Shown here: positions 1 through 64,000 of the stretch, piece by piece
Position numbering within the stretch: the stretch's first letter is position 1
Layout of the letters: every line of letters starts with the position of its first letter
Origin: Silvibacterium dinghuense
GTDB taxonomy: Bacteria > Acidobacteriota > Terriglobia > Terriglobales > Acidobacteriaceae
NCBI RefSeq assembly: GCF_004123295.1
Contig: NZ_SDMK01000001.1
Coordinates: 992,001 to 1,056,000, forward strand
DNA: 64,000 nt
Reading direction: 5' to 3'
The notes under the pieces: generated by a model
The model's database searches: none
Told to the model about the DNA's origin: nothing
The model's input: the letters and a program-made list of their open reading frames with translations, nothing else
Translations under genes and position numbers: made by a program

Positions 1-560
1 TCTCCGGCGATGCGCTCGTGCGGAAATTGCCCGATCAGGTGCCCGGCAATGGGACCGCCGAACTCCCAGCCGTACTTCTTGGCGAGCGACGCCGCATAGG
101 CATAGAACTCGCTCGCAGTAATTTCCGGATGCTCCTTGAAGTAGCGCTTGCCGTCGGCAAAGGCCCTTGCCGTGTCGTCCCGCAGCTTGAGCTTCGCCGG
201 GTCCGATCCGATAACGAAGGTGCGGCCAAAGTCTGCTTCGTACTCCTCGAAGACCGGGCCGAGATCGAGGAAGAGAATGTCGTCCTCGCCGAGAGTATGA
301 TCCGGTGGATTCTCCGCATACGGCAGCAGCGTATTGGCCCCGGCGCGCACGATACGCTTGTGCCAGTAGGTCGAGATGCCGTACATCTCCTTCGCCAGAT
401 CGTAGATCTCCTGGTTGAGCTGGCTCTCGGTGATACCGGCGCGCATGAGGCCGCGCGCTTCAACCTCATGGAAGAGATGCACGGCCTTATCCTGCGCGTG
501 GCGGAGCTCTGTAACCTTTTACTGCTCGAAGCGATCTACTGCTTGGGTCTGTTCTGCCAT
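1..560 (-). pseudogene. M24-family metallopeptidase (Xaa-Pro aminopeptidase-like), in-frame stop at codon 14, cut by window edge
   Basis: Reading from ATG 560-558 (preceded by GGGGACGAGG) gives MAEQTQAVDRFEQ, then an in-frame TAA at 521-519, then continuous M24-like coding in the same frame to the window edge. After the stop one sees a helix (KAVHLFHEVEARG), 'LDLGPVFEEYEADFGRTF' with the two metal-binding Asp residues of the pita-bread fold, and 'GPIAGHLIGQFPHERI' with a ligand His. The remaining ligands would lie beyond base 1. The match on both sides of the stop argues for a nonsense mutation or a base error. A shorter product could still initiate at GTG 482 or ATG 446. It is divergent from the DipZ-like gene. 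Confidence 0.7.
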
Positions 561-614
561 GCGGACTGCACCTCGTCCCCTATAGTGTTGCCCAGAAGAG
601 GAGCCTGAATCCAG

Positions 615-1691
615 ATGCCGCTCTCCCGCCTATCGAAACTGCTCAAGGTTTTTACCGGAATTGCGCTGGCCGCCGCGCTCGCCAGCCCGGCCATCGAAGC
701 GCCCCGCGCCGATGCGCAGGGATTCTTCGGCAGCCCACAGCTTTCCGGCCTCTCCGGCGCCACGGCCTGGCTCAACTCCAAGCCGCTGACCGCAAAGGAC
801 CTCAAGGGCAAGGTCGTCCTCGTCGACTTCTGGGACTACTCCTGCATCAACTGCATCCGCTCGGTGCCCTACATCCGCGCCTGGGCGGATAAGTACAAGG
901 ACAGCGGCCTGGTCGTCATCGGCGTGCACGCGCCGGAGTTCGACGTGGAGAAGCTGATGCCGAACGTAGAGCGGGCGGTGCAGAAGTTCCACATCACCTA
1001 CCCGGTGGCCGTCGATAACGATCGCAAGATCTGGTACGCGTTCAACAACCAGTACTGGCCCGCGCACTATCTTTTCGACGCCAAGGGAAGGCTGCGCTAT
1101 CAGCACTTCGGCGAAGGCGAGTACGACGTGACCGAGCAGCAGATTCAAAAGCTGCTGCAGGATGCGAACGCGAAGAGCATGCCCACCGGCATCGCCAGCG
1201 TACACGGCGAGGGCGCAGAGGCTGCGGCCGATATCCGCGACGTGCGCTCGCCGGAAACCTACATCGGCTATGCGCGCTCGGAGAACTTCGTCTCGCCTGG
1301 CGGTCTCAGGCAGGATTCCGACCGGACCTACCCGGAGCCGAAGCACCTGGACCGCAATGACTGGGGGCTGATCGGTGAATGGACAGACCATCCGCAGGCC
1401 GCCGTGCTCAGGTCGGCAGGTGGAAAGATCGTCTTCCGCTTCCACGCGCGCGACCTGCACCTGGTGCTCGCGCCCGGAGCGGACGGCAAGCCGGTGCGCT
1501 TCAAAGTGACGATCGACGGGCAGGCCCCGGGCGAGAATCACGGCACGGATACGGACGCGCAGGGCAACGGCGTCGTGACCGAAGACCGGCTTTACCAGCT
1601 CGTCCGGCAGAGAGGACCGGTCGAAGACCATACCTTCACCATCGAGTTCGAGGATGCGGGTGTGCAGGCGTTTTCGTTCACGTTCGGATAA
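615..1691 (+). CDS. Secreted DipZ-like thioredoxin-fold protein
   Basis: 358 aa. A signal peptide (about residues 1-34, cleavage near ADA-Q) leads into a thioredoxin/TlpA-like domain. The redox motif is C77-I-N-C80 in 'DFWDYSCINCIRS', typical of the DipZ C-terminal family. A second beta-rich domain (about residues 205-358, ending in FSFTFG) matches the thioredoxin-like C-terminal domain that follows this module in DipZ. The membrane CcdA part of full DipZ is absent, so it is probably a periplasmic disulfide reductase or peroxide-type thiol protein that takes electrons from another membrane partner. AGAGGAG lies upstream of ATG 615. The phosphatase gene follows 12 bases downstream. Confidence 0.85.
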   Translation: MPLSRLSKLLKVFTGIALAAALASPAIEAPRADAQGFFGSPQLSGLSGATAWLNSKPLTAKDLKGKVVLVDFWDYSCINCIRSVPYIRAWADKYKDSGLVVIGVHAPEFDVEKLMPNVERAVQKFHITYPVAVDNDRKIWYAFNNQYWPAHYLFDAKGRLRYQHFGEGEYDVTEQQIQKLLQDANAKSMPTGIASVHGEGAEAAADIRDVRSPETYIGYARSENFVSPGGLRQDSDRTYPEPKHLDRNDWGLIGEWTDHPQAAVLRSAGGKIVFRFHARDLHLVLAPGADGKPVRFKVTIDGQAPGENHGTDTDAQGNGVVTEDRLYQLVRQRGPVEDHTFTIEFEDAGVQAFSFTFG

Positions 1692-1703
1692 AAAGAAGCA
1701 GGA

Positions 1704-2021
1704 ATGAACGTCTTATTTATCTGCAGCCGCAACCGGCTGCGAAGTCCAACGGCAGAAGAGCTGTTCTCGGCCTATCCGGGTATCGAGACAGCCTCTGCCG
1801 GAACCAATCCCGATGCCGAGAACCTGGTTTCAGCCGATCTGGTCGAGTGGGCCGACCTTATCTTTGCCATGGAAGCCGTGCATAAACGCAGGCTGAATGC
1901 GAAGTTTGGCCCACTGCTCAAAACCCGCCGGATCGTCGTGCTCAGCATTCCCGACAAGTACGACTACATGGACGAAGCACTGGTGACGCTGCTCAAGCAG
2001 AAGGTGTCCTCGTACCTGTGA
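1704..2021 (+). CDS. Small protein tyrosine phosphatase-like protein (COG4551 type)
   Basis: 105 aa, cytoplasmic. The N-terminus 'VLFICSRNRLRSPTAE' holds the phosphatase signature C7-x5-R13-S, in the same position as in low-molecular-weight phosphatases. The protein is shorter than classic LMW-PTPs (about 150 aa) and looks like the predicted-phosphatase family COG4551. An Asp-rich segment 'IPDKYDYMDEAL' near the C-terminus may supply the general acid. An AGCAGGA stretch precedes ATG 1704. It is probably co-transcribed with the DipZ-like gene. The substrate is unknown. Confidence 0.8.
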   Translation: MNVLFICSRNRLRSPTAEELFSAYPGIETASAGTNPDAENLVSADLVEWADLIFAMEAVHKRRLNAKFGPLLKTRRIVVLSIPDKYDYMDEALVTLLKQKVSSYL

Positions 2022-2046
2022 TGTGATTGTCGAATCTCGCGCGCAG

Positions 2047-2052
2047 TAAGAT
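2047..2052 (+). promoter_or_regulatory. Putative -10 box for leaderless tldE-like gene
   Basis: TAAGAT ends seven bases before ATG 2060. There is no convincing Shine-Dalgarno, so the predicted transcription start falls at or next to the start codon. TGATTG at 2024-2029 is a possible -35. Confidence 0.4.
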
Positions 2053-2059
2053 AGACGGG

Positions 2060-3436
2060 ATGCCAACTGCCGTATCCGCCAGCCTTGAACAGATTGCCAC
2101 CGAGATTGTCCGCCAGGCCCAGAAGGCCGGCGCCTCCGATGCCGAAGTGACCGTGCGGGAGGGCGATGAGTTCTCTGTCTCAGTACGCATGGGCGAGGTG
2201 GAGACGCTCAAGGAAGCTGGCTCGCGCGGCGTGGGACTGCGCGTGCTGGTAGCCTCCGACAACGGCTACCGCACCGCCAGCACCTCGACCAGCGACTTCA
2301 CTCCCGAGGGCATTGCCCATCTGGTGAACGGCGCACTGGCGCTGGCGAAAGTGAGCTCCGAGGACCCCTTTGCCGGGCTCGCCGAAGCCTCCGAATTCGG
2401 ATCGCTCCCGGACGACCTCGAGCTCTTCCACGAGGATGTCTATGAGCTGCCGACGGCCGAGCGCATCGCCTATGCGCGGCGGGCCGAAGCGGCTTCGCTG
2501 GCCGTCGACACGCGCATCACCAACTCGGCAGGAGGGAGCTTCGACGCCGGAACCGGGCGCAAGGCCTTCGCCAACTCGCGCGGCTTTTCAGGCGAATACC
2601 GCGCCTCGTCGTGCTCCATCTCCTGTAGCCCGATTGCTACCGGCAGCGCAGGCGAGATGCAGCGCGACTACTGGTACACCTATGCCCGCTCCCTCAACGG
2701 CCTGGAGACACCGGAATCTGTCGGCGAGACGGCCGCGCGGCGAACGCTGCGCCGGCTCGACGGCCGCCGCGTGAAGACGCAACAAGTGCCGATTGTCTTT
2801 TCGCCCGAAGTGGCACGGGGACTGATCGGGGCCATCTTCGATGCGGCCAGCGGCGATGCCATCTATCGCGGAGCCTCGTTCTTTACCGGCATGCTGGGCG
2901 AACAGGTCGCGGCGGAGTCGGTCACGGTCGTTGACGACGGAACCATCGTCGGTGGCTTCGGAACTTCCCCCTTCGATGGCGAGGGGCTGCCTTCGCGGCG
3001 AACAGTGCTGGTAGAAAACGGCGTGCTCAAACACTACATGCTGAACACCTACACGGGGCGCAAGCTGGGCATGAAGAGCACCGGTTCGGCCTCGCGCGGC
3101 CTTGCAGGCAATCCCGGCACCGGGCACGGCAATCTTTTCCTCGAAGCCGGATCGCTGACGCCGGATGCATTGCTCAAGGACATCCCCACCGGCCTCTACG
3201 TGACGGAACTGATCGGCCAGGGCGTAAACATGGTCACCGGCGACTACTCACGCGGCGCATCCGGTCTCTGGATCGAGAACGGCGAGCTGACTTTCCCGGT
3301 GCAGGAGATCACCATCGCCGGGAACCTCAAGGAGATGTTCCGCAACATCACCGCCATCGGCAGCGACCTGGTCTTTCGCGGATCGGTGGCTTCGCCCACG
3401 CTGCGCATCGACGGCATGACCATCGCCGGAGAGTAG
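2060..3436 (+). CDS. pmbA: TldE/PmbA-family metalloprotease-like protein
   Basis: 458 aa. It matches the TldD/PmbA family: an N-terminal domain with 'VTVREGDEFSVSVRMGEVET', a middle domain, and a C-terminal Gly-rich end ('GDYSRGASGLWIENGE', 'ITIAGNLKEMF'). There is no HExxxH motif, so it is the PmbA/TldE partner rather than the catalytic TldD. Characterised TldD/TldE pairs process modified peptides such as microcins, and no TldD gene is present here. An upstream in-frame TTG at 2027 would add 11 residues, but ATG 2060 fits the family start and the -10 box spacing. The UvrC-like gene starts two bases after the stop, implying one operon. Confidence 0.88.
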   Translation: MPTAVSASLEQIATEIVRQAQKAGASDAEVTVREGDEFSVSVRMGEVETLKEAGSRGVGLRVLVASDNGYRTASTSTSDFTPEGIAHLVNGALALAKVSSEDPFAGLAEASEFGSLPDDLELFHEDVYELPTAERIAYARRAEAASLAVDTRITNSAGGSFDAGTGRKAFANSRGFSGEYRASSCSISCSPIATGSAGEMQRDYWYTYARSLNGLETPESVGETAARRTLRRLDGRRVKTQQVPIVFSPEVARGLIGAIFDAASGDAIYRGASFFTGMLGEQVAAESVTVVDDGTIVGGFGTSPFDGEGLPSRRTVLVENGVLKHYMLNTYTGRKLGMKSTGSASRGLAGNPGTGHGNLFLEAGSLTPDALLKDIPTGLYVTELIGQGVNMVTGDYSRGASGLWIENGELTFPVQEITIAGNLKEMFRNITAIGSDLVFRGSVASPTLRIDGMTIAGE

Positions 3437-3438
3437 CG

Positions 3439-4698
3439 ATGCTGGCGCAACAGCTGAATTTCGAGGCGCGCGACCCACAGTGGCAGAGGATTCCGGAAGC
3501 CGCAGGCGTCTTCGCGCTCTTCGGTGCGGATGAGCGGGCAGAGCCATACCTGAGCCGGACGCCGAATCTCCGGCGGCGGCTGCGCAGACTGCTGGACCCG
3601 AAGCCGGAGCAATCGAAGCGGCTGCGTCTGGCCGAGGCCGTACGACGGATCGAATACTGCGTCACCGGCTCGGATTTCGAATCGTGGCTGGTGCTCTACC
3701 GTGCCTCGTTTGCAACCTTCGGCGACCGGGCGCGGAAGCGGCTGAAACTGCGGCCGCCGATCTTTCTCCGCATGGCGATGGAGAACGCCTACCCGCGGGT
3801 TTACGTGACCAACCGCATCACCAAAGGCGCGGGCGACAATCTTTTCGGACCGTTTCCTTCCAGGAATTCTGCCGAAACGGCGCTCGAAGCGATGCTCAAC
3901 CTCTTCCTGCTGCGCCGCTGCACCGATGAGCTTCATCCCGATCCGGCCTTTCCCGGCTGCGTGTATTCGGAGATGAAGAAGTGCCTCGCGCCGTGCTTCC
4001 AGGGCTGCACCGATGCCCGCTATGCGGAAGAGTCAGCCGCCGTGCGGGATTATCTGGCTACGCGTGGCGAAAGCCTGAGGAAAAAGCTCGAGGCTGAACG
4101 GGATACCGCCTCGGCCAAGCTGGATTTCGAGCGGGCGGCGGAACTCCATAGCAGGGTGACGAAGGCAGAAGCGGCCGCGGCATGGATACCGGCTGTGGTG
4201 CACCCGCTGGCGAAACTACGGGCACTGGTCATCCAGCCCTTTCTGGACGGAGAGGCGGAACAGGTAGCGTTGTTTCTGCTCGAAAAGGGCTGCCTGGCCG
4301 GGCCGGTGCCCTATTCGGTCGCCGGGATGCGCCACCAGAACGAGCAGTCCGGCTCCTCTTCGCTCTTCGCGCAGCCGATGGCGCTGCAGGCCGTTCCCCT
4401 GGGCGAAAGCGGCGGGGCGGCGGTTCAGCTAGCCTCCCGCGATGTATTGGAGGAGCGGCTGGAGACGGCGCTCGGCGAGCTGCGCCGGCAGCTGGCTGAG
4501 AACAGAGGCGGCACGCAGCAGACAGCCGACCAGCTCTGCCTCTTCAGCCGGTGGTATTTCCGGCCGCAGGCGCGGCGGGTGGGCGAGGTCTGCTTCGCCG
4601 ACGAAGATGGCGGTCTGCCGAAACGGGCGCTCCTGCGGGCAATTTCGCGGGTCTACCGGGCAGGGACAGAAACGGCGGGCGAGCCCCGCGAAAGCTGA
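3439..4698 (+). CDS. UvrC-like protein with degenerate GIY-YIG domain
   Basis: 419 aa against about 600 for UvrC. The order matches UvrC: a GIY-YIG-like N-terminus (residues about 15-105), a 'FGPFPSRNSAETALEAML' segment, a Cys block ending 'CLAPCFQGC' (about 150-180) and a UVR motif 'LDFERAAELHSRV'. The GIY Tyr is Phe (GVFALF), the YVGK segment is YLSRT, and the catalytic-Glu segment (LLLEANLIK in UvrC) reads LVLYRASFA. The RNase H-like half is hard to recognise and no HhH domain remains. The Cys residues of the UvrC iron-sulfur cluster are kept. It is therefore likely a DNA-binding or repair-accessory paralogue without 3' incision activity. Confidence 0.75.
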   Translation: MLAQQLNFEARDPQWQRIPEAAGVFALFGADERAEPYLSRTPNLRRRLRRLLDPKPEQSKRLRLAEAVRRIEYCVTGSDFESWLVLYRASFATFGDRARKRLKLRPPIFLRMAMENAYPRVYVTNRITKGAGDNLFGPFPSRNSAETALEAMLNLFLLRRCTDELHPDPAFPGCVYSEMKKCLAPCFQGCTDARYAEESAAVRDYLATRGESLRKKLEAERDTASAKLDFERAAELHSRVTKAEAAAAWIPAVVHPLAKLRALVIQPFLDGEAEQVALFLLEKGCLAGPVPYSVAGMRHQNEQSGSSSLFAQPMALQAVPLGESGGAAVQLASRDVLEERLETALGELRRQLAENRGGTQQTADQLCLFSRWYFRPQARRVGEVCFADEDGGLPKRALLRAISRVYRAGTETAGEPRES

Positions 4699-4797
4699 AT
4701 CAGGACAACTGTGTCCATGCTGAGTGGATACAGGTGGCCTTTTCTTGAGGAAAAGGCCACGGAGAGCATGTGCCAGACGGGTATATCTGTCCTGATT
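4698..4797. repeat. 100-bp long imperfect palindrome (hairpin)
   Basis: The outer arms AATCAGGACA (4698-4707) and TGTCCTGATT (4788-4797) are perfect inverted copies. A perfect 11-bp inner stem pairs 4734-4744 with 4750-4760 around a 5-base loop, almost on the same centre. CATGCT at 4716 and AGCATG at 4765 pair with an offset. It fills the spacer between the convergent UvrC-like gene and the antitoxin-like gene, overlapping the last base of the former's stop. It may act as a bidirectional terminator or be a small non-autonomous element. Confidence 0.75.
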
Positions 4798-4802
4798 CTG
4801 CT

Positions 4803-5006
4803 TTAATCGCGCGGCTCAAGCTGACGGGCAATTTCCTCGACGGTAAGGCCTTCGAGCCATTGACCGCGATCGCGAGTGTAATCGCCGTTGCCGGAACGGT
4901 AAAGATGGAGGAATCTGGCCAGCCCGTAGGCCCCCAGCTCCCGCTTGAGTATACCGAAAGCGTGCTGCTCGAACTCCTGGTCGGACATTCGCTCGAGAGG
5001 AACCAT
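4803..5006 (-). CDS. Small antitoxin-like partner of PIN protein
   Basis: 67 aa, soluble, mostly helical, with the pattern 'MSDQEFEQHAFGILKREL' and 'WLEGLTVEEIARQLE'. Its start overlaps the PIN stop as TGATG, and AAGGAGG sits eight bases before ATG 5006, so translation is coupled to the PIN gene. No standard DNA-binding motif (AbrB, RHH, HTH) is clear. The pairing with a PIN nuclease suggests an antitoxin, although toxin-first order is the reverse of common vapBC. A role as an unrelated small protein cannot be excluded. Confidence 0.65.
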   Translation of the reverse strand: MVPLERMSDQEFEQHAFGILKRELGAYGLARFLHLYRSGNGDYTRDRGQWLEGLTVEEIARQLEPRD

Positions 5007-5455
5007 CAGGAATGCCTCCTTATCCAGTTTATCGGATTCGCGACCTCGATCGCGGGAAATCCAAGCCCTCGTCCTGCCTGCCGGAGGAACCGATCATCCG
5101 TTGTAATCAGAACATCGGCTTCCGCCTGCTCGGCACAAGCCAGGTGCAGCGCGTCGAATGCTCCGTAACCGATGCTCTCCAGGGTCTTCGCACGCTCGAT
5201 GGTAGAAGAGGAGGGCCGGATACGCTCTGAAGCCATGGACAGCGCGAGATAAGCATATTCCCTTCGGTCCGGATACGGATTCCGGGCAGTTTCCATCTCC
5301 AAGACGGAACTCGCGATCCAGAGAGCGGTACCTTGCGAGAAAAGGCGAAATATCTGCTGAACAGCCTCGGATTCTACCTGAATCCGAAGCTGGCTCTGAT
5401 CATCCGTCAGACGATTCAAAGCACAGGCGTCGAGATAAACTCGCTTTGGCAGCAT
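5006..5455 (-). CDS. PIN-domain ribonuclease (VapC-like toxin)
   Basis: 149 aa from ATG 5455. Acidic residues of a PIN active site are visible: D9 in 'VYLDACALNRL', E53/E55 in 'VLEMETARNP', D101 in 'GAFDALHLACA' and D120/D121 in 'LITTDDRF'. The family cleaves RNA with metal ions, often tRNA or rRNA when it acts as a VapC toxin. An in-frame start at 5524 would add 23 residues with no family similarity. The downstream 67-aa gene overlaps its stop. It is divergent from rpe. Confidence 0.82.
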   Translation of the reverse strand: MLPKRVYLDACALNRLTDDQSQLRIQVESEAVQQIFRLFSQGTALWIASSVLEMETARNPYPDRREYAYLALSMASERIRPSSSTIERAKTLESIGYGAFDALHLACAEQAEADVLITTDDRFLRQAGRGLGFPAIEVANPINWIRRHS

Positions 5456-5534
5456 GGCTAGGGTTGGCGAGACCAGCCTACCCGTAGAGTGCAAATTCTC
5501 ATCCTGCCGGGAGCCCAATTTCACCCCCGGCTGC

Positions 5535-5540
5535 TAAACT
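5535..5540 (+). promoter_or_regulatory. Putative -10 box for leaderless rpe
   Basis: TAAACT lies nine bases before TTG 5550. No Shine-Dalgarno is visible between them, so the transcript would have at most a 2-3 base leader. Confidence 0.35.
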
Positions 5541-5549
5541 TGTGTCATC

Positions 5550-6245
5550 TTGGTCGAGCTACTTCCATCGATTCTTTCCGCTGACTTCGCCCGTCTGGGT
5601 GAAGATGTCCAGGCCGCGGAGCGCGGCGGGGGCACCGTCATCCATGTGGATGTGATGGACGGGCATTTTGTGCCCAACCTGTCGCTGGGCATTCCCGTGG
5701 TGAAGAGCCTGCGCAAGGTGACGCACCTGCCGCTGGACTGCCACATGATGGTCACGAACCCGGATGAGTTCGTGCCGGCCTTTGCCGAGGCGGGCATCAA
5801 CTGGATGAGCGTCCACTATGAGGCCTGCCCGCACCTCCACCGGTCGCTGCAGCTGATCGAGCAGCACGGCATGAAGCCGGGCGTGGTGATCAATCCGGCG
5901 ACACCGGTCGAGCTGCTGATCCCGATTCTCGGCATGGTGCACCATGTGCTGGTGATGAGCGTGAACCCAGGATTCGGCGGACAGAACTTTATTCCCTATT
6001 CCCTCAATAAGATACGCCAGCTCAAGGAGCTCCGGCAGGAGCTCGGCCTCAGTTACCGGATCGAGGTCGATGGTGGCGTTGCTCACGACACCATCGCCAT
6101 GGTCGTCGAAGCAGGAGCGGAACTACTGGTGGCCGGGAGTGCTGTGTTCAACGGCGGCCGCGCGGAGCAGAATGCCCGCGAACTGCTGGAAATGGCAAAG
6201 CAGGCCGAAGAGCGGGTCCGGAACGAAGTACGTTTACAGGTTTAA
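5550..6245 (+). CDS. rpe: Ribulose-phosphate 3-epimerase
   Basis: 231 aa, the usual length. It interconverts ribulose 5-phosphate and xylulose 5-phosphate in the cytoplasm (pentose phosphate pathway). The TIM-barrel signatures are present: 'LPSILSADFARLGED', 'HVDVMDGHFVPN', 'LDCHMMVTNP', 'VMSVNPGFGGQ' and 'IEVDGGV', which hold the metal-binding His/Asp residues. The start appears to be TTG 5550, because no ATG or GTG in frame fits before VELLPSIL. It stands alone between the divergent PIN gene and bamD. Confidence 0.95.
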   Translation: MVELLPSILSADFARLGEDVQAAERGGGTVIHVDVMDGHFVPNLSLGIPVVKSLRKVTHLPLDCHMMVTNPDEFVPAFAEAGINWMSVHYEACPHLHRSLQLIEQHGMKPGVVINPATPVELLIPILGMVHHVLVMSVNPGFGGQNFIPYSLNKIRQLKELRQELGLSYRIEVDGGVAHDTIAMVVEAGAELLVAGSAVFNGGRAEQNARELLEMAKQAEERVRNEVRLQV

Positions 6246-6347
6246 GTCGTAGCAGAAGCTTCAGGTTTCAGCAGCAGGGGGCGAAAAGCGGAGTAAGCCG
6301 CGGGGCGCGCCCAAAAGAAATAGCCCAGCGGGGATTTTAGGGGTGTT

Positions 6348-8021
6348 ATGAATCGCGTTGTTAACCAGATTGCCGTCGCAGGCCTTTGCCTCATGCTGCT
6401 GCCCTCGGCGCATGCTCTCGGCAAGAAAAAGAAGAAGCAGACGGACCTCAGCGCCAATCCGCTGGCCGATGTGAAATCGAAGCAGCCGGATAAGGAGCTG
6501 TTCGACAAGGCGATGCTGGCGCTCAAGAAGGGCAAGTTCGACGTGGCCCGTCTCGACCTGCAGACCCTGCTGAACACCTATCCGGAAACCGAGTACGCGA
6601 TGCGCGCCAAGCTGGCCATCGGCGACACCTGGTACAAGGAAGGCGGCTCGGCTGCCCTGCAGCAGGCCGAGAACGAATACAAGGACTTCATCACCTTCTT
6701 CCCGAATACGCCGGAAGCTGCCGAAGCCCAGATGAAGGTCGGCGACATCTACTTCCAGCAGATGGAAAAGCCGGATCGCGATCCGCAAAACGCCGAGCAC
6801 GCCGAGCGTGAATATCGGACGATGCTGCAGGATTTCCCCGATTCGCCCCTGGTTCCCCGCGCCAAGCAGCGCCTCCGCGAAGTGCAGGAAGTTCTGGCGC
6901 AGCGGCAGTACGAGATCGGCAGCTTCTACTTCGGGCACGAAAACTGGCCGGCGACCATCGCCCGTCTGCAGACCGTGGCCGACAGCTATCCGCTCTTCAG
7001 CCACTCGGACATGACGCTGATCATGCTGGGCGACGCCTATGCGACACAGGCGCACATCGCCAGCCGGCTGAATATTCCTCCCGCGGCAAAAGCCAAGCTG
7101 GTGAAGATCTACAACGACCGCGCCGGAGCAGCCTGGGAACGCGTCGTCCTGCGCTACCCCATGGCGCCGCACGTCGAAGATGCCAAGGATCGCCTGATCG
7201 CGCTGGGCCGTCTTGTGCCAGACCCGACGCAGCAGCAGTTGGCCGAGAGCGAAGCGGAGGAAGCCAGCCGTACCAACGTAAAGCTCCGCGACCGCGCGCT
7301 TCTGCTGGTCAAGCATGGCCCCTCGACGATACAGGCAGCCCGCGTGGGCGAGCCGACGCTCACCGATCCGCCGCAGACGAACGCGCCTGAGGTGCAGAAG
7401 CAAACGGTAGCCATGTTCACCGCGGCAATCCGCAACCAGCCTCTGCCCGGTGTGAATGCACAGGGTCAGGATGCGACGGCCACGGCACTTGCCAACGGCA
7501 CGCCTGCCAGCGCCCCGCCGCCGGCAGCAACAGCCGGAGGCCTCAAGCTCGAGACCGTTCCCGATGCGGGCGGCAGCGCGGGCAGCACGGTGACCGTGGA
7601 AGTACCGAGCGACGGCTCCGCACCGACCGGCGCCACGACAGCTCCGCGCAGCGACGAGCCTGCGGGTACAGGCAGCGGAGAAGCCCCGGCCAGCAATGCC
7701 GTCGGCAATGGCTACGATCCGAACGCTGTCTCCCACCCGACGAGCGAAGCTTCGCCTGATGCGGTGGTAAATGGTCCGAAGGATTCGCCTGCCGTCTCCG
7801 GAGTCAAGCCGGTTGAGAGCAAGCCGCTGCCGGCCGTCGACGCACCGGCTGCAGCTCCGAACCAGATCAACGACGTAAAGAACCCGACGCATGCCCAGGT
7901 CAATACCGGCACCTCGGCCAAGAAGAAGACCACCAACAAGAAGGCGCCCTATGACAGCAGCGAGGAGTCTTCGAGCAAGCACAAGAAGAAGAAGGGCCTG
8001 GACAAGCTCAACCCCTTCTAA
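6348..8021 (+). CDS. bamD: BamD-like outer-membrane assembly TPR protein with long C-terminal extension
   Basis: 557 aa. Residues about 45-260 form BamD-type TPR units ('FDKAMLALKKGKFDVARLDL', 'YKDFITFFPNTPEAAEAQ', 'LPLVPRAKQRLREVQ'-like repeats). BamD delivers beta-barrel proteins to BamA. The signal sequence ends SAHALG and has no Cys at +1, so it lacks the lipobox of classical BamD lipoproteins. From about residue 290 on, a low-complexity Ala/Pro/Thr/Ser tail ends in a Lys-rich segment (KHKKKKGLDKLNPF). Proteobacterial BamD is about 245 aa. AGGGGTGTT precedes ATG 6348. A terminator follows. Confidence 0.8.
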   Translation: MNRVVNQIAVAGLCLMLLPSAHALGKKKKKQTDLSANPLADVKSKQPDKELFDKAMLALKKGKFDVARLDLQTLLNTYPETEYAMRAKLAIGDTWYKEGGSAALQQAENEYKDFITFFPNTPEAAEAQMKVGDIYFQQMEKPDRDPQNAEHAEREYRTMLQDFPDSPLVPRAKQRLREVQEVLAQRQYEIGSFYFGHENWPATIARLQTVADSYPLFSHSDMTLIMLGDAYATQAHIASRLNIPPAAKAKLVKIYNDRAGAAWERVVLRYPMAPHVEDAKDRLIALGRLVPDPTQQQLAESEAEEASRTNVKLRDRALLLVKHGPSTIQAARVGEPTLTDPPQTNAPEVQKQTVAMFTAAIRNQPLPGVNAQGQDATATALANGTPASAPPPAATAGGLKLETVPDAGGSAGSTVTVEVPSDGSAPTGATTAPRSDEPAGTGSGEAPASNAVGNGYDPNAVSHPTSEASPDAVVNGPKDSPAVSGVKPVESKPLPAVDAPAAAPNQINDVKNPTHAQVNTGTSAKKKTTNKKAPYDSSEESSSKHKKKKGLDKLNPF

Positions 8022-8046
8022 ACCTCATCGCAGTTGCTGCAAACCG

Positions 8047-8080
8047 GAGGGGCCGCCAAGCGCGGCCCCTCTTCTATTTC
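8047..8080 (+). terminator. Rho-independent terminator after bamD
   Basis: A perfect 10-bp stem, GAGGGGCCGC/GCGGCCCCTC, with a 5-base loop is followed by TTCTATTTC. It lies 25 bases after the bamD stop. Confidence 0.85.
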
Positions 8081-8084
8081 GTAT

Positions 8085-8126
8085 AGGGCGAATCGCCTTC
8101 GGCCTCCGCTCCGATGGTCGCGATCC
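8085..8126 (-). repeat. D-module repeat (diverged copy)
   Basis: On the reverse strand it reads GCGACCATCGGAGCGGAGG followed by CCGAAGGCGATTCGCCCT, matching the D module seen near 27.35, 40.61, 40.74, 40.79 and 44.76 kb. It sits between the bamD terminator and valS. Confidence 0.6.
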
Positions 8127-8199
8127 GGCAGTGGGAATCGCTGCCTGCGGCAACATCGGCTTATGAAATGCTTTATCGTGAAGAATTGGACTCCTTGAA

Positions 8200-11004
8200 A
8201 TGCCAGAAGAATTAGCCAAAGCCTACGACCCGACAGCGATTGAAGATCGCTGGGCCGCCTACTGGGTGGACGAGAAGCTGTTTGATGCGCCCCCGGCCGA
8301 GAAGCTGGCCGGCAGCACTCCCTTCACCATCCTGCTGCCGCCGCCGAACGTGACTGGCCGTCTGCACATGGGCCACATGCTCAACCAGACGGAGATGGAC
8401 ATTCTCTCCCGCTGGCACCGCATGCTGGGCGACCCGACGCTGTGGCTGCCCGGCACCGATCACGCCGGCATCGCCACGCAGATGATGGTGGAGAAGCAGC
8501 TCATCGCCGAGGGCACGCACCGCAAGACTCTGGGCCGCGAGGCCTTCGTCGACCGCGTGTGGCAGTGGAAGCAGCACTACGGCGGCGCAATTCTCGAGCA
8601 GATGAAGCGGCTCGGCGCGAGCGTGGACTGGTCGCGCGAGTACTTCACCATGGATGAGAACCTCTCCATCGCGGTGAAGGAAGCCTTCGTGCGCCTCTAC
8701 GAGCAGGGGCTCATCTATCGCGGCAACTACATCGTGAACTGGGACCCGATTCAGCAGACCGCGGTGTCCGATCTCGAAGTGACGCACGAAGAGCGCGTGG
8801 GCAAGATCTACCACGTGCGCTATCCGCTGGCCGATGGCTCAGGCTCGATCGTCATCGCGACGACCCGTCCCGAGACCATGCTGGGCGACGTGGCCGTGGT
8901 GGTAAATCCCGCCGACGAACGCTATCTCGCGCTGCAGGGCAAGCTGCTGCGCCTGCCGCTGAGCGCCGTCAACGGCCAGCCTGAGCGCGAAATTCCGATT
9001 CTCGCCGACAACTGGGCCAACCCCGAGTTCGGCACCGGCGCGGTGAAGGTGACGCCGGCGCACGATCCGAACGACTACGAGATTGGCCAGCGCCACAACC
9101 TGCCGCAGATCACCATCATGGACGAGACGGCGAAGATCGACCTGCCGGGCTCGCCCTATCACGGCATGGACCGCTATGCCGCCCGCGAAAAGATCGTCGA
9201 AGACCTGCGCGAGCTTGGCCTGCTGGTCGACGTGAAGGATCACAACATGGCCATCGGCCTGAGCCAGCGCTCGGGCGCGGTGGTCGAGCCGCGTCTCTCC
9301 ACGCAGTGGTTCGTGGCCGTAAGCAAGAAGCCGAATCACGGTGGGCCCACGCTCGCCGAATCCGCGATTGCTGCGGTGAAGGCGGATGAGAACGGCAAGA
9401 AAGCCATCCGCTTTACACCGGAGATGTACGAGAAGACCTACCTGGAGTGGATGACGAACATCCACGACTGGTGCATCTCGCGCCAGCTCTGGTGGGGCCA
9501 TCGCATTCCCGCGTGGCACTGCGGTACCTGCAAGGAAGTGAACGTGGCGCGCGAGACGCCGAAGGCCTGCGCGAAGTGCGGCTCAACGGAGCTGACGCAG
9601 GAAACCGACGTGCTCGACACATGGTTCTCCTCAGGTCTGCTGCCCGTGTCTGTGTTTGGATGGCCCACGAAAGACGGCAATCCTACAGCAGACATGACAG
9701 CCTTCTATCCGACATCGCTGCTGCTGACCGGCTTCGACATCCTCTTTTTCTGGGTAGCGCGCATGATCATGCTCGGCTGCCACTTCATGCTCGAAGTGCC
9801 CGAGGCCAATGGTGCAAAGCGTGAGCTGAAGAATGCCGTGCCCTTCCGCGAGGTCTACATCCACGCGCTGGTGCGCGATGCCGACCGCCAAAAGATGTCG
9901 AAGACCAAGGGCAACGTGATCGACCCGATCGAGATCGTGGAGAAGTACGGCACCGATGCGGTGCGCTTCACGCTCGCGTCCATGGCCTCGCCCGGCACCG
10001 ATATCGCCTTCAGCGAAGCCCGCACCGAGGGCTATCGCGCCTTCGCGAACAAGATCTGGAACGCGGCGCGGCTGGTCTTCATGAATGTGGGACGCGCAGC
10101 CGAGGCCGGCATCCACATCGATCCGCATTCGCTGGCCAATTCACTCGGGCCGGAAGAGACAGCGCCGCTGGAAGCGCGCTGGATCGTCTCGCGCCTGAAC
10201 CGCACCGCCGAAGAAGTGAACCAGGCGCTCAGCAACTATCGTTTTCACGAAGCCGCGAACCTGGTCTATCAGTTCTTCTGGGGCGACTTCTGCGACTGGT
10301 ATCTCGAAATCGTAAAGCTGCGCCTGGACTTCAGCGAAGGAGCCGATCGGCAGGCGGCGAAAGCCGCGCTCGGCACCCAGCTCTCGACCTTCGAGGCTGC
10401 GCTGCGCCTGCTCTCGCCGTTCATGCCTTTCCTCACCGAAGAGCTGTGGCATGCCCTCTACGAAGGCCGCCCGCCGGCGCACTCCATCGCGCTGTCGCGC
10501 TATCCGCAGGCTCTTGACGAAGCGCTGGACAGCTCGGTAGAGCAGGAGATGATTACCCTGCAGACGCTCATCGTCTCCGTTCGCGCCAGCCGCAAGGACC
10601 TGGCGGTGGAAGAGCGTGCGCAGGTGCCGCTACGCGTTGCGTGCAATGCCGAAATACGCGCGCGTATCGAACCGAATGCGCAGATTGTCGAGCGTCTCGC
10701 CCGCGTCTCCGGCATCGAATTCCCTGAGACGAAGCTCGAAGGCAGCGGCATCCGCTCCACGCCAGAGTTTGACGTGCAGGTGGTCTATGAGAAAAAGATC
10801 GATCCTGCGGTAGAGTGTGAGCGTCTCAAGAAGGAGCTGGCCCGTCTCGAGAAAGAGCACGAGAACGGCCAGCGGCAACTGGGCAACGAGGCCTTTATGG
10901 CAAAGGCTCCGGCGCACGTGGTGGACGGGCTGCGCAAGCGGTTCGCCGAGGTAACAGGGCTGCTCGAGAAGACGCGGGCGGCACTGGCAGAGCTGGCCTG
11001 CTAA
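8200..11004 (+). CDS. valS: Valyl-tRNA synthetase
   Basis: 934 aa class I synthetase that charges tRNA(Val). The HIGH motif is H56-M-G-H59 in 'NVTGRLHMGHML'. The KMSKS motif is 'KMSKTKGN' near residue 566. A CP1 editing region lies between ('TTRPETMLGDVAVVVNP'). A zinc-knuckle-like CGTC...CAKC segment precedes 'DVLDTWFSSGLLP'. The C-terminal 70 residues form the tRNA-binding coiled coil ('CERLKKELARLEKEHENG'). Little Shine-Dalgarno is visible before ATG 8200, but the N-terminal PEELAKAYDP start fits the family. It heads a forward run into nadC. Confidence 0.97.
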   Translation: MPEELAKAYDPTAIEDRWAAYWVDEKLFDAPPAEKLAGSTPFTILLPPPNVTGRLHMGHMLNQTEMDILSRWHRMLGDPTLWLPGTDHAGIATQMMVEKQLIAEGTHRKTLGREAFVDRVWQWKQHYGGAILEQMKRLGASVDWSREYFTMDENLSIAVKEAFVRLYEQGLIYRGNYIVNWDPIQQTAVSDLEVTHEERVGKIYHVRYPLADGSGSIVIATTRPETMLGDVAVVVNPADERYLALQGKLLRLPLSAVNGQPEREIPILADNWANPEFGTGAVKVTPAHDPNDYEIGQRHNLPQITIMDETAKIDLPGSPYHGMDRYAAREKIVEDLRELGLLVDVKDHNMAIGLSQRSGAVVEPRLSTQWFVAVSKKPNHGGPTLAESAIAAVKADENGKKAIRFTPEMYEKTYLEWMTNIHDWCISRQLWWGHRIPAWHCGTCKEVNVARETPKACAKCGSTELTQETDVLDTWFSSGLLPVSVFGWPTKDGNPTADMTAFYPTSLLLTGFDILFFWVARMIMLGCHFMLEVPEANGAKRELKNAVPFREVYIHALVRDADRQKMSKTKGNVIDPIEIVEKYGTDAVRFTLASMASPGTDIAFSEARTEGYRAFANKIWNAARLVFMNVGRAAEAGIHIDPHSLANSLGPEETAPLEARWIVSRLNRTAEEVNQALSNYRFHEAANLVYQFFWGDFCDWYLEIVKLRLDFSEGADRQAAKAALGTQLSTFEAALRLLSPFMPFLTEELWHALYEGRPPAHSIALSRYPQALDEALDSSVEQEMITLQTLIVSVRASRKDLAVEERAQVPLRVACNAEIRARIEPNAQIVERLARVSGIEFPETKLEGSGIRSTPEFDVQVVYEKKIDPAVECERLKKELARLEKEHENGQRQLGNEAFMAKAPAHVVDGLRKRFAEVTGLLEKTRAALAELAC

Positions 11005-11031
11005 GCGCGAGAGGCCGACGGGACACGACGA

Positions 11032-11928
11032 ATGGACTGGAAGAGCAAGAAACTCGAAGCCATCCTGGAGCAGGCGCTGGTCGAGGACAAGGCGACCAAC
11101 GACATTACGACCGCAATCACCGTGGACCCGAAGCTGCGCGCCTCGGCCACGGTGATCGCCAAGCAGGACTGCGTGATCAGCGGGCTGGGTTCGATTCCCC
11201 GCTTCCTCGACATCTTCTCGCGGCTCGATAAGAAAGCAAGCGGCCGCTACGAGGTCATCAGCCATCCGGAGATGTTCGACGGCGTGCGCGTGAAGAAGGG
11301 CCAGGCGCTGGCGGTCATCCGTCACAACGCCCGCGTCATTCTTGCCTGCGAGCGCGTGATCCTGAACCTGATGCAGCGCATGAGCGGCATCGCCACGGCC
11401 ACGCGTGAATATGCGGACGCGATCAAGGGCACGAACGCCAAGGTACTGGACACGCGCAAGACCGTGCCCGGCCTGCGCCTGCTCGACAAGTACGCGGTGC
11501 GCTGCGGCGGCGGCGAGAATCACCGCCTCGATCTCTCCGACGGCATCCTGATCAAGAACAACCACATCTCGCTCGGCGGCGGCGTGGAAACGGTGCTGAA
11601 GCGCGCACGCGAGCTGCGCCAGCCCGGGCAGGTGATCGACATTGAAGTGCGCACCTTCGACGAGCTGAATATCGCGCTCGAAAACGGCGCGGAATCCCTG
11701 CTGATCGATAACATGACGCCCGCGCAGGTAAAGAAGGCCGTGGGTATCGTCCGCGCTTTTGAGAAAGAGCGCGGCGTGTCGATCCCCACAGAGGCTTCAG
11801 GCGGCATCACCATCGAGAATATCCGCAAGTATGCGCTGGCCGGCGTGGACTACATCTCGGTGGGCGCGCTCACGCACTCGGCCGTGGCCGTGGACCTGAG
11901 CATGCGCATCACGGCGGAGATTTACTAG
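11032..11928 (+). CDS. nadC: Nicotinate-nucleotide pyrophosphorylase (carboxylating)
   Basis: 298 aa. It converts quinolinate and PRPP to nicotinate mononucleotide in de novo NAD synthesis. Active-site signatures are 'VLDTRKTVPGLRLLDKYAV', 'RCGGGENHRLDLSDGILIK', 'EVRTFDELN' and 'EASGGITIENI'. An N-terminal alpha/beta sandwich precedes the open barrel. It begins 27 bases after valS and ends two bases before birA, so it is in a cofactor-biosynthesis run (NAD, biotin transfer, CoA). Confidence 0.96.
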   Translation: MDWKSKKLEAILEQALVEDKATNDITTAITVDPKLRASATVIAKQDCVISGLGSIPRFLDIFSRLDKKASGRYEVISHPEMFDGVRVKKGQALAVIRHNARVILACERVILNLMQRMSGIATATREYADAIKGTNAKVLDTRKTVPGLRLLDKYAVRCGGGENHRLDLSDGILIKNNHISLGGGVETVLKRARELRQPGQVIDIEVRTFDELNIALENGAESLLIDNMTPAQVKKAVGIVRAFEKERGVSIPTEASGGITIENIRKYALAGVDYISVGALTHSAVAVDLSMRITAEIY

Positions 11929-11930
11929 CC

Positions 11931-12737
11931 GTGGAGTCCTCTGCATTCGACCTGCCGGCGCTCGATCATGCGCTGGCGGGCACGCGCTTCGCGGGCAAGC
12001 TTGAGTTCTTTCCGACCATCCACTCCACCAGCACGCATGCCATGGCGCAGGGCGAAGCAGGTGCTGAGGATGGCACGGTTTACTTTGCTGACGAGCAAAC
12101 GGCCGGGCGCGGACGCGGCGCACATGCATGGGCTTCGCCTCCGGGCTCCGGTCTTTACGTAAGCGTGCTGCTGCGGCCGCAGCTGGCTCCGGCCGATGTG
12201 CTGTGGATGTCGCTGGCCGCAGGCCTCGCCGTGCATGATGCGATCCGCGCACTTACTTCGCTCGAAGCCGACCTGCGCTGGCCCAATGACCTGCTCTTCG
12301 GCAAGCGCAAGTTCTCGGGAATACTTACCGAGTTAAATGCCGAAGTCACGCGCGTGCGCTATCTCGTCATCGGCATCGGCATCAATGTGCACCAGCCTGC
12401 ATTTCCAGACGAGCTCAAAGACCTGGCAACCTCACTGCATATCGAGACAGGCCGCGACTGGCCCCGGCAGGAGCTGCTGGCGCTGCTCCTGAAAGCCATC
12501 GACCGCGAAGTGAATGCGCTAACGATATCGACCAGCGAAGCACAGCAGGAGATTCTGCGGCGGCTCGAGCGGGCTTCATCCTGGGTGCGCGGCAAGCAGG
12601 TCTATGTAGAAAACCAGCCGGGAATGGAAGGCGTAACCGAAGGTCTCGACCCGCGCGGCTTCCTGCAGATCCGCACGGCAAACGGATTGCGCACCGTACT
12701 TTCTGGCGGTGTGCGCGAACAGAAAGGCTCGCGATAA
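11931..12737 (+). CDS. birA: Biotin-[acetyl-CoA-carboxylase] ligase, monofunctional
   Basis: 268 aa, start GTG 11931. It activates biotin to biotinyl-AMP and transfers it to the biotin carboxyl carrier protein. Biotin-binding motif: 'GRGRGAHAWASPPGSGLY'. Further motifs: 'RWPNDLLFGKRKFSGIL' and 'IGIGINVH'. The N-terminal helix-turn-helix of E. coli BirA is absent, so it is a ligase without repressor function. A C-terminal small beta domain is present. It is tightly packed between nadC and coaX. Confidence 0.95.
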   Translation: MESSAFDLPALDHALAGTRFAGKLEFFPTIHSTSTHAMAQGEAGAEDGTVYFADEQTAGRGRGAHAWASPPGSGLYVSVLLRPQLAPADVLWMSLAAGLAVHDAIRALTSLEADLRWPNDLLFGKRKFSGILTELNAEVTRVRYLVIGIGINVHQPAFPDELKDLATSLHIETGRDWPRQELLALLLKAIDREVNALTISTSEAQQEILRRLERASSWVRGKQVYVENQPGMEGVTEGLDPRGFLQIRTANGLRTVLSGGVREQKGSR

Positions 12738-12740
12738 CCG

Positions 12741-13550
12741 ATGCTTCTCACGTTAAACGTCAACAATACGAATACGGTGATCGCGCTCTATCCGCTCACA
12801 GACGGCAACCCCGGCGAGCTGCGCATGACCTGGCGCATCAGCACGCGCCATCAGCAGACGGCCGACGAGTATGGCATCCTCATCCGCAACCTGCTGCAGG
12901 GCGAAGGCGTGGACAGCGCGGCGATCACCGGCATCATCATCGCTTCGGTCGTGCCGCCCATCGACTGGATTCTGCGCCAGTTCTGCGAGCGCTACTTCAA
13001 GCAGAAGCCGGTCTTCATCGAGCCCGGCGTGAAGACCGGCCTGCCCATCCTCACCGACAATCCGAGCGAAGTAGGCGCGGACCGCGTAGCCAACTGCGTG
13101 GGCGCATTCGAGAAGTACGGCGGCCCGTGCATCGTGGTGGACTTCGGCACGGCGACCAACTTCGACGTGATCTCGCGCAAGGGCGAATTCCTTGGCGGCG
13201 CCATCGCGCCGGGTCTGAACATCTCCGCTGAAGCATTGTTCGCACGCGCCGCGCGCCTGCCGCGCGTGGAGATCAAGAAGCCGGCAAAGGTCATCGGAAC
13301 AAACACCGTGGATAACCTGCAGATCGGGCTCTTCTACGGACATATCGGGCTGGTCGACAGCATCCTCGCGCGCATGATCGCAGAGCTGGGCGACGATACG
13401 GTGTGCGTAGCCACAGGCGGCCTGGCCAACCTGATCGCGGGCGAGTCCAAGTTCATCAAGCACGTGGACGACACGCTGACGCTCGAAGGACTCCGCATCA
13501 TTTATGAGCGGCAATCGCGCGCGCAGAAGAAACCGGCTGCAGGACGCTGA
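12741..13550 (+). CDS. coaX: Type III pantothenate kinase
   Basis: 269 aa, ASKHA-fold kinase for the first step of CoA synthesis. Motifs: 'GADRVANCVGA', 'VVDFGTATNFDVIS', 'GLNISAEALFARAARLPRV' and 'CVATGGLAN'. The N-terminal phosphate loop reads 'LNVNNTNT' where the family usually has DxGNTNT, so both the Asp and the Gly are Asn. The other catalytic Asp (VDFGTAT) is kept. The start ATG 12741 is four bases after the birA stop. The downstream gene starts two bases after its own stop. Confidence 0.93.
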   Translation: MLLTLNVNNTNTVIALYPLTDGNPGELRMTWRISTRHQQTADEYGILIRNLLQGEGVDSAAITGIIIASVVPPIDWILRQFCERYFKQKPVFIEPGVKTGLPILTDNPSEVGADRVANCVGAFEKYGGPCIVVDFGTATNFDVISRKGEFLGGAIAPGLNISAEALFARAARLPRVEIKKPAKVIGTNTVDNLQIGLFYGHIGLVDSILARMIAELGDDTVCVATGGLANLIAGESKFIKHVDDTLTLEGLRIIYERQSRAQKKPAAGR

Positions 13551-13552
13551 CG

Positions 13553-14263
13553 GTGCAGAATTATTTCAACTACTTCACCGAGATCGAAGTGCACTTCCAG
13601 CGGCGGCGTGGATCGCTGCTGCTGCTCTCGACGCTTGACTGGGCGCTGATCGAGACCTGGCGCGAAGCCGGCATTCCGCTCGAGGCCGTGTTGCGCGGCA
13701 TCGATACCTCCTTCGACAAATTTGACGCACGCGCCGCGAAGACCCGCGTCCGCCGCGTGAATGGCCTTGCATACTGCTCGCAGGCCATCATGGAAGCCGT
13801 CGAAGAGATGAAGGAAGCCGCGACCGGCGCGGCGAAGCAGGAAGCGGATGCCGAATCGGCAGCACCGGGCTTCGAACAGGAGCGCATCGCCGCACACTTG
13901 CGCGAGTGCGCGCAGGAGCTGGGACAGGCTCGCCTCACCAGCGTGGCAGCGGAGCTGGCCGCAACGAATATAACCAGCCTCAACTCGCTGGCGGAAGAGG
14001 CGCTGGCATCTCAGCCCAATCTCGAAGAGCTGGATCGACGCCTGCTGGTGATGGAAGAGAAGCTGCTCAGCGCACTGATGGCCACCGCTCCGGAAGAGGA
14101 ACTGGTGACGCTGCGCACCGAGAGCGAACGCGAGCTCGCGCCGTACAAGGCGCGCATGCAGGCCGCACAGATCAAGCAGGTAGAGCAGCAGTTCCTGCAC
14201 AAGCGATTGTTCGAGCGTTATCGTCTGCCAAGGCTTAGCCTGTTCTACATGAGGCAGGGATGA
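13553..14263 (+). CDS. Conserved hypothetical protein between coaX and rlmD
   Basis: 236 aa, start GTG 13553, not recognised as a named family. It is soluble and helical. An N-terminal segment 'QNYFNYFTEIEVHFQRRRG' is followed by 'LLLSTLDWALIETWREAGIPLE', and the second half is Ala/Glu-rich and likely coiled. It has no Cys cluster, no nucleotide-binding loop and no membrane segment. It starts two bases after coaX, and its last four bases overlap the methyltransferase start (ATGA), so translation is coupled. The context suggests a housekeeping role, but no function can be assigned. Confidence 0.8.
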   Translation: MQNYFNYFTEIEVHFQRRRGSLLLLSTLDWALIETWREAGIPLEAVLRGIDTSFDKFDARAAKTRVRRVNGLAYCSQAIMEAVEEMKEAATGAAKQEADAESAAPGFEQERIAAHLRECAQELGQARLTSVAAELAATNITSLNSLAEEALASQPNLEELDRRLLVMEEKLLSALMATAPEEELVTLRTESERELAPYKARMQAAQIKQVEQQFLHKRLFERYRLPRLSLFYMRQG

Positions 14264-15540
14264 AGCTCATGATCGAAAAGGCGATCTACGGCGGCGCCGG
14301 GCTGGCGCGGCATGAGGGCAAGGCCGTGTTTGTGCCCTTCACGCTGCCCGGCGAAGTGGTCGAGGCACGGATCGCAAGCGATCGCGGCAGCTATGCGGAA
14401 ACCGAGCTCGAAGCCATCATCACCACATCGCCCGATCGCACCACCCCGCCGTGTGCGCACTTCAGCATCTGCGGCGGCTGCCATTATCAGCACGCCACTT
14501 ATGCGGCGCAGCTGGCCATGAAGTGCGACATTCTGCGCGAATCGTTCGAGCGGGCGAAGGTGGCGGAGCGATCGGGTGGATTGCCGGAGATTGAGGTCCT
14601 GAGCGGCGAACCGCTGGGTTATCGCAACCGCGTGCGCCTGCATATCGACACGCAGACAGGACAGCTCGGTTATCGCAAGCGCGGCTCGCATGAGACACTG
14701 GCCATTGCGAGCTGCCCGATCGCAGCGCCTCTGCTTGTTGAAGCCATCCTGACGCTGAACGCGAACAGCGAGGCATGGGGACTATCGCAGAACTTCACAG
14801 AAATTGAGCTCTTCACCAACGGCGATGCGCTGCTGATTTCCCTGTGGGCCGAAGACGATGCGCGCGCAGCCTTTGCGCGGCTGTGGCCGATGCTCGAAGA
14901 GGCGCTGCCCGGATGCCTGGGTGCAGCGGTATTTTCTTCCGAGCGCGGCAAGCATGCGAGCCGGCTGCTCACCGCTGCCGGCGAACCGGGCTTTGCCTAT
15001 CACGCTGCGGGGCGTGAGTACGGAGTGAGCCTGGGCTCATTCTTCCAGGTGAATCGCTACCTGATCGATCCGATGGTCGAGCTGGTGACCGCCGATAGGA
15101 GTAGCGGCTCGGCCTGGGATCTTTATGCCGGTGTCGGCCTCTTCGCGCAGGCGCTCGGCGAGCGCTTCGAGCGGGTGACGGCAGTGGAGTCCGCGCCGAG
15201 TTCCAGCGCCGACCTGCGCCGCAATCTTCAAGGCAAAGCACAGCGCACCGTAAAGGCATCGACGCTCGATTTCCTGCGCGGGGCGGCCGCGCGCAAGGAA
15301 AAGACTCCGGACCTGGTGGTCGTCGATCCGCCGCGCGCGGGGCTGGGCAAGGACGTGACTTCCCTGCTGGGCAAGATCGGTCCGCGGCACATTACCTACG
15401 TTTCCTGCGATCCGGCGACTTTGTCCCGTGACGTGAAATCACTGCTAGACTCGGGCTACTCGCTCGAGCGCCTGCACATGGTGGACATGTTCCCCGAGAC
15501 CTTTCACATGGAAAGCATTGTGAAGCTCAGCAGGAAGTAG
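14260..15540 (+). CDS. rlmD: 23S rRNA (uracil-5-)-methyltransferase, RlmD/TrmA type
   Basis: 426 aa. An N-terminal TRAM domain (about residues 1-55) is followed by the iron-sulfur Cys set C65, C71, C74 ('PPCAHFSICGGCHYQH') with a fourth Cys near 148 ('IASCPI'). The SAM domain then runs through 'SFFQVNRYLIDPMVELV', 'WDLYAGVGLFA' and 'VVDPPRAGLG'. The catalytic Cys is in 'YVSCDPATLSRDV'. It methylates a uridine of 23S rRNA (U1939 or U747 in the E. coli paralogues). Which target applies here cannot be told. It overlaps the upstream unknown gene by four bases. Confidence 0.88.
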   Translation: MKLMIEKAIYGGAGLARHEGKAVFVPFTLPGEVVEARIASDRGSYAETELEAIITTSPDRTTPPCAHFSICGGCHYQHATYAAQLAMKCDILRESFERAKVAERSGGLPEIEVLSGEPLGYRNRVRLHIDTQTGQLGYRKRGSHETLAIASCPIAAPLLVEAILTLNANSEAWGLSQNFTEIELFTNGDALLISLWAEDDARAAFARLWPMLEEALPGCLGAAVFSSERGKHASRLLTAAGEPGFAYHAAGREYGVSLGSFFQVNRYLIDPMVELVTADRSSGSAWDLYAGVGLFAQALGERFERVTAVESAPSSSADLRRNLQGKAQRTVKASTLDFLRGAAARKEKTPDLVVVDPPRAGLGKDVTSLLGKIGPRHITYVSCDPATLSRDVKSLLDSGYSLERLHMVDMFPETFHMESIVKLSRK

Positions 15541-15563
15541 CACATGCGCGGCCGAGGCTGCGC

Positions 15564-18269
15564 ATGGCCGCCACTCTTACCACTCCCGCACCGGCAGCAT
15601 CCACACGGAGACGTCGCCGTGGGCGTGCGCCGCGAGTTCCTCATTCTTTCGAGATGCATGCCGCACCGATGCTTCCGGCAGCGATGGCCTTTGTCTTCGG
15701 TCTGTGGCTGGGGCACCGGCTGCAGTTCTTCGCCGGACTGCTTTTCCTCGCGCTCGCACTGGCATTTGTCACCGCAATCGTGGCAAATGGACGCGCACCG
15801 CGGCTGGCATGGCCATCGGCGCTGCTGGTATACGCCATCCTCGGAGCATTTGCGATCACCGTGGCACCGCGGCCCGACCGTCAAGCGGCGTTGCGACAGT
15901 TCGCAGACCATCAGCTGCATACAGTCGATGGTGTCGTGACGCGGCTGGGACCGGTGCGCGTCAGCGAGTCGGCCGGACTCTTCTCCCATGCGCTCACCGA
16001 AGAGCGCGGACAGCGGATCGACCTGCAGATCATGCATATGGATGGCGAAGATCTTGCGCGTCAGGCAGCAGGAGTGCGGCTGGGCATCTTCGCCCCTGCA
16101 GATGCGAGCTTTCCGCAATTCGCATGCGGCGAGCGTGTGACGGCGCGAATCGCGATGCATGAGGAAGAGCATTTCGGCGATCCAGGGGTATGGGATGCGG
16201 GCGAGTATCTACTCTCGCAGGGCATCGGAGCGCTGGCCAGTGCGAAGACAACAGCCCTCACAGTCGTTGGCGTGAGCCGTCCCGGCTGGCGGGCGATGCT
16301 GCGCTGCCGCCTGGGCCAGATGCAGGAGCGGGCCAGCGCGGCCGTGCTGGCGCTCGCATCGGACCCGCATGCGGCACGGCTGCCGGCGTGGCTGCGGCTC
16401 TCCGGCGAAGACGCGGCGATGCTCACCGCCATGGTCACCGGCGACCGGACCTACCTGCGGCATAGCCTGCGCGTAGGCTTCGAGCGAACGGGAACCTTTC
16501 ACCTGCTGGTCGTCTCCGGACTGCACCTGGCCATCTTCGCCGGGCTGATCTTCACGCTGGCTCGCCGATTGCGCGCAGGACGTATCGCAACCGCCGCAAT
16601 CACGGCGGCGGCCGCAACAGCCTATGCGGTCTTCACCGGATTCGGACATCCGGTCGAGCGCTCGCTGGGCATGGTGCTCGTCTATCTCGCCGCCGGGTTG
16701 CTATGGCGCGAGCGGCGGCCGATGAATGCGCTGGGGCTGGTCGCGCTGCTGCTGCTCATCGCCGCGCCCAACGATCTCTTCGACGCGGGCATGCAGATGA
16801 CGCTGCTGACGGTGATTGCAGTCGCAGGCGTGGCGAGGCCGGTACTGGAGCGCACGCTCGAGCCCTATCGGGGCGCGCTGCGCAATCTCGGCGAGGTGCG
16901 CATCGACCCTTCGCTTTCGCCGCGCATTGCGCAATTCCGTGTCAGTCTGCGGTTGCTGCAGGAACACCTGCTTCCGCTCACCGGCGCTTTCCTCACCTTG
17001 CGGCTGCTGCCGCGCCTGCTGCGGATGGCCATCGGCGCGTGCGAGCTGATGGCGGTCACGTGCAGCATCGAAGTGCTGATGATGCTGCCGATGGTGACGT
17101 ACTTTCATCGCGTAACCGTGCTGGGGCTGCCGGTAAATCTCCTCATCGTGCCTCTGCTGGGATTGCTGCTGCCGTGCGCGCTCGCAACTTTCGCAGCGGC
17201 GTTATTGCGGCCAGCATGGGCATGGCTTCCCGGAGCAGCCACAGCAGCGCTGTTGCACCTGGCAACGGCGATTGTCGGCCTTGCCTCGCATCTTCGCGCG
17301 GCCGAGATGCGTTGTCCCGATCCGGCAGGATGGACCATCGCTGCATGGATGGCGCTGTGCCTCGCGGCGATCGTTGCATCCAGGCTGCGCCGGCGTTTCG
17401 CGTTGCAGATGACAGTAGCGGCATTGGCCGCCGCCGTGGCGATCCTCCTGTTGCCTCCCGCAGTGCAACGCCACGCAGGCGTGCTCGAAATCACAGCGTT
17501 CGACGTGGGCCAGGGGGATGCGCTGCTGATTGTCTCGCCTAAGGGCCGCACGCTGCTCGTCGACGCGGGCGGTCTCGTCGGTACCTCGCCTGACTCGAAT
17601 TTCGAGGTGGGTGAGGATGTCGTCTCGCCTGCTCTGTGGGCACGCGGCATCCGGCAGCTGGATGCGGTCGCCATCACGCACGCGCATCTCGATCACATCG
17701 GCGGCATGGCAGCGGTGATTGCGAACTTCCATCCGCGCGAGCTGTGGGTAGGGCGGAACCCCGAGAGCGCGGCCTATGACCGCGTGCTGCGCGCCGCGCA
17801 TGCGGCAGACACACACATCCTTGCCCACGCAGCCGGCGATGCGTGGAACTTCGGCGGCGCAAGCGTACAGGTGCTGTGGCCTGCGGCCAGCTATCAGCCG
17901 GGCACAGTCGCCTCGAACGACGATTCCCTGGTGCTGCGATTGGCCTATGGTGCGACATCCGCGCTGCTCGAGGGCGATGCCGAGGCGCGCACCGAGGCAG
18001 CGATGGAAGCCGAAGGCGGTCTGCGCTCTACTCTGCTGAAAGTGGGGCACCACGGCAGCATCACCTCGACGACGCCGGCGTTTCTTGCCGCCGTAGCTCC
18101 AGACTGGGCGGTGATCTCTGTCGGGAGACGGAATTTCTACGGCCATCCCCGGCGCGAAGTGCTGGAGCGGCTCGCGGAAGCAGATGTGGGCACGCGGCTA
18201 ACAGAACTGACCGGGATGACGAGCTTTTATCTTGACGGCAAGGGAGTCGCACCCGGCAACTGGCCCTGA
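15564..18269 (+). CDS. comEC: ComEC/Rec2 competence protein
   Basis: 901 aa inner-membrane channel for taking up single-stranded DNA. An N-terminal pair of membrane helices and a soluble domain (to about residue 260) are followed by the competence domain with 'GTFHLLVVSGLHLAIFAGL' and many helices. A C-terminal metallo-beta-lactamase-like domain holds 'ITAFDVGQGDALLIV', 'THAHLDHIGG' (near 705) and 'LLKVGHHGS'. Length and order are normal for ComEC. The start ATG 15564 lies 23 bases after the rlmD stop. No other competence genes are in the window. Confidence 0.95.
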   Translation: MAATLTTPAPAASTRRRRRGRAPRVPHSFEMHAAPMLPAAMAFVFGLWLGHRLQFFAGLLFLALALAFVTAIVANGRAPRLAWPSALLVYAILGAFAITVAPRPDRQAALRQFADHQLHTVDGVVTRLGPVRVSESAGLFSHALTEERGQRIDLQIMHMDGEDLARQAAGVRLGIFAPADASFPQFACGERVTARIAMHEEEHFGDPGVWDAGEYLLSQGIGALASAKTTALTVVGVSRPGWRAMLRCRLGQMQERASAAVLALASDPHAARLPAWLRLSGEDAAMLTAMVTGDRTYLRHSLRVGFERTGTFHLLVVSGLHLAIFAGLIFTLARRLRAGRIATAAITAAAATAYAVFTGFGHPVERSLGMVLVYLAAGLLWRERRPMNALGLVALLLLIAAPNDLFDAGMQMTLLTVIAVAGVARPVLERTLEPYRGALRNLGEVRIDPSLSPRIAQFRVSLRLLQEHLLPLTGAFLTLRLLPRLLRMAIGACELMAVTCSIEVLMMLPMVTYFHRVTVLGLPVNLLIVPLLGLLLPCALATFAAALLRPAWAWLPGAATAALLHLATAIVGLASHLRAAEMRCPDPAGWTIAAWMALCLAAIVASRLRRRFALQMTVAALAAAVAILLLPPAVQRHAGVLEITAFDVGQGDALLIVSPKGRTLLVDAGGLVGTSPDSNFEVGEDVVSPALWARGIRQLDAVAITHAHLDHIGGMAAVIANFHPRELWVGRNPESAAYDRVLRAAHAADTHILAHAAGDAWNFGGASVQVLWPAASYQPGTVASNDDSLVLRLAYGATSALLEGDAEARTEAAMEAEGGLRSTLLKVGHHGSITSTTPAFLAAVAPDWAVISVGRRNFYGHPRREVLERLAEADVGTRLTELTGMTSFYLDGKGVAPGNWP

Positions 18270-18296
18270 GTGCCATACGCGGTGGGGCGACCACTC

Positions 18297-18587
18297 AGAG
18301 CCTGTTATGAACTTTCGCGCGAGCGGCGTTGCGCGGGAAAATCGGCCCAGACCGGGGTCCCCACGGACAGGTCCTGGTCCGTGGGGTGGGAGACGAGACG
18401 GAGGACGAAGACATTGGCGATTCCAAGGCGAGGACGACAACGAAGTATGGGCCGATTTTCCCCGCAACCCCCAATATCCATTTTCAGGGGGCTGGGGCCA
18501 ATTTTCCCGACCTCTTCGTCGCTCGCCGCTCGATCTCAGAAAAATTGGCTCCCAGCGACCGCCGCGGGAAAGTTCATAACAGGCTCT
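18297..18587. mobile_element. 291-bp MITE-like element (E element)
   Basis: Perfect 20-bp terminal inverted repeats, AGAGCCTGTTATGAACTTTC at 18297-18316 and its complement at 18568-18587, bound the element. Nested inverted repeats lie inside: GGGAAAATCGGCCCA (18335-18349) pairs with TGGGCCGATTTTCCC (18448-18462), and CCCCACGGAC pairs with GTCCGTGGGG. It contains no credible coding region and no clear target-site duplication. A partial relative is at 28521-28620. Confidence 0.75.
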
Positions 18588-18666
18588 TAGATACCGCGGG
18601 CGAATCTTTTTGCTCGAAGCGGCGTCGATAAAGAGTAGGATGCCTCGCAAGGAGGAACGTTCGTAC

Positions 18667-18981
18667 ATGGGCTCACGCGATATCGAAAGTGCGGCACCTC
18701 TTTCCAACCCTTCGCATGCGGGAGCAGCCGCAGATGCGGTGTACGACTCTCAGCTCGAAGTGCAAGAAGAGCGCAAGCTCCGCCGCCTGCAGATGATGAT
18801 GGACCTGGTGATGTCCGTCATCGGGCAGGACAAGAGCCTGACCGTGGACGAGGCGGCGGTGATGATTGCCGACAGCCGCAAGGCGGCGCTCGCCATGTTC
18901 CCGGACAAGGAACTGGCCTACAACCTGATCTACAAGCCACGTCTGCAGCGGCTCATGCGCGAACGCTACCGAATCCAGTAA
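18667..18981 (+). CDS. Conserved hypothetical small helical protein
   Basis: 104 aa from ATG 18667, chosen because AAGGAGGA ends 10 bases before it. Upstream in-frame starts (18610, 18640) would place that site inside the gene. The N-terminal 30 residues are low complexity. The rest is a charged helical domain ('QLEVQEERKLRRLQMMMDL', 'LTVDEAAVMIADSRKAALA', 'RLQRLMRERYRIQ'). No membrane segment and no named family recognised. It is convergent with the DUF3108 gene. Confidence 0.75.
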   Translation: MGSRDIESAAPLSNPSHAGAAADAVYDSQLEVQEERKLRRLQMMMDLVMSVIGQDKSLTVDEAAVMIADSRKAALAMFPDKELAYNLIYKPRLQRLMRERYRIQ

Positions 18982-19030
18982 AAGACAAAGGGCTGCCCGG
19001 ATTCGAGCAGCCCATCTCTATCTGTTTCCT

Positions 19031-19822
19031 CTACTTCTGCTCGACCGACGTCAGGCGGAAGGTGATCGTGCCCCAGAAGAGGCGCGCGCGCATCTGCACG
19101 GGCAGATGGCGATCGTCGTCCGTGTACCAGATCCAGATATTGCCACGGTTCTTCACGATGCCCGCATCGGCTGTCGGCTCCACGCGAACCGTCTGATAAG
19201 TGCCGGCCGGGGTCTTGATCTCTTCCCTGCCCTCGACCTTCATGGTCACCGGGATGGTCTTCATCGCATCGGCCAGCGGCACCTGGAAGCTCTGGCCTAC
19301 GGTCATCGGCTGGGAGGCGGCATAGAAAATCGCCGAGAGCGAGTCTGTCACGCACGCGGGGATGGAGCTTTCCTGATGCCGCGTGATGCGCGAGACGAGA
19401 TTGGTCTCGCTCTGGAATGCCTTGTGCTGCGTGTAATCGAAGTGCAGCTCGCTGTTCACCTGGCGGCGGCCTTCGATGAGCTGCTTCGAAAAGCTGTCCG
19501 AGCAGCCCGTGGAGCGATGGAAAGCGGACTGAAAGCGGTCGGTGACGCGGAAGATGAGGTTCACCGCGCCGATGGTGTCAGCCGTCACCGAGACGCGCTG
19601 CAGGTCGCCATCCTGCTCGAGATGAAACGCCACAACACCGGCGGGAAAAACGCGCCAGTCGACCGCATAGTTGAGGGTCTGCTTCGCGGGAAAGCTGTAT
19701 CCGGCATGAGGCGGTGGAAGCTGCGGAGCGGGCTGCTGCGAATGGGCTGGAGCTCCGGCAAACCATGCCAGGCCAGCTAAAAGAGGAAGCAGTCGACGAC
19801 TACGGATCAAATCGATTCTCAC
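19031..19822 (-). CDS. DUF3108 secreted protein
   Basis: 263 aa from GTG 19822, which overlaps the upstream ICMT stop as GTGA. The longer open frame to 20119 runs through that gene and is not used. A signal peptide ('LLPLLAGLAWFAGAPAHSQ') leads to a beta-rich periplasmic domain: 'YAVDWRVFPAGVVAFHLEQ', 'TPAGTYQTVRVEPT' and 'IWIWYTDDDRHLPVQMRARLF', the DUF3108 pattern. Function is unknown. As the last gene after three LPS genes it may act in the envelope. Confidence 0.82.
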   Translation of the reverse strand: MRIDLIRSRRLLPLLAGLAWFAGAPAHSQQPAPQLPPPHAGYSFPAKQTLNYAVDWRVFPAGVVAFHLEQDGDLQRVSVTADTIGAVNLIFRVTDRFQSAFHRSTGCSDSFSKQLIEGRRQVNSELHFDYTQHKAFQSETNLVSRITRHQESSIPACVTDSLSAIFYAASQPMTVGQSFQVPLADAMKTIPVTMKVEGREEIKTPAGTYQTVRVEPTADAGIVKNRGNIWIWYTDDDRHLPVQMRARLFWGTITFRLTSVEQK

Positions 19823-20397
19823 CTGCCGGAGGGGATGACGCCTGCCTGGGAAAGATAAAGGCGCAGGACCAGGGCCGCATAGATGGCCAAGGCTCCTATA
19901 AGGGCATTGTACTCGCGGTGTTTTTTGTAAAGAGCCGGCGAGAATAAGCCCGGCGCCGCGCTTTCCTTCGAAGCGCTCGTAAGTCGCGGGAAAAGACGCG
20001 GCACACGGCGGCAATAATCGTCGAACCCCGGAAAAGCTCCGCGCAGGAACTGCTCTTCGCCCTGAATGACGGGGATGTAGATGATGGCAAAGAGCGCGGC
20101 GAGCGCCAGCGCAATCCACACGCTGCGCGCAGCCAGCGCAAAGCCGAAGGCGATCATCATCGAGCCGAGGTAGAGCGGATTGCGCGTGTAGCCGTAGGGA
20201 CCAGTCGTGGTGAGCTCAGCATTCTTCTTCACGTAGCCCGATGCATAGGCACGCAGAGCGACGCCGGGGACAACGAGGATGAGGCTCAGTGCCAGGAACG
20301 GCAACGTCGGCCGCGCCATCCAAAGGAAGAAGAGGGCAAAGGCAAAGCCGAGCGGGACGCGAATACGCTTGGCGATCTTTTTCCATCCGCCAGCCAT
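19819..20397 (-). CDS. Isoprenylcysteine carboxylmethyltransferase-family membrane protein
   Basis: 192 aa with about five membrane segments. The SAM-binding C-terminal motif of the ICMT/PEMT family is visible ('GPYGYTRNPLYLGSMMIAFG', then 'EEQFLRGAFPGFDDYCRRVPRLFP'). Bacterial members methylate lipids or small hydrophobic substrates, and the true substrate is not evident here. The start overlaps the waaC stop (TGATG) and its stop overlaps the DUF3108 start, so it is embedded in the LPS operon. Confidence 0.85.
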   Translation of the reverse strand: MAGGWKKIAKRIRVPLGFAFALFFLWMARPTLPFLALSLILVVPGVALRAYASGYVKKNAELTTTGPYGYTRNPLYLGSMMIAFGFALAARSVWIALALAALFAIIYIPVIQGEEQFLRGAFPGFDDYCRRVPRLFPRLTSASKESAAPGLFSPALYKKHREYNALIGALAIYAALVLRLYLSQAGVIPSGR

Positions 20398-21455
20398 CAG
20401 AGATTCTCCTTATTTCGAGCATCAAGCAAATCGAGAGCCGCCTCAAGGACCGCCTCAGGGGTAATCGTAAGCAGTCCCGACTCGGGCTCGGCGCGGCGGG
20501 TATGGTCGCGGCGGCTCTCGGGATGGCGCAGCACGTGAAAACGACCGCCGAATGGGCCGTTGCGCGCCGGATCGGTGGGACCAAAGATGCCGACCACCGG
20601 ACGCCCCAGCGCCGAGGCCAGATGCAGCGGGCCGGTGTCCCCGGCGATCAGCAGCGAGCAGCGGCGGGTGAGCGCGATCAGCTCGGTCAGCGAAGGTTCC
20701 GTCAATTGGACGAAATCCCCAGCCGCGGCGCGCAGCTCCTTGCCCAGAAATTTTTCGCCAGGGCCAAGATTCACGACGATGCCGTATCCGGCGGCATGCA
20801 ACGCGTGGGCTACCACGGCATAGCGCTCGATAGGCCAGCGCTTGGCGCCCCAGCCTGCGCCGGGGTTGAGCAGCACGAAAGGACGGCGAAACGCGTCCGC
20901 AGCCTGCTCCGTCTCAGGATCGACAGGCAGCGCGGGTGGAACAACCGGCAGCGGCACGCCCGCCAGGCGGCTTGTAACCTCGACCGCCTGCTCGATGACG
21001 TGAACGCCCTCGGTGGGCACACGGTCGTGAAAGAGCCAGCGCGCAGCCGCTTCGCGGGGCTTGTCTTCGCCGATGATGCGTCCTGTCCCGGCAAGGCGGC
21101 CAATCATGGCCGAACGGACGGCGCCCTGCAGATCGAGGCAGGCATCGTAATGCGCGTCCTGCAACTCGCGCCGCAGCTCCCGGATCGCCGACCACGTCCG
21201 GCGCGCAAAGGGCTCACGGGCCCAGCGCTTGGCGGGCACAACGTGCAGACGATCCACCAAGGGCTGAGAAATGCCTCGCACATCGGAGTCAGGAGCGGCG
21301 AGCAGACCGGTCCATTGCGGCTCCACGGCCCAGCCCATATACCAGTCCGGATATCGCTGGCGGAGCGCGGTGACCGCAGGCAGGGAGTGGAGAATGTCGC
21401 CCATGGCGCCCAGACGCACAATGAGGACTCGAAACTGCTTTGTTCTGTTCGGCAA
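20397..21455 (-). CDS. waaC: GT9-family LPS heptosyltransferase I-like
   Basis: 352 aa, start TTG 21455 with AATAAGG just before. Two Rossmann domains of GT-B fold: 'VLIVRLGAMGDILHSLPAV' at the N-terminus, 'FVLLNPGAGWGAKRWPIERY' and 'IAGDTGPLHLASALGRPVVG' at the C-terminus, all typical of glycosyltransferase family 9. The expected reaction is addition of heptose to Kdo of lipid A core. It lies four bases after lpxK. Heptose specificity is inferred from context. Confidence 0.88.
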   Translation of the reverse strand: MPNRTKQFRVLIVRLGAMGDILHSLPAVTALRQRYPDWYMGWAVEPQWTGLLAAPDSDVRGISQPLVDRLHVVPAKRWAREPFARRTWSAIRELRRELQDAHYDACLDLQGAVRSAMIGRLAGTGRIIGEDKPREAAARWLFHDRVPTEGVHVIEQAVEVTSRLAGVPLPVVPPALPVDPETEQAADAFRRPFVLLNPGAGWGAKRWPIERYAVVAHALHAAGYGIVVNLGPGEKFLGKELRAAAGDFVQLTEPSLTELIALTRRCSLLIAGDTGPLHLASALGRPVVGIFGPTDPARNGPFGGRFHVLRHPESRRDHTRRAEPESGLLTITPEAVLEAALDLLDARNKENL

Positions 21456-21459
21456 AGCC

Positions 21460-22410
21460 TTATTTTCTCACAATGGAAGTAAGCCACTCGGCGGCAGCGG
21501 GCTCATCGGTGAGGGTGACTTCGAGCCGCGGCACCTCGAGCGGCAGCTGGGCGCGGATACGCGCGCAGAACGCATCCCCGAGACGCACGGCATCCTTTTC
21601 CGTAGTCACGCAGAAATCGGCCCCTTTGCTCGCGGCAAGGCGTAGAAGCTGGTCGAGGTCGGACTCCGCATAGGGATGGTGATCGGCAAAGGCGCGCGTG
21701 GCGGCGAGTTCTACTCCCTTCCGTTCGAGACCGGCAAAGAACTCCTCTGGCCGGGCAATCCCGCAAAAGGCAAGAGCCCGGCCAGCGGGCAGCGCCGAGA
21801 GATGGCGCCGCTGAATCCAGACAGGGCAGGTCACGCCGAGGTTACGAATCTGCTCCTCGCGGGCAACATCCTCCTGGCGCAGAACAACGACCGAGGCGCG
21901 ACGCAACGCGGAGAGCGGCTCACGCAAACGGCCGGCAGGCAGCAGACGGTTGGCGAAATCCGTGGCATGCACCAGCACGATGTCTGCGTCACGCGCCAGT
22001 TGGCGGTGCTGGAAACCGTCATCGAGCAGATGAATGGCCGGAGCCGTACTTTCCGCCAGAAGACCAGCCTGGTAGCGATCCGCGCCCACATAGACAGGAA
22101 TCCCGGCGCGGGCTAAGAGCAGCGGCTCATCGCCGAAGTCCCGGGCCGAGCCGCCCGGATCGACACGGAGAACGCCCTTCGTCGCACGCCCGTAACCGCG
22201 GGAGAGAACATCCACCGGGTGGCCCATCCGCTTCACCAGGCCGGCGAGGTAGTGCACAAACGGCGTCTTGCCCGAGCCGCCAGTCGAAAGATTGCCGACG
22301 CTCAGCACCGGCTGCTCGAGATGATGCGCCTGTCGCCAGCCCCGGTCATAGGCCAGGTTCTTCGCCGCCACGGCTGCGGCGTAAAGCGGAGTCAGGGGAG
22401 CGAGAATCAT
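21460..22410 (-). CDS. lpxK: Tetraacyldisaccharide 4'-kinase
   Basis: 316 aa. It phosphorylates the lipid A precursor at the 4' position on the inner face of the inner membrane. A Walker A loop is seen in 'SVGNLSTGGSGKTPFVHYL', followed by 'VLSRGYGR', 'GDEPLLLA' and 'LLDDGFQHRQLARDADIVL'. Length is normal. The start overlaps the waaA stop by four bases (ATGA). Confidence 0.95.
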   Translation of the reverse strand: MILAPLTPLYAAAVAAKNLAYDRGWRQAHHLEQPVLSVGNLSTGGSGKTPFVHYLAGLVKRMGHPVDVLSRGYGRATKGVLRVDPGGSARDFGDEPLLLARAGIPVYVGADRYQAGLLAESTAPAIHLLDDGFQHRQLARDADIVLVHATDFANRLLPAGRLREPLSALRRASVVVLRQEDVAREEQIRNLGVTCPVWIQRRHLSALPAGRALAFCGIARPEEFFAGLERKGVELAATRAFADHHPYAESDLDQLLRLAASKGADFCVTTEKDAVRLGDAFCARIRAQLPLEVPRLEVTLTDEPAAAEWLTSIVRK

Positions 22411-23681
22411 GCCGCATCTCCGGCACGTTCTCCCAGAAGCGCCAGCAAGCGCGCCAGTGTGCGGTCGGTGCCGCCAGCCTCGGCATCGAAGATTGCGCGG
22501 GCACGTTCGCCCATGGCGGCAGCCTCGTCGGGATAGCTGAGAAGCTCAGCCAGCATGGCCTTCAGTGTGGAGGCCGGTGCAACGCGGATGGCGTCGAGCG
22601 AGCGAAGCAGCTCGACTATGGCGCGGAAATTTTCATAATGCGGTCCCATCACGATCGGCACTGCAAACTGCGCCGGCTCCAGCGGATTGTGTCCCCCGGC
22701 CTGCACCAGGCTGCCGCCGACAAAGGCAATGGTCGCCAGCGAATAGACCGAGGCCAGCTCCCCGATGGAGTCGAGCAGAAACACGCTTCCCGGTTTCAGC
22801 GGACTGGGCGCGGTCACCCACTCCGAGCGGCGAATCCAGCGGGCATCGCGGCGGCGCAGCAGCTGTGCGACGGTGGCGAAGCGCTCGGGATGGCGGGGCG
22901 CGAGAATCACGATCGCCTCAGGAGGCACAGCATTGAGCAACAGCTCTTCTTCCCCCTCGAGCGTGGAACCGCAGACCACGACGAGCTGGCCGGACGTGAG
23001 TACGCGGCGCAGCGCGGTGGTAACACTGGCCTCCTGCCTCACCCGAATATCGAACTTGAGATTGCCCGCAACTTCGACATGCCCGGCACCGATCGCCATC
23101 AGGCGCTCGGCATCCTGCTCACTCTGCGCGAGCGTCAACGCAAAGGGCGCAAGCAGCGGCCGCCACAGCCAGCGCAGCCGCTGGTAGCGCGGCCAGGAGC
23201 GGTCCGAAATGCGAGCATTCACGACGGCGATGGGCACGTGCATCCTGCCGCACTCGTGGAGCATGCGCGGCCAGAACTCCGACTCCAGCAGAACAATCAG
23301 CCGGGGACGAAGAAATCGCAGCCAGGCGCGAACGGCAAACGCAAAATCAAGCGGGAAATAGAAAACGCTGTCGGCCCCGAACTTCTCACGGGCAAGCTTC
23401 TGGCCGGTGCGCGTGGTGGTGGAGACGACGATGCGATAACCGGGCAGGCTTGAGCGCAGGCGAAGGATCAGACTGCCGGCAGCCAGCGTCTCGCCCACGG
23501 AGACGGCATGCAGCCAGACCACCGGCTGCCCCGGAGCGGGAGCGCGCAGACGCTTCGGAATCCGTCCGAGCCGCTCGCCGAGCCCCTCACGGTATTTACC
23601 GCTGGTGGCCATGCGGAGGAGCCAGAAGGGCGCGCTCAACAGCAGAACGATTGTCAGCGCCACGCTGTACAGCAGAAACAT
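22407..23681 (-). CDS. waaA: 3-deoxy-D-manno-octulosonic acid transferase
   Basis: 424 aa GT30 enzyme that transfers Kdo to lipid A. An N-terminal membrane anchor ('LTIVLLLSAPFWLL') precedes 'VVWLHAVSVGETLAAG', 'LLESEFWPRMLHECGR', 'VNARISDRSW' and a C-terminal 'FVGGSLVQAGGHNPLEPAQF'. It is the first gene of the five-gene reverse operon and is divergent from the exported-protein gene at 23832. Confidence 0.95.
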   Translation of the reverse strand: MFLLYSVALTIVLLLSAPFWLLRMATSGKYREGLGERLGRIPKRLRAPAPGQPVVWLHAVSVGETLAAGSLILRLRSSLPGYRIVVSTTTRTGQKLAREKFGADSVFYFPLDFAFAVRAWLRFLRPRLIVLLESEFWPRMLHECGRMHVPIAVVNARISDRSWPRYQRLRWLWRPLLAPFALTLAQSEQDAERLMAIGAGHVEVAGNLKFDIRVRQEASVTTALRRVLTSGQLVVVCGSTLEGEEELLLNAVPPEAIVILAPRHPERFATVAQLLRRRDARWIRRSEWVTAPSPLKPGSVFLLDSIGELASVYSLATIAFVGGSLVQAGGHNPLEPAQFAVPIVMGPHYENFRAIVELLRSLDAIRVAPASTLKAMLAELLSYPDEAAAMGERARAIFDAEAGGTDRTLARLLALLGERAGDAA

Positions 23682-23831
23682 CCGCTCACCAACTCCACTT
23701 CGACAGGGTCTACCTACTGGTCCACTCTACCTGTTTTCCGCAACTTCGCACCCGGCGCGTGCGACTCTTGCACTGCCGGTTGCGTCTGCTTTACGGGGTC
23801 TCCAGCGAAGATGATAATCGTGCCCAAAGCC

Positions 23832-24488
23832 ATGCGCCCGCGCTCTTTCTCTCTTTCTCTTCTCGCACTGTTTTTCACCGCACCGCTCATGCAGGCGCAG
23901 CATGCGCTTCCACCCGCGCAGGACGCGACGAAATACGCGGCCTACGACGCACATGCCGACGAACAGGTGGTCATCGCCGCTGAGCCCTTCCAGACAAAAG
24001 ATCAAATGAAGTACTTCCGGGTGGACTACCTGAAGAATGACTTCCTGCCCATCCGCATCATCGTCACCAACAACGGCGACAAGCCCATCTCACTGGCGCA
24101 GGCGCGCATCGACTTCATCAGCGCGAACAACGACCGCGTACCCGCCGCCGAGCCCGAAGACGTGGAGCGGCGCATGACCCACGTGAGCAACACCGGCCAC
24201 AAGGTGCCCATGCCCGCGCCGCTGCCCCCGATGGGCGGCAAGCCGAAAACGCCGGACGCGAAAATTGAAAAAGACTTCAACGAGCTGGAGTACCAGGACG
24301 TCACCGTGCCGCCGCACAGCACAAAATCTGGCTTCCTCTTCTACGACATGGAAGGATTAGGCGGAAATCCGCTGCGCGACGCGAAACTCACCTTCCGCCG
24401 CGTACAAAGCGCCGACGGCCGCGACTTCTTTCCCTACGACATCCCGTTTAACAAGTTTCTCGATGTGCAGAAGGGCGCTACGCAGTAG
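23832..24488 (+). CDS. Exported protein of unknown function
   Basis: 218 aa from ATG 23832; ATG 23811 is an alternative that adds seven residues. A signal peptide (SLSLLALFFTAPLMQAQ) is followed by a single immunoglobulin-like or beta-rich domain: 'YFRVDYLKNDFLPIRIIVTN' with 'DKPISLAQARIDFISANN' early and 'VTVPPHSTKSGFLFYDMEGL' late. A Pro-rich loop sits between. The pattern resembles exported proteins seen in acidobacteria with no assigned role. No operon partner. Repeats follow it. Confidence 0.75.
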   Translation: MRPRSFSLSLLALFFTAPLMQAQHALPPAQDATKYAAYDAHADEQVVIAAEPFQTKDQMKYFRVDYLKNDFLPIRIIVTNNGDKPISLAQARIDFISANNDRVPAAEPEDVERRMTHVSNTGHKVPMPAPLPPMGGKPKTPDAKIEKDFNELEYQDVTVPPHSTKSGFLFYDMEGLGGNPLRDAKLTFRRVQSADGRDFFPYDIPFNKFLDVQKGATQ

Positions 24489-24538
24489 CGGAACTGCTGA
24501 AAGTTACCGCTCCTCGCTGGGCCTTCATAATGAATGAC

Positions 24539-24737
24539 TGTCATCTCGACCGAAGTGAGACGTCCTTCTCGTCGCGCGCAGTGGAGAGACCTGCGGTTTC
24601 TCCGCCTGGTCGCAAGAAGAACTACCTAGAGCCGGTCCCTCCCACCCAAGCGAAGCTTGGATGGGGCACCCTTTTTCTTGCCAGTATGCGCAAACCGCAG
24701 GTCCCTCCACTTCGCTACGCTCCGATCAGGATGACAA
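24539..24737. repeat. Composite repeat: inverted A modules around a C hairpin
   Basis: A forward A module starts at about 24539 (TGTCATCTCGACCGAAG, ending GTGGAGAGACCTGCGGTTT near 24599). An inverted A copy is at 24692-24736 (AAACCGCAGGTCCCTCCAC ... GATGACAA). Between them at 24640-24670 is a C-type hairpin with core CCAAGC-GAA-GCTTGG ending TGGGGCACC. Confidence 0.8.
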
Positions 24738-24760
24738 GTAACTAGAGAGAAGAAATGCCG

Positions 24761-24791
24761 GGTGCCCCACGTCTCGATTCTGAGACGTGGG
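24761..24791. repeat. B hairpin module
   Basis: GGTGC followed by a perfect 10-bp stem CCCACGTCTC/GAGACGTGGG (24766-24775 with 24782-24791) and a 6-base loop. It lies 19 bases beyond the GH92 stop and may double as its terminator. Confidence 0.8.
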
Positions 24792-24810
24792 ATTCCTCCA
24801 ACTTAGACAC

Positions 24811-27075
24811 TTACGAGAACCGCAGCTTCCCACCCGCGATCAGCTCGAAGTGATCCACCGTCGCATCGCTGAGCGGCTTGCCGTTCAGCGTGGTCTTGTG
24901 CGCCTCCGGCGCGGCAGACTCCACCACCAGCGTCTTACCTTCCGGCAGGTGCACTGTGGCCTTTGCGAACAGCGGGCTGCCCAGCTTGTACTCCGGCTTG
25001 CCCGGGCACAGCGTGACGATACCGAGCGCGGCCATCACATACCATGCAGCCATGGAGCCGGTGTCCTCATCGCCCGAGAAGCCGCTCGGCGAGTAGCACT
25101 CGTTCATCACGCGATGCGACCAGTGCGCGAGACGATCCTGGCGGCCGGCATCGGCATAGACACCGAGCACGTGGTGTACGGGCTGATTGTTGTGCGCCAG
25201 CTGTCCCAGGTTGAGCGCCGCCATCTCCGACATCTCGTGAATCTCATAGCCGTAGACGCCGGTGTTAAAGGTCGGCGGCAGGGTCATCATCGTCTCGAGC
25301 AGCTCGACCGCCTTCTCCTTGCCGCCCAATGCTTCGATGAGCGCAGGCATGTTGTGCGGCACATCCCAGCGATGCTGCCAGGGACCGCCTTCGACGTAAG
25401 GATCGCCCCAGGTGAACTCGTCGAAGGGCTCGAGCCAGCTGCCGTCCGACTTCTTGCCACGGAGAAAGCCTGTCTGCGCGTCGAAGATGTGCCGCCAGTT
25501 CTCCGAGCGCTTCAGGAACATCTCGTAGTCCTCGGTCTTGCCGACGGCCTTGGCCACCTGCGCGATACAGTAATCGCCGTAGGCAGCGTCGGTGGTTTCA
25601 GCGGCGGACTGGCCGACCTTATCGGCAGGATCGTATCCGTACTGCAGGTAAGACTCGATGCCGCTGCGGCCATAGCCCTTGTCCGGATTGCCCGGCTGCG
25701 TCGCATGCTTCTTCAGCCCGGCGTAAGCCGTCTCCAGATCGAAGCCCTTGATCTTCTTCACCGCCGCCTCGCCGAAGAGCGAGTCGATCAGGCTGCCGGT
25801 CATGCAGGCGCGATAGCCGGGACACGGAAACTGCGGCAGCCATCCGCCTTCCTGGTACACATTCACCCACGCCTGCAGAATCTCGCCCAGCCGCTCGGGG
25901 AAAAGAATCGTCATCATCGGATACCAGGCGCGATAAACATCCCAGTAGCCGTGATCGGCGTACATCAGGCCCGGAACGACTTTGCCGTTATATACGCTGC
26001 GGTGCTGCATCTTGCCGCCGGCATCCGGCTCATGCCAGATGCGCGGAAACAGCAGCGTGCGATAGAGGCACGAGTAGAAGGTCTGCTGCTGTTCGTGCGT
26101 CGCGCCTTCAATCTCGATGCGCTTCAGGTAGCCGTTCCATACCTCTTCGGACTCCTTGCGCAGTGCATCCGGCGTCTTGTCGCCGAGCTCGAGCTGGATG
26201 TTGCGCTCCGCCTGCTCGAAGGAAATGAACGACGTACCGATACGCACCTCGATCGCCTCCACGTCGTCAGCGAAGAGAACCTTGCCGGTGTGATGGTCTT
26301 GCTCGTCCTTCTCGTCCGCGTTGGCCCAGGGCGCAGAGAACTTCAGCACGTAGTACGTCGCGAAACCTTCCTGCACGCCGCCGGAGTTCGCCGTCGAGGT
26401 GAAAGAAATGGTCTTCGTCTCCTTGCCAAGCTTCACCGTGGGCGCGGGAGCATCCTTCTGCGTGGGGATATCGAAGATAAAGCCGCGTGTCTGCTTCTTC
26501 TCGTACTTCGCGGTGATGATGGCGCAGCGCTCGGTCGGCAGCAGCTCGGTGTCGATGGAATAGCGCATCAGGCGCAGGCCCATCGTATGCGGCGAGAGCT
26601 TCGCATCCTCCAGGCGATACGAACTGGAGCGGCCACCGGGATCGGCGCTGACCTCTCCAGAGAAAGGCAGAAAGACCGCATGGCCGTAATCGCCAAGCCA
26701 CGGGCTGAGCTGATGCGTACAGCGGAAACCGGTCAGGCGGCGGTCCGCAGGCGCGAACATCCATGTGCCGCGCGGATTGGACTCGAGCGTCCAGTGGCCC
26801 ATGCCGAAAGGGCGCGTCGCGATGGGCAGCGTGTTGCCGCGCGAAAATGCAGGCGTCGAGTCGGTGCCCTGCAGAATGTTCACCAGCGTGACCGGGCTGG
26901 CAAGAGAACCGGCTCGTCCGGAGGGAGCAATGCTATCGTCCTGCCCCTCACCCAAGCCTTCCGCACGGGCTGCAGTAGGCGCAGCAGCCGGAACGGCAAC
27001 CGTGGCGGCAAGAGCCAGCGAAGAGGATTTAAGAAAGTTACGGCGCGACGAGGTGAACGAGGACAGGGACTTCAT
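24811..27075 (-). CDS. GH92-family alpha-mannosidase, Tat-exported
   Basis: 754 aa from ATG 27075, preceded by CGGAGGA. A twin-arginine signal ('SSRRNFLKSSSLALAATVA') indicates export folded. The N-terminal beta domain has 'FGMGHWTLESNPRGTWMFA' and 'LTGFRCTHQLSPWLGDYGH'. The catalytic (alpha/alpha)6 domain has 'MYADHGYWDVYRAWYPMM' and 'GFSGDEDTGSMAAWYVMAA', the GH92 acidic signature. The family uses calcium and inverts alpha-1,2/1,3-mannosides such as N-glycan chains. No linked transporter. The open frame up to 27375 is not used. Confidence 0.92.
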   Translation of the reverse strand: MKSLSSFTSSRRNFLKSSSLALAATVAVPAAAPTAARAEGLGEGQDDSIAPSGRAGSLASPVTLVNILQGTDSTPAFSRGNTLPIATRPFGMGHWTLESNPRGTWMFAPADRRLTGFRCTHQLSPWLGDYGHAVFLPFSGEVSADPGGRSSSYRLEDAKLSPHTMGLRLMRYSIDTELLPTERCAIITAKYEKKQTRGFIFDIPTQKDAPAPTVKLGKETKTISFTSTANSGGVQEGFATYYVLKFSAPWANADEKDEQDHHTGKVLFADDVEAIEVRIGTSFISFEQAERNIQLELGDKTPDALRKESEEVWNGYLKRIEIEGATHEQQQTFYSCLYRTLLFPRIWHEPDAGGKMQHRSVYNGKVVPGLMYADHGYWDVYRAWYPMMTILFPERLGEILQAWVNVYQEGGWLPQFPCPGYRACMTGSLIDSLFGEAAVKKIKGFDLETAYAGLKKHATQPGNPDKGYGRSGIESYLQYGYDPADKVGQSAAETTDAAYGDYCIAQVAKAVGKTEDYEMFLKRSENWRHIFDAQTGFLRGKKSDGSWLEPFDEFTWGDPYVEGGPWQHRWDVPHNMPALIEALGGKEKAVELLETMMTLPPTFNTGVYGYEIHEMSEMAALNLGQLAHNNQPVHHVLGVYADAGRQDRLAHWSHRVMNECYSPSGFSGDEDTGSMAAWYVMAALGIVTLCPGKPEYKLGSPLFAKATVHLPEGKTLVVESAAPEAHKTTLNGKPLSDATVDHFELIAGGKLRFS

Positions 27076-27230
27076 AGGCAGACAGATTCCTCCGGTACAG
27101 TCTTTCCCCGGCGGCGGCGGCAGCGTGCCGCGCCAGGCGATACAGCAAGGCAGGAGCTCAACGATAGAAGAACTCCGGACATGGTAACGATACCATAATG
27201 TCCCAAACCAGCCCGCAATCCGGGTCCCTC

Positions 27231-27327
27231 GCATCTCGTTCTGTTCGAGATGGGGGTTCACAGCATGAACGCATCGTGAAGGGTTCGCTTCTCCCACCCA
27301 AGCCAGCTTCAGGCTCGAATGGGGCCA
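27231..27327. repeat. Degenerate B and C hairpin modules upstream of GH92
   Basis: CATCTCG...CGAGATG forms a B-like hairpin at 27232-27252, and CCCACCCAAGCC...GGCTCGAATGGGGCC forms a C-like hairpin at 27293-27326. They fill the spacer between the GH92 start and the D modules. No gene was seen between 27076 and 27441. Confidence 0.6.
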
Positions 27328-27345
27328 CCGGACGAATCCCGGATC

Positions 27346-27442
27346 GCGACCAGCGGGAGCGGAAGACGAAGGCAAGTCGCCCTGCGCGAAGCAGCCGAAG
27401 GCGAAAGGCCTGGACGGCCAGTCCCGCCCTGCGCGAAGCAGC
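27346..27442 (+). repeat. Two D modules abutting the queE stop
   Basis: The first copy begins GCGACCAGCGGGAGCGGAAG at 27346 and ends CCTGCGCGAAGCAGC. The second, partial copy ends with the same CCTGCGCGAAGCAGC at 27442, whose last base is also the first base of the complemented TAG stop of queE. Read in the queE direction, the stop is followed at once by CTGCTTCGCGCAGGGCG. Confidence 0.8.
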
Positions 27443-28122
27443 TAAACCCCTTTTTTCTGTGGCTCCCAGATGTACTTGTGAATCTGCAGGCTCAGCCGCG
27501 CGTCGAGACCATCCTCGAGCATCCAGTGGACCAGCTCACGCGGATCGAGCACAGCGTTGGCCGTCGACCGCTCGGGCAAAGGCGTCTTCGAGAACGCAGG
27601 CGAGAGCAGCAGCTGTCCCACGCGTCCCTCGAGCGAATTGGTCCGGATGAAGTCGCGTGCATACTCGTAGTCCGCGCGGTCGCTGATGACGAACTTCAGC
27701 TCATCGCGCATGGTGAGCGAGGCAAGATTCGGCCGGTGAAAGCGATTCGCTTCGCCGGAGCCGGGGCACTTCACATCGACGATCTTATGCACGGCCTCGG
27801 GCACGTTCACCACCGGGCGCTCACCGCTGGTCTCGATCATCAGCTCGTAGCCCGCGGCCAGCAGCCGCTGCATCAGCGGCACCACCTCGCGCTCCTGCAG
27901 CAACGGCTCGCCACCGGTGAACTCGACCAGCTTCACGGGCGCAAGCTTTTCGATCTCGGCCATCACCTCGTCCTGGGTCAGCTTGTAGCCGCCGGTAAAG
28001 GTGTACTCCGAGTCGCACCACGAGCAGCGCAGGTTGCAGCCGGCCAGGCGCACGAAGATGCACGGCACGCCGGCGAAGCTCGACTCACCCTGCACGGACT
28101 TGTAGATCTCTATCAGGTACAA
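27442..28122 (-). CDS. queE: 7-carboxy-7-deazaguanine synthase
   Basis: 226 aa radical-SAM enzyme that contracts 6-carboxytetrahydropterin to CDG in queuosine precursor synthesis. The cluster motif CxxxCxxC is in 'AGCNLRCSWCDSEYTF', the substrate loop is 'TGGEPLLQ', and an N-terminal 'IYKSVQGESSFAGVPCIFVRL' is typical. It starts four bases after queD, so the two form an operon with queD first. queC is 12.7 kb away on the other strand. Confidence 0.95.
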   Translation of the reverse strand: MYLIEIYKSVQGESSFAGVPCIFVRLAGCNLRCSWCDSEYTFTGGYKLTQDEVMAEIEKLAPVKLVEFTGGEPLLQEREVVPLMQRLLAAGYELMIETSGERPVVNVPEAVHKIVDVKCPGSGEANRFHRPNLASLTMRDELKFVISDRADYEYARDFIRTNSLEGRVGQLLLSPAFSKTPLPERSTANAVLDPRELVHWMLEDGLDARLSLQIHKYIWEPQKKGV

Positions 28123-28126
28123 GGGT

Positions 28127-28504
28127 TTACTCGTAATATGTCGCGGTCGTGGTGTCGGTCTCGTAGATGGTGCAGTCCTTCACTGTGACGCGGCCCTTGG
28201 TCAGCTCGTGGAGCTGCGACTTCGTCTCGTCATAGAAATACTTGGCGAGATTCTCGGCCGAGGGATTGATCTCGGTGAAAGGCTCGAGATCGTTCAGCAT
28301 CTGGTGGTCCAGGCGATCGATGACCGGGCGCATAACGTGCTTGAGGTCCTTGAAGTCCAGCAGCAGGCCGGAGACGTCCAGCGTCTCGCCGCGCAGGGTG
28401 ATCTGGACCTTGTAATTGTGTCCGTGCGGGTTCTCGCACTTGCCGCGATAGTTCCTGAGGTAGTGGCCCGAGGAAAACTCGCGCTCAACTCTGACTTCGT
28501 ACAT
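28127..28504 (-). CDS. queD: 6-carboxytetrahydropterin synthase
   Basis: 125 aa. It converts dihydroneopterin triphosphate to 6-carboxytetrahydropterin. Zinc ligands H14, H27 and H29 and catalytic C23 are in 'FSSGHYLRNYRGKCENPHGH'. 'EINPSAENLAKYF' and 'TVKDCTIYETDT' are also family signatures. The upstream spacer carries part of an E element that contains a -10-like TACAAT on this strand. Confidence 0.95.
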   Translation of the reverse strand: MYEVRVEREFSSGHYLRNYRGKCENPHGHNYKVQITLRGETLDVSGLLLDFKDLKHVMRPVIDRLDHQMLNDLEPFTEINPSAENLAKYFYDETKSQLHELTKGRVTVKDCTIYETDTTTATYYE

Positions 28505-28520
28505 TGTTTCTCTTGGCTCT

Positions 28521-28620
28521 CTGGGGCAAATCGGCCCTTTTTCTATTGTAGCCGGTTAGGCCGGGAGTGGTATGGGAGGCCATTTTGCCCATTCGCGCGA
28601 AGATCGTGAACAGGCCCTTA
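28521..28620 (-). repeat. Partial E-type element upstream of queD
   Basis: Read on the reverse strand it begins TAAGGGCCTGTTCACGATCT, like the terminus of the 291-bp element (TAAGAGCCTGTTATGAACTT), then GCGCG and later GGGCCGATTTGCCCC, which echoes that element's inner GGGCCGATTTTCCCC. The other terminus is missing. TACAAT (28550-28545, reverse) may serve as the queD -10. Confidence 0.55.
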
Positions 28621-28719
28621 GCACTGGTTTACGCATGCAAGTGATAGAGGTATGCTTCCCTGACCGGTAAGCCAGCGGGCTCAACACTACACTGCCACCC
28701 CAAAACCAGGAGGAGACCT

Positions 28720-29604
28720 ATGCCAACTGTAGTTTGGGCCATGATCGTCGCAGGGCTATCCGCATGGATCGTCGGACTGCTCCTCGTCCGCCCGCGTCTC
28801 TACAAGGCTTCGGGCGCGGATCGCGTCCTGCTCCTTGGCCCTGTCTTCGAAGCCGTCGCTCTGGCCATGTTCGCAGCGGAACATTTTTTCGCAGCGCGCG
28901 ATCTCATGGGCATTGTCCCGCACTGGCTGCCCGCGCCGCTCTTCTGGACTTACTTTGTCGGCATAGCGCTGCTGGCCGCGGCCATCAGCTTCGTGGCGTG
29001 GCGGCAGGTGCACCTCTCTGCACCGCTGCTCGCACTGCTGTTCCTCCTCATCGTCATTACCATCGATCTGCCGAACCTGCCACAGCACATCCCACTCCAT
29101 CTCCGGGATCGCCTCTTCTGGACGCTAACCGTCCGCGAAACCGCCTTTGCCTGTGGAGCGCTGGTGCTGGCGGGCAGCGTTCTGCCGCGCGAAAGCAGGG
29201 CAGGCATTGCGCTCGTCCGCACAGGCCGCGCAATCATTGCCGCGATCTGCATCTTTTATGCAGTTCAGCACTTTCTTTTTCCGCAGTTCGTCCCCGGCGT
29301 TCCGCTCGAAAAGCTGACACCGTCATGGGTGCCCTGGCCGCATGTGCTCGCGTGCCTGATCGGGGCTTCGCTGCTCTTTTGCGGAGTGGGATTGCTTATC
29401 CCGCGTGCTGTGCGTATCGCCGCAGCCTCAACAGGTGCCGTGCTCGTGCTGCTCACCCTGTTCTTTTATGTCCCCATCTTCGTGACAGAGATGCACACGC
29501 CGCTGGCGCTCGAAGGGATGAATTACGTCGGAGACACTCTGCTGTTCGCGGCGACGGTCTTACTCGCGGGTCTTGGCACAGAGAACCCCGCATCGTCGAC
29601 CTAG
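28720..29604 (+). CDS. Polytopic membrane protein of unknown function
   Basis: 294 aa with about nine predicted membrane helices and short loops. AGGAGGAGACCT precedes ATG 28720. Visible features are 'LRDRLFWTLTVRETAFACG', 'FYAVQHFLFPQFVPGVPLE' and a terminal helix. The pattern resembles DoxX-like or related four-helix duplications, but no family can be named with confidence. Its last four bases overlap the last four bases of the convergent small gene. Confidence 0.8.
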   Translation: MPTVVWAMIVAGLSAWIVGLLLVRPRLYKASGADRVLLLGPVFEAVALAMFAAEHFFAARDLMGIVPHWLPAPLFWTYFVGIALLAAAISFVAWRQVHLSAPLLALLFLLIVITIDLPNLPQHIPLHLRDRLFWTLTVRETAFACGALVLAGSVLPRESRAGIALVRTGRAIIAAICIFYAVQHFLFPQFVPGVPLEKLTPSWVPWPHVLACLIGASLLFCGVGLLIPRAVRIAAASTGAVLVLLTLFFYVPIFVTEMHTPLALEGMNYVGDTLLFAATVLLAGLGTENPASST

Positions 29605-29852
29605 CGCCGCTTCGCCCGCTCCCGTCGCCGCTGCTCCTCATTGCGGCGCTCCACCTGCTCAAACATCGCCGTCATCATGCCGCAGAGCGCAGTGATGAGA
29701 CTGCCTACCAGCAGGAACAGCGCAATCGTCTTCCAGAGCGAGCCATTACCCGCAAGGCCGGGCTGGTCGGAATTGCCCATCCATACCATGCCGCAGGAGA
29801 TGAGCGAGAAGAGCAGGAGTGTAGCAGCGAGAATGTAGAGATTGCGAGCCAT
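29601..29852 (-). CDS. Small two-helix membrane protein
   Basis: 83 aa. Helix 1 is 'LYILAATLLLFSLISCGMVW', helix 2 is 'IALFLLVGSLITALCGMMTAMF', and the C-terminus is a strongly basic, charged tail (QVERRNEEQRRRERAKRR). Function unknown. It is convergent and overlapping with the 294-aa membrane-protein gene. Confidence 0.65.
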   Translation of the reverse strand: MARNLYILAATLLLFSLISCGMVWMGNSDQPGLAGNGSLWKTIALFLLVGSLITALCGMMTAMFEQVERRNEEQRRRERAKRR

Positions 29853-29897
29853 GGCGAGCGAAAGTCCGTCCCGCCGATCTTACTCCCAGAAACGATC

Positions 29898-30173
29898 TGT
29901 CATCCCGACCGAAGCGAAGCGCAGTGGAGGGACCTGCGGTTCGCTCGCAGTGGAACGAACAGGGTGCCCCACGTCTCGCCTCTGAGACGTGGGAATGCAC
30001 AGAGCCATGCTCAGCGTTCATCGTAGCGGCAACGAAAACGGGTGCCCCATCCAGGCTCAGCCTGTGTGGGGAGGTACGAAACTTGGGACGATTGTCCTCT
30101 GGATGAGCACGAAACCGCAGGTCTCTCCACTGCGCGAGACGATACAACCGTCTCGCTTCGGTCGAGATGACAA
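29898..30173. repeat. Composite repeat: inverted A modules around B and C hairpins
   Basis: Forward A at 29898-29941 (TGTCATCCCGACCGAAGCGA ... GGAGGGACCTGCGGTT). B hairpin at 29962-29993 with 10-bp stem CCCACGTCTC/GAGACGTGGG. C hairpin at 30040-30071 with core CCAGGC/GCCTG. Inverted A at 30112-30173. It fills the whole spacer between the small membrane gene and tag. No gene inside. Confidence 0.8.
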
Positions 30174-30186
30174 ATCTTTATTACGA

Positions 30187-30795
30187 CTAGGACTTCTTAC
30201 CGTGAGCCTTGCGCACCTTCGCCACCTGTGCGCGGATCACGCAATCCTCCACGTGGTCATTGATGAGCCCCATGGCCTGCATGAGCGCAAACATCGTCGT
30301 CGGACCGACAAACTTCCATCCCAGCTTCTTAAGGTCTTTGGACAAGGCAATCGACTCGGCCGAAGTGGTCAGCGTCTGCGGCTTCGCGAGATTTGCAGCC
30401 TTCGGCTCGTAGCGCCAGAAGAACGCGGCCAGCGAGCCCTCACGCTCGACCATCTCCCGCGCGCATTTCGCATTGTGAATCGCCGCCTCGATCTTGCCAC
30501 GATGCCGGATGATGCCTTCGTCCTTCAGCAGCCGCTCGACATCTTTCTGCGTAAAGCGCGCAACCCTGTGAAAGTCGAAGCCGTGAAACGCCTTGCGAAA
30601 ATTCTCGCGCTTGTTCAGGATCGTGCGCCAGCTCAATCCGGACTGGAAGCCCTCGAGCACCAGCTTCTCGAACAGCCGCACATCCTCATGGACAGGAAAG
30701 CCCCACTCTGTGTCGTGATAGCTGAGGAACTCGGGAGCGGTTGCGCACCAGGCACAGCGCAGCTTCCCATCCAACCCTGCAACAGCCTTCGACAT
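30187..30795 (-). CDS. tag: DNA-3-methyladenine glycosylase I
   Basis: 202 aa from ATG 30795, with TAGGAGA just upstream. It removes 3-methyladenine from alkylated DNA. The zinc-binding 'RCAWCATAPEF' and 'SYHDTEWGFPVHEDVRLFE' at the N-terminus and 'AMGLINDHVEDCVIR' at the C-terminus are Tag signatures. 'GLSWRTILNKRENFRKAF' is also typical. It begins eight bases after the dinG stop and is probably co-transcribed with it. Confidence 0.95.
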   Translation of the reverse strand: MSKAVAGLDGKLRCAWCATAPEFLSYHDTEWGFPVHEDVRLFEKLVLEGFQSGLSWRTILNKRENFRKAFHGFDFHRVARFTQKDVERLLKDEGIIRHRGKIEAAIHNAKCAREMVEREGSLAAFFWRYEPKAANLAKPQTLTTSAESIALSKDLKKLGWKFVGPTTMFALMQAMGLINDHVEDCVIRAQVAKVRKAHGKKS

Positions 30796-30803
30796 GCGAT
30801 CTC

Positions 30804-32789
30804 CTACTCTTCCTTTGCGAAGAAATCCTCTACATCCGACCATTCATGCGTGATGCGATACGGCGGCAAACTATCGATGAACACCTTGCCGTAGCGCTGG
30901 CGCTGCAATCGAGGGTCGAGCAGCATGAGCACGCCGCGATCCTCGAGCGAGCGGATCAAACGCCCAAAGCCCTGCTTGAGCGTAATCACAGCCGATGGAA
31001 TCTGGTACTCGAAGAACGGGCTTCCGCCGCGGTCTTCGACCGCACGCATGCGCGCCTGGACGACCGGATCGCTCGGCACGGCAAAGGGCAGCCGATCGAT
31101 GATGACACAGCTCAGAGCCTCTCCCTGCACGTCCACGCCCTGCCAGAAGCTCGAGGTGCCGAAGAGCACGGCATTCGGTGTGTTACGAAACTCCTCGAGC
31201 AGCGCCTTGCGCGGCGCGGTGCCCTGCAGCAGCAGCGGATAACCCACCTGCGGCAGCAGCCGCTCGTACAGGTCGCGCATCTGCGAGTAACTGGTGAAGA
31301 GGCAGAAAGCGCGGCCCTGCGTGATCTCCAGCATGCGCCGGATATGCCGCGCCGCCTCTTCCTGAAAATTCGCATCGCGCGGATCGGGCATACGCGGCGG
31401 CAGAAACAGCACCGCCTGCTCGGAATATTTGTAGTGCGAGGGCACCACCATCTCGCGCGCGTCGCGCAGGCCCAGCCGCTTCTCCATGTGCTCGAAGCCT
31501 CCCGCAACCGTCAGCGTGGCCGAGGTGAGCACCACGGTAGGAAAGTTCTCGAAGAGCAGCTGGTTCAGGATGCCCGAAACATCGATCGGCGTGGCCTGGA
31601 TGTGCGTCGAGAGCGAAGCCGCGTGCGCCCCGCCGCGTCCGCGCCGCTCGAGCCAGAAGACCGTATTCTTGTCCTCCGACTCGAAGAGATACTTCAACTG
31701 TTCACGAATATCCGCCGTGCGCCGCTTCAAGGGCTGCGCCTCTTCCGCGCCGCGCACGCGTTCCAGTTCCCCTTCCAGCCGGTGCAGCGAGTTGAGTACT
31801 CCGAGATAGAGATCGCCATGCTCCTCGAGGAAGCCTTCGCGATTGCTGAACTGCATGCGACCTTCATGCCCTGCGCCGCGAGGCAGTGTCGAAAAGAAGA
31901 GCCGTGCGCGCTCGCGCAGCGTCTGCGCTGCGCTGGTGATGCCGGCCGAGAGTGCATCCTTGGCGCGCAGCAGCGACTCGAGATCGCGAACCAGTTCTTC
32001 AAATCGAATATTGCTGAGATTGATGCCGAAGTAGCCCGAGGCCACATCTTCCAACTCGTGCGCCTCGTCGAAGATGACGATGCCCGCATCCGGCAGCACA
32101 CCCGCATCCGGCGCGGCCTTGGCCTGCTGGCGAATGGCGAGATCGGCAAAGAAGAGGTGGTGGTTGACGATCACTATGTCGCTCTCCGCCGCCTTGCGCC
32201 GCATCTCGGTGACAAAGCAGCGCTGATAATCCGCGCAGCTCTGGCCCAGGCAGGCATCTCCGCGCGCGTCGAGCTTCGGCCACAGCAGGCTGGTCTCTGG
32301 CAGCCCATCGATCTCGGCGCGATCGCCGGTTTCGGTCGTCTTCTCCCACTCCGCGATGGCCTGGTACTGCGCGATCTCTTCCAGTCCCGAGAGAATCGGC
32401 TGGCTGCGCAGCGCGAAGAGTTTGTGACGGCAGAGATAGTTGGCGCGGCCCTTCATGTAGCAGGTCTGCAGCGGTCCCAGCAGCGACTCGAGGAAGGGAA
32501 TGTCCTTAAAGAAGAGCTGCTCCTGCAGGTTCTTCGTGCCGGTCGAGATCACCACACGCCGCCCGGAACGCAGCGCAGGCAGCAGATAGGCGAGCGTCTT
32601 ACCAGTGCCCGTGCCGGCCTCGACGATCAGGTGTCGGCTCTCCTCGATCGCGCGCTCGACGGCCTGCGCCATCTCCAGCTGGCCCTTGCGGAACTCATAC
32701 GGCAGCGGCGAACGCGAGAGCACACCGCCCGGCGCGAAAAAGTCATAGAGCGACGGCAGCGAGTGTGTGGACTGGAGAGACGAAGGCAC
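30804..32789 (-). CDS. dinG: ATP-dependent DNA helicase, DinG/YoaA (XPD-like) family
   Basis: 661 aa, start GTG 32789. Superfamily 2 helicase: Walker A 'EAGTGTGKT' (58-65), DEAH box at 241-244 and helicase motif VI 'KQGFGRLIRSLEDRG'. Four Cys (C120, C180, C185, C191) give the 4Fe-4S cluster of XPD-like enzymes. Likely 5'-3' unwinding in damage response. It heads a two-gene repair operon with tag. YoaA rather than DinG cannot be excluded. Confidence 0.92.
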   Translation of the reverse strand: MPSSLQSTHSLPSLYDFFAPGGVLSRSPLPYEFRKGQLEMAQAVERAIEESRHLIVEAGTGTGKTLAYLLPALRSGRRVVISTGTKNLQEQLFFKDIPFLESLLGPLQTCYMKGRANYLCRHKLFALRSQPILSGLEEIAQYQAIAEWEKTTETGDRAEIDGLPETSLLWPKLDARGDACLGQSCADYQRCFVTEMRRKAAESDIVIVNHHLFFADLAIRQQAKAAPDAGVLPDAGIVIFDEAHELEDVASGYFGINLSNIRFEELVRDLESLLRAKDALSAGITSAAQTLRERARLFFSTLPRGAGHEGRMQFSNREGFLEEHGDLYLGVLNSLHRLEGELERVRGAEEAQPLKRRTADIREQLKYLFESEDKNTVFWLERRGRGGAHAASLSTHIQATPIDVSGILNQLLFENFPTVVLTSATLTVAGGFEHMEKRLGLRDAREMVVPSHYKYSEQAVLFLPPRMPDPRDANFQEEAARHIRRMLEITQGRAFCLFTSYSQMRDLYERLLPQVGYPLLLQGTAPRKALLEEFRNTPNAVLFGTSSFWQGVDVQGEALSCVIIDRLPFAVPSDPVVQARMRAVEDRGGSPFFEYQIPSAVITLKQGFGRLIRSLEDRGVLMLLDPRLQRQRYGKVFIDSLPPYRITHEWSDVEDFFAKEE

Positions 32790-32798
32790 GGTCTTTAC

Positions 32799-32804
32799 AG
32801 AATA
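32799..32804 (-). promoter_or_regulatory. Putative -10 box for leaderless dinG
   Basis: On the reverse strand TATTCT lies nine bases before GTG 32789, with no Shine-Dalgarno between. Confidence 0.35.
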
Positions 32805-32825
32805 TCCGGCTCTACATATCCAGCT

Positions 32826-33043
32826 CTACCGAATCTCGGGGCCCTGCTTCCTCGACTGTGGATTACGGCGGGATTTCATCAGCAGAACATAGGGCATCGC
32901 AACGATCCACATGAGGAAGCCGAGGCCCAATAGCCGGCAAAGCTTCTTCCCTTCGCCCTAGCTACGAATCCAGGGACTAGAGCCATCACTGCAGAAGTGA
33001 AAAGCATTTGCGCGACTTGATGCCAATCATCATCGGCCTGCAT
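32826..33043 (-). pseudogene. Frameshifted small membrane protein
   Basis: From ATG 33043 (CAGGAG seven bases upstream) the frame reads 'MQADDDWHQVAQMLFTSAV', a hydrophobic stretch, 'ARAKGRSFAGYW', and then degenerates and stops at 32879. In the next frame the sequence continues as 'GFLMWIVAMPYVLLMKSRR' and ends at TAG 32828. The RKGRSF...W...GLLLWIVALP arrangement is common in short bacterial membrane proteins. Five bases separate TGG and the GGC of GFLM where six would keep the frame, so one base seems lost near 32922-32926. The spacer 33044-33430 upstream shows no convincing gene. Confidence 0.6.
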
Positions 33044-33430
33044 GCAAACTCCTGATCGAGAACGGGACACGCTTGTGCACCAGCATAAGAAAGTGAGGCA
33101 GCCGTCGCAACATGGCCCGTAGACTTTTCTACATGCACGGCACCTCTCCCTCTCAGGATCGAGGAAATCTCTTGGCGGGCCTCCTGCGAATGCTTCAGGT
33201 CCGGAGGTCCAGGTTTGCTGAGAGGAGAGCTTCCCGGAAGCTCGCAAAGCTTGGCGGCAGCGAACCTCAGCTCGAGCTGCCACCGCGCCGTCGCCCGCTC
33301 TGAGGCGAGCCACACGCGGCATCTCAACCGACACGGTAGAATAAAAGATTGCCGAGCTTTCGCGTGGACTCACGTCTTTCGCCCTACGGCACCATATTTG
33401 CACGGCCATTCCTGCCGCAGAGAAGACACC

Positions 33431-34960
33431 TTGAACCAGAAAAAGACCCGCCGACCAGCACAGAAGGGCCGCAACCGCGGACCACACTCCGCCTCGACTG
33501 CTTTCTCGCAGGACAGCTCGCAGCCGACCTTCGCCATTGTAGGACGGCCGAATGTCGGCAAATCGACCCTCTTCAATCGGCTCACCGGCACGCGCCGCTC
33601 GATCGTCGGCGACGAGCCCGGCATCACCCGCGACCGCATCTATGGCGAGGTCGAGTGGGATGGCAAGACGGCGCGCCTGGTCGACACAGGCGGCATCGTC
33701 CCCGACGACGAAGCCCTGATCCCATCGGAAATCTATCGCCAGGCCAAGGTCGGCATCGAAGAGGCACAGGCCATCGTGATGGTCGTCGACGGGCGTACCG
33801 AACTCGCCGCGCCCGACCTCGAGCTCGCGCGCATCCTGCTGCGCTCCGGCAAGCCGCTTTTCCTCGCCGTGAACAAGATCGACACCGAGGCCCTCGATGC
33901 AGGCGCGGAAAACTTCCGCCAGCTCGGCATCCACAACCTCATCGCCATCTCCGCCGAGCACGGCCACAACATCGGTGACCTGCTCGACGAGGTCTTCGCG
34001 GTGCTCAAGTTCCCTGCCGAAGAGGAAGAAGAGCAAAAACCGATCGAAGAGGAAGAGAGCGACGAACAGGCTCCATCGCTGCATCGCACACATGGCGAGT
34101 ACGAGCAGCACGAGACGCGCATTGCCATCATTGGCCGCCCGAATGTCGGCAAGTCCACGCTGCTGAACGCCATCACCGGCACCTCGCGCGCCATCGTCTC
34201 ACCCATCGCAGGCACCACGCGCGATGCAGTCGACGAGGTCATCGAGTACAAGGACAAGACGCTGCGCATCATCGACACGGCCGGCATCCGCCGCAAGGGC
34301 AAGACGCACGAACTGGCAGAGAAGCTGTCCGTCGTCATGTCGCGCCGCCATCTTGAAGCAGCCGACGTCTCTCTGCTGATGATCGACGCAACCGAAGGCG
34401 TCACCGCATCGGACGCGACCATCGGCGGCTACGCGCATGAAAGCGGACGCTCCGTCGTGATCGTGGTGAACAAGTGGGATCTCGTCACCACCCATCGCAC
34501 CGACGGCAAGCCAGCGGCCGACCGCAAGATCTTCGAAGAGCAGGTGCGCTACCACCTCAAATACCTCAACTACGCGCCGATCGTCTTCCTCTCTGCTGCC
34601 AATGCAATTGAGCGCGCACAAAACGGCCAGGAGAGCCGCGACGTCCAGCACCTGCTCGACACCGCGATCCGCGTGGCCGAGGAGCGCCGTAAGCGCGTTT
34701 CCACCGGCCAGATGAATCGCTTCCTGGAGCAGATCGATTTCCAGCGCGCCGGCGTGCCGCTCGCCAAAAAGATGCGCATCTTCTACATGACGCAGGCTGC
34801 CGTCGCGCCGCCCACCTTCGTGCTCTTCACCGACCGCGACGTAAAGCTGCACTTCTCCTTCGAGCGCTTCCTCGAGAACCAGATCCGCGCCGCCTTCGGC
34901 TTCGAGGGGTCACCCATCTGGTTCAAGGTGAAGCCGAGAAACAAGAAGACGGACGATTAG
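33431..34960 (+). CDS. der: Ribosome-associated GTPase Der (EngA)
   Basis: 509 aa from TTG 33431. There are two consecutive GTPase domains, each with 'GRPNVGKST' (first at about 38-46, second near 234), G3 'DTGGIV'/'DTAGIR' and G4 'NKID'/'NKWD', and a C-terminal KH-like domain ('RAAFGFEGSPIWFKVKPR'). It acts in 50S subunit assembly. An acidic linker (EEEEEQKPIEEEESDEQ) joins the two domains. The longer frame from 33215 has no family similarity. A -10-like TAGAAT is at 33336-33341. Confidence 0.93.
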   Translation: MNQKKTRRPAQKGRNRGPHSASTAFSQDSSQPTFAIVGRPNVGKSTLFNRLTGTRRSIVGDEPGITRDRIYGEVEWDGKTARLVDTGGIVPDDEALIPSEIYRQAKVGIEEAQAIVMVVDGRTELAAPDLELARILLRSGKPLFLAVNKIDTEALDAGAENFRQLGIHNLIAISAEHGHNIGDLLDEVFAVLKFPAEEEEEQKPIEEEESDEQAPSLHRTHGEYEQHETRIAIIGRPNVGKSTLLNAITGTSRAIVSPIAGTTRDAVDEVIEYKDKTLRIIDTAGIRRKGKTHELAEKLSVVMSRRHLEAADVSLLMIDATEGVTASDATIGGYAHESGRSVVIVVNKWDLVTTHRTDGKPAADRKIFEEQVRYHLKYLNYAPIVFLSAANAIERAQNGQESRDVQHLLDTAIRVAEERRKRVSTGQMNRFLEQIDFQRAGVPLAKKMRIFYMTQAAVAPPTFVLFTDRDVKLHFSFERFLENQIRAAFGFEGSPIWFKVKPRNKKTDD

Positions 34961-35009
34961 CCCGCTGCGCAGCCGATAGACTGCTCTCACCAGGCAAAGG
35001 GAGAGCATC

Positions 35010-37514
35010 ATGACCGGCACACTTAAGCAGGACTGGATCTACGCACTGCGGCAGCTGCGCCGCTCGCCGGGCTACGCGCTGGCCATCATTGCAACGCTCG
35101 CGCTCGGCGTCGGCGCGAATACCGCGGTCTTCGGCCTGCTGCGCGAAGTGGTCTTCCCTGCTCTGCCCGTGCCGCAGGCACATCAGGTCTACACCCTGCG
35201 CGGCATTCCCACGCCCAACGACCGCGCCTTCCTGTATTCGGAGCCAGCCTTCGAGCGGCTGAGTGCGGCGAGCGCAGGCAGCGCTCTCGCCGCGCACGCT
35301 GCCATCAACGAGGGCAATATCGCCGACCGTGCCGGCGAAGCGACAGAGCGGGCGACATTCCAGCCCGTTTCGACGAATTTCTTTTCCGTACTCGCATCAC
35401 AGCCCGTACTTGGGCGTGATTTTGTAACAGCCGATGGCACAATCTCTGCCGCAGGATGGCCGGTGGTGCTCAGCGATAGCTTCTGGCGCCGTCACTTTGG
35501 CGCAGAGAAGAGCGTAATTGGCCGTACCTTCCTGCTGAACGGCGCGCAGATTTTTGTGACCGGTGTCGCGCCGCGTGATTTCACCGGTGTAGTCCCGGGT
35601 GAGCAGCCTGACTTCTGGCTGCCGCTGGAGGCCGAGCACGACGTGCATTACGCGGGATCGTTCGACTCGCTCGGCCCCCATGCAGGCGTACACCTCAACG
35701 CACCCTATGCGCAGCAGGACGCGTTCTTCTGGCTCACGCTGCTGGCGCGGGTACCGCACGGGCAGGAAGCGCAATCGCTCGCCAGGTGGGATGCGGCCTT
35801 CGTCTCCGACCGCGCGCTCTATGTGAAGTTCGAAACGGGACCCGAAAAAGATGCGGACCAGACCGCGCGTTTCCACCTTGCGCCAGCCGCGGAGAGCGAG
35901 AGCCCCTTCGCCGAGAGCTATGCAAAACCGCTCGGCCTGCTGATGGGAATGGTGGCGCTGCTGCTATGGATCGCGTGCCTGAACCTGGCAAGCCTGCAGC
36001 GGGCACGCACCATGCAGCGCATGCAGGAATTCGCGGTGCGCTCGGCGCTGGGCGCCAGCCGCAGCCGCCTGCTGCGGCAGCTTGCCATCGAGGGTGTTCT
36101 CCCCACGCTGCTGGGTGGCATGCTGAGCGTGGCCGTCGATCAGGCACTACGCACAGCGATGCGGCACTGGGCTGCGAGCCGGCAGCTTGTGCTAACTCCG
36201 CGCTTCGATATCAGCATCTTTCTCTTCTCGCTGGCGCTGCTCATCGCGGTCATGGCCCTCTTCCAGCTCCTCCCGGCGCAACGTCTTACTGCGGCCAGCG
36301 GCGCACAGCCGCTGCTGAGCGCGCGGCGCGGCGTGATCGGCGTGGAGCGCGCCGGTGCGGCGAACCTCATACTGACGGCGCAGATCGCATTCTCGATCGT
36401 GCTGCTGAGCCTGGCCACCCTGTTCGCACGCACCCTCACCAGCCTGAGCCGCGTGGATGCGGGGCTCGACCGCGGACACATTCTCACTGTGCGCTTCGAC
36501 TTCCGCAGTGTGGGCTATGACCAGGAGCGGCGCGCCGTGCTCTACCCGCAAATGATGCAGAGAATCTCCGCGCTGCCCAGAATCAGGAGTACGAGTATCG
36601 ACATGTGCCCGCCACCGGGCTGCCTCTGGAACACACCGGTACACGCGGCAGGCATTCCCGACCAGGAACGCGGACTGAATGAAGCACACCAGGACAATGT
36701 GGGGCCGGACTACTTCACAACCATGGGTATGAGCATGCTGCGCGGACGCGGCTTCCATGAGGAGGACCGCATGAACACGATGCCGGTGGCCGTGGTGAAC
36801 CGCAGCTTTGCGGAGCGGCTGTTCGGGCCCGGCGCGGACCCGACAGGCAAGCAGATAGGCATCGACAACAGCACGCAGTTCACCATTGTGGGCGAAGTAG
36901 CGGATGCGCATCTCGACGACCTGCGCGCCCCGGCGCCGCCGACGCTCTACCTGGCAATCCGGCAGCAGGGCACGGCAGCGGGCAGCCTGCAAATCCGCAC
37001 TGCCGGAAACCCATCGCTGATGGCGGGCCCGGTGCTTGCGGCGTTGCATGAGATCGACCCGCAGCTGCCCATACGCGAGATTCTTCCTCTCGGCGAGGCC
37101 TATGCGCAGACACTCACGACAGAGCGGCTTCTGGCCGAGCTGACGACGGTCTTCAGCGCACTGGCTCTGGCACTGGCAACCGTGGGCGTGTATGGCGTGC
37201 TCTCATTCCGCGTAGCACGGAGAACCGGAGAGTTTGGAGTGCGGATGGCCCTCGGGGCCGACCGCAGCGACATCGCGCGGCTGGTACTGGGACAGGCAAC
37301 ACGGATTGCGATCGCGGGCATCCTCGCCGGTGCCGCGCTCAGCATCCTCGCCGTACGCGGCCTGCGGGAGCTGACCTATGGAGTCGGCAGCGCGGAATTT
37401 GCTGCGTGGCTCCCGGCGGCAATCGTCATGGTGGCAGCAAGTCTCGGCGCGGCGTGGCTGCCCGCACGGCGCGCGGCGCGAGTGGAACCGCTCGAAGCCC
37501 TGCGCGCCGAATAA
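35010..37514 (+). CDS. Orphan MacB/FtsX-like permease (acidobacterial duplicated permease type)
   Basis: 834 aa. AAAGGGAGAG precedes ATG 35010 and a -10-like TAGACT is at 34979. The N-terminus 'DWIYALRQLRRSPGYALAI' and 'ATLALGVGANTAVFGLLREV' is typical of the acidobacterial ADOP family. Two halves each hold a periplasmic MacB-like core and an FtsX permease domain, the last with 'GVRMALGADRSDIARLVLGQ' and 'PARRAARVEPLEALRAE'. No ABC ATPase gene is adjacent. Substrate unknown. Confidence 0.9.
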   Translation: MTGTLKQDWIYALRQLRRSPGYALAIIATLALGVGANTAVFGLLREVVFPALPVPQAHQVYTLRGIPTPNDRAFLYSEPAFERLSAASAGSALAAHAAINEGNIADRAGEATERATFQPVSTNFFSVLASQPVLGRDFVTADGTISAAGWPVVLSDSFWRRHFGAEKSVIGRTFLLNGAQIFVTGVAPRDFTGVVPGEQPDFWLPLEAEHDVHYAGSFDSLGPHAGVHLNAPYAQQDAFFWLTLLARVPHGQEAQSLARWDAAFVSDRALYVKFETGPEKDADQTARFHLAPAAESESPFAESYAKPLGLLMGMVALLLWIACLNLASLQRARTMQRMQEFAVRSALGASRSRLLRQLAIEGVLPTLLGGMLSVAVDQALRTAMRHWAASRQLVLTPRFDISIFLFSLALLIAVMALFQLLPAQRLTAASGAQPLLSARRGVIGVERAGAANLILTAQIAFSIVLLSLATLFARTLTSLSRVDAGLDRGHILTVRFDFRSVGYDQERRAVLYPQMMQRISALPRIRSTSIDMCPPPGCLWNTPVHAAGIPDQERGLNEAHQDNVGPDYFTTMGMSMLRGRGFHEEDRMNTMPVAVVNRSFAERLFGPGADPTGKQIGIDNSTQFTIVGEVADAHLDDLRAPAPPTLYLAIRQQGTAAGSLQIRTAGNPSLMAGPVLAALHEIDPQLPIREILPLGEAYAQTLTTERLLAELTTVFSALALALATVGVYGVLSFRVARRTGEFGVRMALGADRSDIARLVLGQATRIAIAGILAGAALSILAVRGLRELTYGVGSAEFAAWLPAAIVMVAASLGAAWLPARRAARVEPLEALRAE

Positions 37515-37581
37515 TACCGCGCAGGAATCTGATCAATGAGCCGCAAAGCCGGCTTCTTATCGGGCCGCCGGCCGGGCTTTC

Positions 37582-37587
37582 TATAAT
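37582..37587 (+). promoter_or_regulatory. Putative -10 box for GNAT gene
   Basis: A perfect TATAAT, five bases before ATG 37593 and 14 before ATG 37602. Either start implies a transcript with almost no leader. Confidence 0.4.
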
Positions 37588-37601
37588 GGACGATGCGACC
37601 C

Positions 37602-38108
37602 ATGATCCAGATACGACCTGCAACCGCGGCTGACGTGCCGCTGATCCGAGCCTTTATCCAGGAGCTCGCAGACTATGAACGGGAGCCCGATGCCGTAAAA
37701 ATCACAGAGGCCGAGCTCTTGCGTGATGGCTTCAGCGACGCAGGCGAGCGGTACTTCGCATGCCTGATCGCGGAACAGGACGGCGAACCAGCGGGCTTTG
37801 CCCTCTATTTCCCGATCTACTCCACCTGGCGCGGACGCAGCCTGCACCTCGAGGACCTGTTTGTCCGGCCGGCCTTTCGCCGGCTGGGGATCGGCAGAGC
37901 GCTGCTGCAGAGGGTAGCCGCACTTGCGGTGGAGCGGGGATGCGCGCGGCTGCAGTGGGATGTGCTCGCATGGAACGAACCGGCCATCGCGGTATATCGC
38001 AGCCTGAACGCGGAGATGCTGGATGAATGGCGGCGCATGCGCGTGGCCGACACATCGCTCGCAGCGCTGTCTGCGGCCGCAGACACAGAGGAGAAAACAA
38101 AATCATGA
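37602..38108 (+). CDS. GNAT N-acetyltransferase
   Basis: 168 aa from ATG 37602 (MIQIRPAT); ATG 37593 adds three residues. GNAT fold: 'RPATAADVPLIRAFIQELAD' at the start, 'LEDLFVRPAFRRLGIGRALL' as the acetyl-CoA-binding motif A, then 'LQWDVLAWNEPAIAVYRSL'. The layout resembles diamine/spermidine acetyltransferase-type GNATs, but the substrate is not certain. The stop overlaps the trmFO start as ATGA. Confidence 0.88.
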   Translation: MIQIRPATAADVPLIRAFIQELADYEREPDAVKITEAELLRDGFSDAGERYFACLIAEQDGEPAGFALYFPIYSTWRGRSLHLEDLFVRPAFRRLGIGRALLQRVAALAVERGCARLQWDVLAWNEPAIAVYRSLNAEMLDEWRRMRVADTSLAALSAAADTEEKTKS

Positions 38109-39433
38109 AGATTCGCGTAATTGGCGGCGGCCTTGCCGGACCCGAGGCGGCGCTGACCGCCGCGCGGCTGGGCTGCGAGGTAGAGCTGTACGAGATGCGG
38201 CCGGTGAAGCAGACACCCGCGCATCAAACATCCGATTTCGGCGAGCTGGTGTGCTCGAACTCGCTCAAGTCCGAAAGTGAAAACACTGCGCCATGGCTGC
38301 TCAAGGCGGAGATGCGCCGCGCCGGCTCTGTCCTGCTCCAGTGCGCGGACGCGAGCTCCGTGCCTGCCGGCCACGCGCTGGCCGTCGATCGCGTGGAATT
38401 CTCGCGGCTCATTGAGAAGGCCATCGCCGACGAACCGAAGATCAAGGTCATCCGCGAAGAGGTCACGCAGATCGATCCAGCCGACGGCATCACCATCATC
38501 GCCAGCGGCCCGCTCACCTCTTCGGCGCTCTCCGGCGAGATCGCGCGTCTCACCGGAGCCGAGCACCTCGCGTTCTACGACTCCATCAGCCCCATCGTCG
38601 AAACCGACTCCATCGACAAGGATCGCGTCTACTTTGCCGCGCGCTGGGACAAAGGCACGGCTGACTACATCAACTGCCCGATGAACAGGGAGGAGTACGA
38701 CGCCTTCTACGACGCGCTCATCTCTGCCGAACAGGTGAAGGAAAAGGAGTGGGAAAAGCTCGACTACTTCGAGGGCTGTCTGCCCATTGAAGAGCTGGCC
38801 CGCCGCGGCCGCGACACGCTGCGCTTCGGCCCCATGAAGCCCGTGGGCCTGCGCGACCCTAGAACGGGAAAGACGCCGTGGGCTGTGGTCCAGCTGCGCT
38901 GCGAGAACCTGCGCGCCGACAGCTACAACCTCGTCGGCTTCCAGAATCACCTGAAATACGGCGAGCAGGCGCGCATCCTGCGCATGATCCCCGGCCTCGA
39001 GAACGCAAAATTCCTGCGCTATGGGCAGATTCATCGCAACACCTACATCCAGGCGCCAAAGGTGCTCGCGGAAACGCTGCAGATGAAGGAGCATCCGTCC
39101 ATCTTCTTCGCCGGGCAGATCTCCGGCGTCGAGGGCTACACCGAGTCGATCGCCACCGGCCTGCTGGCCGGCATCTTCGCGGCGACCTGTGCGCACGGAA
39201 AGACGGCCGATCCGACACCCCGCCCCACCGCGCTCGGCTCGCTGGTGCACTACATCACACATTTCGAAGGCAAACGGTTTGATCCTGCGAATATCACTTT
39301 CGACCTGATTCCGCCTCTCGAAGAAGAGTTACGCAAGAAGATTCGCGACAAAAAGGAACGGCACCGCATCCAGTGCGAGCGCGCGCTGACCGCATTTGAC
39401 GCATGGCTGGCCGCGCTGCCGCATCCGGCATAA
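38105..39433 (+). CDS. trmFO: Methylenetetrahydrofolate--tRNA (uracil-5-)-methyltransferase
   Basis: 442 aa from ATG 38105, with GAGGAG upstream. Folate/FAD-dependent enzyme making m5U54 in the tRNA T-loop. The FAD-binding N-terminus is 'IRVIGGGLAGPEAALTAARL', the catalytic segment is 'GELVCSNSLKSES', and further signatures are 'YFAARWDKGTADYINCPMN' and 'FFAGQISGVEGYTESIATG'. It is coupled to the GNAT gene by a 4-base overlap. Confidence 0.96.
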   Translation: MKIRVIGGGLAGPEAALTAARLGCEVELYEMRPVKQTPAHQTSDFGELVCSNSLKSESENTAPWLLKAEMRRAGSVLLQCADASSVPAGHALAVDRVEFSRLIEKAIADEPKIKVIREEVTQIDPADGITIIASGPLTSSALSGEIARLTGAEHLAFYDSISPIVETDSIDKDRVYFAARWDKGTADYINCPMNREEYDAFYDALISAEQVKEKEWEKLDYFEGCLPIEELARRGRDTLRFGPMKPVGLRDPRTGKTPWAVVQLRCENLRADSYNLVGFQNHLKYGEQARILRMIPGLENAKFLRYGQIHRNTYIQAPKVLAETLQMKEHPSIFFAGQISGVEGYTESIATGLLAGIFAATCAHGKTADPTPRPTALGSLVHYITHFEGKRFDPANITFDLIPPLEEELRKKIRDKKERHRIQCERALTAFDAWLAALPHPA

Positions 39434-39611
39434 CGGGGGACTCGCTCCCTGGCGCATCTCCGGACAGTGGAATTTCTGCTCTCAGCGCGACCATGACAGC
39501 GCGCAGGGAGTAGAATTCCGCCGCGCCATTCGCTGCGCAGACCGACCCGCGCTTCTGTTGGGACTTCCCGAGCCGGCCACAGCCTGGCGTTTCTGTCGTG
39601 GGAGGATTCCT

Positions 39612-40604
39612 ATGTACAAGCTCCATACCGCAGGGACGATTTCCGTACTCCTCACCCTTGTCCTGCTCGGCGGCTGCGGCCGTCACTCCAACAAAGAGAC
39701 GTATTACCTCGTATCGAACAACTTGAACCTGCCCTACTGGAAGACAGCAGTGGCAGGATTCGAAAAAGCCGCGGCGGAATACGACGTCACCGCAAAGGTG
39801 GTCGGCCCGCAAAATTACGACGCCTCTGCCGAGTCACAGGCCTTCGATCAGGCCGTGGCCACTAATCCGAGCGGCATCCTCGTCTCCGTAGCCGACGCCT
39901 CGGCCATGCAATCGCAGATCGATGCAGCGCTGGCCAAAGGAGTTCCGGTCATCACCATGGACTCCGATGCTCCGCACAGCCATCGCATCTTTTTCATCGG
40001 CACCAATAACCGCGAAGCCGGACACCTGGGCGGACAGCGCGTCGTAGACCGGCTGGGCGGCAAGGGCAACGTGGTCTTTTTCACCATGCCCGGCCAGCCC
40101 AATCTCGATGAGCGCCTGAACGGCTACATGGAAATCTTCGCCCAGCATCCGGGCATCAAGGTGGCGGAGATCTTCAACATCAAGGGCGACTCCGGCAACG
40201 CCATGGATAAGACGCCACAGTACCTGGCACAGACCGGCGCGAACAAGGTCGATGCGTTCATCTGCCTCGAAGCCTCGGCCGGCAAGGATGTAGCCGAGGT
40301 GCTCAAGCGTCAGAAAGCCACCGACCGCCTGCTGATCGCCATGGATGTCGATCCGGACACCCTGAACCTGATCAAGGAGGGCGTGATCGACGCCACGATC
40401 GCGCAAAAGCCATACACGATGGCCTACTACGGTCTGAAGGCACTCGATGAAATCCACCACGCGCCGCTGAAAAACCTGGGAGCCGACTTTGCCGTGGATA
40501 CGTTCTCCCCGGTTCCGGTCTTCATCGATACCGGCACGGCGCAGGTAGACAAGGACAACGTAGACATCTACGCCGCCTCGGCCACACAAGCCGGCCAGCA
40601 ATAA
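39612..40604 (+). CDS. Periplasmic sugar-binding lipoprotein (RbsB-like)
   Basis: 330 aa from ATG 39612, with GGAGGATT upstream. The lipobox LLGGC puts the lipidated Cys at residue 22. The mature part is a type I periplasmic binding protein: 'YYLVSNNLNLPYWKTAVAGF', 'GILVSVADASAMQSQIDAAL', 'GVPVITMDSDAPHSHRIFF', 'KGNVVFFTMPGQPNLDERL'. The family binds sugars or autoinducer-like ligands for ABC import or sensing. No ATPase or permease gene is adjacent. A D module starts immediately after its TAA. Confidence 0.88.
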   Translation: MYKLHTAGTISVLLTLVLLGGCGRHSNKETYYLVSNNLNLPYWKTAVAGFEKAAAEYDVTAKVVGPQNYDASAESQAFDQAVATNPSGILVSVADASAMQSQIDAALAKGVPVITMDSDAPHSHRIFFIGTNNREAGHLGGQRVVDRLGGKGNVVFFTMPGQPNLDERLNGYMEIFAQHPGIKVAEIFNIKGDSGNAMDKTPQYLAQTGANKVDAFICLEASAGKDVAEVLKRQKATDRLLIAMDVDPDTLNLIKEGVIDATIAQKPYTMAYYGLKALDEIHHAPLKNLGADFAVDTFSPVPVFIDTGTAQVDKDNVDIYAASATQAGQQ

Positions 40605-40606
40605 CT

Positions 40607-40653
40607 GCTGCGCGCAGGGCGATCCGCCTTTGGCACCCGCTCCCGCTGATCGC
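40607..40653 (-). repeat. D module, reverse copy, directly after a stop codon
   Basis: CTGCTGCGCGCAGGGCG begins at 40605, straight after TAA 40602-40604. The reverse complement reads GCGATCAGCGGGAGCGGGTG onward, matching D. Confidence 0.75.
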
Positions 40654-40692
40654 AAGCTTGGGGTTGTTCTTCCTTTTGGAAAGAGGAACCCA

Positions 40693-40726
40693 GGGTGCCC
40701 CACGTCTCGATTTTGAGACGTGGGGT
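40693..40726. repeat. B hairpin module
   Basis: AGGGTGC is followed by an 11-bp perfect stem CCCCACGTCTC/GAGACGTGGGG (40698-40708 with 40715-40725) and a 6-base loop. It lies between opposed D modules. Confidence 0.8.
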
Positions 40727-40743
40727 GGTACCGCTGCCAGTCC

Positions 40744-40852
40744 GCGACCAGCGGGAGCGGAGGCCGAAGGCAAAAGGCCGCGCGGTTAGCGCCGACCAGC
40801 GGGAGCGGAGGCCGAAGGCGAAATGCCTGGACGGCCAGTCCTGCGCAGCAGC
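40744..40852 (+). repeat. Two tandem D modules before queC
   Basis: Copies start at 40744 and about 40791 with GCGACCAGCGGGAGCGGAGG and GCCGACCAGCGGGAGCGGAG. The second runs through TGGACGGCCAGTCC to CTGCGCAGCAGC at 40852, the same tail as the partial copy at 27.4 kb. No gene is present between 40605 and 40871. Confidence 0.8.
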
Positions 40853-40857
40853 CGGGG

Positions 40858-40863
40858 TATCAT
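40858..40863 (+). promoter_or_regulatory. Putative -10 box for queC
   Basis: TATCAT, eight bases before ATG 40872. GGAGAG lies in between, so both a leaderless start and a very short leader with a Shine-Dalgarno are possible. Confidence 0.35.
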
Positions 40864-40871
40864 GGAGAGTT

Positions 40872-41564
40872 ATGTCCTTTCCCCGCACGCGCGCCGTGGT
40901 TTGTCTCTCGGGGGGCATGGATTCGGTGGTCTGCGCGGCTCTCACCGCGCGCGACCACGATGCCTATGCCCTGCACTTCAGCTATGGTCAGCGGACCGAG
41001 GAGCGCGAGCTGAAAAGCGCCCGCGCAGTCGCGGAAACGCTCGGATTCAAAGACTTTTTACATGTGAAGTTTGATTTCTTCCGGCGCATCGGCGGCTCGG
41101 CGCTGACCGACGATTCGATCGCGGTCCCGAAGGCTCCGGAAGAGGAGCCGATCGGCCATTCCGTGCCCGTGACCTATGTTCCCTTCCGCAACGCGCACTT
41201 TCTTTCCGCGGCGGTGAGCTGGGCCGAGGTACTGGGAGCCCGGCACATCGTCATCGGCGCCGTCGAGCAGGACAGTTCCGGCTATCCCGACTGCCGTCCG
41301 GCCTATTACGAGGCATTTCAGACCCTGATCGAGCGCGGAACGAAGGACGGAGACATCAAAGTTTCCACTCCGCTCATCCATATGCGCAAGAAGGAGATCG
41401 TGGCGCTGGGCCTTGAACTGAACGCTCCGTTCCATTTAACGTGGTCCTGCTACTCGGGCGCCGAGGCGGCGTGCGGAGAGTGTGACAGTTGCGTGCTCCG
41501 CCTGCGCGCATTTCGCGAAGCAGGCCTCACCGACCCGATTCCCTACGTCAGCAGCAAAGGATAG
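40872..41564 (+). CDS. queC: 7-cyano-7-deazaguanine synthase
   Basis: 230 aa. It converts CDG to preQ0 with ATP and ammonia. The PP-loop is 'VVCLSGGMDSVVCAAL' (SGGMDS at 13-18), with 'LHFSYGQRTERE'-like and 'YVPFRNAHFLSAAVSWAE' segments. A C-terminal zinc Cys set lies in 'TWSCYSGAEAACGECDSC'. This completes a queC/D/E set with the operon at 27.4-28.5 kb. The long frame from 40695 runs through repeats and is not used. Confidence 0.96.
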   Translation: MSFPRTRAVVCLSGGMDSVVCAALTARDHDAYALHFSYGQRTEERELKSARAVAETLGFKDFLHVKFDFFRRIGGSALTDDSIAVPKAPEEEPIGHSVPVTYVPFRNAHFLSAAVSWAEVLGARHIVIGAVEQDSSGYPDCRPAYYEAFQTLIERGTKDGDIKVSTPLIHMRKKEIVALGLELNAPFHLTWSCYSGAEAACGECDSCVLRLRAFREAGLTDPIPYVSSKG

Positions 41565-41681
41565 GCTACCCGGGCAGAACAAGCCGGGAGCGAAACAATC
41601 GGCAAACAGATTCGGACCTCGCCTTTCGCCCACGCGGCGCAAGGGCCAGGCGCTCAGAAAGTACCCAAGGAGATCAAAAGA

Positions 41682-42794
41682 ATGGGAACGAAGATTACCA
41701 GCAGCACAAGCCTCCGGCTGGCCCTTGGGCTGGCTCTTACCGCCGCACCTTTTGCGACCGCCTCGTTTGCGCAGGATGCGCCGGGTAAGCTGCACGGCCA
41801 CGTCATTGACCCGGCCGGCGTACCGATCGCGGGCGTGAACGTCGAGGTGAGCACGGACGGCAAGACCGCAAAGTACACCTTCAAGACCAATGACAGCGGC
41901 GACTACACCGGCGACGGCATCGCTCCCGGCACCTACGTCATTACGCTCGACAACGCAACCGGCAAGCCGATCGACCAGTTCCAGAACGTGAAGATCACCT
42001 CCGGCGCCGACACCGCACAGGACTTCGACCTGACCCGTGCCGACTATGTGGCCAAGCTTTCCCCCGAGCAGCGCAAGCAGCTCGAGGAAGTGCGCACGAA
42101 GAACGCTGCCGCCCTCAAGGAGAACGGCGTCATCAAGAACCTGAACGCCGACCTGAAGGAAGCCCGCCAGGATAACCACGACAAGAACTACGCCGCTGCC
42201 GACGCGCTGATGACCAAGGACACCACGGCCAAGCCCGACGCGGCTGTACTCTGGGTGGAACTGGGCGTAGCGCAGAAGGGTGAGAAGAAGTACCCCGACG
42301 CCGAGACCTCGCTCAAGAAGGCAGTGGAGCTCGACAACGCCGGCGGCAAGCCGAACCCGGAGATCGAGGCAGCGGCCAACGACGCACTGGGTGAGACGCT
42401 CGCCACTGAAGGCAAGATTCCCGATGCTCAGGCGGCTTACGAGGCAGCGGCCAAGGCTGCTGCGACCAAGGACCCGAAGGCGGCCTTCATGCACTACCAG
42501 AACGAGGCCATCATGATGGATCGCGCCGGCAATGTGGATGCGACCGTCGCCGCCGCCGACCAGGCCATCGCCGCCGACCCGACCCAGCCCATCCCCTACT
42601 ACCTGAAGGGCAAGGCGCTCATCAACAAGGCGACCGTGGACCCGAAGACGCAGAAGATCGTTGCGCCTCCGGGCTGCGCCGAGGCCTACGAGAAGTATCT
42701 CGACCTGGCGCCGAACGGTCCCTTCGCAGCAGATGCGAAGAACATCCTCGACTCGCTCGGCACCAAGATCCAGTCGAAGTACAAGGCCAAGTAA
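41682..42794 (+). CDS. Exported protein with carboxypeptidase-regulatory-like domain and TPR repeats
   Basis: 370 aa from ATG 41682, with AAGGAG upstream. A signal peptide (cleavage near SFA-QDA) is followed by a carboxypeptidase regulatory-like beta domain (about residues 35-120: 'LHGHVIDPAGVPIAGVNVEV', 'APGTYVITL') and then TPR-type helices ('DAAVLWVELGVAQKGEKKYP', 'AYEAAAKAAATKDPKAAF', 'PIPYYLKGKALINKAT'). This pairing is common in acidobacterial envelope proteins. Role unknown, probably periplasmic scaffolding. A strong terminator follows. Confidence 0.85.
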   Translation: MGTKITSSTSLRLALGLALTAAPFATASFAQDAPGKLHGHVIDPAGVPIAGVNVEVSTDGKTAKYTFKTNDSGDYTGDGIAPGTYVITLDNATGKPIDQFQNVKITSGADTAQDFDLTRADYVAKLSPEQRKQLEEVRTKNAAALKENGVIKNLNADLKEARQDNHDKNYAAADALMTKDTTAKPDAAVLWVELGVAQKGEKKYPDAETSLKKAVELDNAGGKPNPEIEAAANDALGETLATEGKIPDAQAAYEAAAKAAATKDPKAAFMHYQNEAIMMDRAGNVDATVAAADQAIAADPTQPIPYYLKGKALINKATVDPKTQKIVAPPGCAEAYEKYLDLAPNGPFAADAKNILDSLGTKIQSKYKAK

Positions 42795-42812
42795 TCGCTC
42801 CAATCGAAACGC

Positions 42813-42848
42813 CGAACGCCGTCCCTCCGGGGACGGCGTTCGTGTTTT
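42813..42848 (+). terminator. Rho-independent terminator
   Basis: CGAACGCCGTCC (42813-42824) pairs with GGACGGCGTTCG (42831-42842), followed by TGTTTTC. It lies 18 bases after the TPR-protein stop. Confidence 0.85.
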
Positions 42849-42861
42849 CGGGCTGCCGATC

Positions 42862-42867
42862 TAAGAT
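42862..42867 (+). promoter_or_regulatory. Putative -10 box for leaderless moeA
   Basis: TAAGAT, six bases before GTG 42874. The preceding terminator leaves no room for a longer leader from another promoter. Confidence 0.45.
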
Positions 42868-42873
42868 GCAAGG

Positions 42874-44106
42874 GTGAGCGATCGAGTATTGAGCTACGAA
42901 AATGCAGCGTCCACCGTTCTGGAGCAGGGTCGCATAGCGGCCACTGCCGCGCGGCGAATGGAAGATGTGGCTCTCGGCAAAGCTCCCGGCAGAGTGTTGG
43001 CTGCAACCCTGCTTGCCGACCGTGACCAGCCGCCGTTTCCGCGCTCGGTGCGCGACGGCTACGCGGCCCGCGCCGCCGAGCTTGACGGGCGCCCCCTGCA
43101 GGTGATCGGACAGATCCATGCCGGCGAAAGCTGGACAGGCGCCACGCCTGCAGAGAACGAGGCCATCGAGATCATGACCGGCGCGCCGCTGCCCGAAGGA
43201 CTGGACTGTGTGGCGATGATCGAGCACGTGCGCGAAGAGAGTGGCCGCATCACGCCCGAGGCCGGACGCCGCTGGCGCGTGGGCGAGAATGTCGTCCCGC
43301 GCGGGGCCGAGGCGCGTGCAGGAGCGGCACTGGTGCCAGCAGGCACACGGCTGGGGACTCAGCACGTGGCCGTAGCGGCGATCTGCGGCTACAGCCAGGT
43401 CAAGGTCTATGCGCGGCCGCGCGTCGCCATCCTGGCAACGGGCGATGAACTGGTCGGTCTCTCCGAAATGCCGGGGCCATTCCAGATTCGTAACTCCAAC
43501 AGTTACTCATTGGCGTCACAGGTGGAGCGCGCTGGCGGAGAAGCAATGATCCTGCCCGCTGCTCCGGACCAGCTCGAGACCATTGCCGACTCGATCCGCG
43601 AGGCTGCGCAGTACGACATGATCCTGCTTTCAGGTGGTGTCTCGATGGGTCGCCGCGACTTCGTCGAGCTGGCGCTCGAGAGCCTGGGCGCGGAGTTCTT
43701 CTTCACCGGCGCGAAGATTCAGCCAGGCAAGCCCGTCGTCTTCGGGCGCATCCCAGTGAATCAAGGCTGGCGATATTTCTTCGGACTGCCGGGGAATCCG
43801 GTCTCGACCATGGTGACCTTCGCACTCTTCGGCGCGCCGCTGCTGCGCGCGCTCTCCGGCGAATCCGAAAATCGCTGGCCCCCGCGATTCCTCACCGCAC
43901 GGCTCACTGCAAAGGCCGAAGGCAGGCCAGGCCTCACGCGCTTTCTGCCTTCGCGCTCGGCGACCACAAGGCACGGGCTCGAAGTCCATCCTGTGCCCTG
44001 GCAGGGCTCGGGAGATCTAGCCGCGACAGCGACCGCAGGCGTCTTCGCGGTAGTGCCGGAAGAAGGACTCGCAGCCGGTGCGGAAGTACGGGTGGTGGAA
44101 CTGTGA
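42874..44106 (+). CDS. moeA: Molybdopterin molybdenumtransferase
   Basis: 410 aa, start GTG 42874. It inserts molybdate into adenylated molybdopterin. The N-terminal domain has '[18 protein letters not shown]' (usual SAMDGYA; here SVRDGYA). '[20 protein letters not shown]', '[11 protein letters not shown]', '[18 protein letters not shown]', '[13 protein letters not shown]' and '[15 protein letters not shown]' are family signatures. A C-terminal domain IV is present. The stop overlaps a possible moaC start, so the two form an operon. Confidence 0.94.
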
Positions 44107-44135
44107 GCGAAACACAGAGATCAGGAGGAGATGGA

Positions 44136-44606
44136 GTGGAAAAGCTCTCGCATTTTGACGAGACCGGACGAGCACGCATGGTAGACGTCAGCGAAAAGGC
44201 ACAGACGCGGCGTGAGGCAACTGCCGCGGCCTTCGTAGCGATGGATCAGCGCGTCCTCGCCGCCCTGCCGCAGAACCCGAAAGGCAATCCGCTCGAGACG
44301 GCGCGCTTTGCCGGCATCCAGGCAGCGAAGCAGACCGCGATGCTCATCCCCATGTGCCATCCGCTGCCCCTGAGCTTCATCGATGTTGCAGCGACGATCA
44401 CCGAGGGCGGCATCGCCATCGAAGCCACGGCGGCAACCACCGCCGGCACCGGCGTCGAGATGGAGGCGCTGACCGCCGCGTCCATTGCCGCGCTGACCGT
44501 TTACGACATGTGCAAGGCGCTCGACAAGGGCATCGTCATCCGCGAAGTGCGGCTGCTCAGAAAGACCGGAGGCAAAAGCGGAGACTATACCGCAGCCGAC
44601 AGATAG
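44136..44606 (+). CDS. moaC: Cyclic pyranopterin monophosphate synthase
   Basis: 156 aa from GTG 44136, preferred because AGGAGG lies eight bases upstream and the protein then begins [20 protein letters not shown], as the family does. GTG 44103, overlapping the moeA stop, would add 11 residues. Signatures: '[14 protein letters not shown]' and '[20 protein letters not shown]' with 'MCKALDKGI'. It makes cPMP together with MoaA, which is not in the window. Confidence 0.94.
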
Positions 44607-44611
44607 AACCC

Positions 44612-44717
44612 CGAGTGCCCCGCATCTCATTCTTATCAAGATGTGGGAGAGTACAGAACATCGGATCGGGGCCAGCAAAGTTTGCACCTTCCCATGTCTC
44701 AAGATCGAGACATGGGA
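44612..44717. repeat. Two B-like hairpin modules
   Basis: GAGTGCCCCGCATCTC...AAGATGTGGG (44613-44647) is an imperfect hairpin. CCCATGTCTC-AAGATC-GAGACATGGG (44691-44716) is a perfect 10-bp stem. They lie between convergent moaC and egtD and may terminate both. Confidence 0.7.
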
Positions 44718-44758
44718 ACTCAGCTTCTTCTCTACCTGGGGACGAACAACACCCCTCC

Positions 44759-44807
44759 GCGACCAGCGGAAGCGCCACGCGAAGCAGGTCGCCCTGCGCG
44801 CAGCAGC
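44759..44807 (+). repeat. D module abutting the egtD stop
   Basis: GCGACCAGCGGAAGCG begins at 44759 and the module ends CCTGCGCGCAGCAGC, the last base being part of the complemented TAG stop of egtD. In the egtD direction, TAG is followed at once by CTGCTGCGCGCAGGGCG. Confidence 0.8.
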
Positions 44808-45787
44808 TATACCACAGTCGCAAGGTAAACACCGAACCACTGCCGCGGATCGCTCCAGCAGCGCGTCAGGGCAAAGCCTGCGCGCTCGATGATGGAGGCG
44901 ATGGACTCCGGCGTGAATTTGTAACTGTTCTCGGTGTGAATCGTCTCGCCGCGCGCAAAGCGCACTTCGAGATGTAACGCCGGAATCGAAACCGTCTGCG
45001 CGATGAGGCTCTCAAGATGCATCTCGATGCGCGACTGCTCCTGATTCCAGCGGGCGCGATGGCGGAAGGTGCGCAGGTTGAAGTCGGCTCCGAGCTCGCG
45101 ATGGATCCGCGTGAGAACGTTCTTATTGAAGTCGGCCGTCACCCCTGCGGCATCGTCATAAGCCGGGATGAGGACAGACGCATCCTTGGCGCGATCGGCC
45201 CCGAGCAGCAGATGATCGCCGGGCGCAAGAATGCGGCGCGCCTCGCGCAGCACCTGCACCGCATCCGCAGGCTCGAAGTTGCCGATGCTCGAACCGATAT
45301 AAAGGACCAGCCTGCGGCCTTCGCACGGAATCGGCTCGATGCCCTGCGTGTAATCGCCGACACGAGACTCGATGCGCACGCCGGGAATGCCCTCAGCGAT
45401 ATGCTGCTCGGCCGCGGCCAGCGCGGAGGCCGATACATCGATGGGGTAGTAGTCGACCGCGCCCTGGCTGCGGATCGCAGCACGCAGCAGCAGACCGGTC
45501 TTGGTCGCCGTGCCCGCTCCCAGCTCAATCATGGTCAGCGGCCCAGACTCTGCAGCAGCGGCGGCGATCATCTCATCTCCGTGCTCGGCAAAGATCGCGC
45601 GCTCGGTGCGCGTGAGGTAGTACTCGGGCAGCTCGGTGATCGCTTCGAAGAGCTCCGAGCCCCGCTGGTCATAAAAGAGCCAGGGACAAAGCGTCTTGGG
45701 CCTGGAGGTGAGGCCGCGATAGACCTCGGAACCCACAGGCGTACAAGCGGCTTCCGGTAAAGAAAGAGTCGACGATACAGCGTGCAT
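44807..45787 (-). CDS. egtD: L-histidine N-alpha-methyltransferase
   Basis: 326 aa. It trimethylates histidine to hercynine with SAM, the first step to ergothioneine. Family marks: 'GLTSRPKTLCPWLFYDQRGS' near the N-terminus, 'ITELPEYYLTRTERAIFAEH', the SAM loop 'MIELGAGTATKTGLLLRA', 'LYIGSSIGNFEP' and 'LGADRAKDASVLIPAYDD'. It follows egtB by 68 bases in the same direction, likely one transcript. Confidence 0.95.
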   Translation of the reverse strand: MHAVSSTLSLPEAACTPVGSEVYRGLTSRPKTLCPWLFYDQRGSELFEAITELPEYYLTRTERAIFAEHGDEMIAAAAAESGPLTMIELGAGTATKTGLLLRAAIRSQGAVDYYPIDVSASALAAAEQHIAEGIPGVRIESRVGDYTQGIEPIPCEGRRLVLYIGSSIGNFEPADAVQVLREARRILAPGDHLLLGADRAKDASVLIPAYDDAAGVTADFNKNVLTRIHRELGADFNLRTFRHRARWNQEQSRIEMHLESLIAQTVSIPALHLEVRFARGETIHTENSYKFTPESIASIIERAGFALTRCWSDPRQWFGVYLATVV

Positions 45788-45855
45788 GCAAAGGGACCCG
45801 GCTTTCGGTTAGTCTTTCGTCTCTAAAAAAAGAAACTCACGAGTGCATCTACGAA

Positions 45856-47154
45856 CTAACGGTTGGCCAGACGCAGGCCCGCAAACTGCCAACGGGTATC
45901 CGGCGAAAAGAAATTCCTGTAAGTCGAACGGATATGACTGGCCGGGGTAACGGCAGAGCCGCCGCGCAGGACCATCTGGTTGCACATGAACTTGCCGTTG
46001 TACTCGCCGAGCGCTCCGGGCTCCGCGGCAAATCCCGGATAGCCGAGATACGCGCTGGCCGTCCACTCCCACAGGTCGCCATACATCTGCTGCAGACCTG
46101 CGCCAGAAGACGCGGGCATGGGATGCAGCTCGCCGGATTCGAGGAAATTGCCAGTTGCCGGCTCGGGGATGGTCTCCGCCGCAGCCTCCCACTCCTGCTC
46201 CGTGGGCAGGCGCTTGCCCGCCCAGCGGGCAAAGGCATCGGCCTCGAAATAACTCACATGGCAGACCGGCGTAGCCAGCATCGCCGCGAGCGGCATGGCA
46301 CCGGCCAGGGTGAAGAGCTGCCACTCGCCGTCATCCCCATGGAACCAGTAGAGCGGCGCGCTCCACTGCTGCGCCTTCACCGTCTCCCACCCCTCGGAGA
46401 GCCACAGCTCCGGACGCTGATAGCCTCCGTCACGCATGAAGTCGAGATACTCGCCGCAGGTCACCAGCCGCGAGGCAAGCGTATAGGGCTCGAGATAATG
46501 CCTGTGGCGGGGCCGCTCGTTGTCGAAGGAGAAGCCCTCCCCGCGATGGCCGATCTCGACCAGGCCGCCGGGGAAGTCGATCCAGCGTACAGGCGGAGCC
46601 TCCGTAGCCACTGCCAGCGGCTCGCTGCGATAGGCCGCATGCAGCGGATTCACCCAGAAAGCATTCTTCACGTCGTAGGCCAGCAGCTCCTGGTGCTGCT
46701 GTTCATGGTGCACGCCGATGGTGATGCGGCGTACAGCTTCAGGATGCGCAGAGGACTCGAGCAGACGCTCGACAGCCGCATCGACATGGTGGCGGTAAGC
46801 GCGGATCTCTTCCAGCGAGGGCCGGGAGAAGCAGGCGCGCAGCTTCTTGAGCGGCTGGTCGGAGACGGAATTGTAGTAGCTGTTGAAGAGCCAGACGAAG
46901 TCGGGATGGAAGGGACGGTATCCCTCGAGGTAGGGGGTCAGAACGAAGGTCTCGAAGAACCAGGTGGTGTGGGCCAGGTGCCACTTCACCGGGCTGGCCT
47001 CGGGGCAGGACTGCACCATCATGTCTTCCGGGGTAAGCGGCAGGCAGAGCGTTTCCGTCTGCTGCCGCACACTACAAAAGAACAGGAGCAGATCCTGCGA
47101 CGATGCAGGCCGTACAGACAGGGTTTCGGCGGCCGGGCTTACCGTTGCATGCAT
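45856..47154 (-). CDS. egtB: Hercynine oxygenase (ergothioneine sulfoxide synthase)
   Basis: 432 aa from ATG 47154, with AGGAAGGTGA upstream. Non-heme iron enzyme joining hercynine to a thiol donor with oxygen. The N-terminal DinB-like domain has iron ligands H62 ('WHLAHTTWFFETF') and H150/H154 ('GVHHEQQHQELL'). The C-terminal formylglycine-generating-like domain has 'TCGEYLDFMRDGGYQRPELW', 'PVCHVSYFEADAFARWAGKR' and 'WQFAGLRLANR'. No egtA, egtC or egtE is adjacent, so the enzyme may use free cysteine. The 364-base spacer upstream (47155-47518) shows no gene. Confidence 0.93.
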   Translation of the reverse strand: MHATVSPAAETLSVRPASSQDLLLFFCSVRQQTETLCLPLTPEDMMVQSCPEASPVKWHLAHTTWFFETFVLTPYLEGYRPFHPDFVWLFNSYYNSVSDQPLKKLRACFSRPSLEEIRAYRHHVDAAVERLLESSAHPEAVRRITIGVHHEQQHQELLAYDVKNAFWVNPLHAAYRSEPLAVATEAPPVRWIDFPGGLVEIGHRGEGFSFDNERPRHRHYLEPYTLASRLVTCGEYLDFMRDGGYQRPELWLSEGWETVKAQQWSAPLYWFHGDDGEWQLFTLAGAMPLAAMLATPVCHVSYFEADAFARWAGKRLPTEQEWEAAAETIPEPATGNFLESGELHPMPASSGAGLQQMYGDLWEWTASAYLGYPGFAAEPGALGEYNGKFMCNQMVLRGGSAVTPASHIRSTYRNFFSPDTRWQFAGLRLANR

Positions 47155-47518
47155 GGCGTGCTCACCTTCCTGAAAGGGATTGGCCGGGCACGCGGCAATG
47201 CGGCTCCGGGTTAAAAAGATCGGACAGGATCGGGGCTGCAAAAATCGGGCAGAGTCGGAGCCCTGCTACGGTTCTGGCCACAGTTGCCGGTCTCTATCTC
47301 TGATTGAGAACAGGACAGACGGCGAAACGTTGCCAGAGCCCTGCATATCAAACGCAAACCGCTGCTTCCAACAGATGCGCGAAACCCGGGGAAGGCTTCG
47401 CAGGATATTCTCAGGCTTATCGATACCTTGCGTCTTCCAGGCTACAGAAGGCGTCTATCACGCAGCCTATCAGCGCTTCCGCTTTCCCCCGAGACTGTAG
47501 CAGAAAGGACTGAATGTC

Positions 47519-48274
47519 GTGACCAGATTCCGCAAATTCCCGCTCCTGCTCCTGCTCGCGCTGCTGGTCGGAGCCATCCCGGCGGTCGCGCAGGACCCTT
47601 CAGGCGGACAGGACGGGCCTCCGCAGGGTGGTCCCGGCGGCCCAGGTGGCGGTCCGGGCGCGGGCATGATGCAGGCCTTTAATGAGCACGGCGTGCAGGG
47701 CACGGTGACGGCCATCAGCGGCTCGAATCTGACCGTAAAAACCGATGATGGCACCACCTGGAAGATCGAGACAGGCCCCAACACCCGGGTCCGCAAGCAG
47801 CGTGACCAGATCAAGCTGACCGATATTCACGTCGGGGACATGGTCGGCGCCTTCGGTGACAAGGACGACAAGGCGAAGGACCTCGGCGCAATCGCCGTGA
47901 TCGTCATCGACAAAGAGCAATACGAAAAGGCCAAGGCGGACTTCGGCAAGACCTGGACAACAGGTGTGGTGCAGTCGATCGTCGAGACGAAGATCACCAT
48001 CAAGCGTCCGGACAATGTCGTGCAGACCATCGTCGTGGACGAGAACACCTCATTCCGGAAGCGCCGCGACAGCATCACCCTGGCCGATATCAAGGCAGGC
48101 GACAACATAACCGCGCGAGGCGGACTGCAAGGCACGGACTTCCTGGCCAAGACGCTGAATGTCGGCGGCCCTGGAGGACCAGGTGGTCCGGGCGGCCGAG
48201 GCTTTGGCGGTCCTGGAAACGGGCCGGGGAACGGGCCCGAAAGTGGCAATCCTCCGCAAAATCCCAACTTTTAA
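47519..48274 (+). CDS. Exported DUF5666 protein
   Basis: 251 aa, start GTG 47519. After a signal peptide (LLLLALLVGAIPAVAQ) comes a Gly/Pro linker, then two DUF5666-like OB-type repeats ('GVQGTVTAISGSNLTVKTDD' ... 'IHVGDMVGAFG'; 'TTGVVQSIVETKITIKRPDN' ... 'IKAGDNITARG'), and another Gly-Pro-rich tail. Function unknown, probably periplasmic. It starts the cluster: the receptor gene begins 13 bases after its stop. Confidence 0.82.
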   Translation: MTRFRKFPLLLLLALLVGAIPAVAQDPSGGQDGPPQGGPGGPGGGPGAGMMQAFNEHGVQGTVTAISGSNLTVKTDDGTTWKIETGPNTRVRKQRDQIKLTDIHVGDMVGAFGDKDDKAKDLGAIAVIVIDKEQYEKAKADFGKTWTTGVVQSIVETKITIKRPDNVVQTIVVDENTSFRKRRDSITLADIKAGDNITARGGLQGTDFLAKTLNVGGPGGPGGPGGRGFGGPGNGPGNGPESGNPPQNPNF

Positions 48275-48287
48275 TTGAAAACAGGCC

Positions 48288-51200
48288 ATGATGCAGCGAC
48301 TCCTTTCCACGATTGCTCTACTCGCCGTGTCTCCGCTGGCAGCTTCAGCGGCGAGTGCCCCCCTTTCGCGGCAACAGGCTGCCCCTGCCCAGGCAAGTCC
48401 TGTCCAGACAAGTTCTGGTCAGGCGGGTTCGGCGCAGGCAGATGCGGCGCCGTCGTCTCCCGTCCAGACCGGCGGCACCATCCACGGCACGGTCAAATCG
48501 GGCACCACACCGCTGCCCGGCGTGAGCATCACAGCCACGAATACGCTCACCGGCAAGCGCTACTCGACGGCCACCGATGCGACCGGCGCCTACAGCATGA
48601 CCATCCCCGCCAATGGCCGCTACGTGGTAAAGACCGAGCTGGCCGCCTTTGCCGAGTCGACCGGCGAAGCCCTGCTGAACGCCACCGGGCATGACCGCAC
48701 GGTGGACTTCACATTGCTGCTGGCCTCGCGCGCGGCAGCACAACAGCAGCAGGAGACGGCCTCATCCGGCAGCACAGGCGGAGCACGGCAGTATGGCAGC
48801 GGACGCGGTGCGCAAAATCTCTCCCTGCTGGGTTCGGCTTCTGATCTGATCAGCGCGGCAACCGGCAGCGGCGCAACCGAAAGCGCGACACAGCTGCCCA
48901 GCCTGGCCAGCGCGACCGATACCTCGACCGAATCCGTGGCCGTAGCTGGACAGACCGGCTCGACCGATCCCTTTGCCGGCATGCACCCCGGTGACGGACC
49001 ACCCGATGGCGGACCGGACGGTCAGGGCGGTCCAGGCAGTGGTGGTGGTCCTGGCGGCGGCGGACCGGGTGGCGGCGGCCCCGGAGGGGGTGGTCCAGGG
49101 GGTGGAGGTCCCGGCGGCGGTGGTGGCTTCGGTGGCGGTGGATTTGGCGGCGGTGGCGGACGCGGCTTTGGCGGACGCGGCAATTTCCGCAACTTCAATC
49201 CGAACAAGCCCCACGGCGCGCTCTTCTGGAGCGGCGGTCCCTCCACCTTCAATGCGCAGAATTTCTCCATCCGCGGAGCCGAGGTCGAACAACCGAGCTA
49301 CGACTCGAACAAATTCGGCCTGACATTCCTTGCCGCGCCCTATATTCCGAAGATTCTCGAGCACGATACAAAGGATTTCGTCTTCTTCTCGCTCTCCGGC
49401 ACGCACTCGTCCTCGCCCTTTGACGAGTACGGCACCGTGCCGACGGCGGCAGAGCGCGCCGGCAACCTCTCCAGGCTGACCAACAGCGCCGGAGAAACAA
49501 TCACCATCTACGATCCCAATACCGGCCAGCCCTTCGCCTCGAACACCATTCCCACCGCGCGCCTCTCCTCGCAGGCCACGGCGCTGCTCGGGTATATGCC
49601 GCTGCCGAACCTTTCCGGAACCACGCAGAACTACCGCGCGCTTTCTACGGAAGAGACAAATACCACCACCCTGGGCCTGCGGCTGATCCACAACTTCGGC
49701 AGCGGCGGCAACCAGCAGGCCATGCGCAGCATGATGCGCCACATGATGGGCCAGGGAAATCCCCAACTGACGCAGAACATCAGCGGCAATTTCAACTACA
49801 GCCACACCGCCAACGACAGCCTGGACATCTTTCCCGAGCTGAGCGGCAAGACCCAGACGCATCAGTACTCGCTGCAGCTGGGCTACTCGGCAAGCAAGGG
49901 CCATATCACCGAGATGTTGAATGGCACCTGGAACTACAGCGACACGCAGACGACGAATTACTTCACCAATAAGACCGACATCGCCAGCCAGATCGGACTC
50001 AACGGCCTGCCCACCGATCCCCAGCTCTACGGTCTGCCCGACATCACGCTCAACCAGTTCACCAGCATGAGTGAGCAGGCGCCGAAATTCCAGCAGAACC
50101 AGACCGTCGGCCTCTCGAACACGGTCGCGTGGATTCACGGCAAGCACAATGTGCGCTTCGGCGGAGACATCAAGCGCGTGCACCTGAACATGCTGAGCGA
50201 GACCAATCCGAGCTACACCTTCACCGGCCTCTATACCGAAGCGCCAGGGACCAGCACGGACACCTCGACCGGCACCGCAAGCACCGGCTCTTCGCTGGCC
50301 GACCTGCTGCTCGGACTGCCGCAGGCCACCAGCATCACCGCTCCATATCAGAAGGCATACCTGCGCGAGAACACCTACGACGCCTACCTGCAGGACGACT
50401 GGCGCGCGCTCAAGAACTTCACGGTACTGTATGGCCTGCGCTGGGAGTATTTCTCACCCTACTCGGAGAAATACGACCGCCTCGCCGAACTCGATACCGG
50501 TTGCAATTTTGCCTGCGTGTCCGCAGTGACGGCTAACGGTGTCGGTCCTTACAACGGCAAGTATCCGCGCACACTGGTCAATCCGGAGCGTGGGAATTTC
50601 TCCCCACGCATCGGCATCGCCTGGCGCGCGATCAAGGAGACAGTCGTACGCGCCGGATACGGCATCAACTTTGCCAACGGACAGTATGTGAAGTTCGTGA
50701 ATGACTTCGCATTCCAGGCTCCCTATGCGAATGTGCAGTCGAATACGAACTCGCTGACCGAGCTGCCCACCTATACGCTGCTCAATGGCTTCAGCACCGA
50801 ACCACCGACCGAAGGCGACTACGCCGTCAACAAGGACTACAAGCTGCCCTACGTGCAGGTATGGAACATCGATATCCAGCACACCTTCCCGCTGGGCATC
50901 ATGCTGAATGTGGGCTACAACGGCTCCAAGGGCACGCACCTCGACATCGTCGACGCGCCGGGCCGCAATGCAACCGAGTCCTTGAGCGGTGTGAACTACG
51001 ACTACGAAAACTCCACTGCCTTTTCGAACTTCAATGCACTCACCGTGCGCCTGAACAAGCGCCTGCAGAAGGGCATTGCAATCACCGCGACGTACAAGTA
51101 CTCGCACTCCATCGACGATGCATCGTCGATTGGCGGCAACGGCGGCACCACCGCCGTGGTCGCGCAGAACTGGCAGGACCTCCTGGCCGAAGAGTCGAAT

Positions 51201-51755
51201 TCCAGCTTCGACATCCGTCAGCAGATCAACGGAACCTTTCTCTACGAGCTGCCCTTCGGTCCCGATCAGCACTACCTGACCAGCGGCAATTTCCTCTCCA
51301 AGGCGCTCAACGGCTTCTCCGTCTCCTGCACGTTCGGATTCGCGACCGGCGAACCGCTTACGCCGAGTTACGAAGCAGCCATTGACGACGTATCGCGCGG
51401 CAGCACGGGCTCGCTGCGTCCGGACCGCGTGCAGGGCATCTCGCTCACCAAAGGCGCGGGCAGGCTCGATGACTGGTTCAACAAGGGTGCCTTCGCCACG
51501 CCCACCAGCACTTACGGCAACGCCTCGCGCTATTCCATCCCCGGCCCGGGCACCATGACCCAGGACATGTCCTTCTCGAAGACGCAGCGCTTCGGCGACA
51601 TGAAGACACTCGAGATACGAGCCATCGTCGATAACGTCTTCAATACGGTGCAATACTCGGGCGTAGATACGACACTCGGCTCGGCAACCTTCGGCGAAGT
51701 CACTTCGGCCGCGTCGATGCGCAGCTTCTCTTTCCTCTCACGGTACAGGTTCTAG
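48288..51755 (+). CDS. Oar-like outer-membrane receptor, carboxypeptidase-regulatory N-terminus, Gly-rich linker
   Basis: 1155 aa. Signal peptide, Ala/Gln/Ser-rich stretch, then a carboxypeptidase regulatory-like domain (about 65-150: 'GTIHGTVKSGTTPLPGVSIT'). At about 235-300 lies a nearly pure Gly/Pro tract. The rest is a large beta-barrel of the TonB-dependent/Oar type ('HGALFWSGGPSTFNAQNFS', 'VLYGLRWEYFSPYSEKYDR', 'VVRAGYGINFANGQY') ending in SRYRF with a terminal Phe. I see no typical TonB-receptor plug. Such acidobacterial proteins are thought to take up large glycans or peptides. Close spacing to its neighbours suggests an operon. Confidence 0.88.
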   Translation: MMQRLLSTIALLAVSPLAASAASAPLSRQQAAPAQASPVQTSSGQAGSAQADAAPSSPVQTGGTIHGTVKSGTTPLPGVSITATNTLTGKRYSTATDATGAYSMTIPANGRYVVKTELAAFAESTGEALLNATGHDRTVDFTLLLASRAAAQQQQETASSGSTGGARQYGSGRGAQNLSLLGSASDLISAATGSGATESATQLPSLASATDTSTESVAVAGQTGSTDPFAGMHPGDGPPDGGPDGQGGPGSGGGPGGGGPGGGGPGGGGPGGGGPGGGGGFGGGGFGGGGGRGFGGRGNFRNFNPNKPHGALFWSGGPSTFNAQNFSIRGAEVEQPSYDSNKFGLTFLAAPYIPKILEHDTKDFVFFSLSGTHSSSPFDEYGTVPTAAERAGNLSRLTNSAGETITIYDPNTGQPFASNTIPTARLSSQATALLGYMPLPNLSGTTQNYRALSTEETNTTTLGLRLIHNFGSGGNQQAMRSMMRHMMGQGNPQLTQNISGNFNYSHTANDSLDIFPELSGKTQTHQYSLQLGYSASKGHITEMLNGTWNYSDTQTTNYFTNKTDIASQIGLNGLPTDPQLYGLPDITLNQFTSMSEQAPKFQQNQTVGLSNTVAWIHGKHNVRFGGDIKRVHLNMLSETNPSYTFTGLYTEAPGTSTDTSTGTASTGSSLADLLLGLPQATSITAPYQKAYLRENTYDAYLQDDWRALKNFTVLYGLRWEYFSPYSEKYDRLAELDTGCNFACVSAVTANGVGPYNGKYPRTLVNPERGNFSPRIGIAWRAIKETVVRAGYGINFANGQYVKFVNDFAFQAPYANVQSNTNSLTELPTYTLLNGFSTEPPTEGDYAVNKDYKLPYVQVWNIDIQHTFPLGIMLNVGYNGSKGTHLDIVDAPGRNATESLSGVNYDYENSTAFSNFNALTVRLNKRLQKGIAITATYKYSHSIDDASSIGGNGGTTAVVAQNWQDLLAEESNSSFDIRQQINGTFLYELPFGPDQHYLTSGNFLSKALNGFSVSCTFGFATGEPLTPSYEAAIDDVSRGSTGSLRPDRVQGISLTKGAGRLDDWFNKGAFATPTSTYGNASRYSIPGPGTMTQDMSFSKTQRFGDMKTLEIRAIVDNVFNTVQYSGVDTTLGSATFGEVTSAASMRSFSFLSRYRF

Positions 51756-51771
51756 GAGTAAGAGGTCGATC

Positions 51772-53961
51772 ATGAAACTACCCCGTCATCTTTGCCTCTT
51801 CGCCGCCTGCTGCACAGGCGCAGGCCTCATGTCTGCTTTCGCGCCTGCTCTCGCGCAAGATCAGCTGAAGCAGTCGCCCGAACAGTCCTCCTTCACCTTG
51901 AAGGTGACCAGCGATCTGGTCCTGACCAACGTGGTGGTGCGCGACAAGAAGACCGGCGACATCGTGCACGGCCTCACCAGCAAGGACTTCACCGTACTCG
52001 AGAATGGCAAGCCCCAGTCGATCGCCAGCTTCGACTTCGAAAGCGTGGACCAGGCCGCGCCGCTGAATGAGGCGACCATCAGCGGCAGCTCAGGCAAGAG
52101 CCTCTTCAACGCCAAGACCGGCGTAGCCAAGCCCGAAGAGCTGCGCAATCACCGCCTGATCGTGCTCTTCTTCGACCTCACCTCGATGCAGCCCGAAGAC
52201 ATCGAGCGCTCGGTCGAAGCCGCACGCGACTACATCAACAAGCAGATGGCTCCTGCCGATCTCGTCTCGGTCGTTTCTCTGGATACGAACCTCTCGCTCG
52301 ACCAGGACTTCACGCAGAACAAGCAGCTGCTGCTGAACGCCGTGAACAACTACGATCCCGGCGCAGGTCAGGGCTTCCAGCCTGGCGCAACCAGCACGAC
52401 AAACCAGGTGGAAGACACCACCGCCTTCACCGCCGACGAGAGCGAATACAACGACCTCAACACCGACCGCGAACTCTTTGCCATCTCCTCGATCGCAAAG
52501 TCGCTCGCGTATATCAACGAGAAGAAGTCGATGCTCTATTTCTCGGGCGGCATTCAGCGCGACGGCATCGAGAACCAGGCTTCGCTGCGTTCGGCCATCA
52601 ACTCTGCCGTACGCTCCAATCTCTCGATCTACAGCGTGGACACGCGCGGCCTGCAGGCCATCTCCCCGCTCGGCGACGCCTCCACCGGAAGCCTGCGCGG
52701 AACCAGCAGCTACAACGGCGCGGGTCTCCAGAACAATATGGACTCGAACTACAACACGCAGGAAGTCATGGCGACGCTCTCGTCGGACACCGGCGGCAAG
52801 GCCTTCTTCGATTCGAACGATTTCTCCCCGGCCTTCGAGCGTGTGCAGCGCGACACCTCGGCCTACTATGTCATCGGCTTCCGCTCCACCGACACGCGCA
52901 AGGATGGCCGCTATCGCCGCCTGACCATCAAGGTGAACCGGCCCGATGTGAAGCTCGAATATCGCCCCGGCTACTACGCGCCGGCGGACTTCCTGCACTC
53001 GAACCGCGAAGACCGCGAACGGCAGCTCGAAGACGAGCTGGCCAGCGACCTGCCCGCGACCGACGTCGCCGTCTATCTGCAGGCGCTCTACTTCCGCACC
53101 GACGAGACACACTACTTCGTGCCGGTCTCCCTCGTCGTACCCGGCTCGCAGATCCCCTTTGTCAAAGGCGGCGACAAGGACAAGGCCACGCTCGACATCA
53201 TTGGCGAAGTGAAGGAAGCCTCCGGCCGCTCCATCGGCCAGGCGCGCCAGACAGTGAAGCTCTCGATCGACCAGGCGCAGCAGGTGCGGCAGAAGAACGT
53301 CCAGTATTCGACGGGCTTCACGCTGCCCATCGGCAAATATCACCTCAAGTTTGTCGTGCGCGAGAACGAAACCGGCCGCATGGGCTCCTTCGAGGCCGAC
53401 ATCCAGGTCCCCGACCAGCGCAGGATTCCCTTGAAGATGAGCTCGGTGGTGCTGGCCAGCCAGATGATCCCCGCGCCGAAGAACAGCGATAATCCGCTCG
53501 ACCGCGACGGCCAGCAGCTGGTGCCGAACCTGCCGCATGTCTTCCGCCAGGACCAGCACCTCTACTTCCTCTATGAGGTGTACGCGCCCTCGCATGTCGG
53601 CACGGCCAGCAGCGATCCCAAGGCCGCGAAGGAAGCCGAGAAGAATCCCAAGGCTCCGGTCAAAGTGCTGACGAGCATCGAATTTCTGAAGGATGGCGCG
53701 AAGAGCTTCGAGACGCCTCTGGTCGAAGCCAGCAGCGTCAACGTGCCCAATCGCGACGCCGTGGCCTTCCAGTTCGACGTACCGCTGAATGGCTTGAAGC
53801 CTGGGCTCTATACCTGCCAGGTCAACGTCATCGATGATGCCGGAGGCAGCTTCAGCTTCCCGCGCACGGCCGTGCTGATCCGCGAGCCCGCACCGGCTCC
53901 CACGACACCGGCAGCACCGGCACAGGGAGGCACTCCAACGCCATCCTCGCCCGGAAATTAA
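51772..53961 (+). CDS. VWFA-related acidobacterial-domain exported protein
   Basis: 729 aa. A signal peptide (to about ALA-QDQ) precedes 'LVLTNVVVRDKKTGDIVHGL' with 'SKDFTVLENGKPQSI', the hallmark of the acidobacterial VWFA-related family. A von Willebrand A-like domain follows ('RLIVLFFDLTSMQPEDIERS', 'LYFSGGIQRDGIENQASL', 'SIYSVDTRGLQ'). The C-terminal half has beta domains. Pro/Ala/Thr tail. The family is abundant in acidobacteria with no proven role; cell-surface adhesion is an inference. It starts 16 bases after the receptor gene. Confidence 0.9.
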   Translation: MKLPRHLCLFAACCTGAGLMSAFAPALAQDQLKQSPEQSSFTLKVTSDLVLTNVVVRDKKTGDIVHGLTSKDFTVLENGKPQSIASFDFESVDQAAPLNEATISGSSGKSLFNAKTGVAKPEELRNHRLIVLFFDLTSMQPEDIERSVEAARDYINKQMAPADLVSVVSLDTNLSLDQDFTQNKQLLLNAVNNYDPGAGQGFQPGATSTTNQVEDTTAFTADESEYNDLNTDRELFAISSIAKSLAYINEKKSMLYFSGGIQRDGIENQASLRSAINSAVRSNLSIYSVDTRGLQAISPLGDASTGSLRGTSSYNGAGLQNNMDSNYNTQEVMATLSSDTGGKAFFDSNDFSPAFERVQRDTSAYYVIGFRSTDTRKDGRYRRLTIKVNRPDVKLEYRPGYYAPADFLHSNREDRERQLEDELASDLPATDVAVYLQALYFRTDETHYFVPVSLVVPGSQIPFVKGGDKDKATLDIIGEVKEASGRSIGQARQTVKLSIDQAQQVRQKNVQYSTGFTLPIGKYHLKFVVRENETGRMGSFEADIQVPDQRRIPLKMSSVVLASQMIPAPKNSDNPLDRDGQQLVPNLPHVFRQDQHLYFLYEVYAPSHVGTASSDPKAAKEAEKNPKAPVKVLTSIEFLKDGAKSFETPLVEASSVNVPNRDAVAFQFDVPLNGLKPGLYTCQVNVIDDAGGSFSFPRTAVLIREPAPAPTTPAAPAQGGTPTPSSPGN

Positions 53962-53972
53962 GACACAGAGCA

Positions 53973-54012
53973 AGTCACTCAACAGTGACTCCCGCCGCAG
54001 TGTAGAGTGACT
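53973..54012 (+). promoter_or_regulatory. Heptamer repeats upstream of GH5 gene
   Basis: AGTCACT-CAAC-AGTGACT (53973-53990) is a perfect 7-bp hairpin, and AGTGACT recurs at 54006-54012, just before the ribosome site GGCGGAGG. Possible operator or weak terminator. Confidence 0.35.
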
Positions 54013-54028
54013 GGCGGAGGACATTGCT

Positions 54029-55279
54029 GTGACTTGCTTTCGCTCTTTGCTGCACCGTGCGTCGGTGCTCTCTGCCTCAGCCCTGATCGGACTCTCTCTT
54101 CTCACCGCGCCCCGGCACGCACAGGCCGCAGACAGCGGCTTCGCGCACACCAGCGGACAGCAAATTGTGGACGGCAACGGCCAGCCGCTCTATCTGCGCG
54201 GCATCAACCTCGGCAACTGGTTTGAAACCGAAGGCTACATGTTCCACTTCGAACATGGCCCGCAGTCCACGCGTGAAATTGAAGCACTGACCAACGAGCT
54301 GCTCGGGCCCGATGCCTCGGCTCGCTTCTGGCACGAGTGGCGCGAGAAGTACATCACCCGCGACGACATCGCCTATCTGCATCAGATCGGCCTGAACTCG
54401 ATCCGCATCCCCATCGATTACCGCTATTTCACTCCCGGCAATGACGAGGGATTTCGCCTTCTGGACCGCGTCATCGGCTGGGCGGGTGAAAACCACATCT
54501 ACGTGGTCATCGACATGCACGCCGCGCCCTGCGGACAGACCGGCACGAACATCGACAACAGCTGGGGCTACCCCTGGCTCTACGACAGCGAGGAGTGCCA
54601 GCGGCAGACCGTCGAAATCTGGACGCGCATCGCCGCCCATTACACAAACAACAAGACCGTGCTCGGCTACGACCTGCTGAACGAACCCGTGCCGCACTAT
54701 CCCTCGCTGCAGAAGTACAACGACAAGCTCGAGCCGGTCTACAAAAAGATCGTCGCCGGCATCCGCACCGTGGATAAGCATCACATCGTCATCCTGGGCG
54801 GCGCGCAGTGGGATACGAACTTCAAAGTCTTCGGGCCGCCCTTCGATACGAACACCGTCTACCAGCTGCACAAATACTGGATGGACCCGGTGCAGGCCTC
54901 CATCCAGACCTACGTCGATTTCTCGAAGCAATACAACGTGCCGGTGTGGCTCGGCGAATCAGGCGAGAATAACGACGCATGGATCGGCAAATTCGTAACC
55001 GTGCTGGAGCAGAATCACATCGGATGGGCCTTCTGGACGTACAAGAAGATCGATACCACCTCCTCGATCGTCTCCGCGCCCAAGCCCCGCTACTGGGACG
55101 AGATCGTCGCCTACTCGCAGCTTCCCGAGGGAACCGGCAACGCCGAGAAGCGCATCGGCGCGCGGCCGCCCCAGGACCACATCCAGGCCGCATTCGATGA
55201 CCTGCTGAAGAACGTCGAGTTTGCGAACTGCGTGAAGAATCCCGGCTACATCCAGGCGCTGGGGCTGAAAGAGCAGTAG
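54029..55279 (+). CDS. GH5-family glycoside hydrolase (cellulase/exoglucanase-like)
   Basis: 416 aa, start GTG 54029. A signal peptide (cleavage near AQA-ADS) is followed by a TIM barrel: 'LYLRGINLGNWFETEGYMF', 'GLNSIRIPIDYRYF', 'VVIDMHAAPCGQTG', acid/base Glu in 'LGYDLLNEPVP' (about residue 220), and nucleophile Glu in 'PVWLGESGENND' (about 310). 'GWAFWTYKKID' closes the site. It acts on beta-linked glucans outside the cytoplasm. It lies 67 bases after the VWFA gene. Confidence 0.93.
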   Translation: MTCFRSLLHRASVLSASALIGLSLLTAPRHAQAADSGFAHTSGQQIVDGNGQPLYLRGINLGNWFETEGYMFHFEHGPQSTREIEALTNELLGPDASARFWHEWREKYITRDDIAYLHQIGLNSIRIPIDYRYFTPGNDEGFRLLDRVIGWAGENHIYVVIDMHAAPCGQTGTNIDNSWGYPWLYDSEECQRQTVEIWTRIAAHYTNNKTVLGYDLLNEPVPHYPSLQKYNDKLEPVYKKIVAGIRTVDKHHIVILGGAQWDTNFKVFGPPFDTNTVYQLHKYWMDPVQASIQTYVDFSKQYNVPVWLGESGENNDAWIGKFVTVLEQNHIGWAFWTYKKIDTTSSIVSAPKPRYWDEIVAYSQLPEGTGNAEKRIGARPPQDHIQAAFDDLLKNVEFANCVKNPGYIQALGLKEQ

Positions 55280-55282
55280 CCA

Positions 55283-55489
<207 letters not shown>

Positions 55490-55520
55490 TCAAGCATGAA
55501 GTCGGCTTGAGTGGGGTCGG

Positions 55521-55557
55521 GTGCCCCACCCATGACCCTCGGTTGGTCATGGGTGGG
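55521..55557. repeat. B/C-type hairpin spanning the lhr stop codon
   Basis: GTGC is followed by a 13-bp perfect stem CCCACCCATGACC/GGTCATGGGTGGG (55525-55537 with 55545-55557) and a 7-base loop. The right arm contains the lhr stop (55549-55547) and its last codons, which encode THP. Confidence 0.8.
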
Positions 55558-58500
55558 TCTCAAGAAAACCCAGGGCAGGAGAGGAAAACAGGCTCACCGT
55601 CGTCGGCGCATCTGTCTCTTCTTTCTCTTCCGCAAACGGCCATGTCACCGTCCGGCCCGGAATCGCGGCCGGACGCTCGCCCGGAATCACAATATCGATC
55701 AGGTTCATCGGATCTGCCGCAGCGTAAGTGATCGCTGCCTGAGCCTGCGGCCTGCGCCGCACCTCGCGCAGCATCTCCAGCGCCTCGGGCAGCGCGAACT
55801 GCTCTCCGCCAAAGCCGGAGACAAAGCGCCCGCCGCGCACGGTCCCGCGTGCTTCCATCCTGCGATACATGCCGACCAGGTCACGCCAGCGCGGCATCGA
55901 CGTTTCCCGTGTCAGCAGATCGCGGAAGATCACACCGTAACGCCGCAGCAGCGTCATGCAGGCAGACTCCAGCTCGCTCTCCCACCGCTTGGCAGCTTCG
56001 CCAAGACTTTCGTCGACGAGCGGAGCCTGCGCCAGCATGCTCCAGCGCCCCGCGGCCTTGCGATTCTGCGCCGCAGGCCGCACCCGCGCAGGTGCGGTAA
56101 AAATTTGCTTCCGCCGAGGGTCCACAAGCTGGCGCAGGCTGTCGAACCCATCGGCCGTCACCAGCCCCGCAGCAACCAGTTCCCACAGCGCCAGCGCCGT
56201 CTCCTCACCCGGAGCGCCAGAGAGCCGCGCCAGCTCTGCAGGAAACATCGCTCCGCGCTCCGCGAGGCAGGAGCGCAGCCGGTTCGCCAGAGAACTCAGG
56301 CATGCCTCCAGATTCGCCCCGGGAATTTGTCGCTGTTGCAGGCACAAATCCATCCACAGCGCCTCTTCGCGCAGAAAAAAGGTGATCGGCGCCATGCCCG
56401 TAGGCACGATACGCCGCGGCCCTCCACCTTCGACCGTTGCAAATGCCGGATGCGGCGAGATGCGCCCCCATCCGACCACGCCGGTAAGCGTCAGAGCATC
56501 GAGCCAGCGCGGATCGTAATTCGCTACGCGCTGCGGCAAGATCGACCGCTCCCACTCGACGGCTGGCGCCTCGAATCCCTCGAGCCCGCGAATCGCCTCC
56601 AGCAACCCCTGCTCGCCCGAGAGCTGTCGCTGCGGCCCAAGATGCTGCCAGTCCAGAGCAAAGCGCATGTACACCGCCGGCGTCACCGGCTCGACCTGCT
56701 TGCGCAAGGCATGCAGGGTTCGCTTGTGAATCCGCTGCAACAGCCGCCGCTCGCACCACTCGACGTCTTCCTCCGCGATCGGCTCAGCAGAAGGCGGATG
56801 ATCGAAGCACCCGCGCAGCATCGTGCCCGACGCCTCGAGCAGCAGCATCTGCTTCCAGATCTCGGATGCCGCAACGCCCAGCCGCTCGCCGAGCGAGCGC
56901 GAGGTCACCGGCCCAAGAATCGCCATCCATCCCTGCATCGCCTTGCGCAGAACCTCGTCGGCGCCGGCAATGTTCGCCGGCAGCGCAATGAATTGCTTAT
57001 CATATGCAGCATCCGGCCATAGCAGCTTCAGCTCAGCCAGCCGCTCGGCGGCGGCAATATACCTGCGCCCACCCGCGAACAAAAACCCGGCGCGGCGACT
57101 GCGCTCCAGCGACGCGAAGAACGGCCCCCAATGCTGCGTGCGCGGATCGTCCATCATCGCCTGCGGCACTATCACCAGTGAACACAGCAGGTCATGCAGC
57201 TCGTGTTCGTCGCGCGGATCGGGCCATACCTGCGCGCGCACCTCCTCGATCGCCGCCGGCGAAAGCCGTCCCGCCTCGCCCAGCGCCTGGTCGGGCAGCA
57301 GGCCGCGCATGGCCACGGCGCGCGCGCGCCGCTCCTCGAGCCCCGCCTCATCGAGAAAGGCATTGGGATGCGCGTTGACCAGCTCATGCGCGAAGACCGA
57401 AGGCGTCGTCGTGTCGATGGCCACGCAACGGATCGCGCCCGAGTCCATCGCGGCGAGAATCTTCGTCAGCCCCTCCAGGTCCATCGCCTCCTGCAGCACA
57501 TCCCGCATGACTTCTCGAACGAGCGGATGATCCGGGATCTGGATATCGCCCTCGATGTTCTCAAAGCACGCCGCAGCCTGCGGAAAAACACTGGCCAGCA
57601 GATCGTCGGAGCGCGTGCGCATGATCTGCGGAGGAACTTTCTTGCCCTTCTGGAAGCGCAGCAGCTGCAGGCTCCGGCACGCATCCCAGCGCCAGCGCGA
57701 CTTGAAGATTGGTGAAGCCAGCGAGGCCTGCTCGAGCAGTTCCTTCACCGTCAGCGTGGTCAGGAACTGGAAGACATCGCTCAGCGGAAAGCTGTGCTGC
57801 TCGGCCAGCGAGATGTTGAGCCCGTTGTCCGTAGCCGCGGCCTGCAGCTCAAAATTGAACCCGCGGCAGAAACGCTTGCGCAGCGCCAATCCCCACGCCT
57901 TGTTGATGCGGCCGCCGAAGGGCGCATGCAAGATGAGCTGCATGCCGCCGCCCTCATCGAAGAACCGTTCTGCAACAACCGTGGTTACAGATGGAATGGT
58001 GCCCAGCACCGCGCGCCCGGCAGCCACATAACCGATCATCTGCTCGGCAGCCGAATCGTTCACCGCGCAGGCATCCTTCAACCACGCCGCCGTTGCCGCC
58101 ACTTCCTCATGCGACTGGCTGATGAACCCCGGCTCGACTGTAGGCGTGCGCTCAGCGATCTCGCAGCGCAGCGCGGAGACAAACTGCGACAGCTCCCAGG
58201 TTCGCAACGGCGCTTCGCCCGTCCAGAAAGGCAGGCTCGGCGGCTGCCCATGCGCATCTTCCACATGCACATGCCCGCTCGACTCGATGCGCTGAATGCG
58301 CCAGCTCGTATTGCCCAGCAGGATCACATCGCCCGGCGACGAATCCACCGCGAAGTGCTCGTCGAGCGTGGCAATCTGCACGCCCTCCGGCTGCATGATG
58401 ACATGAAACAGCGGCAGATCCGGAATCGTACCGCCATTCGTGACAGCAGTGATGCGCGCCCCGCGCCGCGCCTGAATCTGCCCATGTACGCGATCACGAA

Positions 58501-60007
58501 GCAAATACGAACCATAGCGGCCGCGGCTGGACTCGATGCCTTCACTCAGCAGGCAGAGCGCCTCGTCGAACTCGTCCCACGTCAGTGCTCGATACGGCTG
58601 CGCACGGCGGAAGAGCTCGAAGAGACGCTGCTCCTCCCACGGCTCCGCTGCGCAGGACGCGACGATCTGCTGCATCAGCACATCCACCGGCTTCTGCGGA
58701 ATCTCCAGCCGATCGAGCAGGCCGCTGCGCATGGCGCGGATCAGAGCAGCTGTCTCGATCAGGTCATCGCGCGTGGTCACGAAGAAGCGTCCCTTCGGCG
58801 TCGCACCGCGCCAGTGGCCCGCGCGTCCCACACGCTGCATGGCCACGCCGATAGCGCGCGGCGTGCTGATCTGGCAAACCAGATCGACGCTGCCGATATC
58901 GATGCCCAGCTCCAGCGAAGCCGTCGCCACCAGCACGCGAATCTCGCCATCCTTCAGGCGCCGCTCGCTCTCCAGCCGCAGCGCACGCGAAAGGCTGCCA
59001 TGGTGCGCGGCTACGTTCTCCGTACCGATCAGTTCCCCCAGCGCAAAAGCCAGCCGCTCCGCCATGCGACGCGTGTTCACAAAGACCAGCGTCGAACGAT
59101 GCTCGGCCGCAAGTTCGACGATCCGCGCATGGATGCTCTCCCACACCGCCGTCGTCGCCACCGAGCCCAGCTCTTCATTCGGAATCTCGATGCCGAGATC
59201 GAGCCCGCGCCGCTGCCCGGCCTGCACAATCTCAACCTCACCACCACGCGCGCCGCCGAGAAAATCCGCCACCAGCTCGATTGGATTCTGCGTAGCCGAG
59301 AGCCCGATCCGCTGCGGCGCCTCATGGCCCCCATTGACATATCCACAGACGAAATCGCCGGGCGCGAGCGGATTTTCTCCACGCACCAGCGCATCCAGCC
59401 TCTCCAGCGACAGCGACAGGTGCGAACCGCGTTTGTCATCGGCCACCGCATGGATTTCATCCACGATCACGGTGCGCACGCGGCGCAGGTTCTGCCGGCT
59501 CTTCTCCGAGGTCAGCAGGATATAGAGCGACTCCGGCGTGGTCACGAGAATGTGCGGCGGCTGCTTGAGCATGGCGCGGCGCTCGGCCGGCAGCGAGTCG
59601 CCGGTGCGCACAGCGGCAAGAATCGGCGGACAAAGATAGCCGCGAGCCATTGCCAGCTCCTGAATCTCACGCAACGGCGCTTGCAGGTTCTTCTGCACAT
59701 CATTCGAGAGCGCCTTGAGCGGCGAAACGTAAACCACCTGCGTGGCCGCATCCAGGCGTCCCTCGATAGCCTGGCGCAGCAGCGCATCAATCGCAATCAG
59801 AAACGCAGCCAGCGTCTTGCCGCTGCCCGTAGGCGCGGAGATGAGCACCGGCTTTCCCGCAAGGATATGCGGCCAGCCCTCTTCCTGCGGCTCCGTAGGC
59901 GTGCCGAAGCGGCGCACGAACCACTCCTGCACCACCGGGTGCGCCCAGCGCAGGCTCGCAGGCACAGCCGCGGAATCGAGCGAGGAAGGCAGCGCGGAGG
60001 ACAGCAT
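55547..60007 (-). CDS. lhr: Large ATP-dependent helicase Lhr
   Basis: 1486 aa. Helicase core at the N-terminus: Walker A 'APTGSGKT' (58-65), 'VSPLKALSNDV', DEIH box (183-186), 'VATASLELGIDIGSVDLVCQ' and 'RVGRAGHWRGATPKGRFF'. Then a winged-helix region, the DEAD/H-associated domain ('LHAPFGGRINKAWGLALRKR') and a long Lhr C-terminal domain. Bacterial Lhr proteins unwind RNA-DNA hybrids, and the C-terminal part of the E. coli form is a uracil glycosylase. A -10-like box six bases before ATG 60007 suggests a leaderless transcript. Confidence 0.95.
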   Translation of the reverse strand: MLSSALPSSLDSAAVPASLRWAHPVVQEWFVRRFGTPTEPQEEGWPHILAGKPVLISAPTGSGKTLAAFLIAIDALLRQAIEGRLDAATQVVYVSPLKALSNDVQKNLQAPLREIQELAMARGYLCPPILAAVRTGDSLPAERRAMLKQPPHILVTTPESLYILLTSEKSRQNLRRVRTVIVDEIHAVADDKRGSHLSLSLERLDALVRGENPLAPGDFVCGYVNGGHEAPQRIGLSATQNPIELVADFLGGARGGEVEIVQAGQRRGLDLGIEIPNEELGSVATTAVWESIHARIVELAAEHRSTLVFVNTRRMAERLAFALGELIGTENVAAHHGSLSRALRLESERRLKDGEIRVLVATASLELGIDIGSVDLVCQISTPRAIGVAMQRVGRAGHWRGATPKGRFFVTTRDDLIETAALIRAMRSGLLDRLEIPQKPVDVLMQQIVASCAAEPWEEQRLFELFRRAQPYRALTWDEFDEALCLLSEGIESSRGRYGSYLLRDRVHGQIQARRGARITAVTNGGTIPDLPLFHVIMQPEGVQIATLDEHFAVDSSPGDVILLGNTSWRIQRIESSGHVHVEDAHGQPPSLPFWTGEAPLRTWELSQFVSALRCEIAERTPTVEPGFISQSHEEVAATAAWLKDACAVNDSAAEQMIGYVAAGRAVLGTIPSVTTVVAERFFDEGGGMQLILHAPFGGRINKAWGLALRKRFCRGFNFELQAAATDNGLNISLAEQHSFPLSDVFQFLTTLTVKELLEQASLASPIFKSRWRWDACRSLQLLRFQKGKKVPPQIMRTRSDDLLASVFPQAAACFENIEGDIQIPDHPLVREVMRDVLQEAMDLEGLTKILAAMDSGAIRCVAIDTTTPSVFAHELVNAHPNAFLDEAGLEERRARAVAMRGLLPDQALGEAGRLSPAAIEEVRAQVWPDPRDEHELHDLLCSLVIVPQAMMDDPRTQHWGPFFASLERSRRAGFLFAGGRRYIAAAERLAELKLLWPDAAYDKQFIALPANIAGADEVLRKAMQGWMAILGPVTSRSLGERLGVAASEIWKQMLLLEASGTMLRGCFDHPPSAEPIAEEDVEWCERRLLQRIHKRTLHALRKQVEPVTPAVYMRFALDWQHLGPQRQLSGEQGLLEAIRGLEGFEAPAVEWERSILPQRVANYDPRWLDALTLTGVVGWGRISPHPAFATVEGGGPRRIVPTGMAPITFFLREEALWMDLCLQQRQIPGANLEACLSSLANRLRSCLAERGAMFPAELARLSGAPGEETALALWELVAAGLVTADGFDSLRQLVDPRRKQIFTAPARVRPAAQNRKAAGRWSMLAQAPLVDESLGEAAKRWESELESACMTLLRRYGVIFRDLLTRETSMPRWRDLVGMYRRMEARGTVRGGRFVSGFGGEQFALPEALEMLREVRRRPQAQAAITYAAADPMNLIDIVIPGERPAAIPGRTVTWPFAEEKEETDAPTTVSLFSSPALGFLETHP

Positions 60008-60013
60008 GCGCCT

Positions 60014-60019
60014 ATTCTA
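60014..60019 (-). promoter_or_regulatory. Putative -10 box for leaderless lhr
   Basis: On the reverse strand TAGAAT lies six bases before ATG 60007, with no room for a Shine-Dalgarno. Confidence 0.45.
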
Positions 60020-60173
60020 GCCCGATTTTCGTCTCCTCTTCGCCCTCAATCACTTAGCTACTCCTAGCAACCGAAGCACCTCCGGTCCTGACGAAATCTT
60101 TAGAAAGCATTTCAGAAGCCTTTACGGGCACGCGTTTTGAATCAGAGGTGCCGGAATCTCCGGCGGAGGATGT

Positions 60174-60407
60174 ATGAGTAGCTTCCGTACCTGCCGTCCG
60201 CTTCTTGTTGATGCCACACAGTGCCACGCCGACCAGACCATCACAACGGATATGGGCTTCCGCCATGTGCGCCGCGGCGAGTGGATCATCAAAGGCGAAG
60301 ATGGCGAGTGCTATGTCGTGGATGACGCCTTCTTCCAACGCACCTTCCTTCCCCTCCAGACCTATCCCTGGGAGACAACCGAAGAGAGCCGCAACTACGG
60401 AAGCTAA
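60174..60407 (+). CDS. Small conserved hypothetical protein
   Basis: 77 aa. GGCGGAGGA sits five bases before ATG 60174. The centre reads 'HVRRGEWIIKGEDGECYVVD' followed by 'DAFFQRTFLPL', a compact beta-type domain resembling the 'PGDWIVxGxxGExYPVxxDxFExTY' module of small phage- and genome-encoded proteins. No known activity. It is divergent from lhr across a 166-base spacer. Confidence 0.75.
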   Translation: MSSFRTCRPLLVDATQCHADQTITTDMGFRHVRRGEWIIKGEDGECYVVDDAFFQRTFLPLQTYPWETTEESRNYGS

Positions 60408-60416
60408 AAGGATGTT

Positions 60417-60450
60417 GTCATTCCGAGCGAGCGAAGCGAGTCGAGAAACC
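60417..60450 (+). repeat. A-like module
   Basis: GTCATTCCGAGCGAGCGAAG followed by CGAGTCGAGAAACC resembles the start of the A module. It lies between the 77-aa gene and kdsC. Confidence 0.5.
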
Positions 60451-60498
60451 CGCCGTTCCTCTTCACGCAATGCAGCCTCAGGCCATGCGACGAGCACG

Positions 60499-60504
60499 TA
60501 AAAT
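60499..60504 (+). promoter_or_regulatory. Putative -10 box for leaderless kdsC
   Basis: TAAAAT, eight bases before ATG 60513, and no Shine-Dalgarno. Confidence 0.45.
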
Positions 60505-60512
60505 GCGGATAT

Positions 60513-61163
60513 ATGCCCGCATCCGCAACACTGAGCGCGGAAGACCGCGCCCGCCGCATCCGCCTGCTGCTTTTCGATGTGGACGGCGTCCTCACCGACG
60601 GCGGCATCTGGCTCTTTCCCGCGCCTGAAGCCGCACTCTCCACCGCTGAACACGCCGAGTCTCTTGCCGACAAAGGCGGCTTCGCCTTCGCCTCGGGCTC
60701 CATGATCGAAGCCAAGGGCTTCAACGCCCATGACGGCTCCGGCGTCTCGCTCGCCCGCCTCGCCGGCATCCGCGTAGGCATCGTCACCAAGCGCGTCTCG
60801 GAGGCGGTGTCTCTGCGCGCGCGCGATATGCGCGTCGACCACGTCTACATGGGGCAGGCCCACAAGATGCAGGCCGTCGAAGAGATGATGGAGAAGGATG
60901 GCGTCACACTCGAAGAGATCGCATACGTCGGCGATGACATCATCGATCTGCCCGTCATGCGCGTCTGCGGCCTGGCGATTGCCGTCGCCAGCGCCCGTCC
61001 GCAGGTGAAGGCTGCTGCGCACTGGGTTGCGCCCAGCCCCGGCGGACACGGCGCAGGACGCGATGCCGTCGAGTTCATCCTCGAGGCAAAAGGCGTGCTC
61101 GACGAGACCATCGAGCGCTATATTGAGGAACGCAGCCCCGGCGCAGGGCACTTCCAGCCATGA
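60513..61163 (+). CDS. kdsC: 3-deoxy-D-manno-octulosonate 8-phosphate phosphatase
   Basis: 216 aa HAD-family enzyme making Kdo for LPS. The nucleophile is D22 in 'LLLFDVDGVLTDGGI' (D24 general acid). 'GIVTKRVSEAVSLRARDM' has Lys where GIITGR is usual. The metal loop is 'EIAYVGDDIIDLPVMR'. About 30 residues (around 33-62) are inserted between the DVDGVLTDG motif and 'IEAKGFNAHDG', more than in usual KdsC (about 170-190 aa). The stop overlaps the first glycosyltransferase start (ATGA). Confidence 0.88.
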   Translation: MPASATLSAEDRARRIRLLLFDVDGVLTDGGIWLFPAPEAALSTAEHAESLADKGGFAFASGSMIEAKGFNAHDGSGVSLARLAGIRVGIVTKRVSEAVSLRARDMRVDHVYMGQAHKMQAVEEMMEKDGVTLEEIAYVGDDIIDLPVMRVCGLAIAVASARPQVKAAAHWVAPSPGGHGAGRDAVEFILEAKGVLDETIERYIEERSPGAGHFQP

Positions 61164-62482
61164 TCGAAAACTCCAGGCGCACGTTGCGCGCGCCCCATCT
61201 CCAGGCACCGTGGACGCTCTTCTGGGTCGGCTTCCTCGTCCGTGTTGTCTACATCACGGTCGCGCATACCTATCGCGTCCCCGCGTATGCCGATCACTTC
61301 AAGTTCGGCTACGAGATGGGCCGCGTCGCACGCGCGCTGGTCACCGGCGCGGGCTACGCCGATCCCTTCAACGGACACACCGGCCCCACAGCATGGGTGC
61401 CGCCGGCCTATCCGCTGCTCATTGCCGGAGCGTTCAAGCTCTTCGGCGTCTACTCGCTGTTCGCCGGCTGGGCACTCCTCGTCTTCAACAGCCTCTTCAA
61501 CGCGGCCGCCGCACGCTGGGTTTATGAGATCGCCGCACGCTGCTTCCACCGCAAGGTTGCCGTGTGGTCGGGATGGATCTGGGCTCTCTACCCGGCGGTG
61601 ATGGAGTATGCCACGCGCTGGGTCTGGGAGACAGCCATCTCGACCGCGCTCTTCACCTTTGTGCTGCTGCTGGCGCTGCGCATGCGTCGCGTGGGCGAGC
61701 CTGTAGACGAAGGACAGGAACACCGCGCAGCCACACTCGGACAGTGGCTGTTCTTCGGACTGATCTGGGGCATCATCGCCCTCTCGAACTCCACCATGCT
61801 GCTCTTCCTTCCCGTCTGCGGGCTCTGGATACTGATGGGCAGCAAGCCGCTGTCGCAGACCATCCTGAAAGCTGTGGCCGCAGGCGTGCTCTGCATGGCC
61901 GTCATCACGCCATGGATCGTACGCAACTGGCAGGCCTTCCATGCCTTCGTGCCCATGCGCTCCAACTTCGGCGCCGAGCTCTACGCCGGCAACGGTCCCG
62001 GCTCCATGGGCTTTCGTTACGGCGCGCTCATCGGCCTGCCTGAGCAGGAGCCGCAGCACAAGCTCTATAAGCAGCTCGGCGAGATCGAGTATGTACGCAA
62101 GCGCGGCCAGTTGGCCAAGGAGTACATCGCCGCGCATCCGGGCCATTTCGCACAGCTTTCGCTCGAGCGTTTCGACTTCTTCTGGGCCAGCGTGCCGCAT
62201 CCCACCGACAAGCACTGGTTTCTCGACTTCATCCGTCAGCTCGACTACTGCCTGCCCAGCATCACCGGCGTGCTCGGCCTGCTGCTCGCGCTCAAGCGGC
62301 GCGTGCCCGCGGCCGGACTCTTCGCATGGGCCTTCGTCCTGCTGCCGTTTACGTATTATTTTGTGACCGTGGAAGCACGCTTCCGGCATCCCCTTGAGCC
62401 GCTCATCGTGATCCTCTCGGTCTATCTCTTCCAGTCCGCCGAACGGCGCCGGGCCTCAACGGCTGCGGCCGCGCAGGCGTGA
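61160..62482 (+). CDS. Polytopic GT-C-like membrane glycosyltransferase, copy 1
   Basis: 440 aa with about ten membrane helices. The first periplasmic loop has 'ADHFKFGYEMGRVARALVTG' with 'DPFNGHTGPTAWVPPAYPLL', an arrangement like PMT/ArnT (GT39/GT83) enzymes that use polyprenyl-phosphate sugars. A mid-protein loop 'GAELYAGNGPGSMGF' and a C-terminal 'LPFTYYFVTVEARFRHPLEP' follow. Coupled to kdsC by a 4-base overlap. Acceptor unknown, probably lipid A or another envelope glycan. Confidence 0.85.
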   Translation: MIENSRRTLRAPHLQAPWTLFWVGFLVRVVYITVAHTYRVPAYADHFKFGYEMGRVARALVTGAGYADPFNGHTGPTAWVPPAYPLLIAGAFKLFGVYSLFAGWALLVFNSLFNAAAARWVYEIAARCFHRKVAVWSGWIWALYPAVMEYATRWVWETAISTALFTFVLLLALRMRRVGEPVDEGQEHRAATLGQWLFFGLIWGIIALSNSTMLLFLPVCGLWILMGSKPLSQTILKAVAAGVLCMAVITPWIVRNWQAFHAFVPMRSNFGAELYAGNGPGSMGFRYGALIGLPEQEPQHKLYKQLGEIEYVRKRGQLAKEYIAAHPGHFAQLSLERFDFFWASVPHPTDKHWFLDFIRQLDYCLPSITGVLGLLLALKRRVPAAGLFAWAFVLLPFTYYFVTVEARFRHPLEPLIVILSVYLFQSAERRRASTAAAAQA

Positions 62483-62492
62483 AGAGGAATTT

Positions 62493-63779
62493 GTGACAGA
62501 TACCATTACAAAATCAAACCGCTTCCGCGCCCCATGGATCATCTTCTGGGCCGGTTTCCTGCTGCGTGCACTGGTCATCGTCATCGGCCACACCTATAAA
62601 ATCCGCCTCGCGCAGGATCACTTCCAGTTCGGCTGGGAGATGGGCCGCATTGCCCGCGCTCTGGTCACCGGCTACGGCTACGCGGACCCATTTGTCGGCC
62701 ACACCGGACCCACCGCATGGACGCCCCCCATCTTTCCCCTGCTGCTGGCCGGCGTCTTCAAGCTCTTCGGCGTCTACACCGCGCTCTCGGCGTGGGTCAT
62801 TCTCACCATCAACAGCGTCTTCTCCGCGGCCGTCTCGCTCTTCGTCTATGAGATCGCCGCCCGCTGCTACAACCTGCGCGTGGCGAAGTGGTCCGCGTGG
62901 ATGTGGGCCGTGTATCCGGCAGCATTGCAGTACGCCATCCACTGGGTCTGGGAGATGTCGCTCACCGCGATGCTCTTCACCTGGGTGCTCGCGCTCGCGT
63001 TGCGCATGCGCGGCATCGGAGAAGACAAGCCTCGCGAAGCGACTGCCACGCAATGGCTAGGATTCGGTCTTCTGTGGGGCAGCATTGCGCTCTCCAACTC
63101 CACCGTGCTGCTCTTCCTGCCCATCTGCGGACTATGGATACTCTTCGGAGCGAAGCAGCCGCTCGCCCAACTCGGCAAGGTCGCACTCGCCAGCCTCGTC
63201 TTCCTCGCTATTCTCGGCTCCTGGGAGACGCGCAACTTCCAAGCCTTCCACAAATTCATCCCCATCCGCGGCAACATGGGTGCGGAGATGTGGGCCGGCA
63301 GCGGCCCCGACTCTAACGGATTTGCCTGGATGGCCACGCTGCCGCTCGAGGAGCGCAACCCCGAGACCATCCGCTACCGCACGCTCGGTGAGGTCGAATA
63401 CACGCGCCAGCAGGGCGAAAAGTGGCACGTCTACATGCGAACGCACCATCTGCACTACGCCGCCATCTCGCTCAAGCGGTTCTACTTCTTCTGGGCCGGA
63501 GTGCCGCATCCCACCGACGCGCATCCCGCCGCCGAAGCCATCCGCGAGATCGATTACTGCTTCTTCAGCATCACCGGCATTCTCGGCCTGCTGCTTTCGC
63601 TCAGAAATCGAATTCCCGCCGCAGGACTCTTCGCCTGGTCTTTCGTGCTTCTGCCTCTGACGTACTATTTTGTAACTGTGGCTGCACGTTTTCGCCATCC
63701 CCTTGAACCGCTGCTCTTCCTCTTCACGGTGTATCTCTTCCAGTCCGCGCAGCCGCGCAGAAAGCACGAGGCCACATGA
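62493..63779 (+). CDS. Polytopic GT-C-like membrane glycosyltransferase, copy 2
   Basis: 428 aa, start GTG 62493, with AAGAGGA upstream. A close paralogue of copy 1 over the full length ('DHFQFGWEMGRIARALVTGY', 'DPFVGHTGPTAWTPPIFPLL', 'GAEMWAGSGPDSNGF', 'LPLTYYFVTVAARFRHPLEP'). It differs mostly in loops. It begins 11 bases after copy 1 and overlaps copy 3 by four bases, so the three are translated from one transcript. Confidence 0.85.
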   Translation: MTDTITKSNRFRAPWIIFWAGFLLRALVIVIGHTYKIRLAQDHFQFGWEMGRIARALVTGYGYADPFVGHTGPTAWTPPIFPLLLAGVFKLFGVYTALSAWVILTINSVFSAAVSLFVYEIAARCYNLRVAKWSAWMWAVYPAALQYAIHWVWEMSLTAMLFTWVLALALRMRGIGEDKPREATATQWLGFGLLWGSIALSNSTVLLFLPICGLWILFGAKQPLAQLGKVALASLVFLAILGSWETRNFQAFHKFIPIRGNMGAEMWAGSGPDSNGFAWMATLPLEERNPETIRYRTLGEVEYTRQQGEKWHVYMRTHHLHYAAISLKRFYFFWAGVPHPTDAHPAAEAIREIDYCFFSITGILGLLLSLRNRIPAAGLFAWSFVLLPLTYYFVTVAARFRHPLEPLLFLFTVYLFQSAQPRRKHEAT

Positions 63780-64000
63780 AGACGATCAAGCGCAGCGACT
63801 TTACGGCTCCGTGGATGCTGGTCTGGATCGCGCTCGCCGTGCGCGTCCTCTACATGACCTTCGCGCACACCTGGCGCTTCTCGCCCATCGAGGATCACTT
63901 CAACTTCGGCCACGAGATGGGCCGCATCGCCCGCGCCGTCGCCACCGGCTACGGCTACGCCGATCCTTTCAATGGCCACACTGGCCCCACGGCGTGGCTG
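63776..64000 (+). CDS. Polytopic GT-C-like membrane glycosyltransferase, copy 3 (cut by window)
   Basis: The first 75 residues from ATG 63776 are seen: 'DFTAPWMLVWIALAVRVLYM', 'EDHFNFGHEMGRIARAVATG', 'DPFNGHTGPTAWL'. It aligns without gaps to the N-termini of copies 1 and 2. The ATGA overlap with copy 2 shows coupling. The rest lies past base 64000. Confidence 0.85.
   Translation, partial: MKTIKRSDFTAPWMLVWIALAVRVLYMTFAHTWRFSPIEDHFNFGHEMGRIARAVATGYGYADPFNGHTGPTAWL

Follow-up and report, generated by a model that had tools for sequence, protein, structure and literature searches.

Composite intergenic elements of Silvibacterium dinghuense join REPIN-like doublets to a second REP family, and similar repeats frame genes of a GIY-YIG nuclease subfamily

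Two composite elements at the locus

The window, a stretch of 64,000 nucleotides of the genome of the soil bacterium Silvibacterium dinghuense, contains two elements composed of hairpin-forming modules, which lie beside a GH92 gene and a tag gene, respectively (Table 1). Element 1 (24539-24736), located between the 3' ends of two convergent ORFs, comprises a 60-nt A module on the plus strand, a C hairpin on the minus strand and a 44-nt A module on the minus strand, with an extra plus-strand B hairpin just outside. Element 2 (29898-30172) comprises a 44-nt A module, a B hairpin and a C hairpin, all on the plus strand, followed by a 60-nt A module on the minus strand. The sequence-only reading had described both spacers as an A module, one or two hairpins and an inverted A copy, with a hairpin content that differs (C in one, B then C in the other). 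The module coordinates confirm both descriptions, the C hairpin of element 1 being on the minus strand. Both elements follow a common plan, namely a 44-nt A module, about 20 nt, a BC hairpin, more sequence, and an inverted 60-nt A module.

Table 1 Modules and neighbouring features in the window (positions of the whole stretch)
Feature	Position	Strand	Remark
A module, long 60-nt subtype	24539..24598	+	Element 1, outer arm; tag TGTC, stem TCTC/GAGA, variable inner hairpin
BC hairpin, C subtype (GGGTGCCCCATCCAAGC...)	24640..24671	-	Element 1; 21 nt behind the minus-strand A tail
A module, 44-nt subtype	24693..24736	-	Element 1, inverted arm
BC hairpin, B subtype	24760..24792	+	23 nt outside element 1
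GH92 gene	24811-27198
Third repeat (GCGACCAGCGGGAGCGG...GGCCTGGACGGCCAGTCC)	~27340-27430
A module, 44-nt subtype	29898..29941	+	Element 2, left arm
BC hairpin, B subtype	29962..29994	+	Element 2; 20 nt behind the A tail
BC hairpin, C subtype	30040..30071	+	Element 2
A module, long 60-nt subtype	30113..30172	-	Element 2, inverted right arm
tag gene	30187-30843
Solo BC hairpin, B subtype	40693..40725	+
Solo BC hairpin, third subtype (CCATGAC...)	55519..55558	+	Kind that frames a RAYT gene in the congener G001 (L075)

The folds of the two spacers are far more stable than those of shuffled sequences, with z values of -7.5 and -11.1. No match to the Rfam covariance models was found in window positions 22000-33000 at E up to 1. 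The third repeat listed in Table 1 is also present behind several A/BC composites and in the relative L169.

A and BC as genome-wide repeat families

The genome of S. dinghuense comprises 5.1 Mb in 9 contigs (G006 is a congener), and modules were sampled in 1.52 Mb of it, taken as stretches. The A module exhibits the head GTCATYYCGACCGRAG and the tail GGAGRRACCTGCRGTT, with a variable inner hairpin between them. Its head pattern, with at most one mismatch, occurs 164 times in the genome and the reversed pattern once, while a fuller model identified 162 A modules in the 1.52 Mb and none in the reversed sequence. The BC pattern occurs 154 times in the genome, the control pattern not at all, and 250 BC hairpins were found in the 1.52 Mb against 6 in the reversed sequence. 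The A and BC patterns are not chance occurrences.

The B and C hairpins are two subtypes of one family, which have the head GGGTGCCCCA and the foot TGGG in common and are distinguished by their inner stem, so that BC combines an invariant GGGTGCCCCA head with a variable palindrome. Further inner-stem subtypes are present in relatives, and at least one BC match was found in 29 of the 41 genomes. In the A module, the two variable stem bases covary: they are complementary in 122 of the 143 modules that could be scored (19 of the 162 were unscorable), compared with a mean of 49.6 and a maximum of 70 in shuffles. The stem types are CC/GG (62), TC/GA (30), TT/AA (26) and CT/AG (4). The tag is TGTC in 151 of the 162 modules, CGTC in 2, and another sequence in 9. 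Some A forms are longer, with a big inner hairpin (CGAACCGGGGTCCCCGGCGCGCC...) and heads stacked at intervals of about 31-33 bp (G000:C1:1064893, 1075248, 1808580 and others). A text search of the literature with the repeat motifs themselves returned matches that are unrelated by title.

Pairing, orientation and spacing of the modules

Neighbouring A modules are predominantly inverted with their heads outwards at short range, namely in 24 of 26 pairs within 60 bp and in 34 of 41 within 300 bp. At greater distances there is no enrichment, the proportion obtained by subtraction being 6/11 between 300 and 1,000 bp and 1/40 between 1 and 5 kb. A total of 32 heads-out doublets with at most 120 bp between the modules, the arrangement that characterizes REPINs, were found in the 1.52 Mb. 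These doublets account for 64 of the 162 A modules. The sequence-only reading had set mostly single and randomly oriented modules against its own proposal: the A modules are indeed mostly single, since 98 lie outside such doublets, but their short-range orientation is not random. Its view of a modular non-autonomous repeat family is supported.

The spacer of the A doublets is 15-19 nt long in 19 of the 32 cases and 34-95 nt in 11, and the arms overlap, according to the model, in the remaining 2. The two arms are almost never alike: none of the 32 doublets has arms of equal length (7.5 expected) and only two have the same stem type (10.4 expected). Exactly one arm of 57-61 nt is present in 27 of the doublets, two in one and none in four, whereas 13 of the 98 A modules outside doublets are of this length. 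BC hairpins form heads-out doublets of their own (32 of 48 neighbours within 60 bp), and only 1 of 32 BC doublets has arms of equal length (9.0 expected); by inner stem letters, the heterodimer test was not significant for these BC doublets (5 observed, 6.4 expected). BC is a GGGTG-tagged REP family. Some of the counted doublets are copies of larger repeats (those at 1880895 and 1904221 share their flanks), so these counts include non-independent events, and p values that assume independence are too small because repeat copies are related. Copy number, orientation, spacing, covariation and a heterodimer rule are all directly observed features of these repeats. Heterodimeric arms would hinder the formation of one long perfect hairpin, which could allow each REP to fold alone.

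The position of BC relative to A is also constrained. Within 150 bp of an A module, BC hairpins lie on the tail side on the same strand in 37 cases and on the opposite strand in 8, and on the head side in 14 and 6. Among the 37 tail-side, same-strand hairpins, 24 are located 18-24 nt from A, compared with 1.7 expected under a uniform distribution, and the A module is other than the 57-61-nt kind in 23 of these 24. This arrangement, which includes both window elements, concerns a minority of BC hairpins (24/250).

Each window element combines a REPIN-like A doublet with members of a second REP family. The earlier comparison with BIME/REP mosaics is apt; the suggestion that the hairpins are exchangeable cargo was not supported, B and C being members of a family with its own partner gene. 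Regarding classical MITE features, the arms are inverted yet belong to different subtypes, and no clear target duplication was apparent by eye in the flanks inspected.

Long-range pairs of A modules were considered as the ends of a transposon with gene cargo, which was rejected in the absence of heads-out enrichment beyond 1 kb; for the same reason, the gene-cargo claim is limited to the GIY-YIG cases described below. A methyltransferase-like gene (putative prmC) between two A modules was taken as a coincidence. A gene encoding a secreted-looking protein of 195 aa lies between two heads-out A modules at L024 (G000:C1:2103978-2104722), and a homologue of this protein was found only in G001 among the 31 genomes searched.

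GIY-YIG genes between A modules in Acidobacteria

A listing of the ORFs located between an A module on the plus strand and one on the minus strand yielded two small GIY-YIG ORFs. With the PF01541 profile, four matches were obtained in the S. dinghuense genome, namely UvrC and three standalone genes. Each of the three standalone genes is enclosed by a pair of inverted A modules, the two modules being 363-376 bp from each other. Of the other called genes, 2/1,085 are framed in this way within 150 bp and 4/1,085 within 250 bp (Fisher p 1.6e-7 for 3/3 against 4/1,085). None of the three nuclease genes shows the long arm of 57-61 nt that 28 of the 32 doublets contain.

The same association is observed in relatives. 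At 37 standalone GIY-YIG loci of the 41 genomes, outward A-type heads are present within 300 bp on both sides in 18 cases, on one side in 11 and on neither in 8. As controls, UvrC genes exhibited such heads on both sides in 0/13 cases and on one side in 4, and random points exhibited them on both sides in 3/379. The repeats that frame the genes vary from species to species. The REP type found at the nuclease of G001 (up to three mismatches) occurs 31 times in G001, three times in the 40 other genomes and not at all in S. dinghuense. The type of G019 (up to one mismatch) occurs six times in G019 and three times in G014, and five of the six G019 copies are near the two GIY-YIG matches of that genome on C17.

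An alignment of the REP-framed proteins showed that the GIY-YIG residues are kept and that the motifs REK..K.W.R and NP.W.DL are shared. We drew 90 genomes across the phylum, which yielded 28 new loci when only best-scoring matches were taken; two UvrC-like loci were set aside. REP framing was found at 6 of the remaining 26 loci, comprising 6/6 motif-positive and 0/20 motif-negative ones. The motif itself came from the earlier alignment, while its expression and the inverted-repeat cut-off of 14.5 were written after the scores were known, and two motif-negative loci (L366 and L377) would count as framed at a cut-off of 14.0. By the head criterion alone, the result for the same loci is 4/6 against 0/20. 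Over all acidobacterial loci, including those from which the motif was derived, 26/30 motif-positive and 1/33 motif-negative loci are REP-framed (p 2e-12). Motif-positive genes without a REP frame amount to 4/30 in Acidobacteria and 2/15 in the plasmid collection described below. The four motif-negative proteins that were inspected are of another kind, the GKGAKYT type. The A repeat is thus linked with a subfamily of GIY-YIG nucleases.

CGTC REPs and homologous GIY-YIG genes in other bacteria

GTAG REPs have RAYT. The text of the 2013 survey of Di Nocera et al. (PMC3733652) reports no dedicated transposase for the CGTC REPs, among which it counts the Neisseria dRS3 repeat; its authors suggested loss of the enzyme or borrowed transposases. 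A tblastn search with the S. dinghuense nuclease matched 39 records of a plasmid collection, from which 16 loci were chosen by hand to spread over genera. Inverted CGTC REPs frame the gene in 9/16, namely in Novosphingobium, Rhizobium, Shinella, Azospirillum, Neisseria, two Sphingobium, Aeromonas and Neorhizobium. A TGTC form frames the GIY-YIG gene at the Spirosoma locus (1/16), other or partial inverted repeats occur at 3/16 (Planktothrix, S. meliloti and Sinorhizobium C101), and no framing repeats were found at L336, L342 and L346 (3/16). The CGTC tag, the AT stem start and the CCA tail occur together in five of the nine, namely Rhizobium, Shinella, Azospirillum, Neorhizobium and Aeromonas. 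The Neisseria repeat has CGTC and AT but the tail CTA, the stem of the Novosphingobium repeat starts with GC, and in the two Sphingobium repeats it starts with AC and the tail is CCC. The Neisseria gonorrhoeae (L340, 2.2 Mb) and Aeromonas caviae (L344, 4.9 Mb) records are filed as plasmids and are chromosome-like by length. At L334, on plasmid p1 of Planktothrix agardhii, the GIY-YIG gene lies between an MmeI-type restriction gene and the DISARM gene drmA.

At 300 random points of the S. dinghuense genome, the inverted-repeat score has a median of 9.7, a 95% value of 12.5, a 99% value of 25.9 and a maximum of 48.4; this null is not clean, because the genome is full of such pairs. In a 50-kb region of A. 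lipoferum, the nuclease gene has the highest score for flanking inverted repeats among 43 genes (42.9, the next being 17.0), and the three CGTC matches of this stretch are all located at it. Within 50 kb of Novosphingobium pNL2, the nuclease gene also ranks first of 43 (31.0, the next being 14.0); the same CGTC pattern has no match in this stretch, where the repeat starts with CGTCGC. The framing REPINs also occur elsewhere, at 22 places in 8 Azospirillum records and, for the Shinella REPIN, at 161 places in 64 records.

Filled and empty sites were found between relatives. In A. lipoferum, the nuclease gene lies between sufB and sufC with a CGTC doublet on either side, while in A. ramasamyi, A. 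oryzae and B510 (94-95% identical) both the repeats and the gene are absent from this place. At the Sphingobium fnrL site, three strains are filled, one of them with a frameshifted nuclease, TomTYG74 and TomTYG64 carry a solo REP palindrome, and TomTYG72 has none. Shinella H4-D48 (84% identical) is without the gene or its framing REPs, and its local sequence also differs. Framing of homologous GIY-YIG genes by CGTC REPs is an observed feature of these other bacteria, as is the occurrence of filled and empty sites among relatives.

On the basis of these sequence comparisons, we propose that GIY-YIG nucleases are partners of CGTC/TGTC-type REPs, although the gene could also be a passenger at the REPs. 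It is rather unlikely that the gene is a homing-type parasite which cuts or targets REPs and inserts itself between them, A spreading by other means. Free-standing GIY-YIG homing nucleases are known, and such a parasite would fit the two Sphingobium strains with a solo palindrome where others have REP, nuclease and REP, as well as the frameshifted copy. In contrast, the three Azospirillum empty sites lack both REP and nuclease, so the two may have been gained together there. Moreover, the REP type around the nuclease of G001, like that around the nuclease of G019, is mostly restricted to the genome concerned, which suggests a lasting pairing of REP and nuclease.

Genomic placement and orthologous sites

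According to crude gene calls, 82 of the 206 intergenic module clusters are located at convergent gene ends, compared with 213 convergent spaces among 949; 48 further clusters fell inside the gene calls. The nearest relatives compared are distant: among the other genomes, the protein identity of the best flanking-gene matches is 56% and 51%, and that of queE orthologues does not exceed 85%. At the first site, which was compared in six relatives, L168, L170 and L172 are without an A-type repeat, L169 and L171 carry other A-type repeats, and L167 carries a degenerate one. At the second site, L168, L170 and L171 continue without the element, and the context of L169 is different. L167, taken as S. 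bohemicum, carries a different heads-out A-type pair (9108-9243, heads at 9108 and 9185), which adjoins the counterpart of window position 29853 and is embedded in 1.7 kb of other sequence. Several relatives lack the GH92 and tag genes that adjoin the elements at the corresponding places. Gene gain and repeats coincide in position, and gain of the element and gain of the gene are inseparable at these sites, since the genes are also missing where the blocks join directly.

These data bear on the possibility that the elements are retained because they serve at the RNA or chromosome level, as bidirectional terminators, 3' mRNA stabilisers or supercoiling sites, in which case their number would reflect selection and not mobility. 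The very stable folds and the preference for convergent gene ends are consistent with such a role. However, selection alone would not be expected to yield families confined to species, orthologous sites that differ or a nuclease gene framed by the repeats, and a role acquired after insertion is compatible with mobility, which makes this explanation improbable.

Y1/RAYT genes and the BC family

Y1/RAYT genes (PF01797) are present in 32 of the 41 genomes, and 25 distinct genes, a part of the PF01797 matches, were examined. The sequence-only reading had pointed to a transposase of this type, which holds for BC in congeners and fails for A. BC heads with at most one mismatch frame 5/25 Y1 genes on both sides (L071, L075, L076, L077 and L081), and exact heads frame three of these five; a Y1 gene at G013:C168 is also framed by BC according to its coordinates. 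In contrast, A-type heads frame 0/25 on both sides and flank two on one side, within 400 bp and with a broad A pattern, since a narrower one would miss the forms of some species. BC is thus linked with RAYT in congeners.

The single Y1 gene found in S. dinghuense (L073, G000:C1:2072700-2079000) encodes a REP-associated tyrosine transposase (NF047646 match). It is framed by a different palindrome, GGCACGGCTTCAGCCGTGCC, from another REP family, and A was therefore rejected as its terminal repeat. No BC-framed RAYT was found in this genome, so that its 154 BC copies are without a resident partner gene among those found. Although RAYT genes are present and BC heads frame 5/25 Y1 genes, a single RAYT/Y1 enzyme moving both A and BC, as initially expected, is very improbable given the lack of two-sided A framing and the other palindrome at the resident gene.

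Comparison with known systems

As with the CGTC REPs in the text of the survey (PMC3733652), A follows a plan of tag, covarying stem and CC tail, forms inverted dimers, commonly heterodimers, and lies mostly behind genes; the repeats at the proteobacterial GIY-YIG genes match the CGTC REPs literally in five genera. A differs in its predominant TGTC tag, its longer body and its variable inner hairpin, and it occurs in Acidobacteria, outside the five phyla listed for the CGTC REPs in that text. As its tag is one base off, we regard A as similar to the CGTC superfamily and not as a member of it. The A tail, CCTGCRGTT, does not fit the CCA tail of the superfamily. The AT/AT stem start is complementary in the A forms of several relatives, while the S. 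dinghuense form has an A facing a C.

BC resembles the TIRtrons/TIRYT of Acidobacteria (PMC3733652, section 16) in that hairpins frame RAYT genes in relatives; the GGGTG head and the set of subtypes are not described in the text compared. The A+BC composites are similar to those of Pseudomonas in the same section, in which a degenerate GTAG unit is joined to an unrelated stem-loop, as both are genome-repeated combinations of a REP and an unrelated hairpin. They differ in the families involved, and the spacing of about 20 nt is the one measured here.

The heads-out intergenic hairpin doublets of A, with many copies per rare partner gene framed by the same repeat, are also reminiscent of REPINs/BIMEs with RAYT (TnpA-REP). 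Unlike RAYT-linked REPINs, the partner of A is a GIY-YIG nuclease, and the GIY-YIG fold is unrelated to HUH/Y1. The window elements further differ from REPINs/BIMEs in joining two REP families at a preferred spacing. The REP-linked nucleases share the catalytic domain PF01541 with homing GIY-YIG endonucleases and UPF0213/YhbQ proteins, and the only solved chain matched is 1zg2 (UPF0213 BH0048, E 0.0084). They differ from these proteins in their C-terminal half, which carries REK..K.W.R and NP.W.DL.

Proposed explanation and significance

The window elements are best stated as A doublets resembling GIY-YIG-linked REPINs together with members of a RAYT-linked REP family. The best explanation, to which we give a probability of roughly 0.6, is that of two independent REP families, with a GIY-YIG nuclease that recognises and cuts the A-type REP and allows its spread in trans. 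The GIY-YIG protein would recognise the (C/T)GTC foot of the REP hairpin and nick or cut at this point, which would let the REP doublet be copied into new intergenic sites. A nuclease gene located between two REPs may be copied likewise, rarely, and non-autonomous doublets such as those of the window would spread in trans. BC could be added by its own RAYT-type enzyme, or A and BC could travel together, fused into one unit.

For the CGTC REPs, whose partner is missing, the GIY-YIG subfamily is a good candidate. Whether it is the enzyme of CGTC/TGTC-type REPs across bacteria, unrelated to the RAYT fold and acting by an undescribed doublet-moving mechanism, we consider an evenly balanced question; the support is strong in Acidobacteria and Proteobacteria, with single weaker cases in Bacteroidota and Cyanobacteria. 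A link between GIY-YIG and REPs was stated in no title or abstract start among the matches listed, and it may be in print in subscription papers, which were outside the scope of the search.

REPs belong to the repeats that are common in bacterial genomes. The heterodimer rule observed in both families bears on the puzzle, raised in the text of PMC3733652, of why heterodimers prevail. If the proposed explanation is true, the question can be tested with one purified protein and one oligonucleotide, and the annotation of many genes described as 'GIY-YIG nuclease family protein' would change. There would then be two unrelated natural solutions for maintaining populations of intergenic hairpins.
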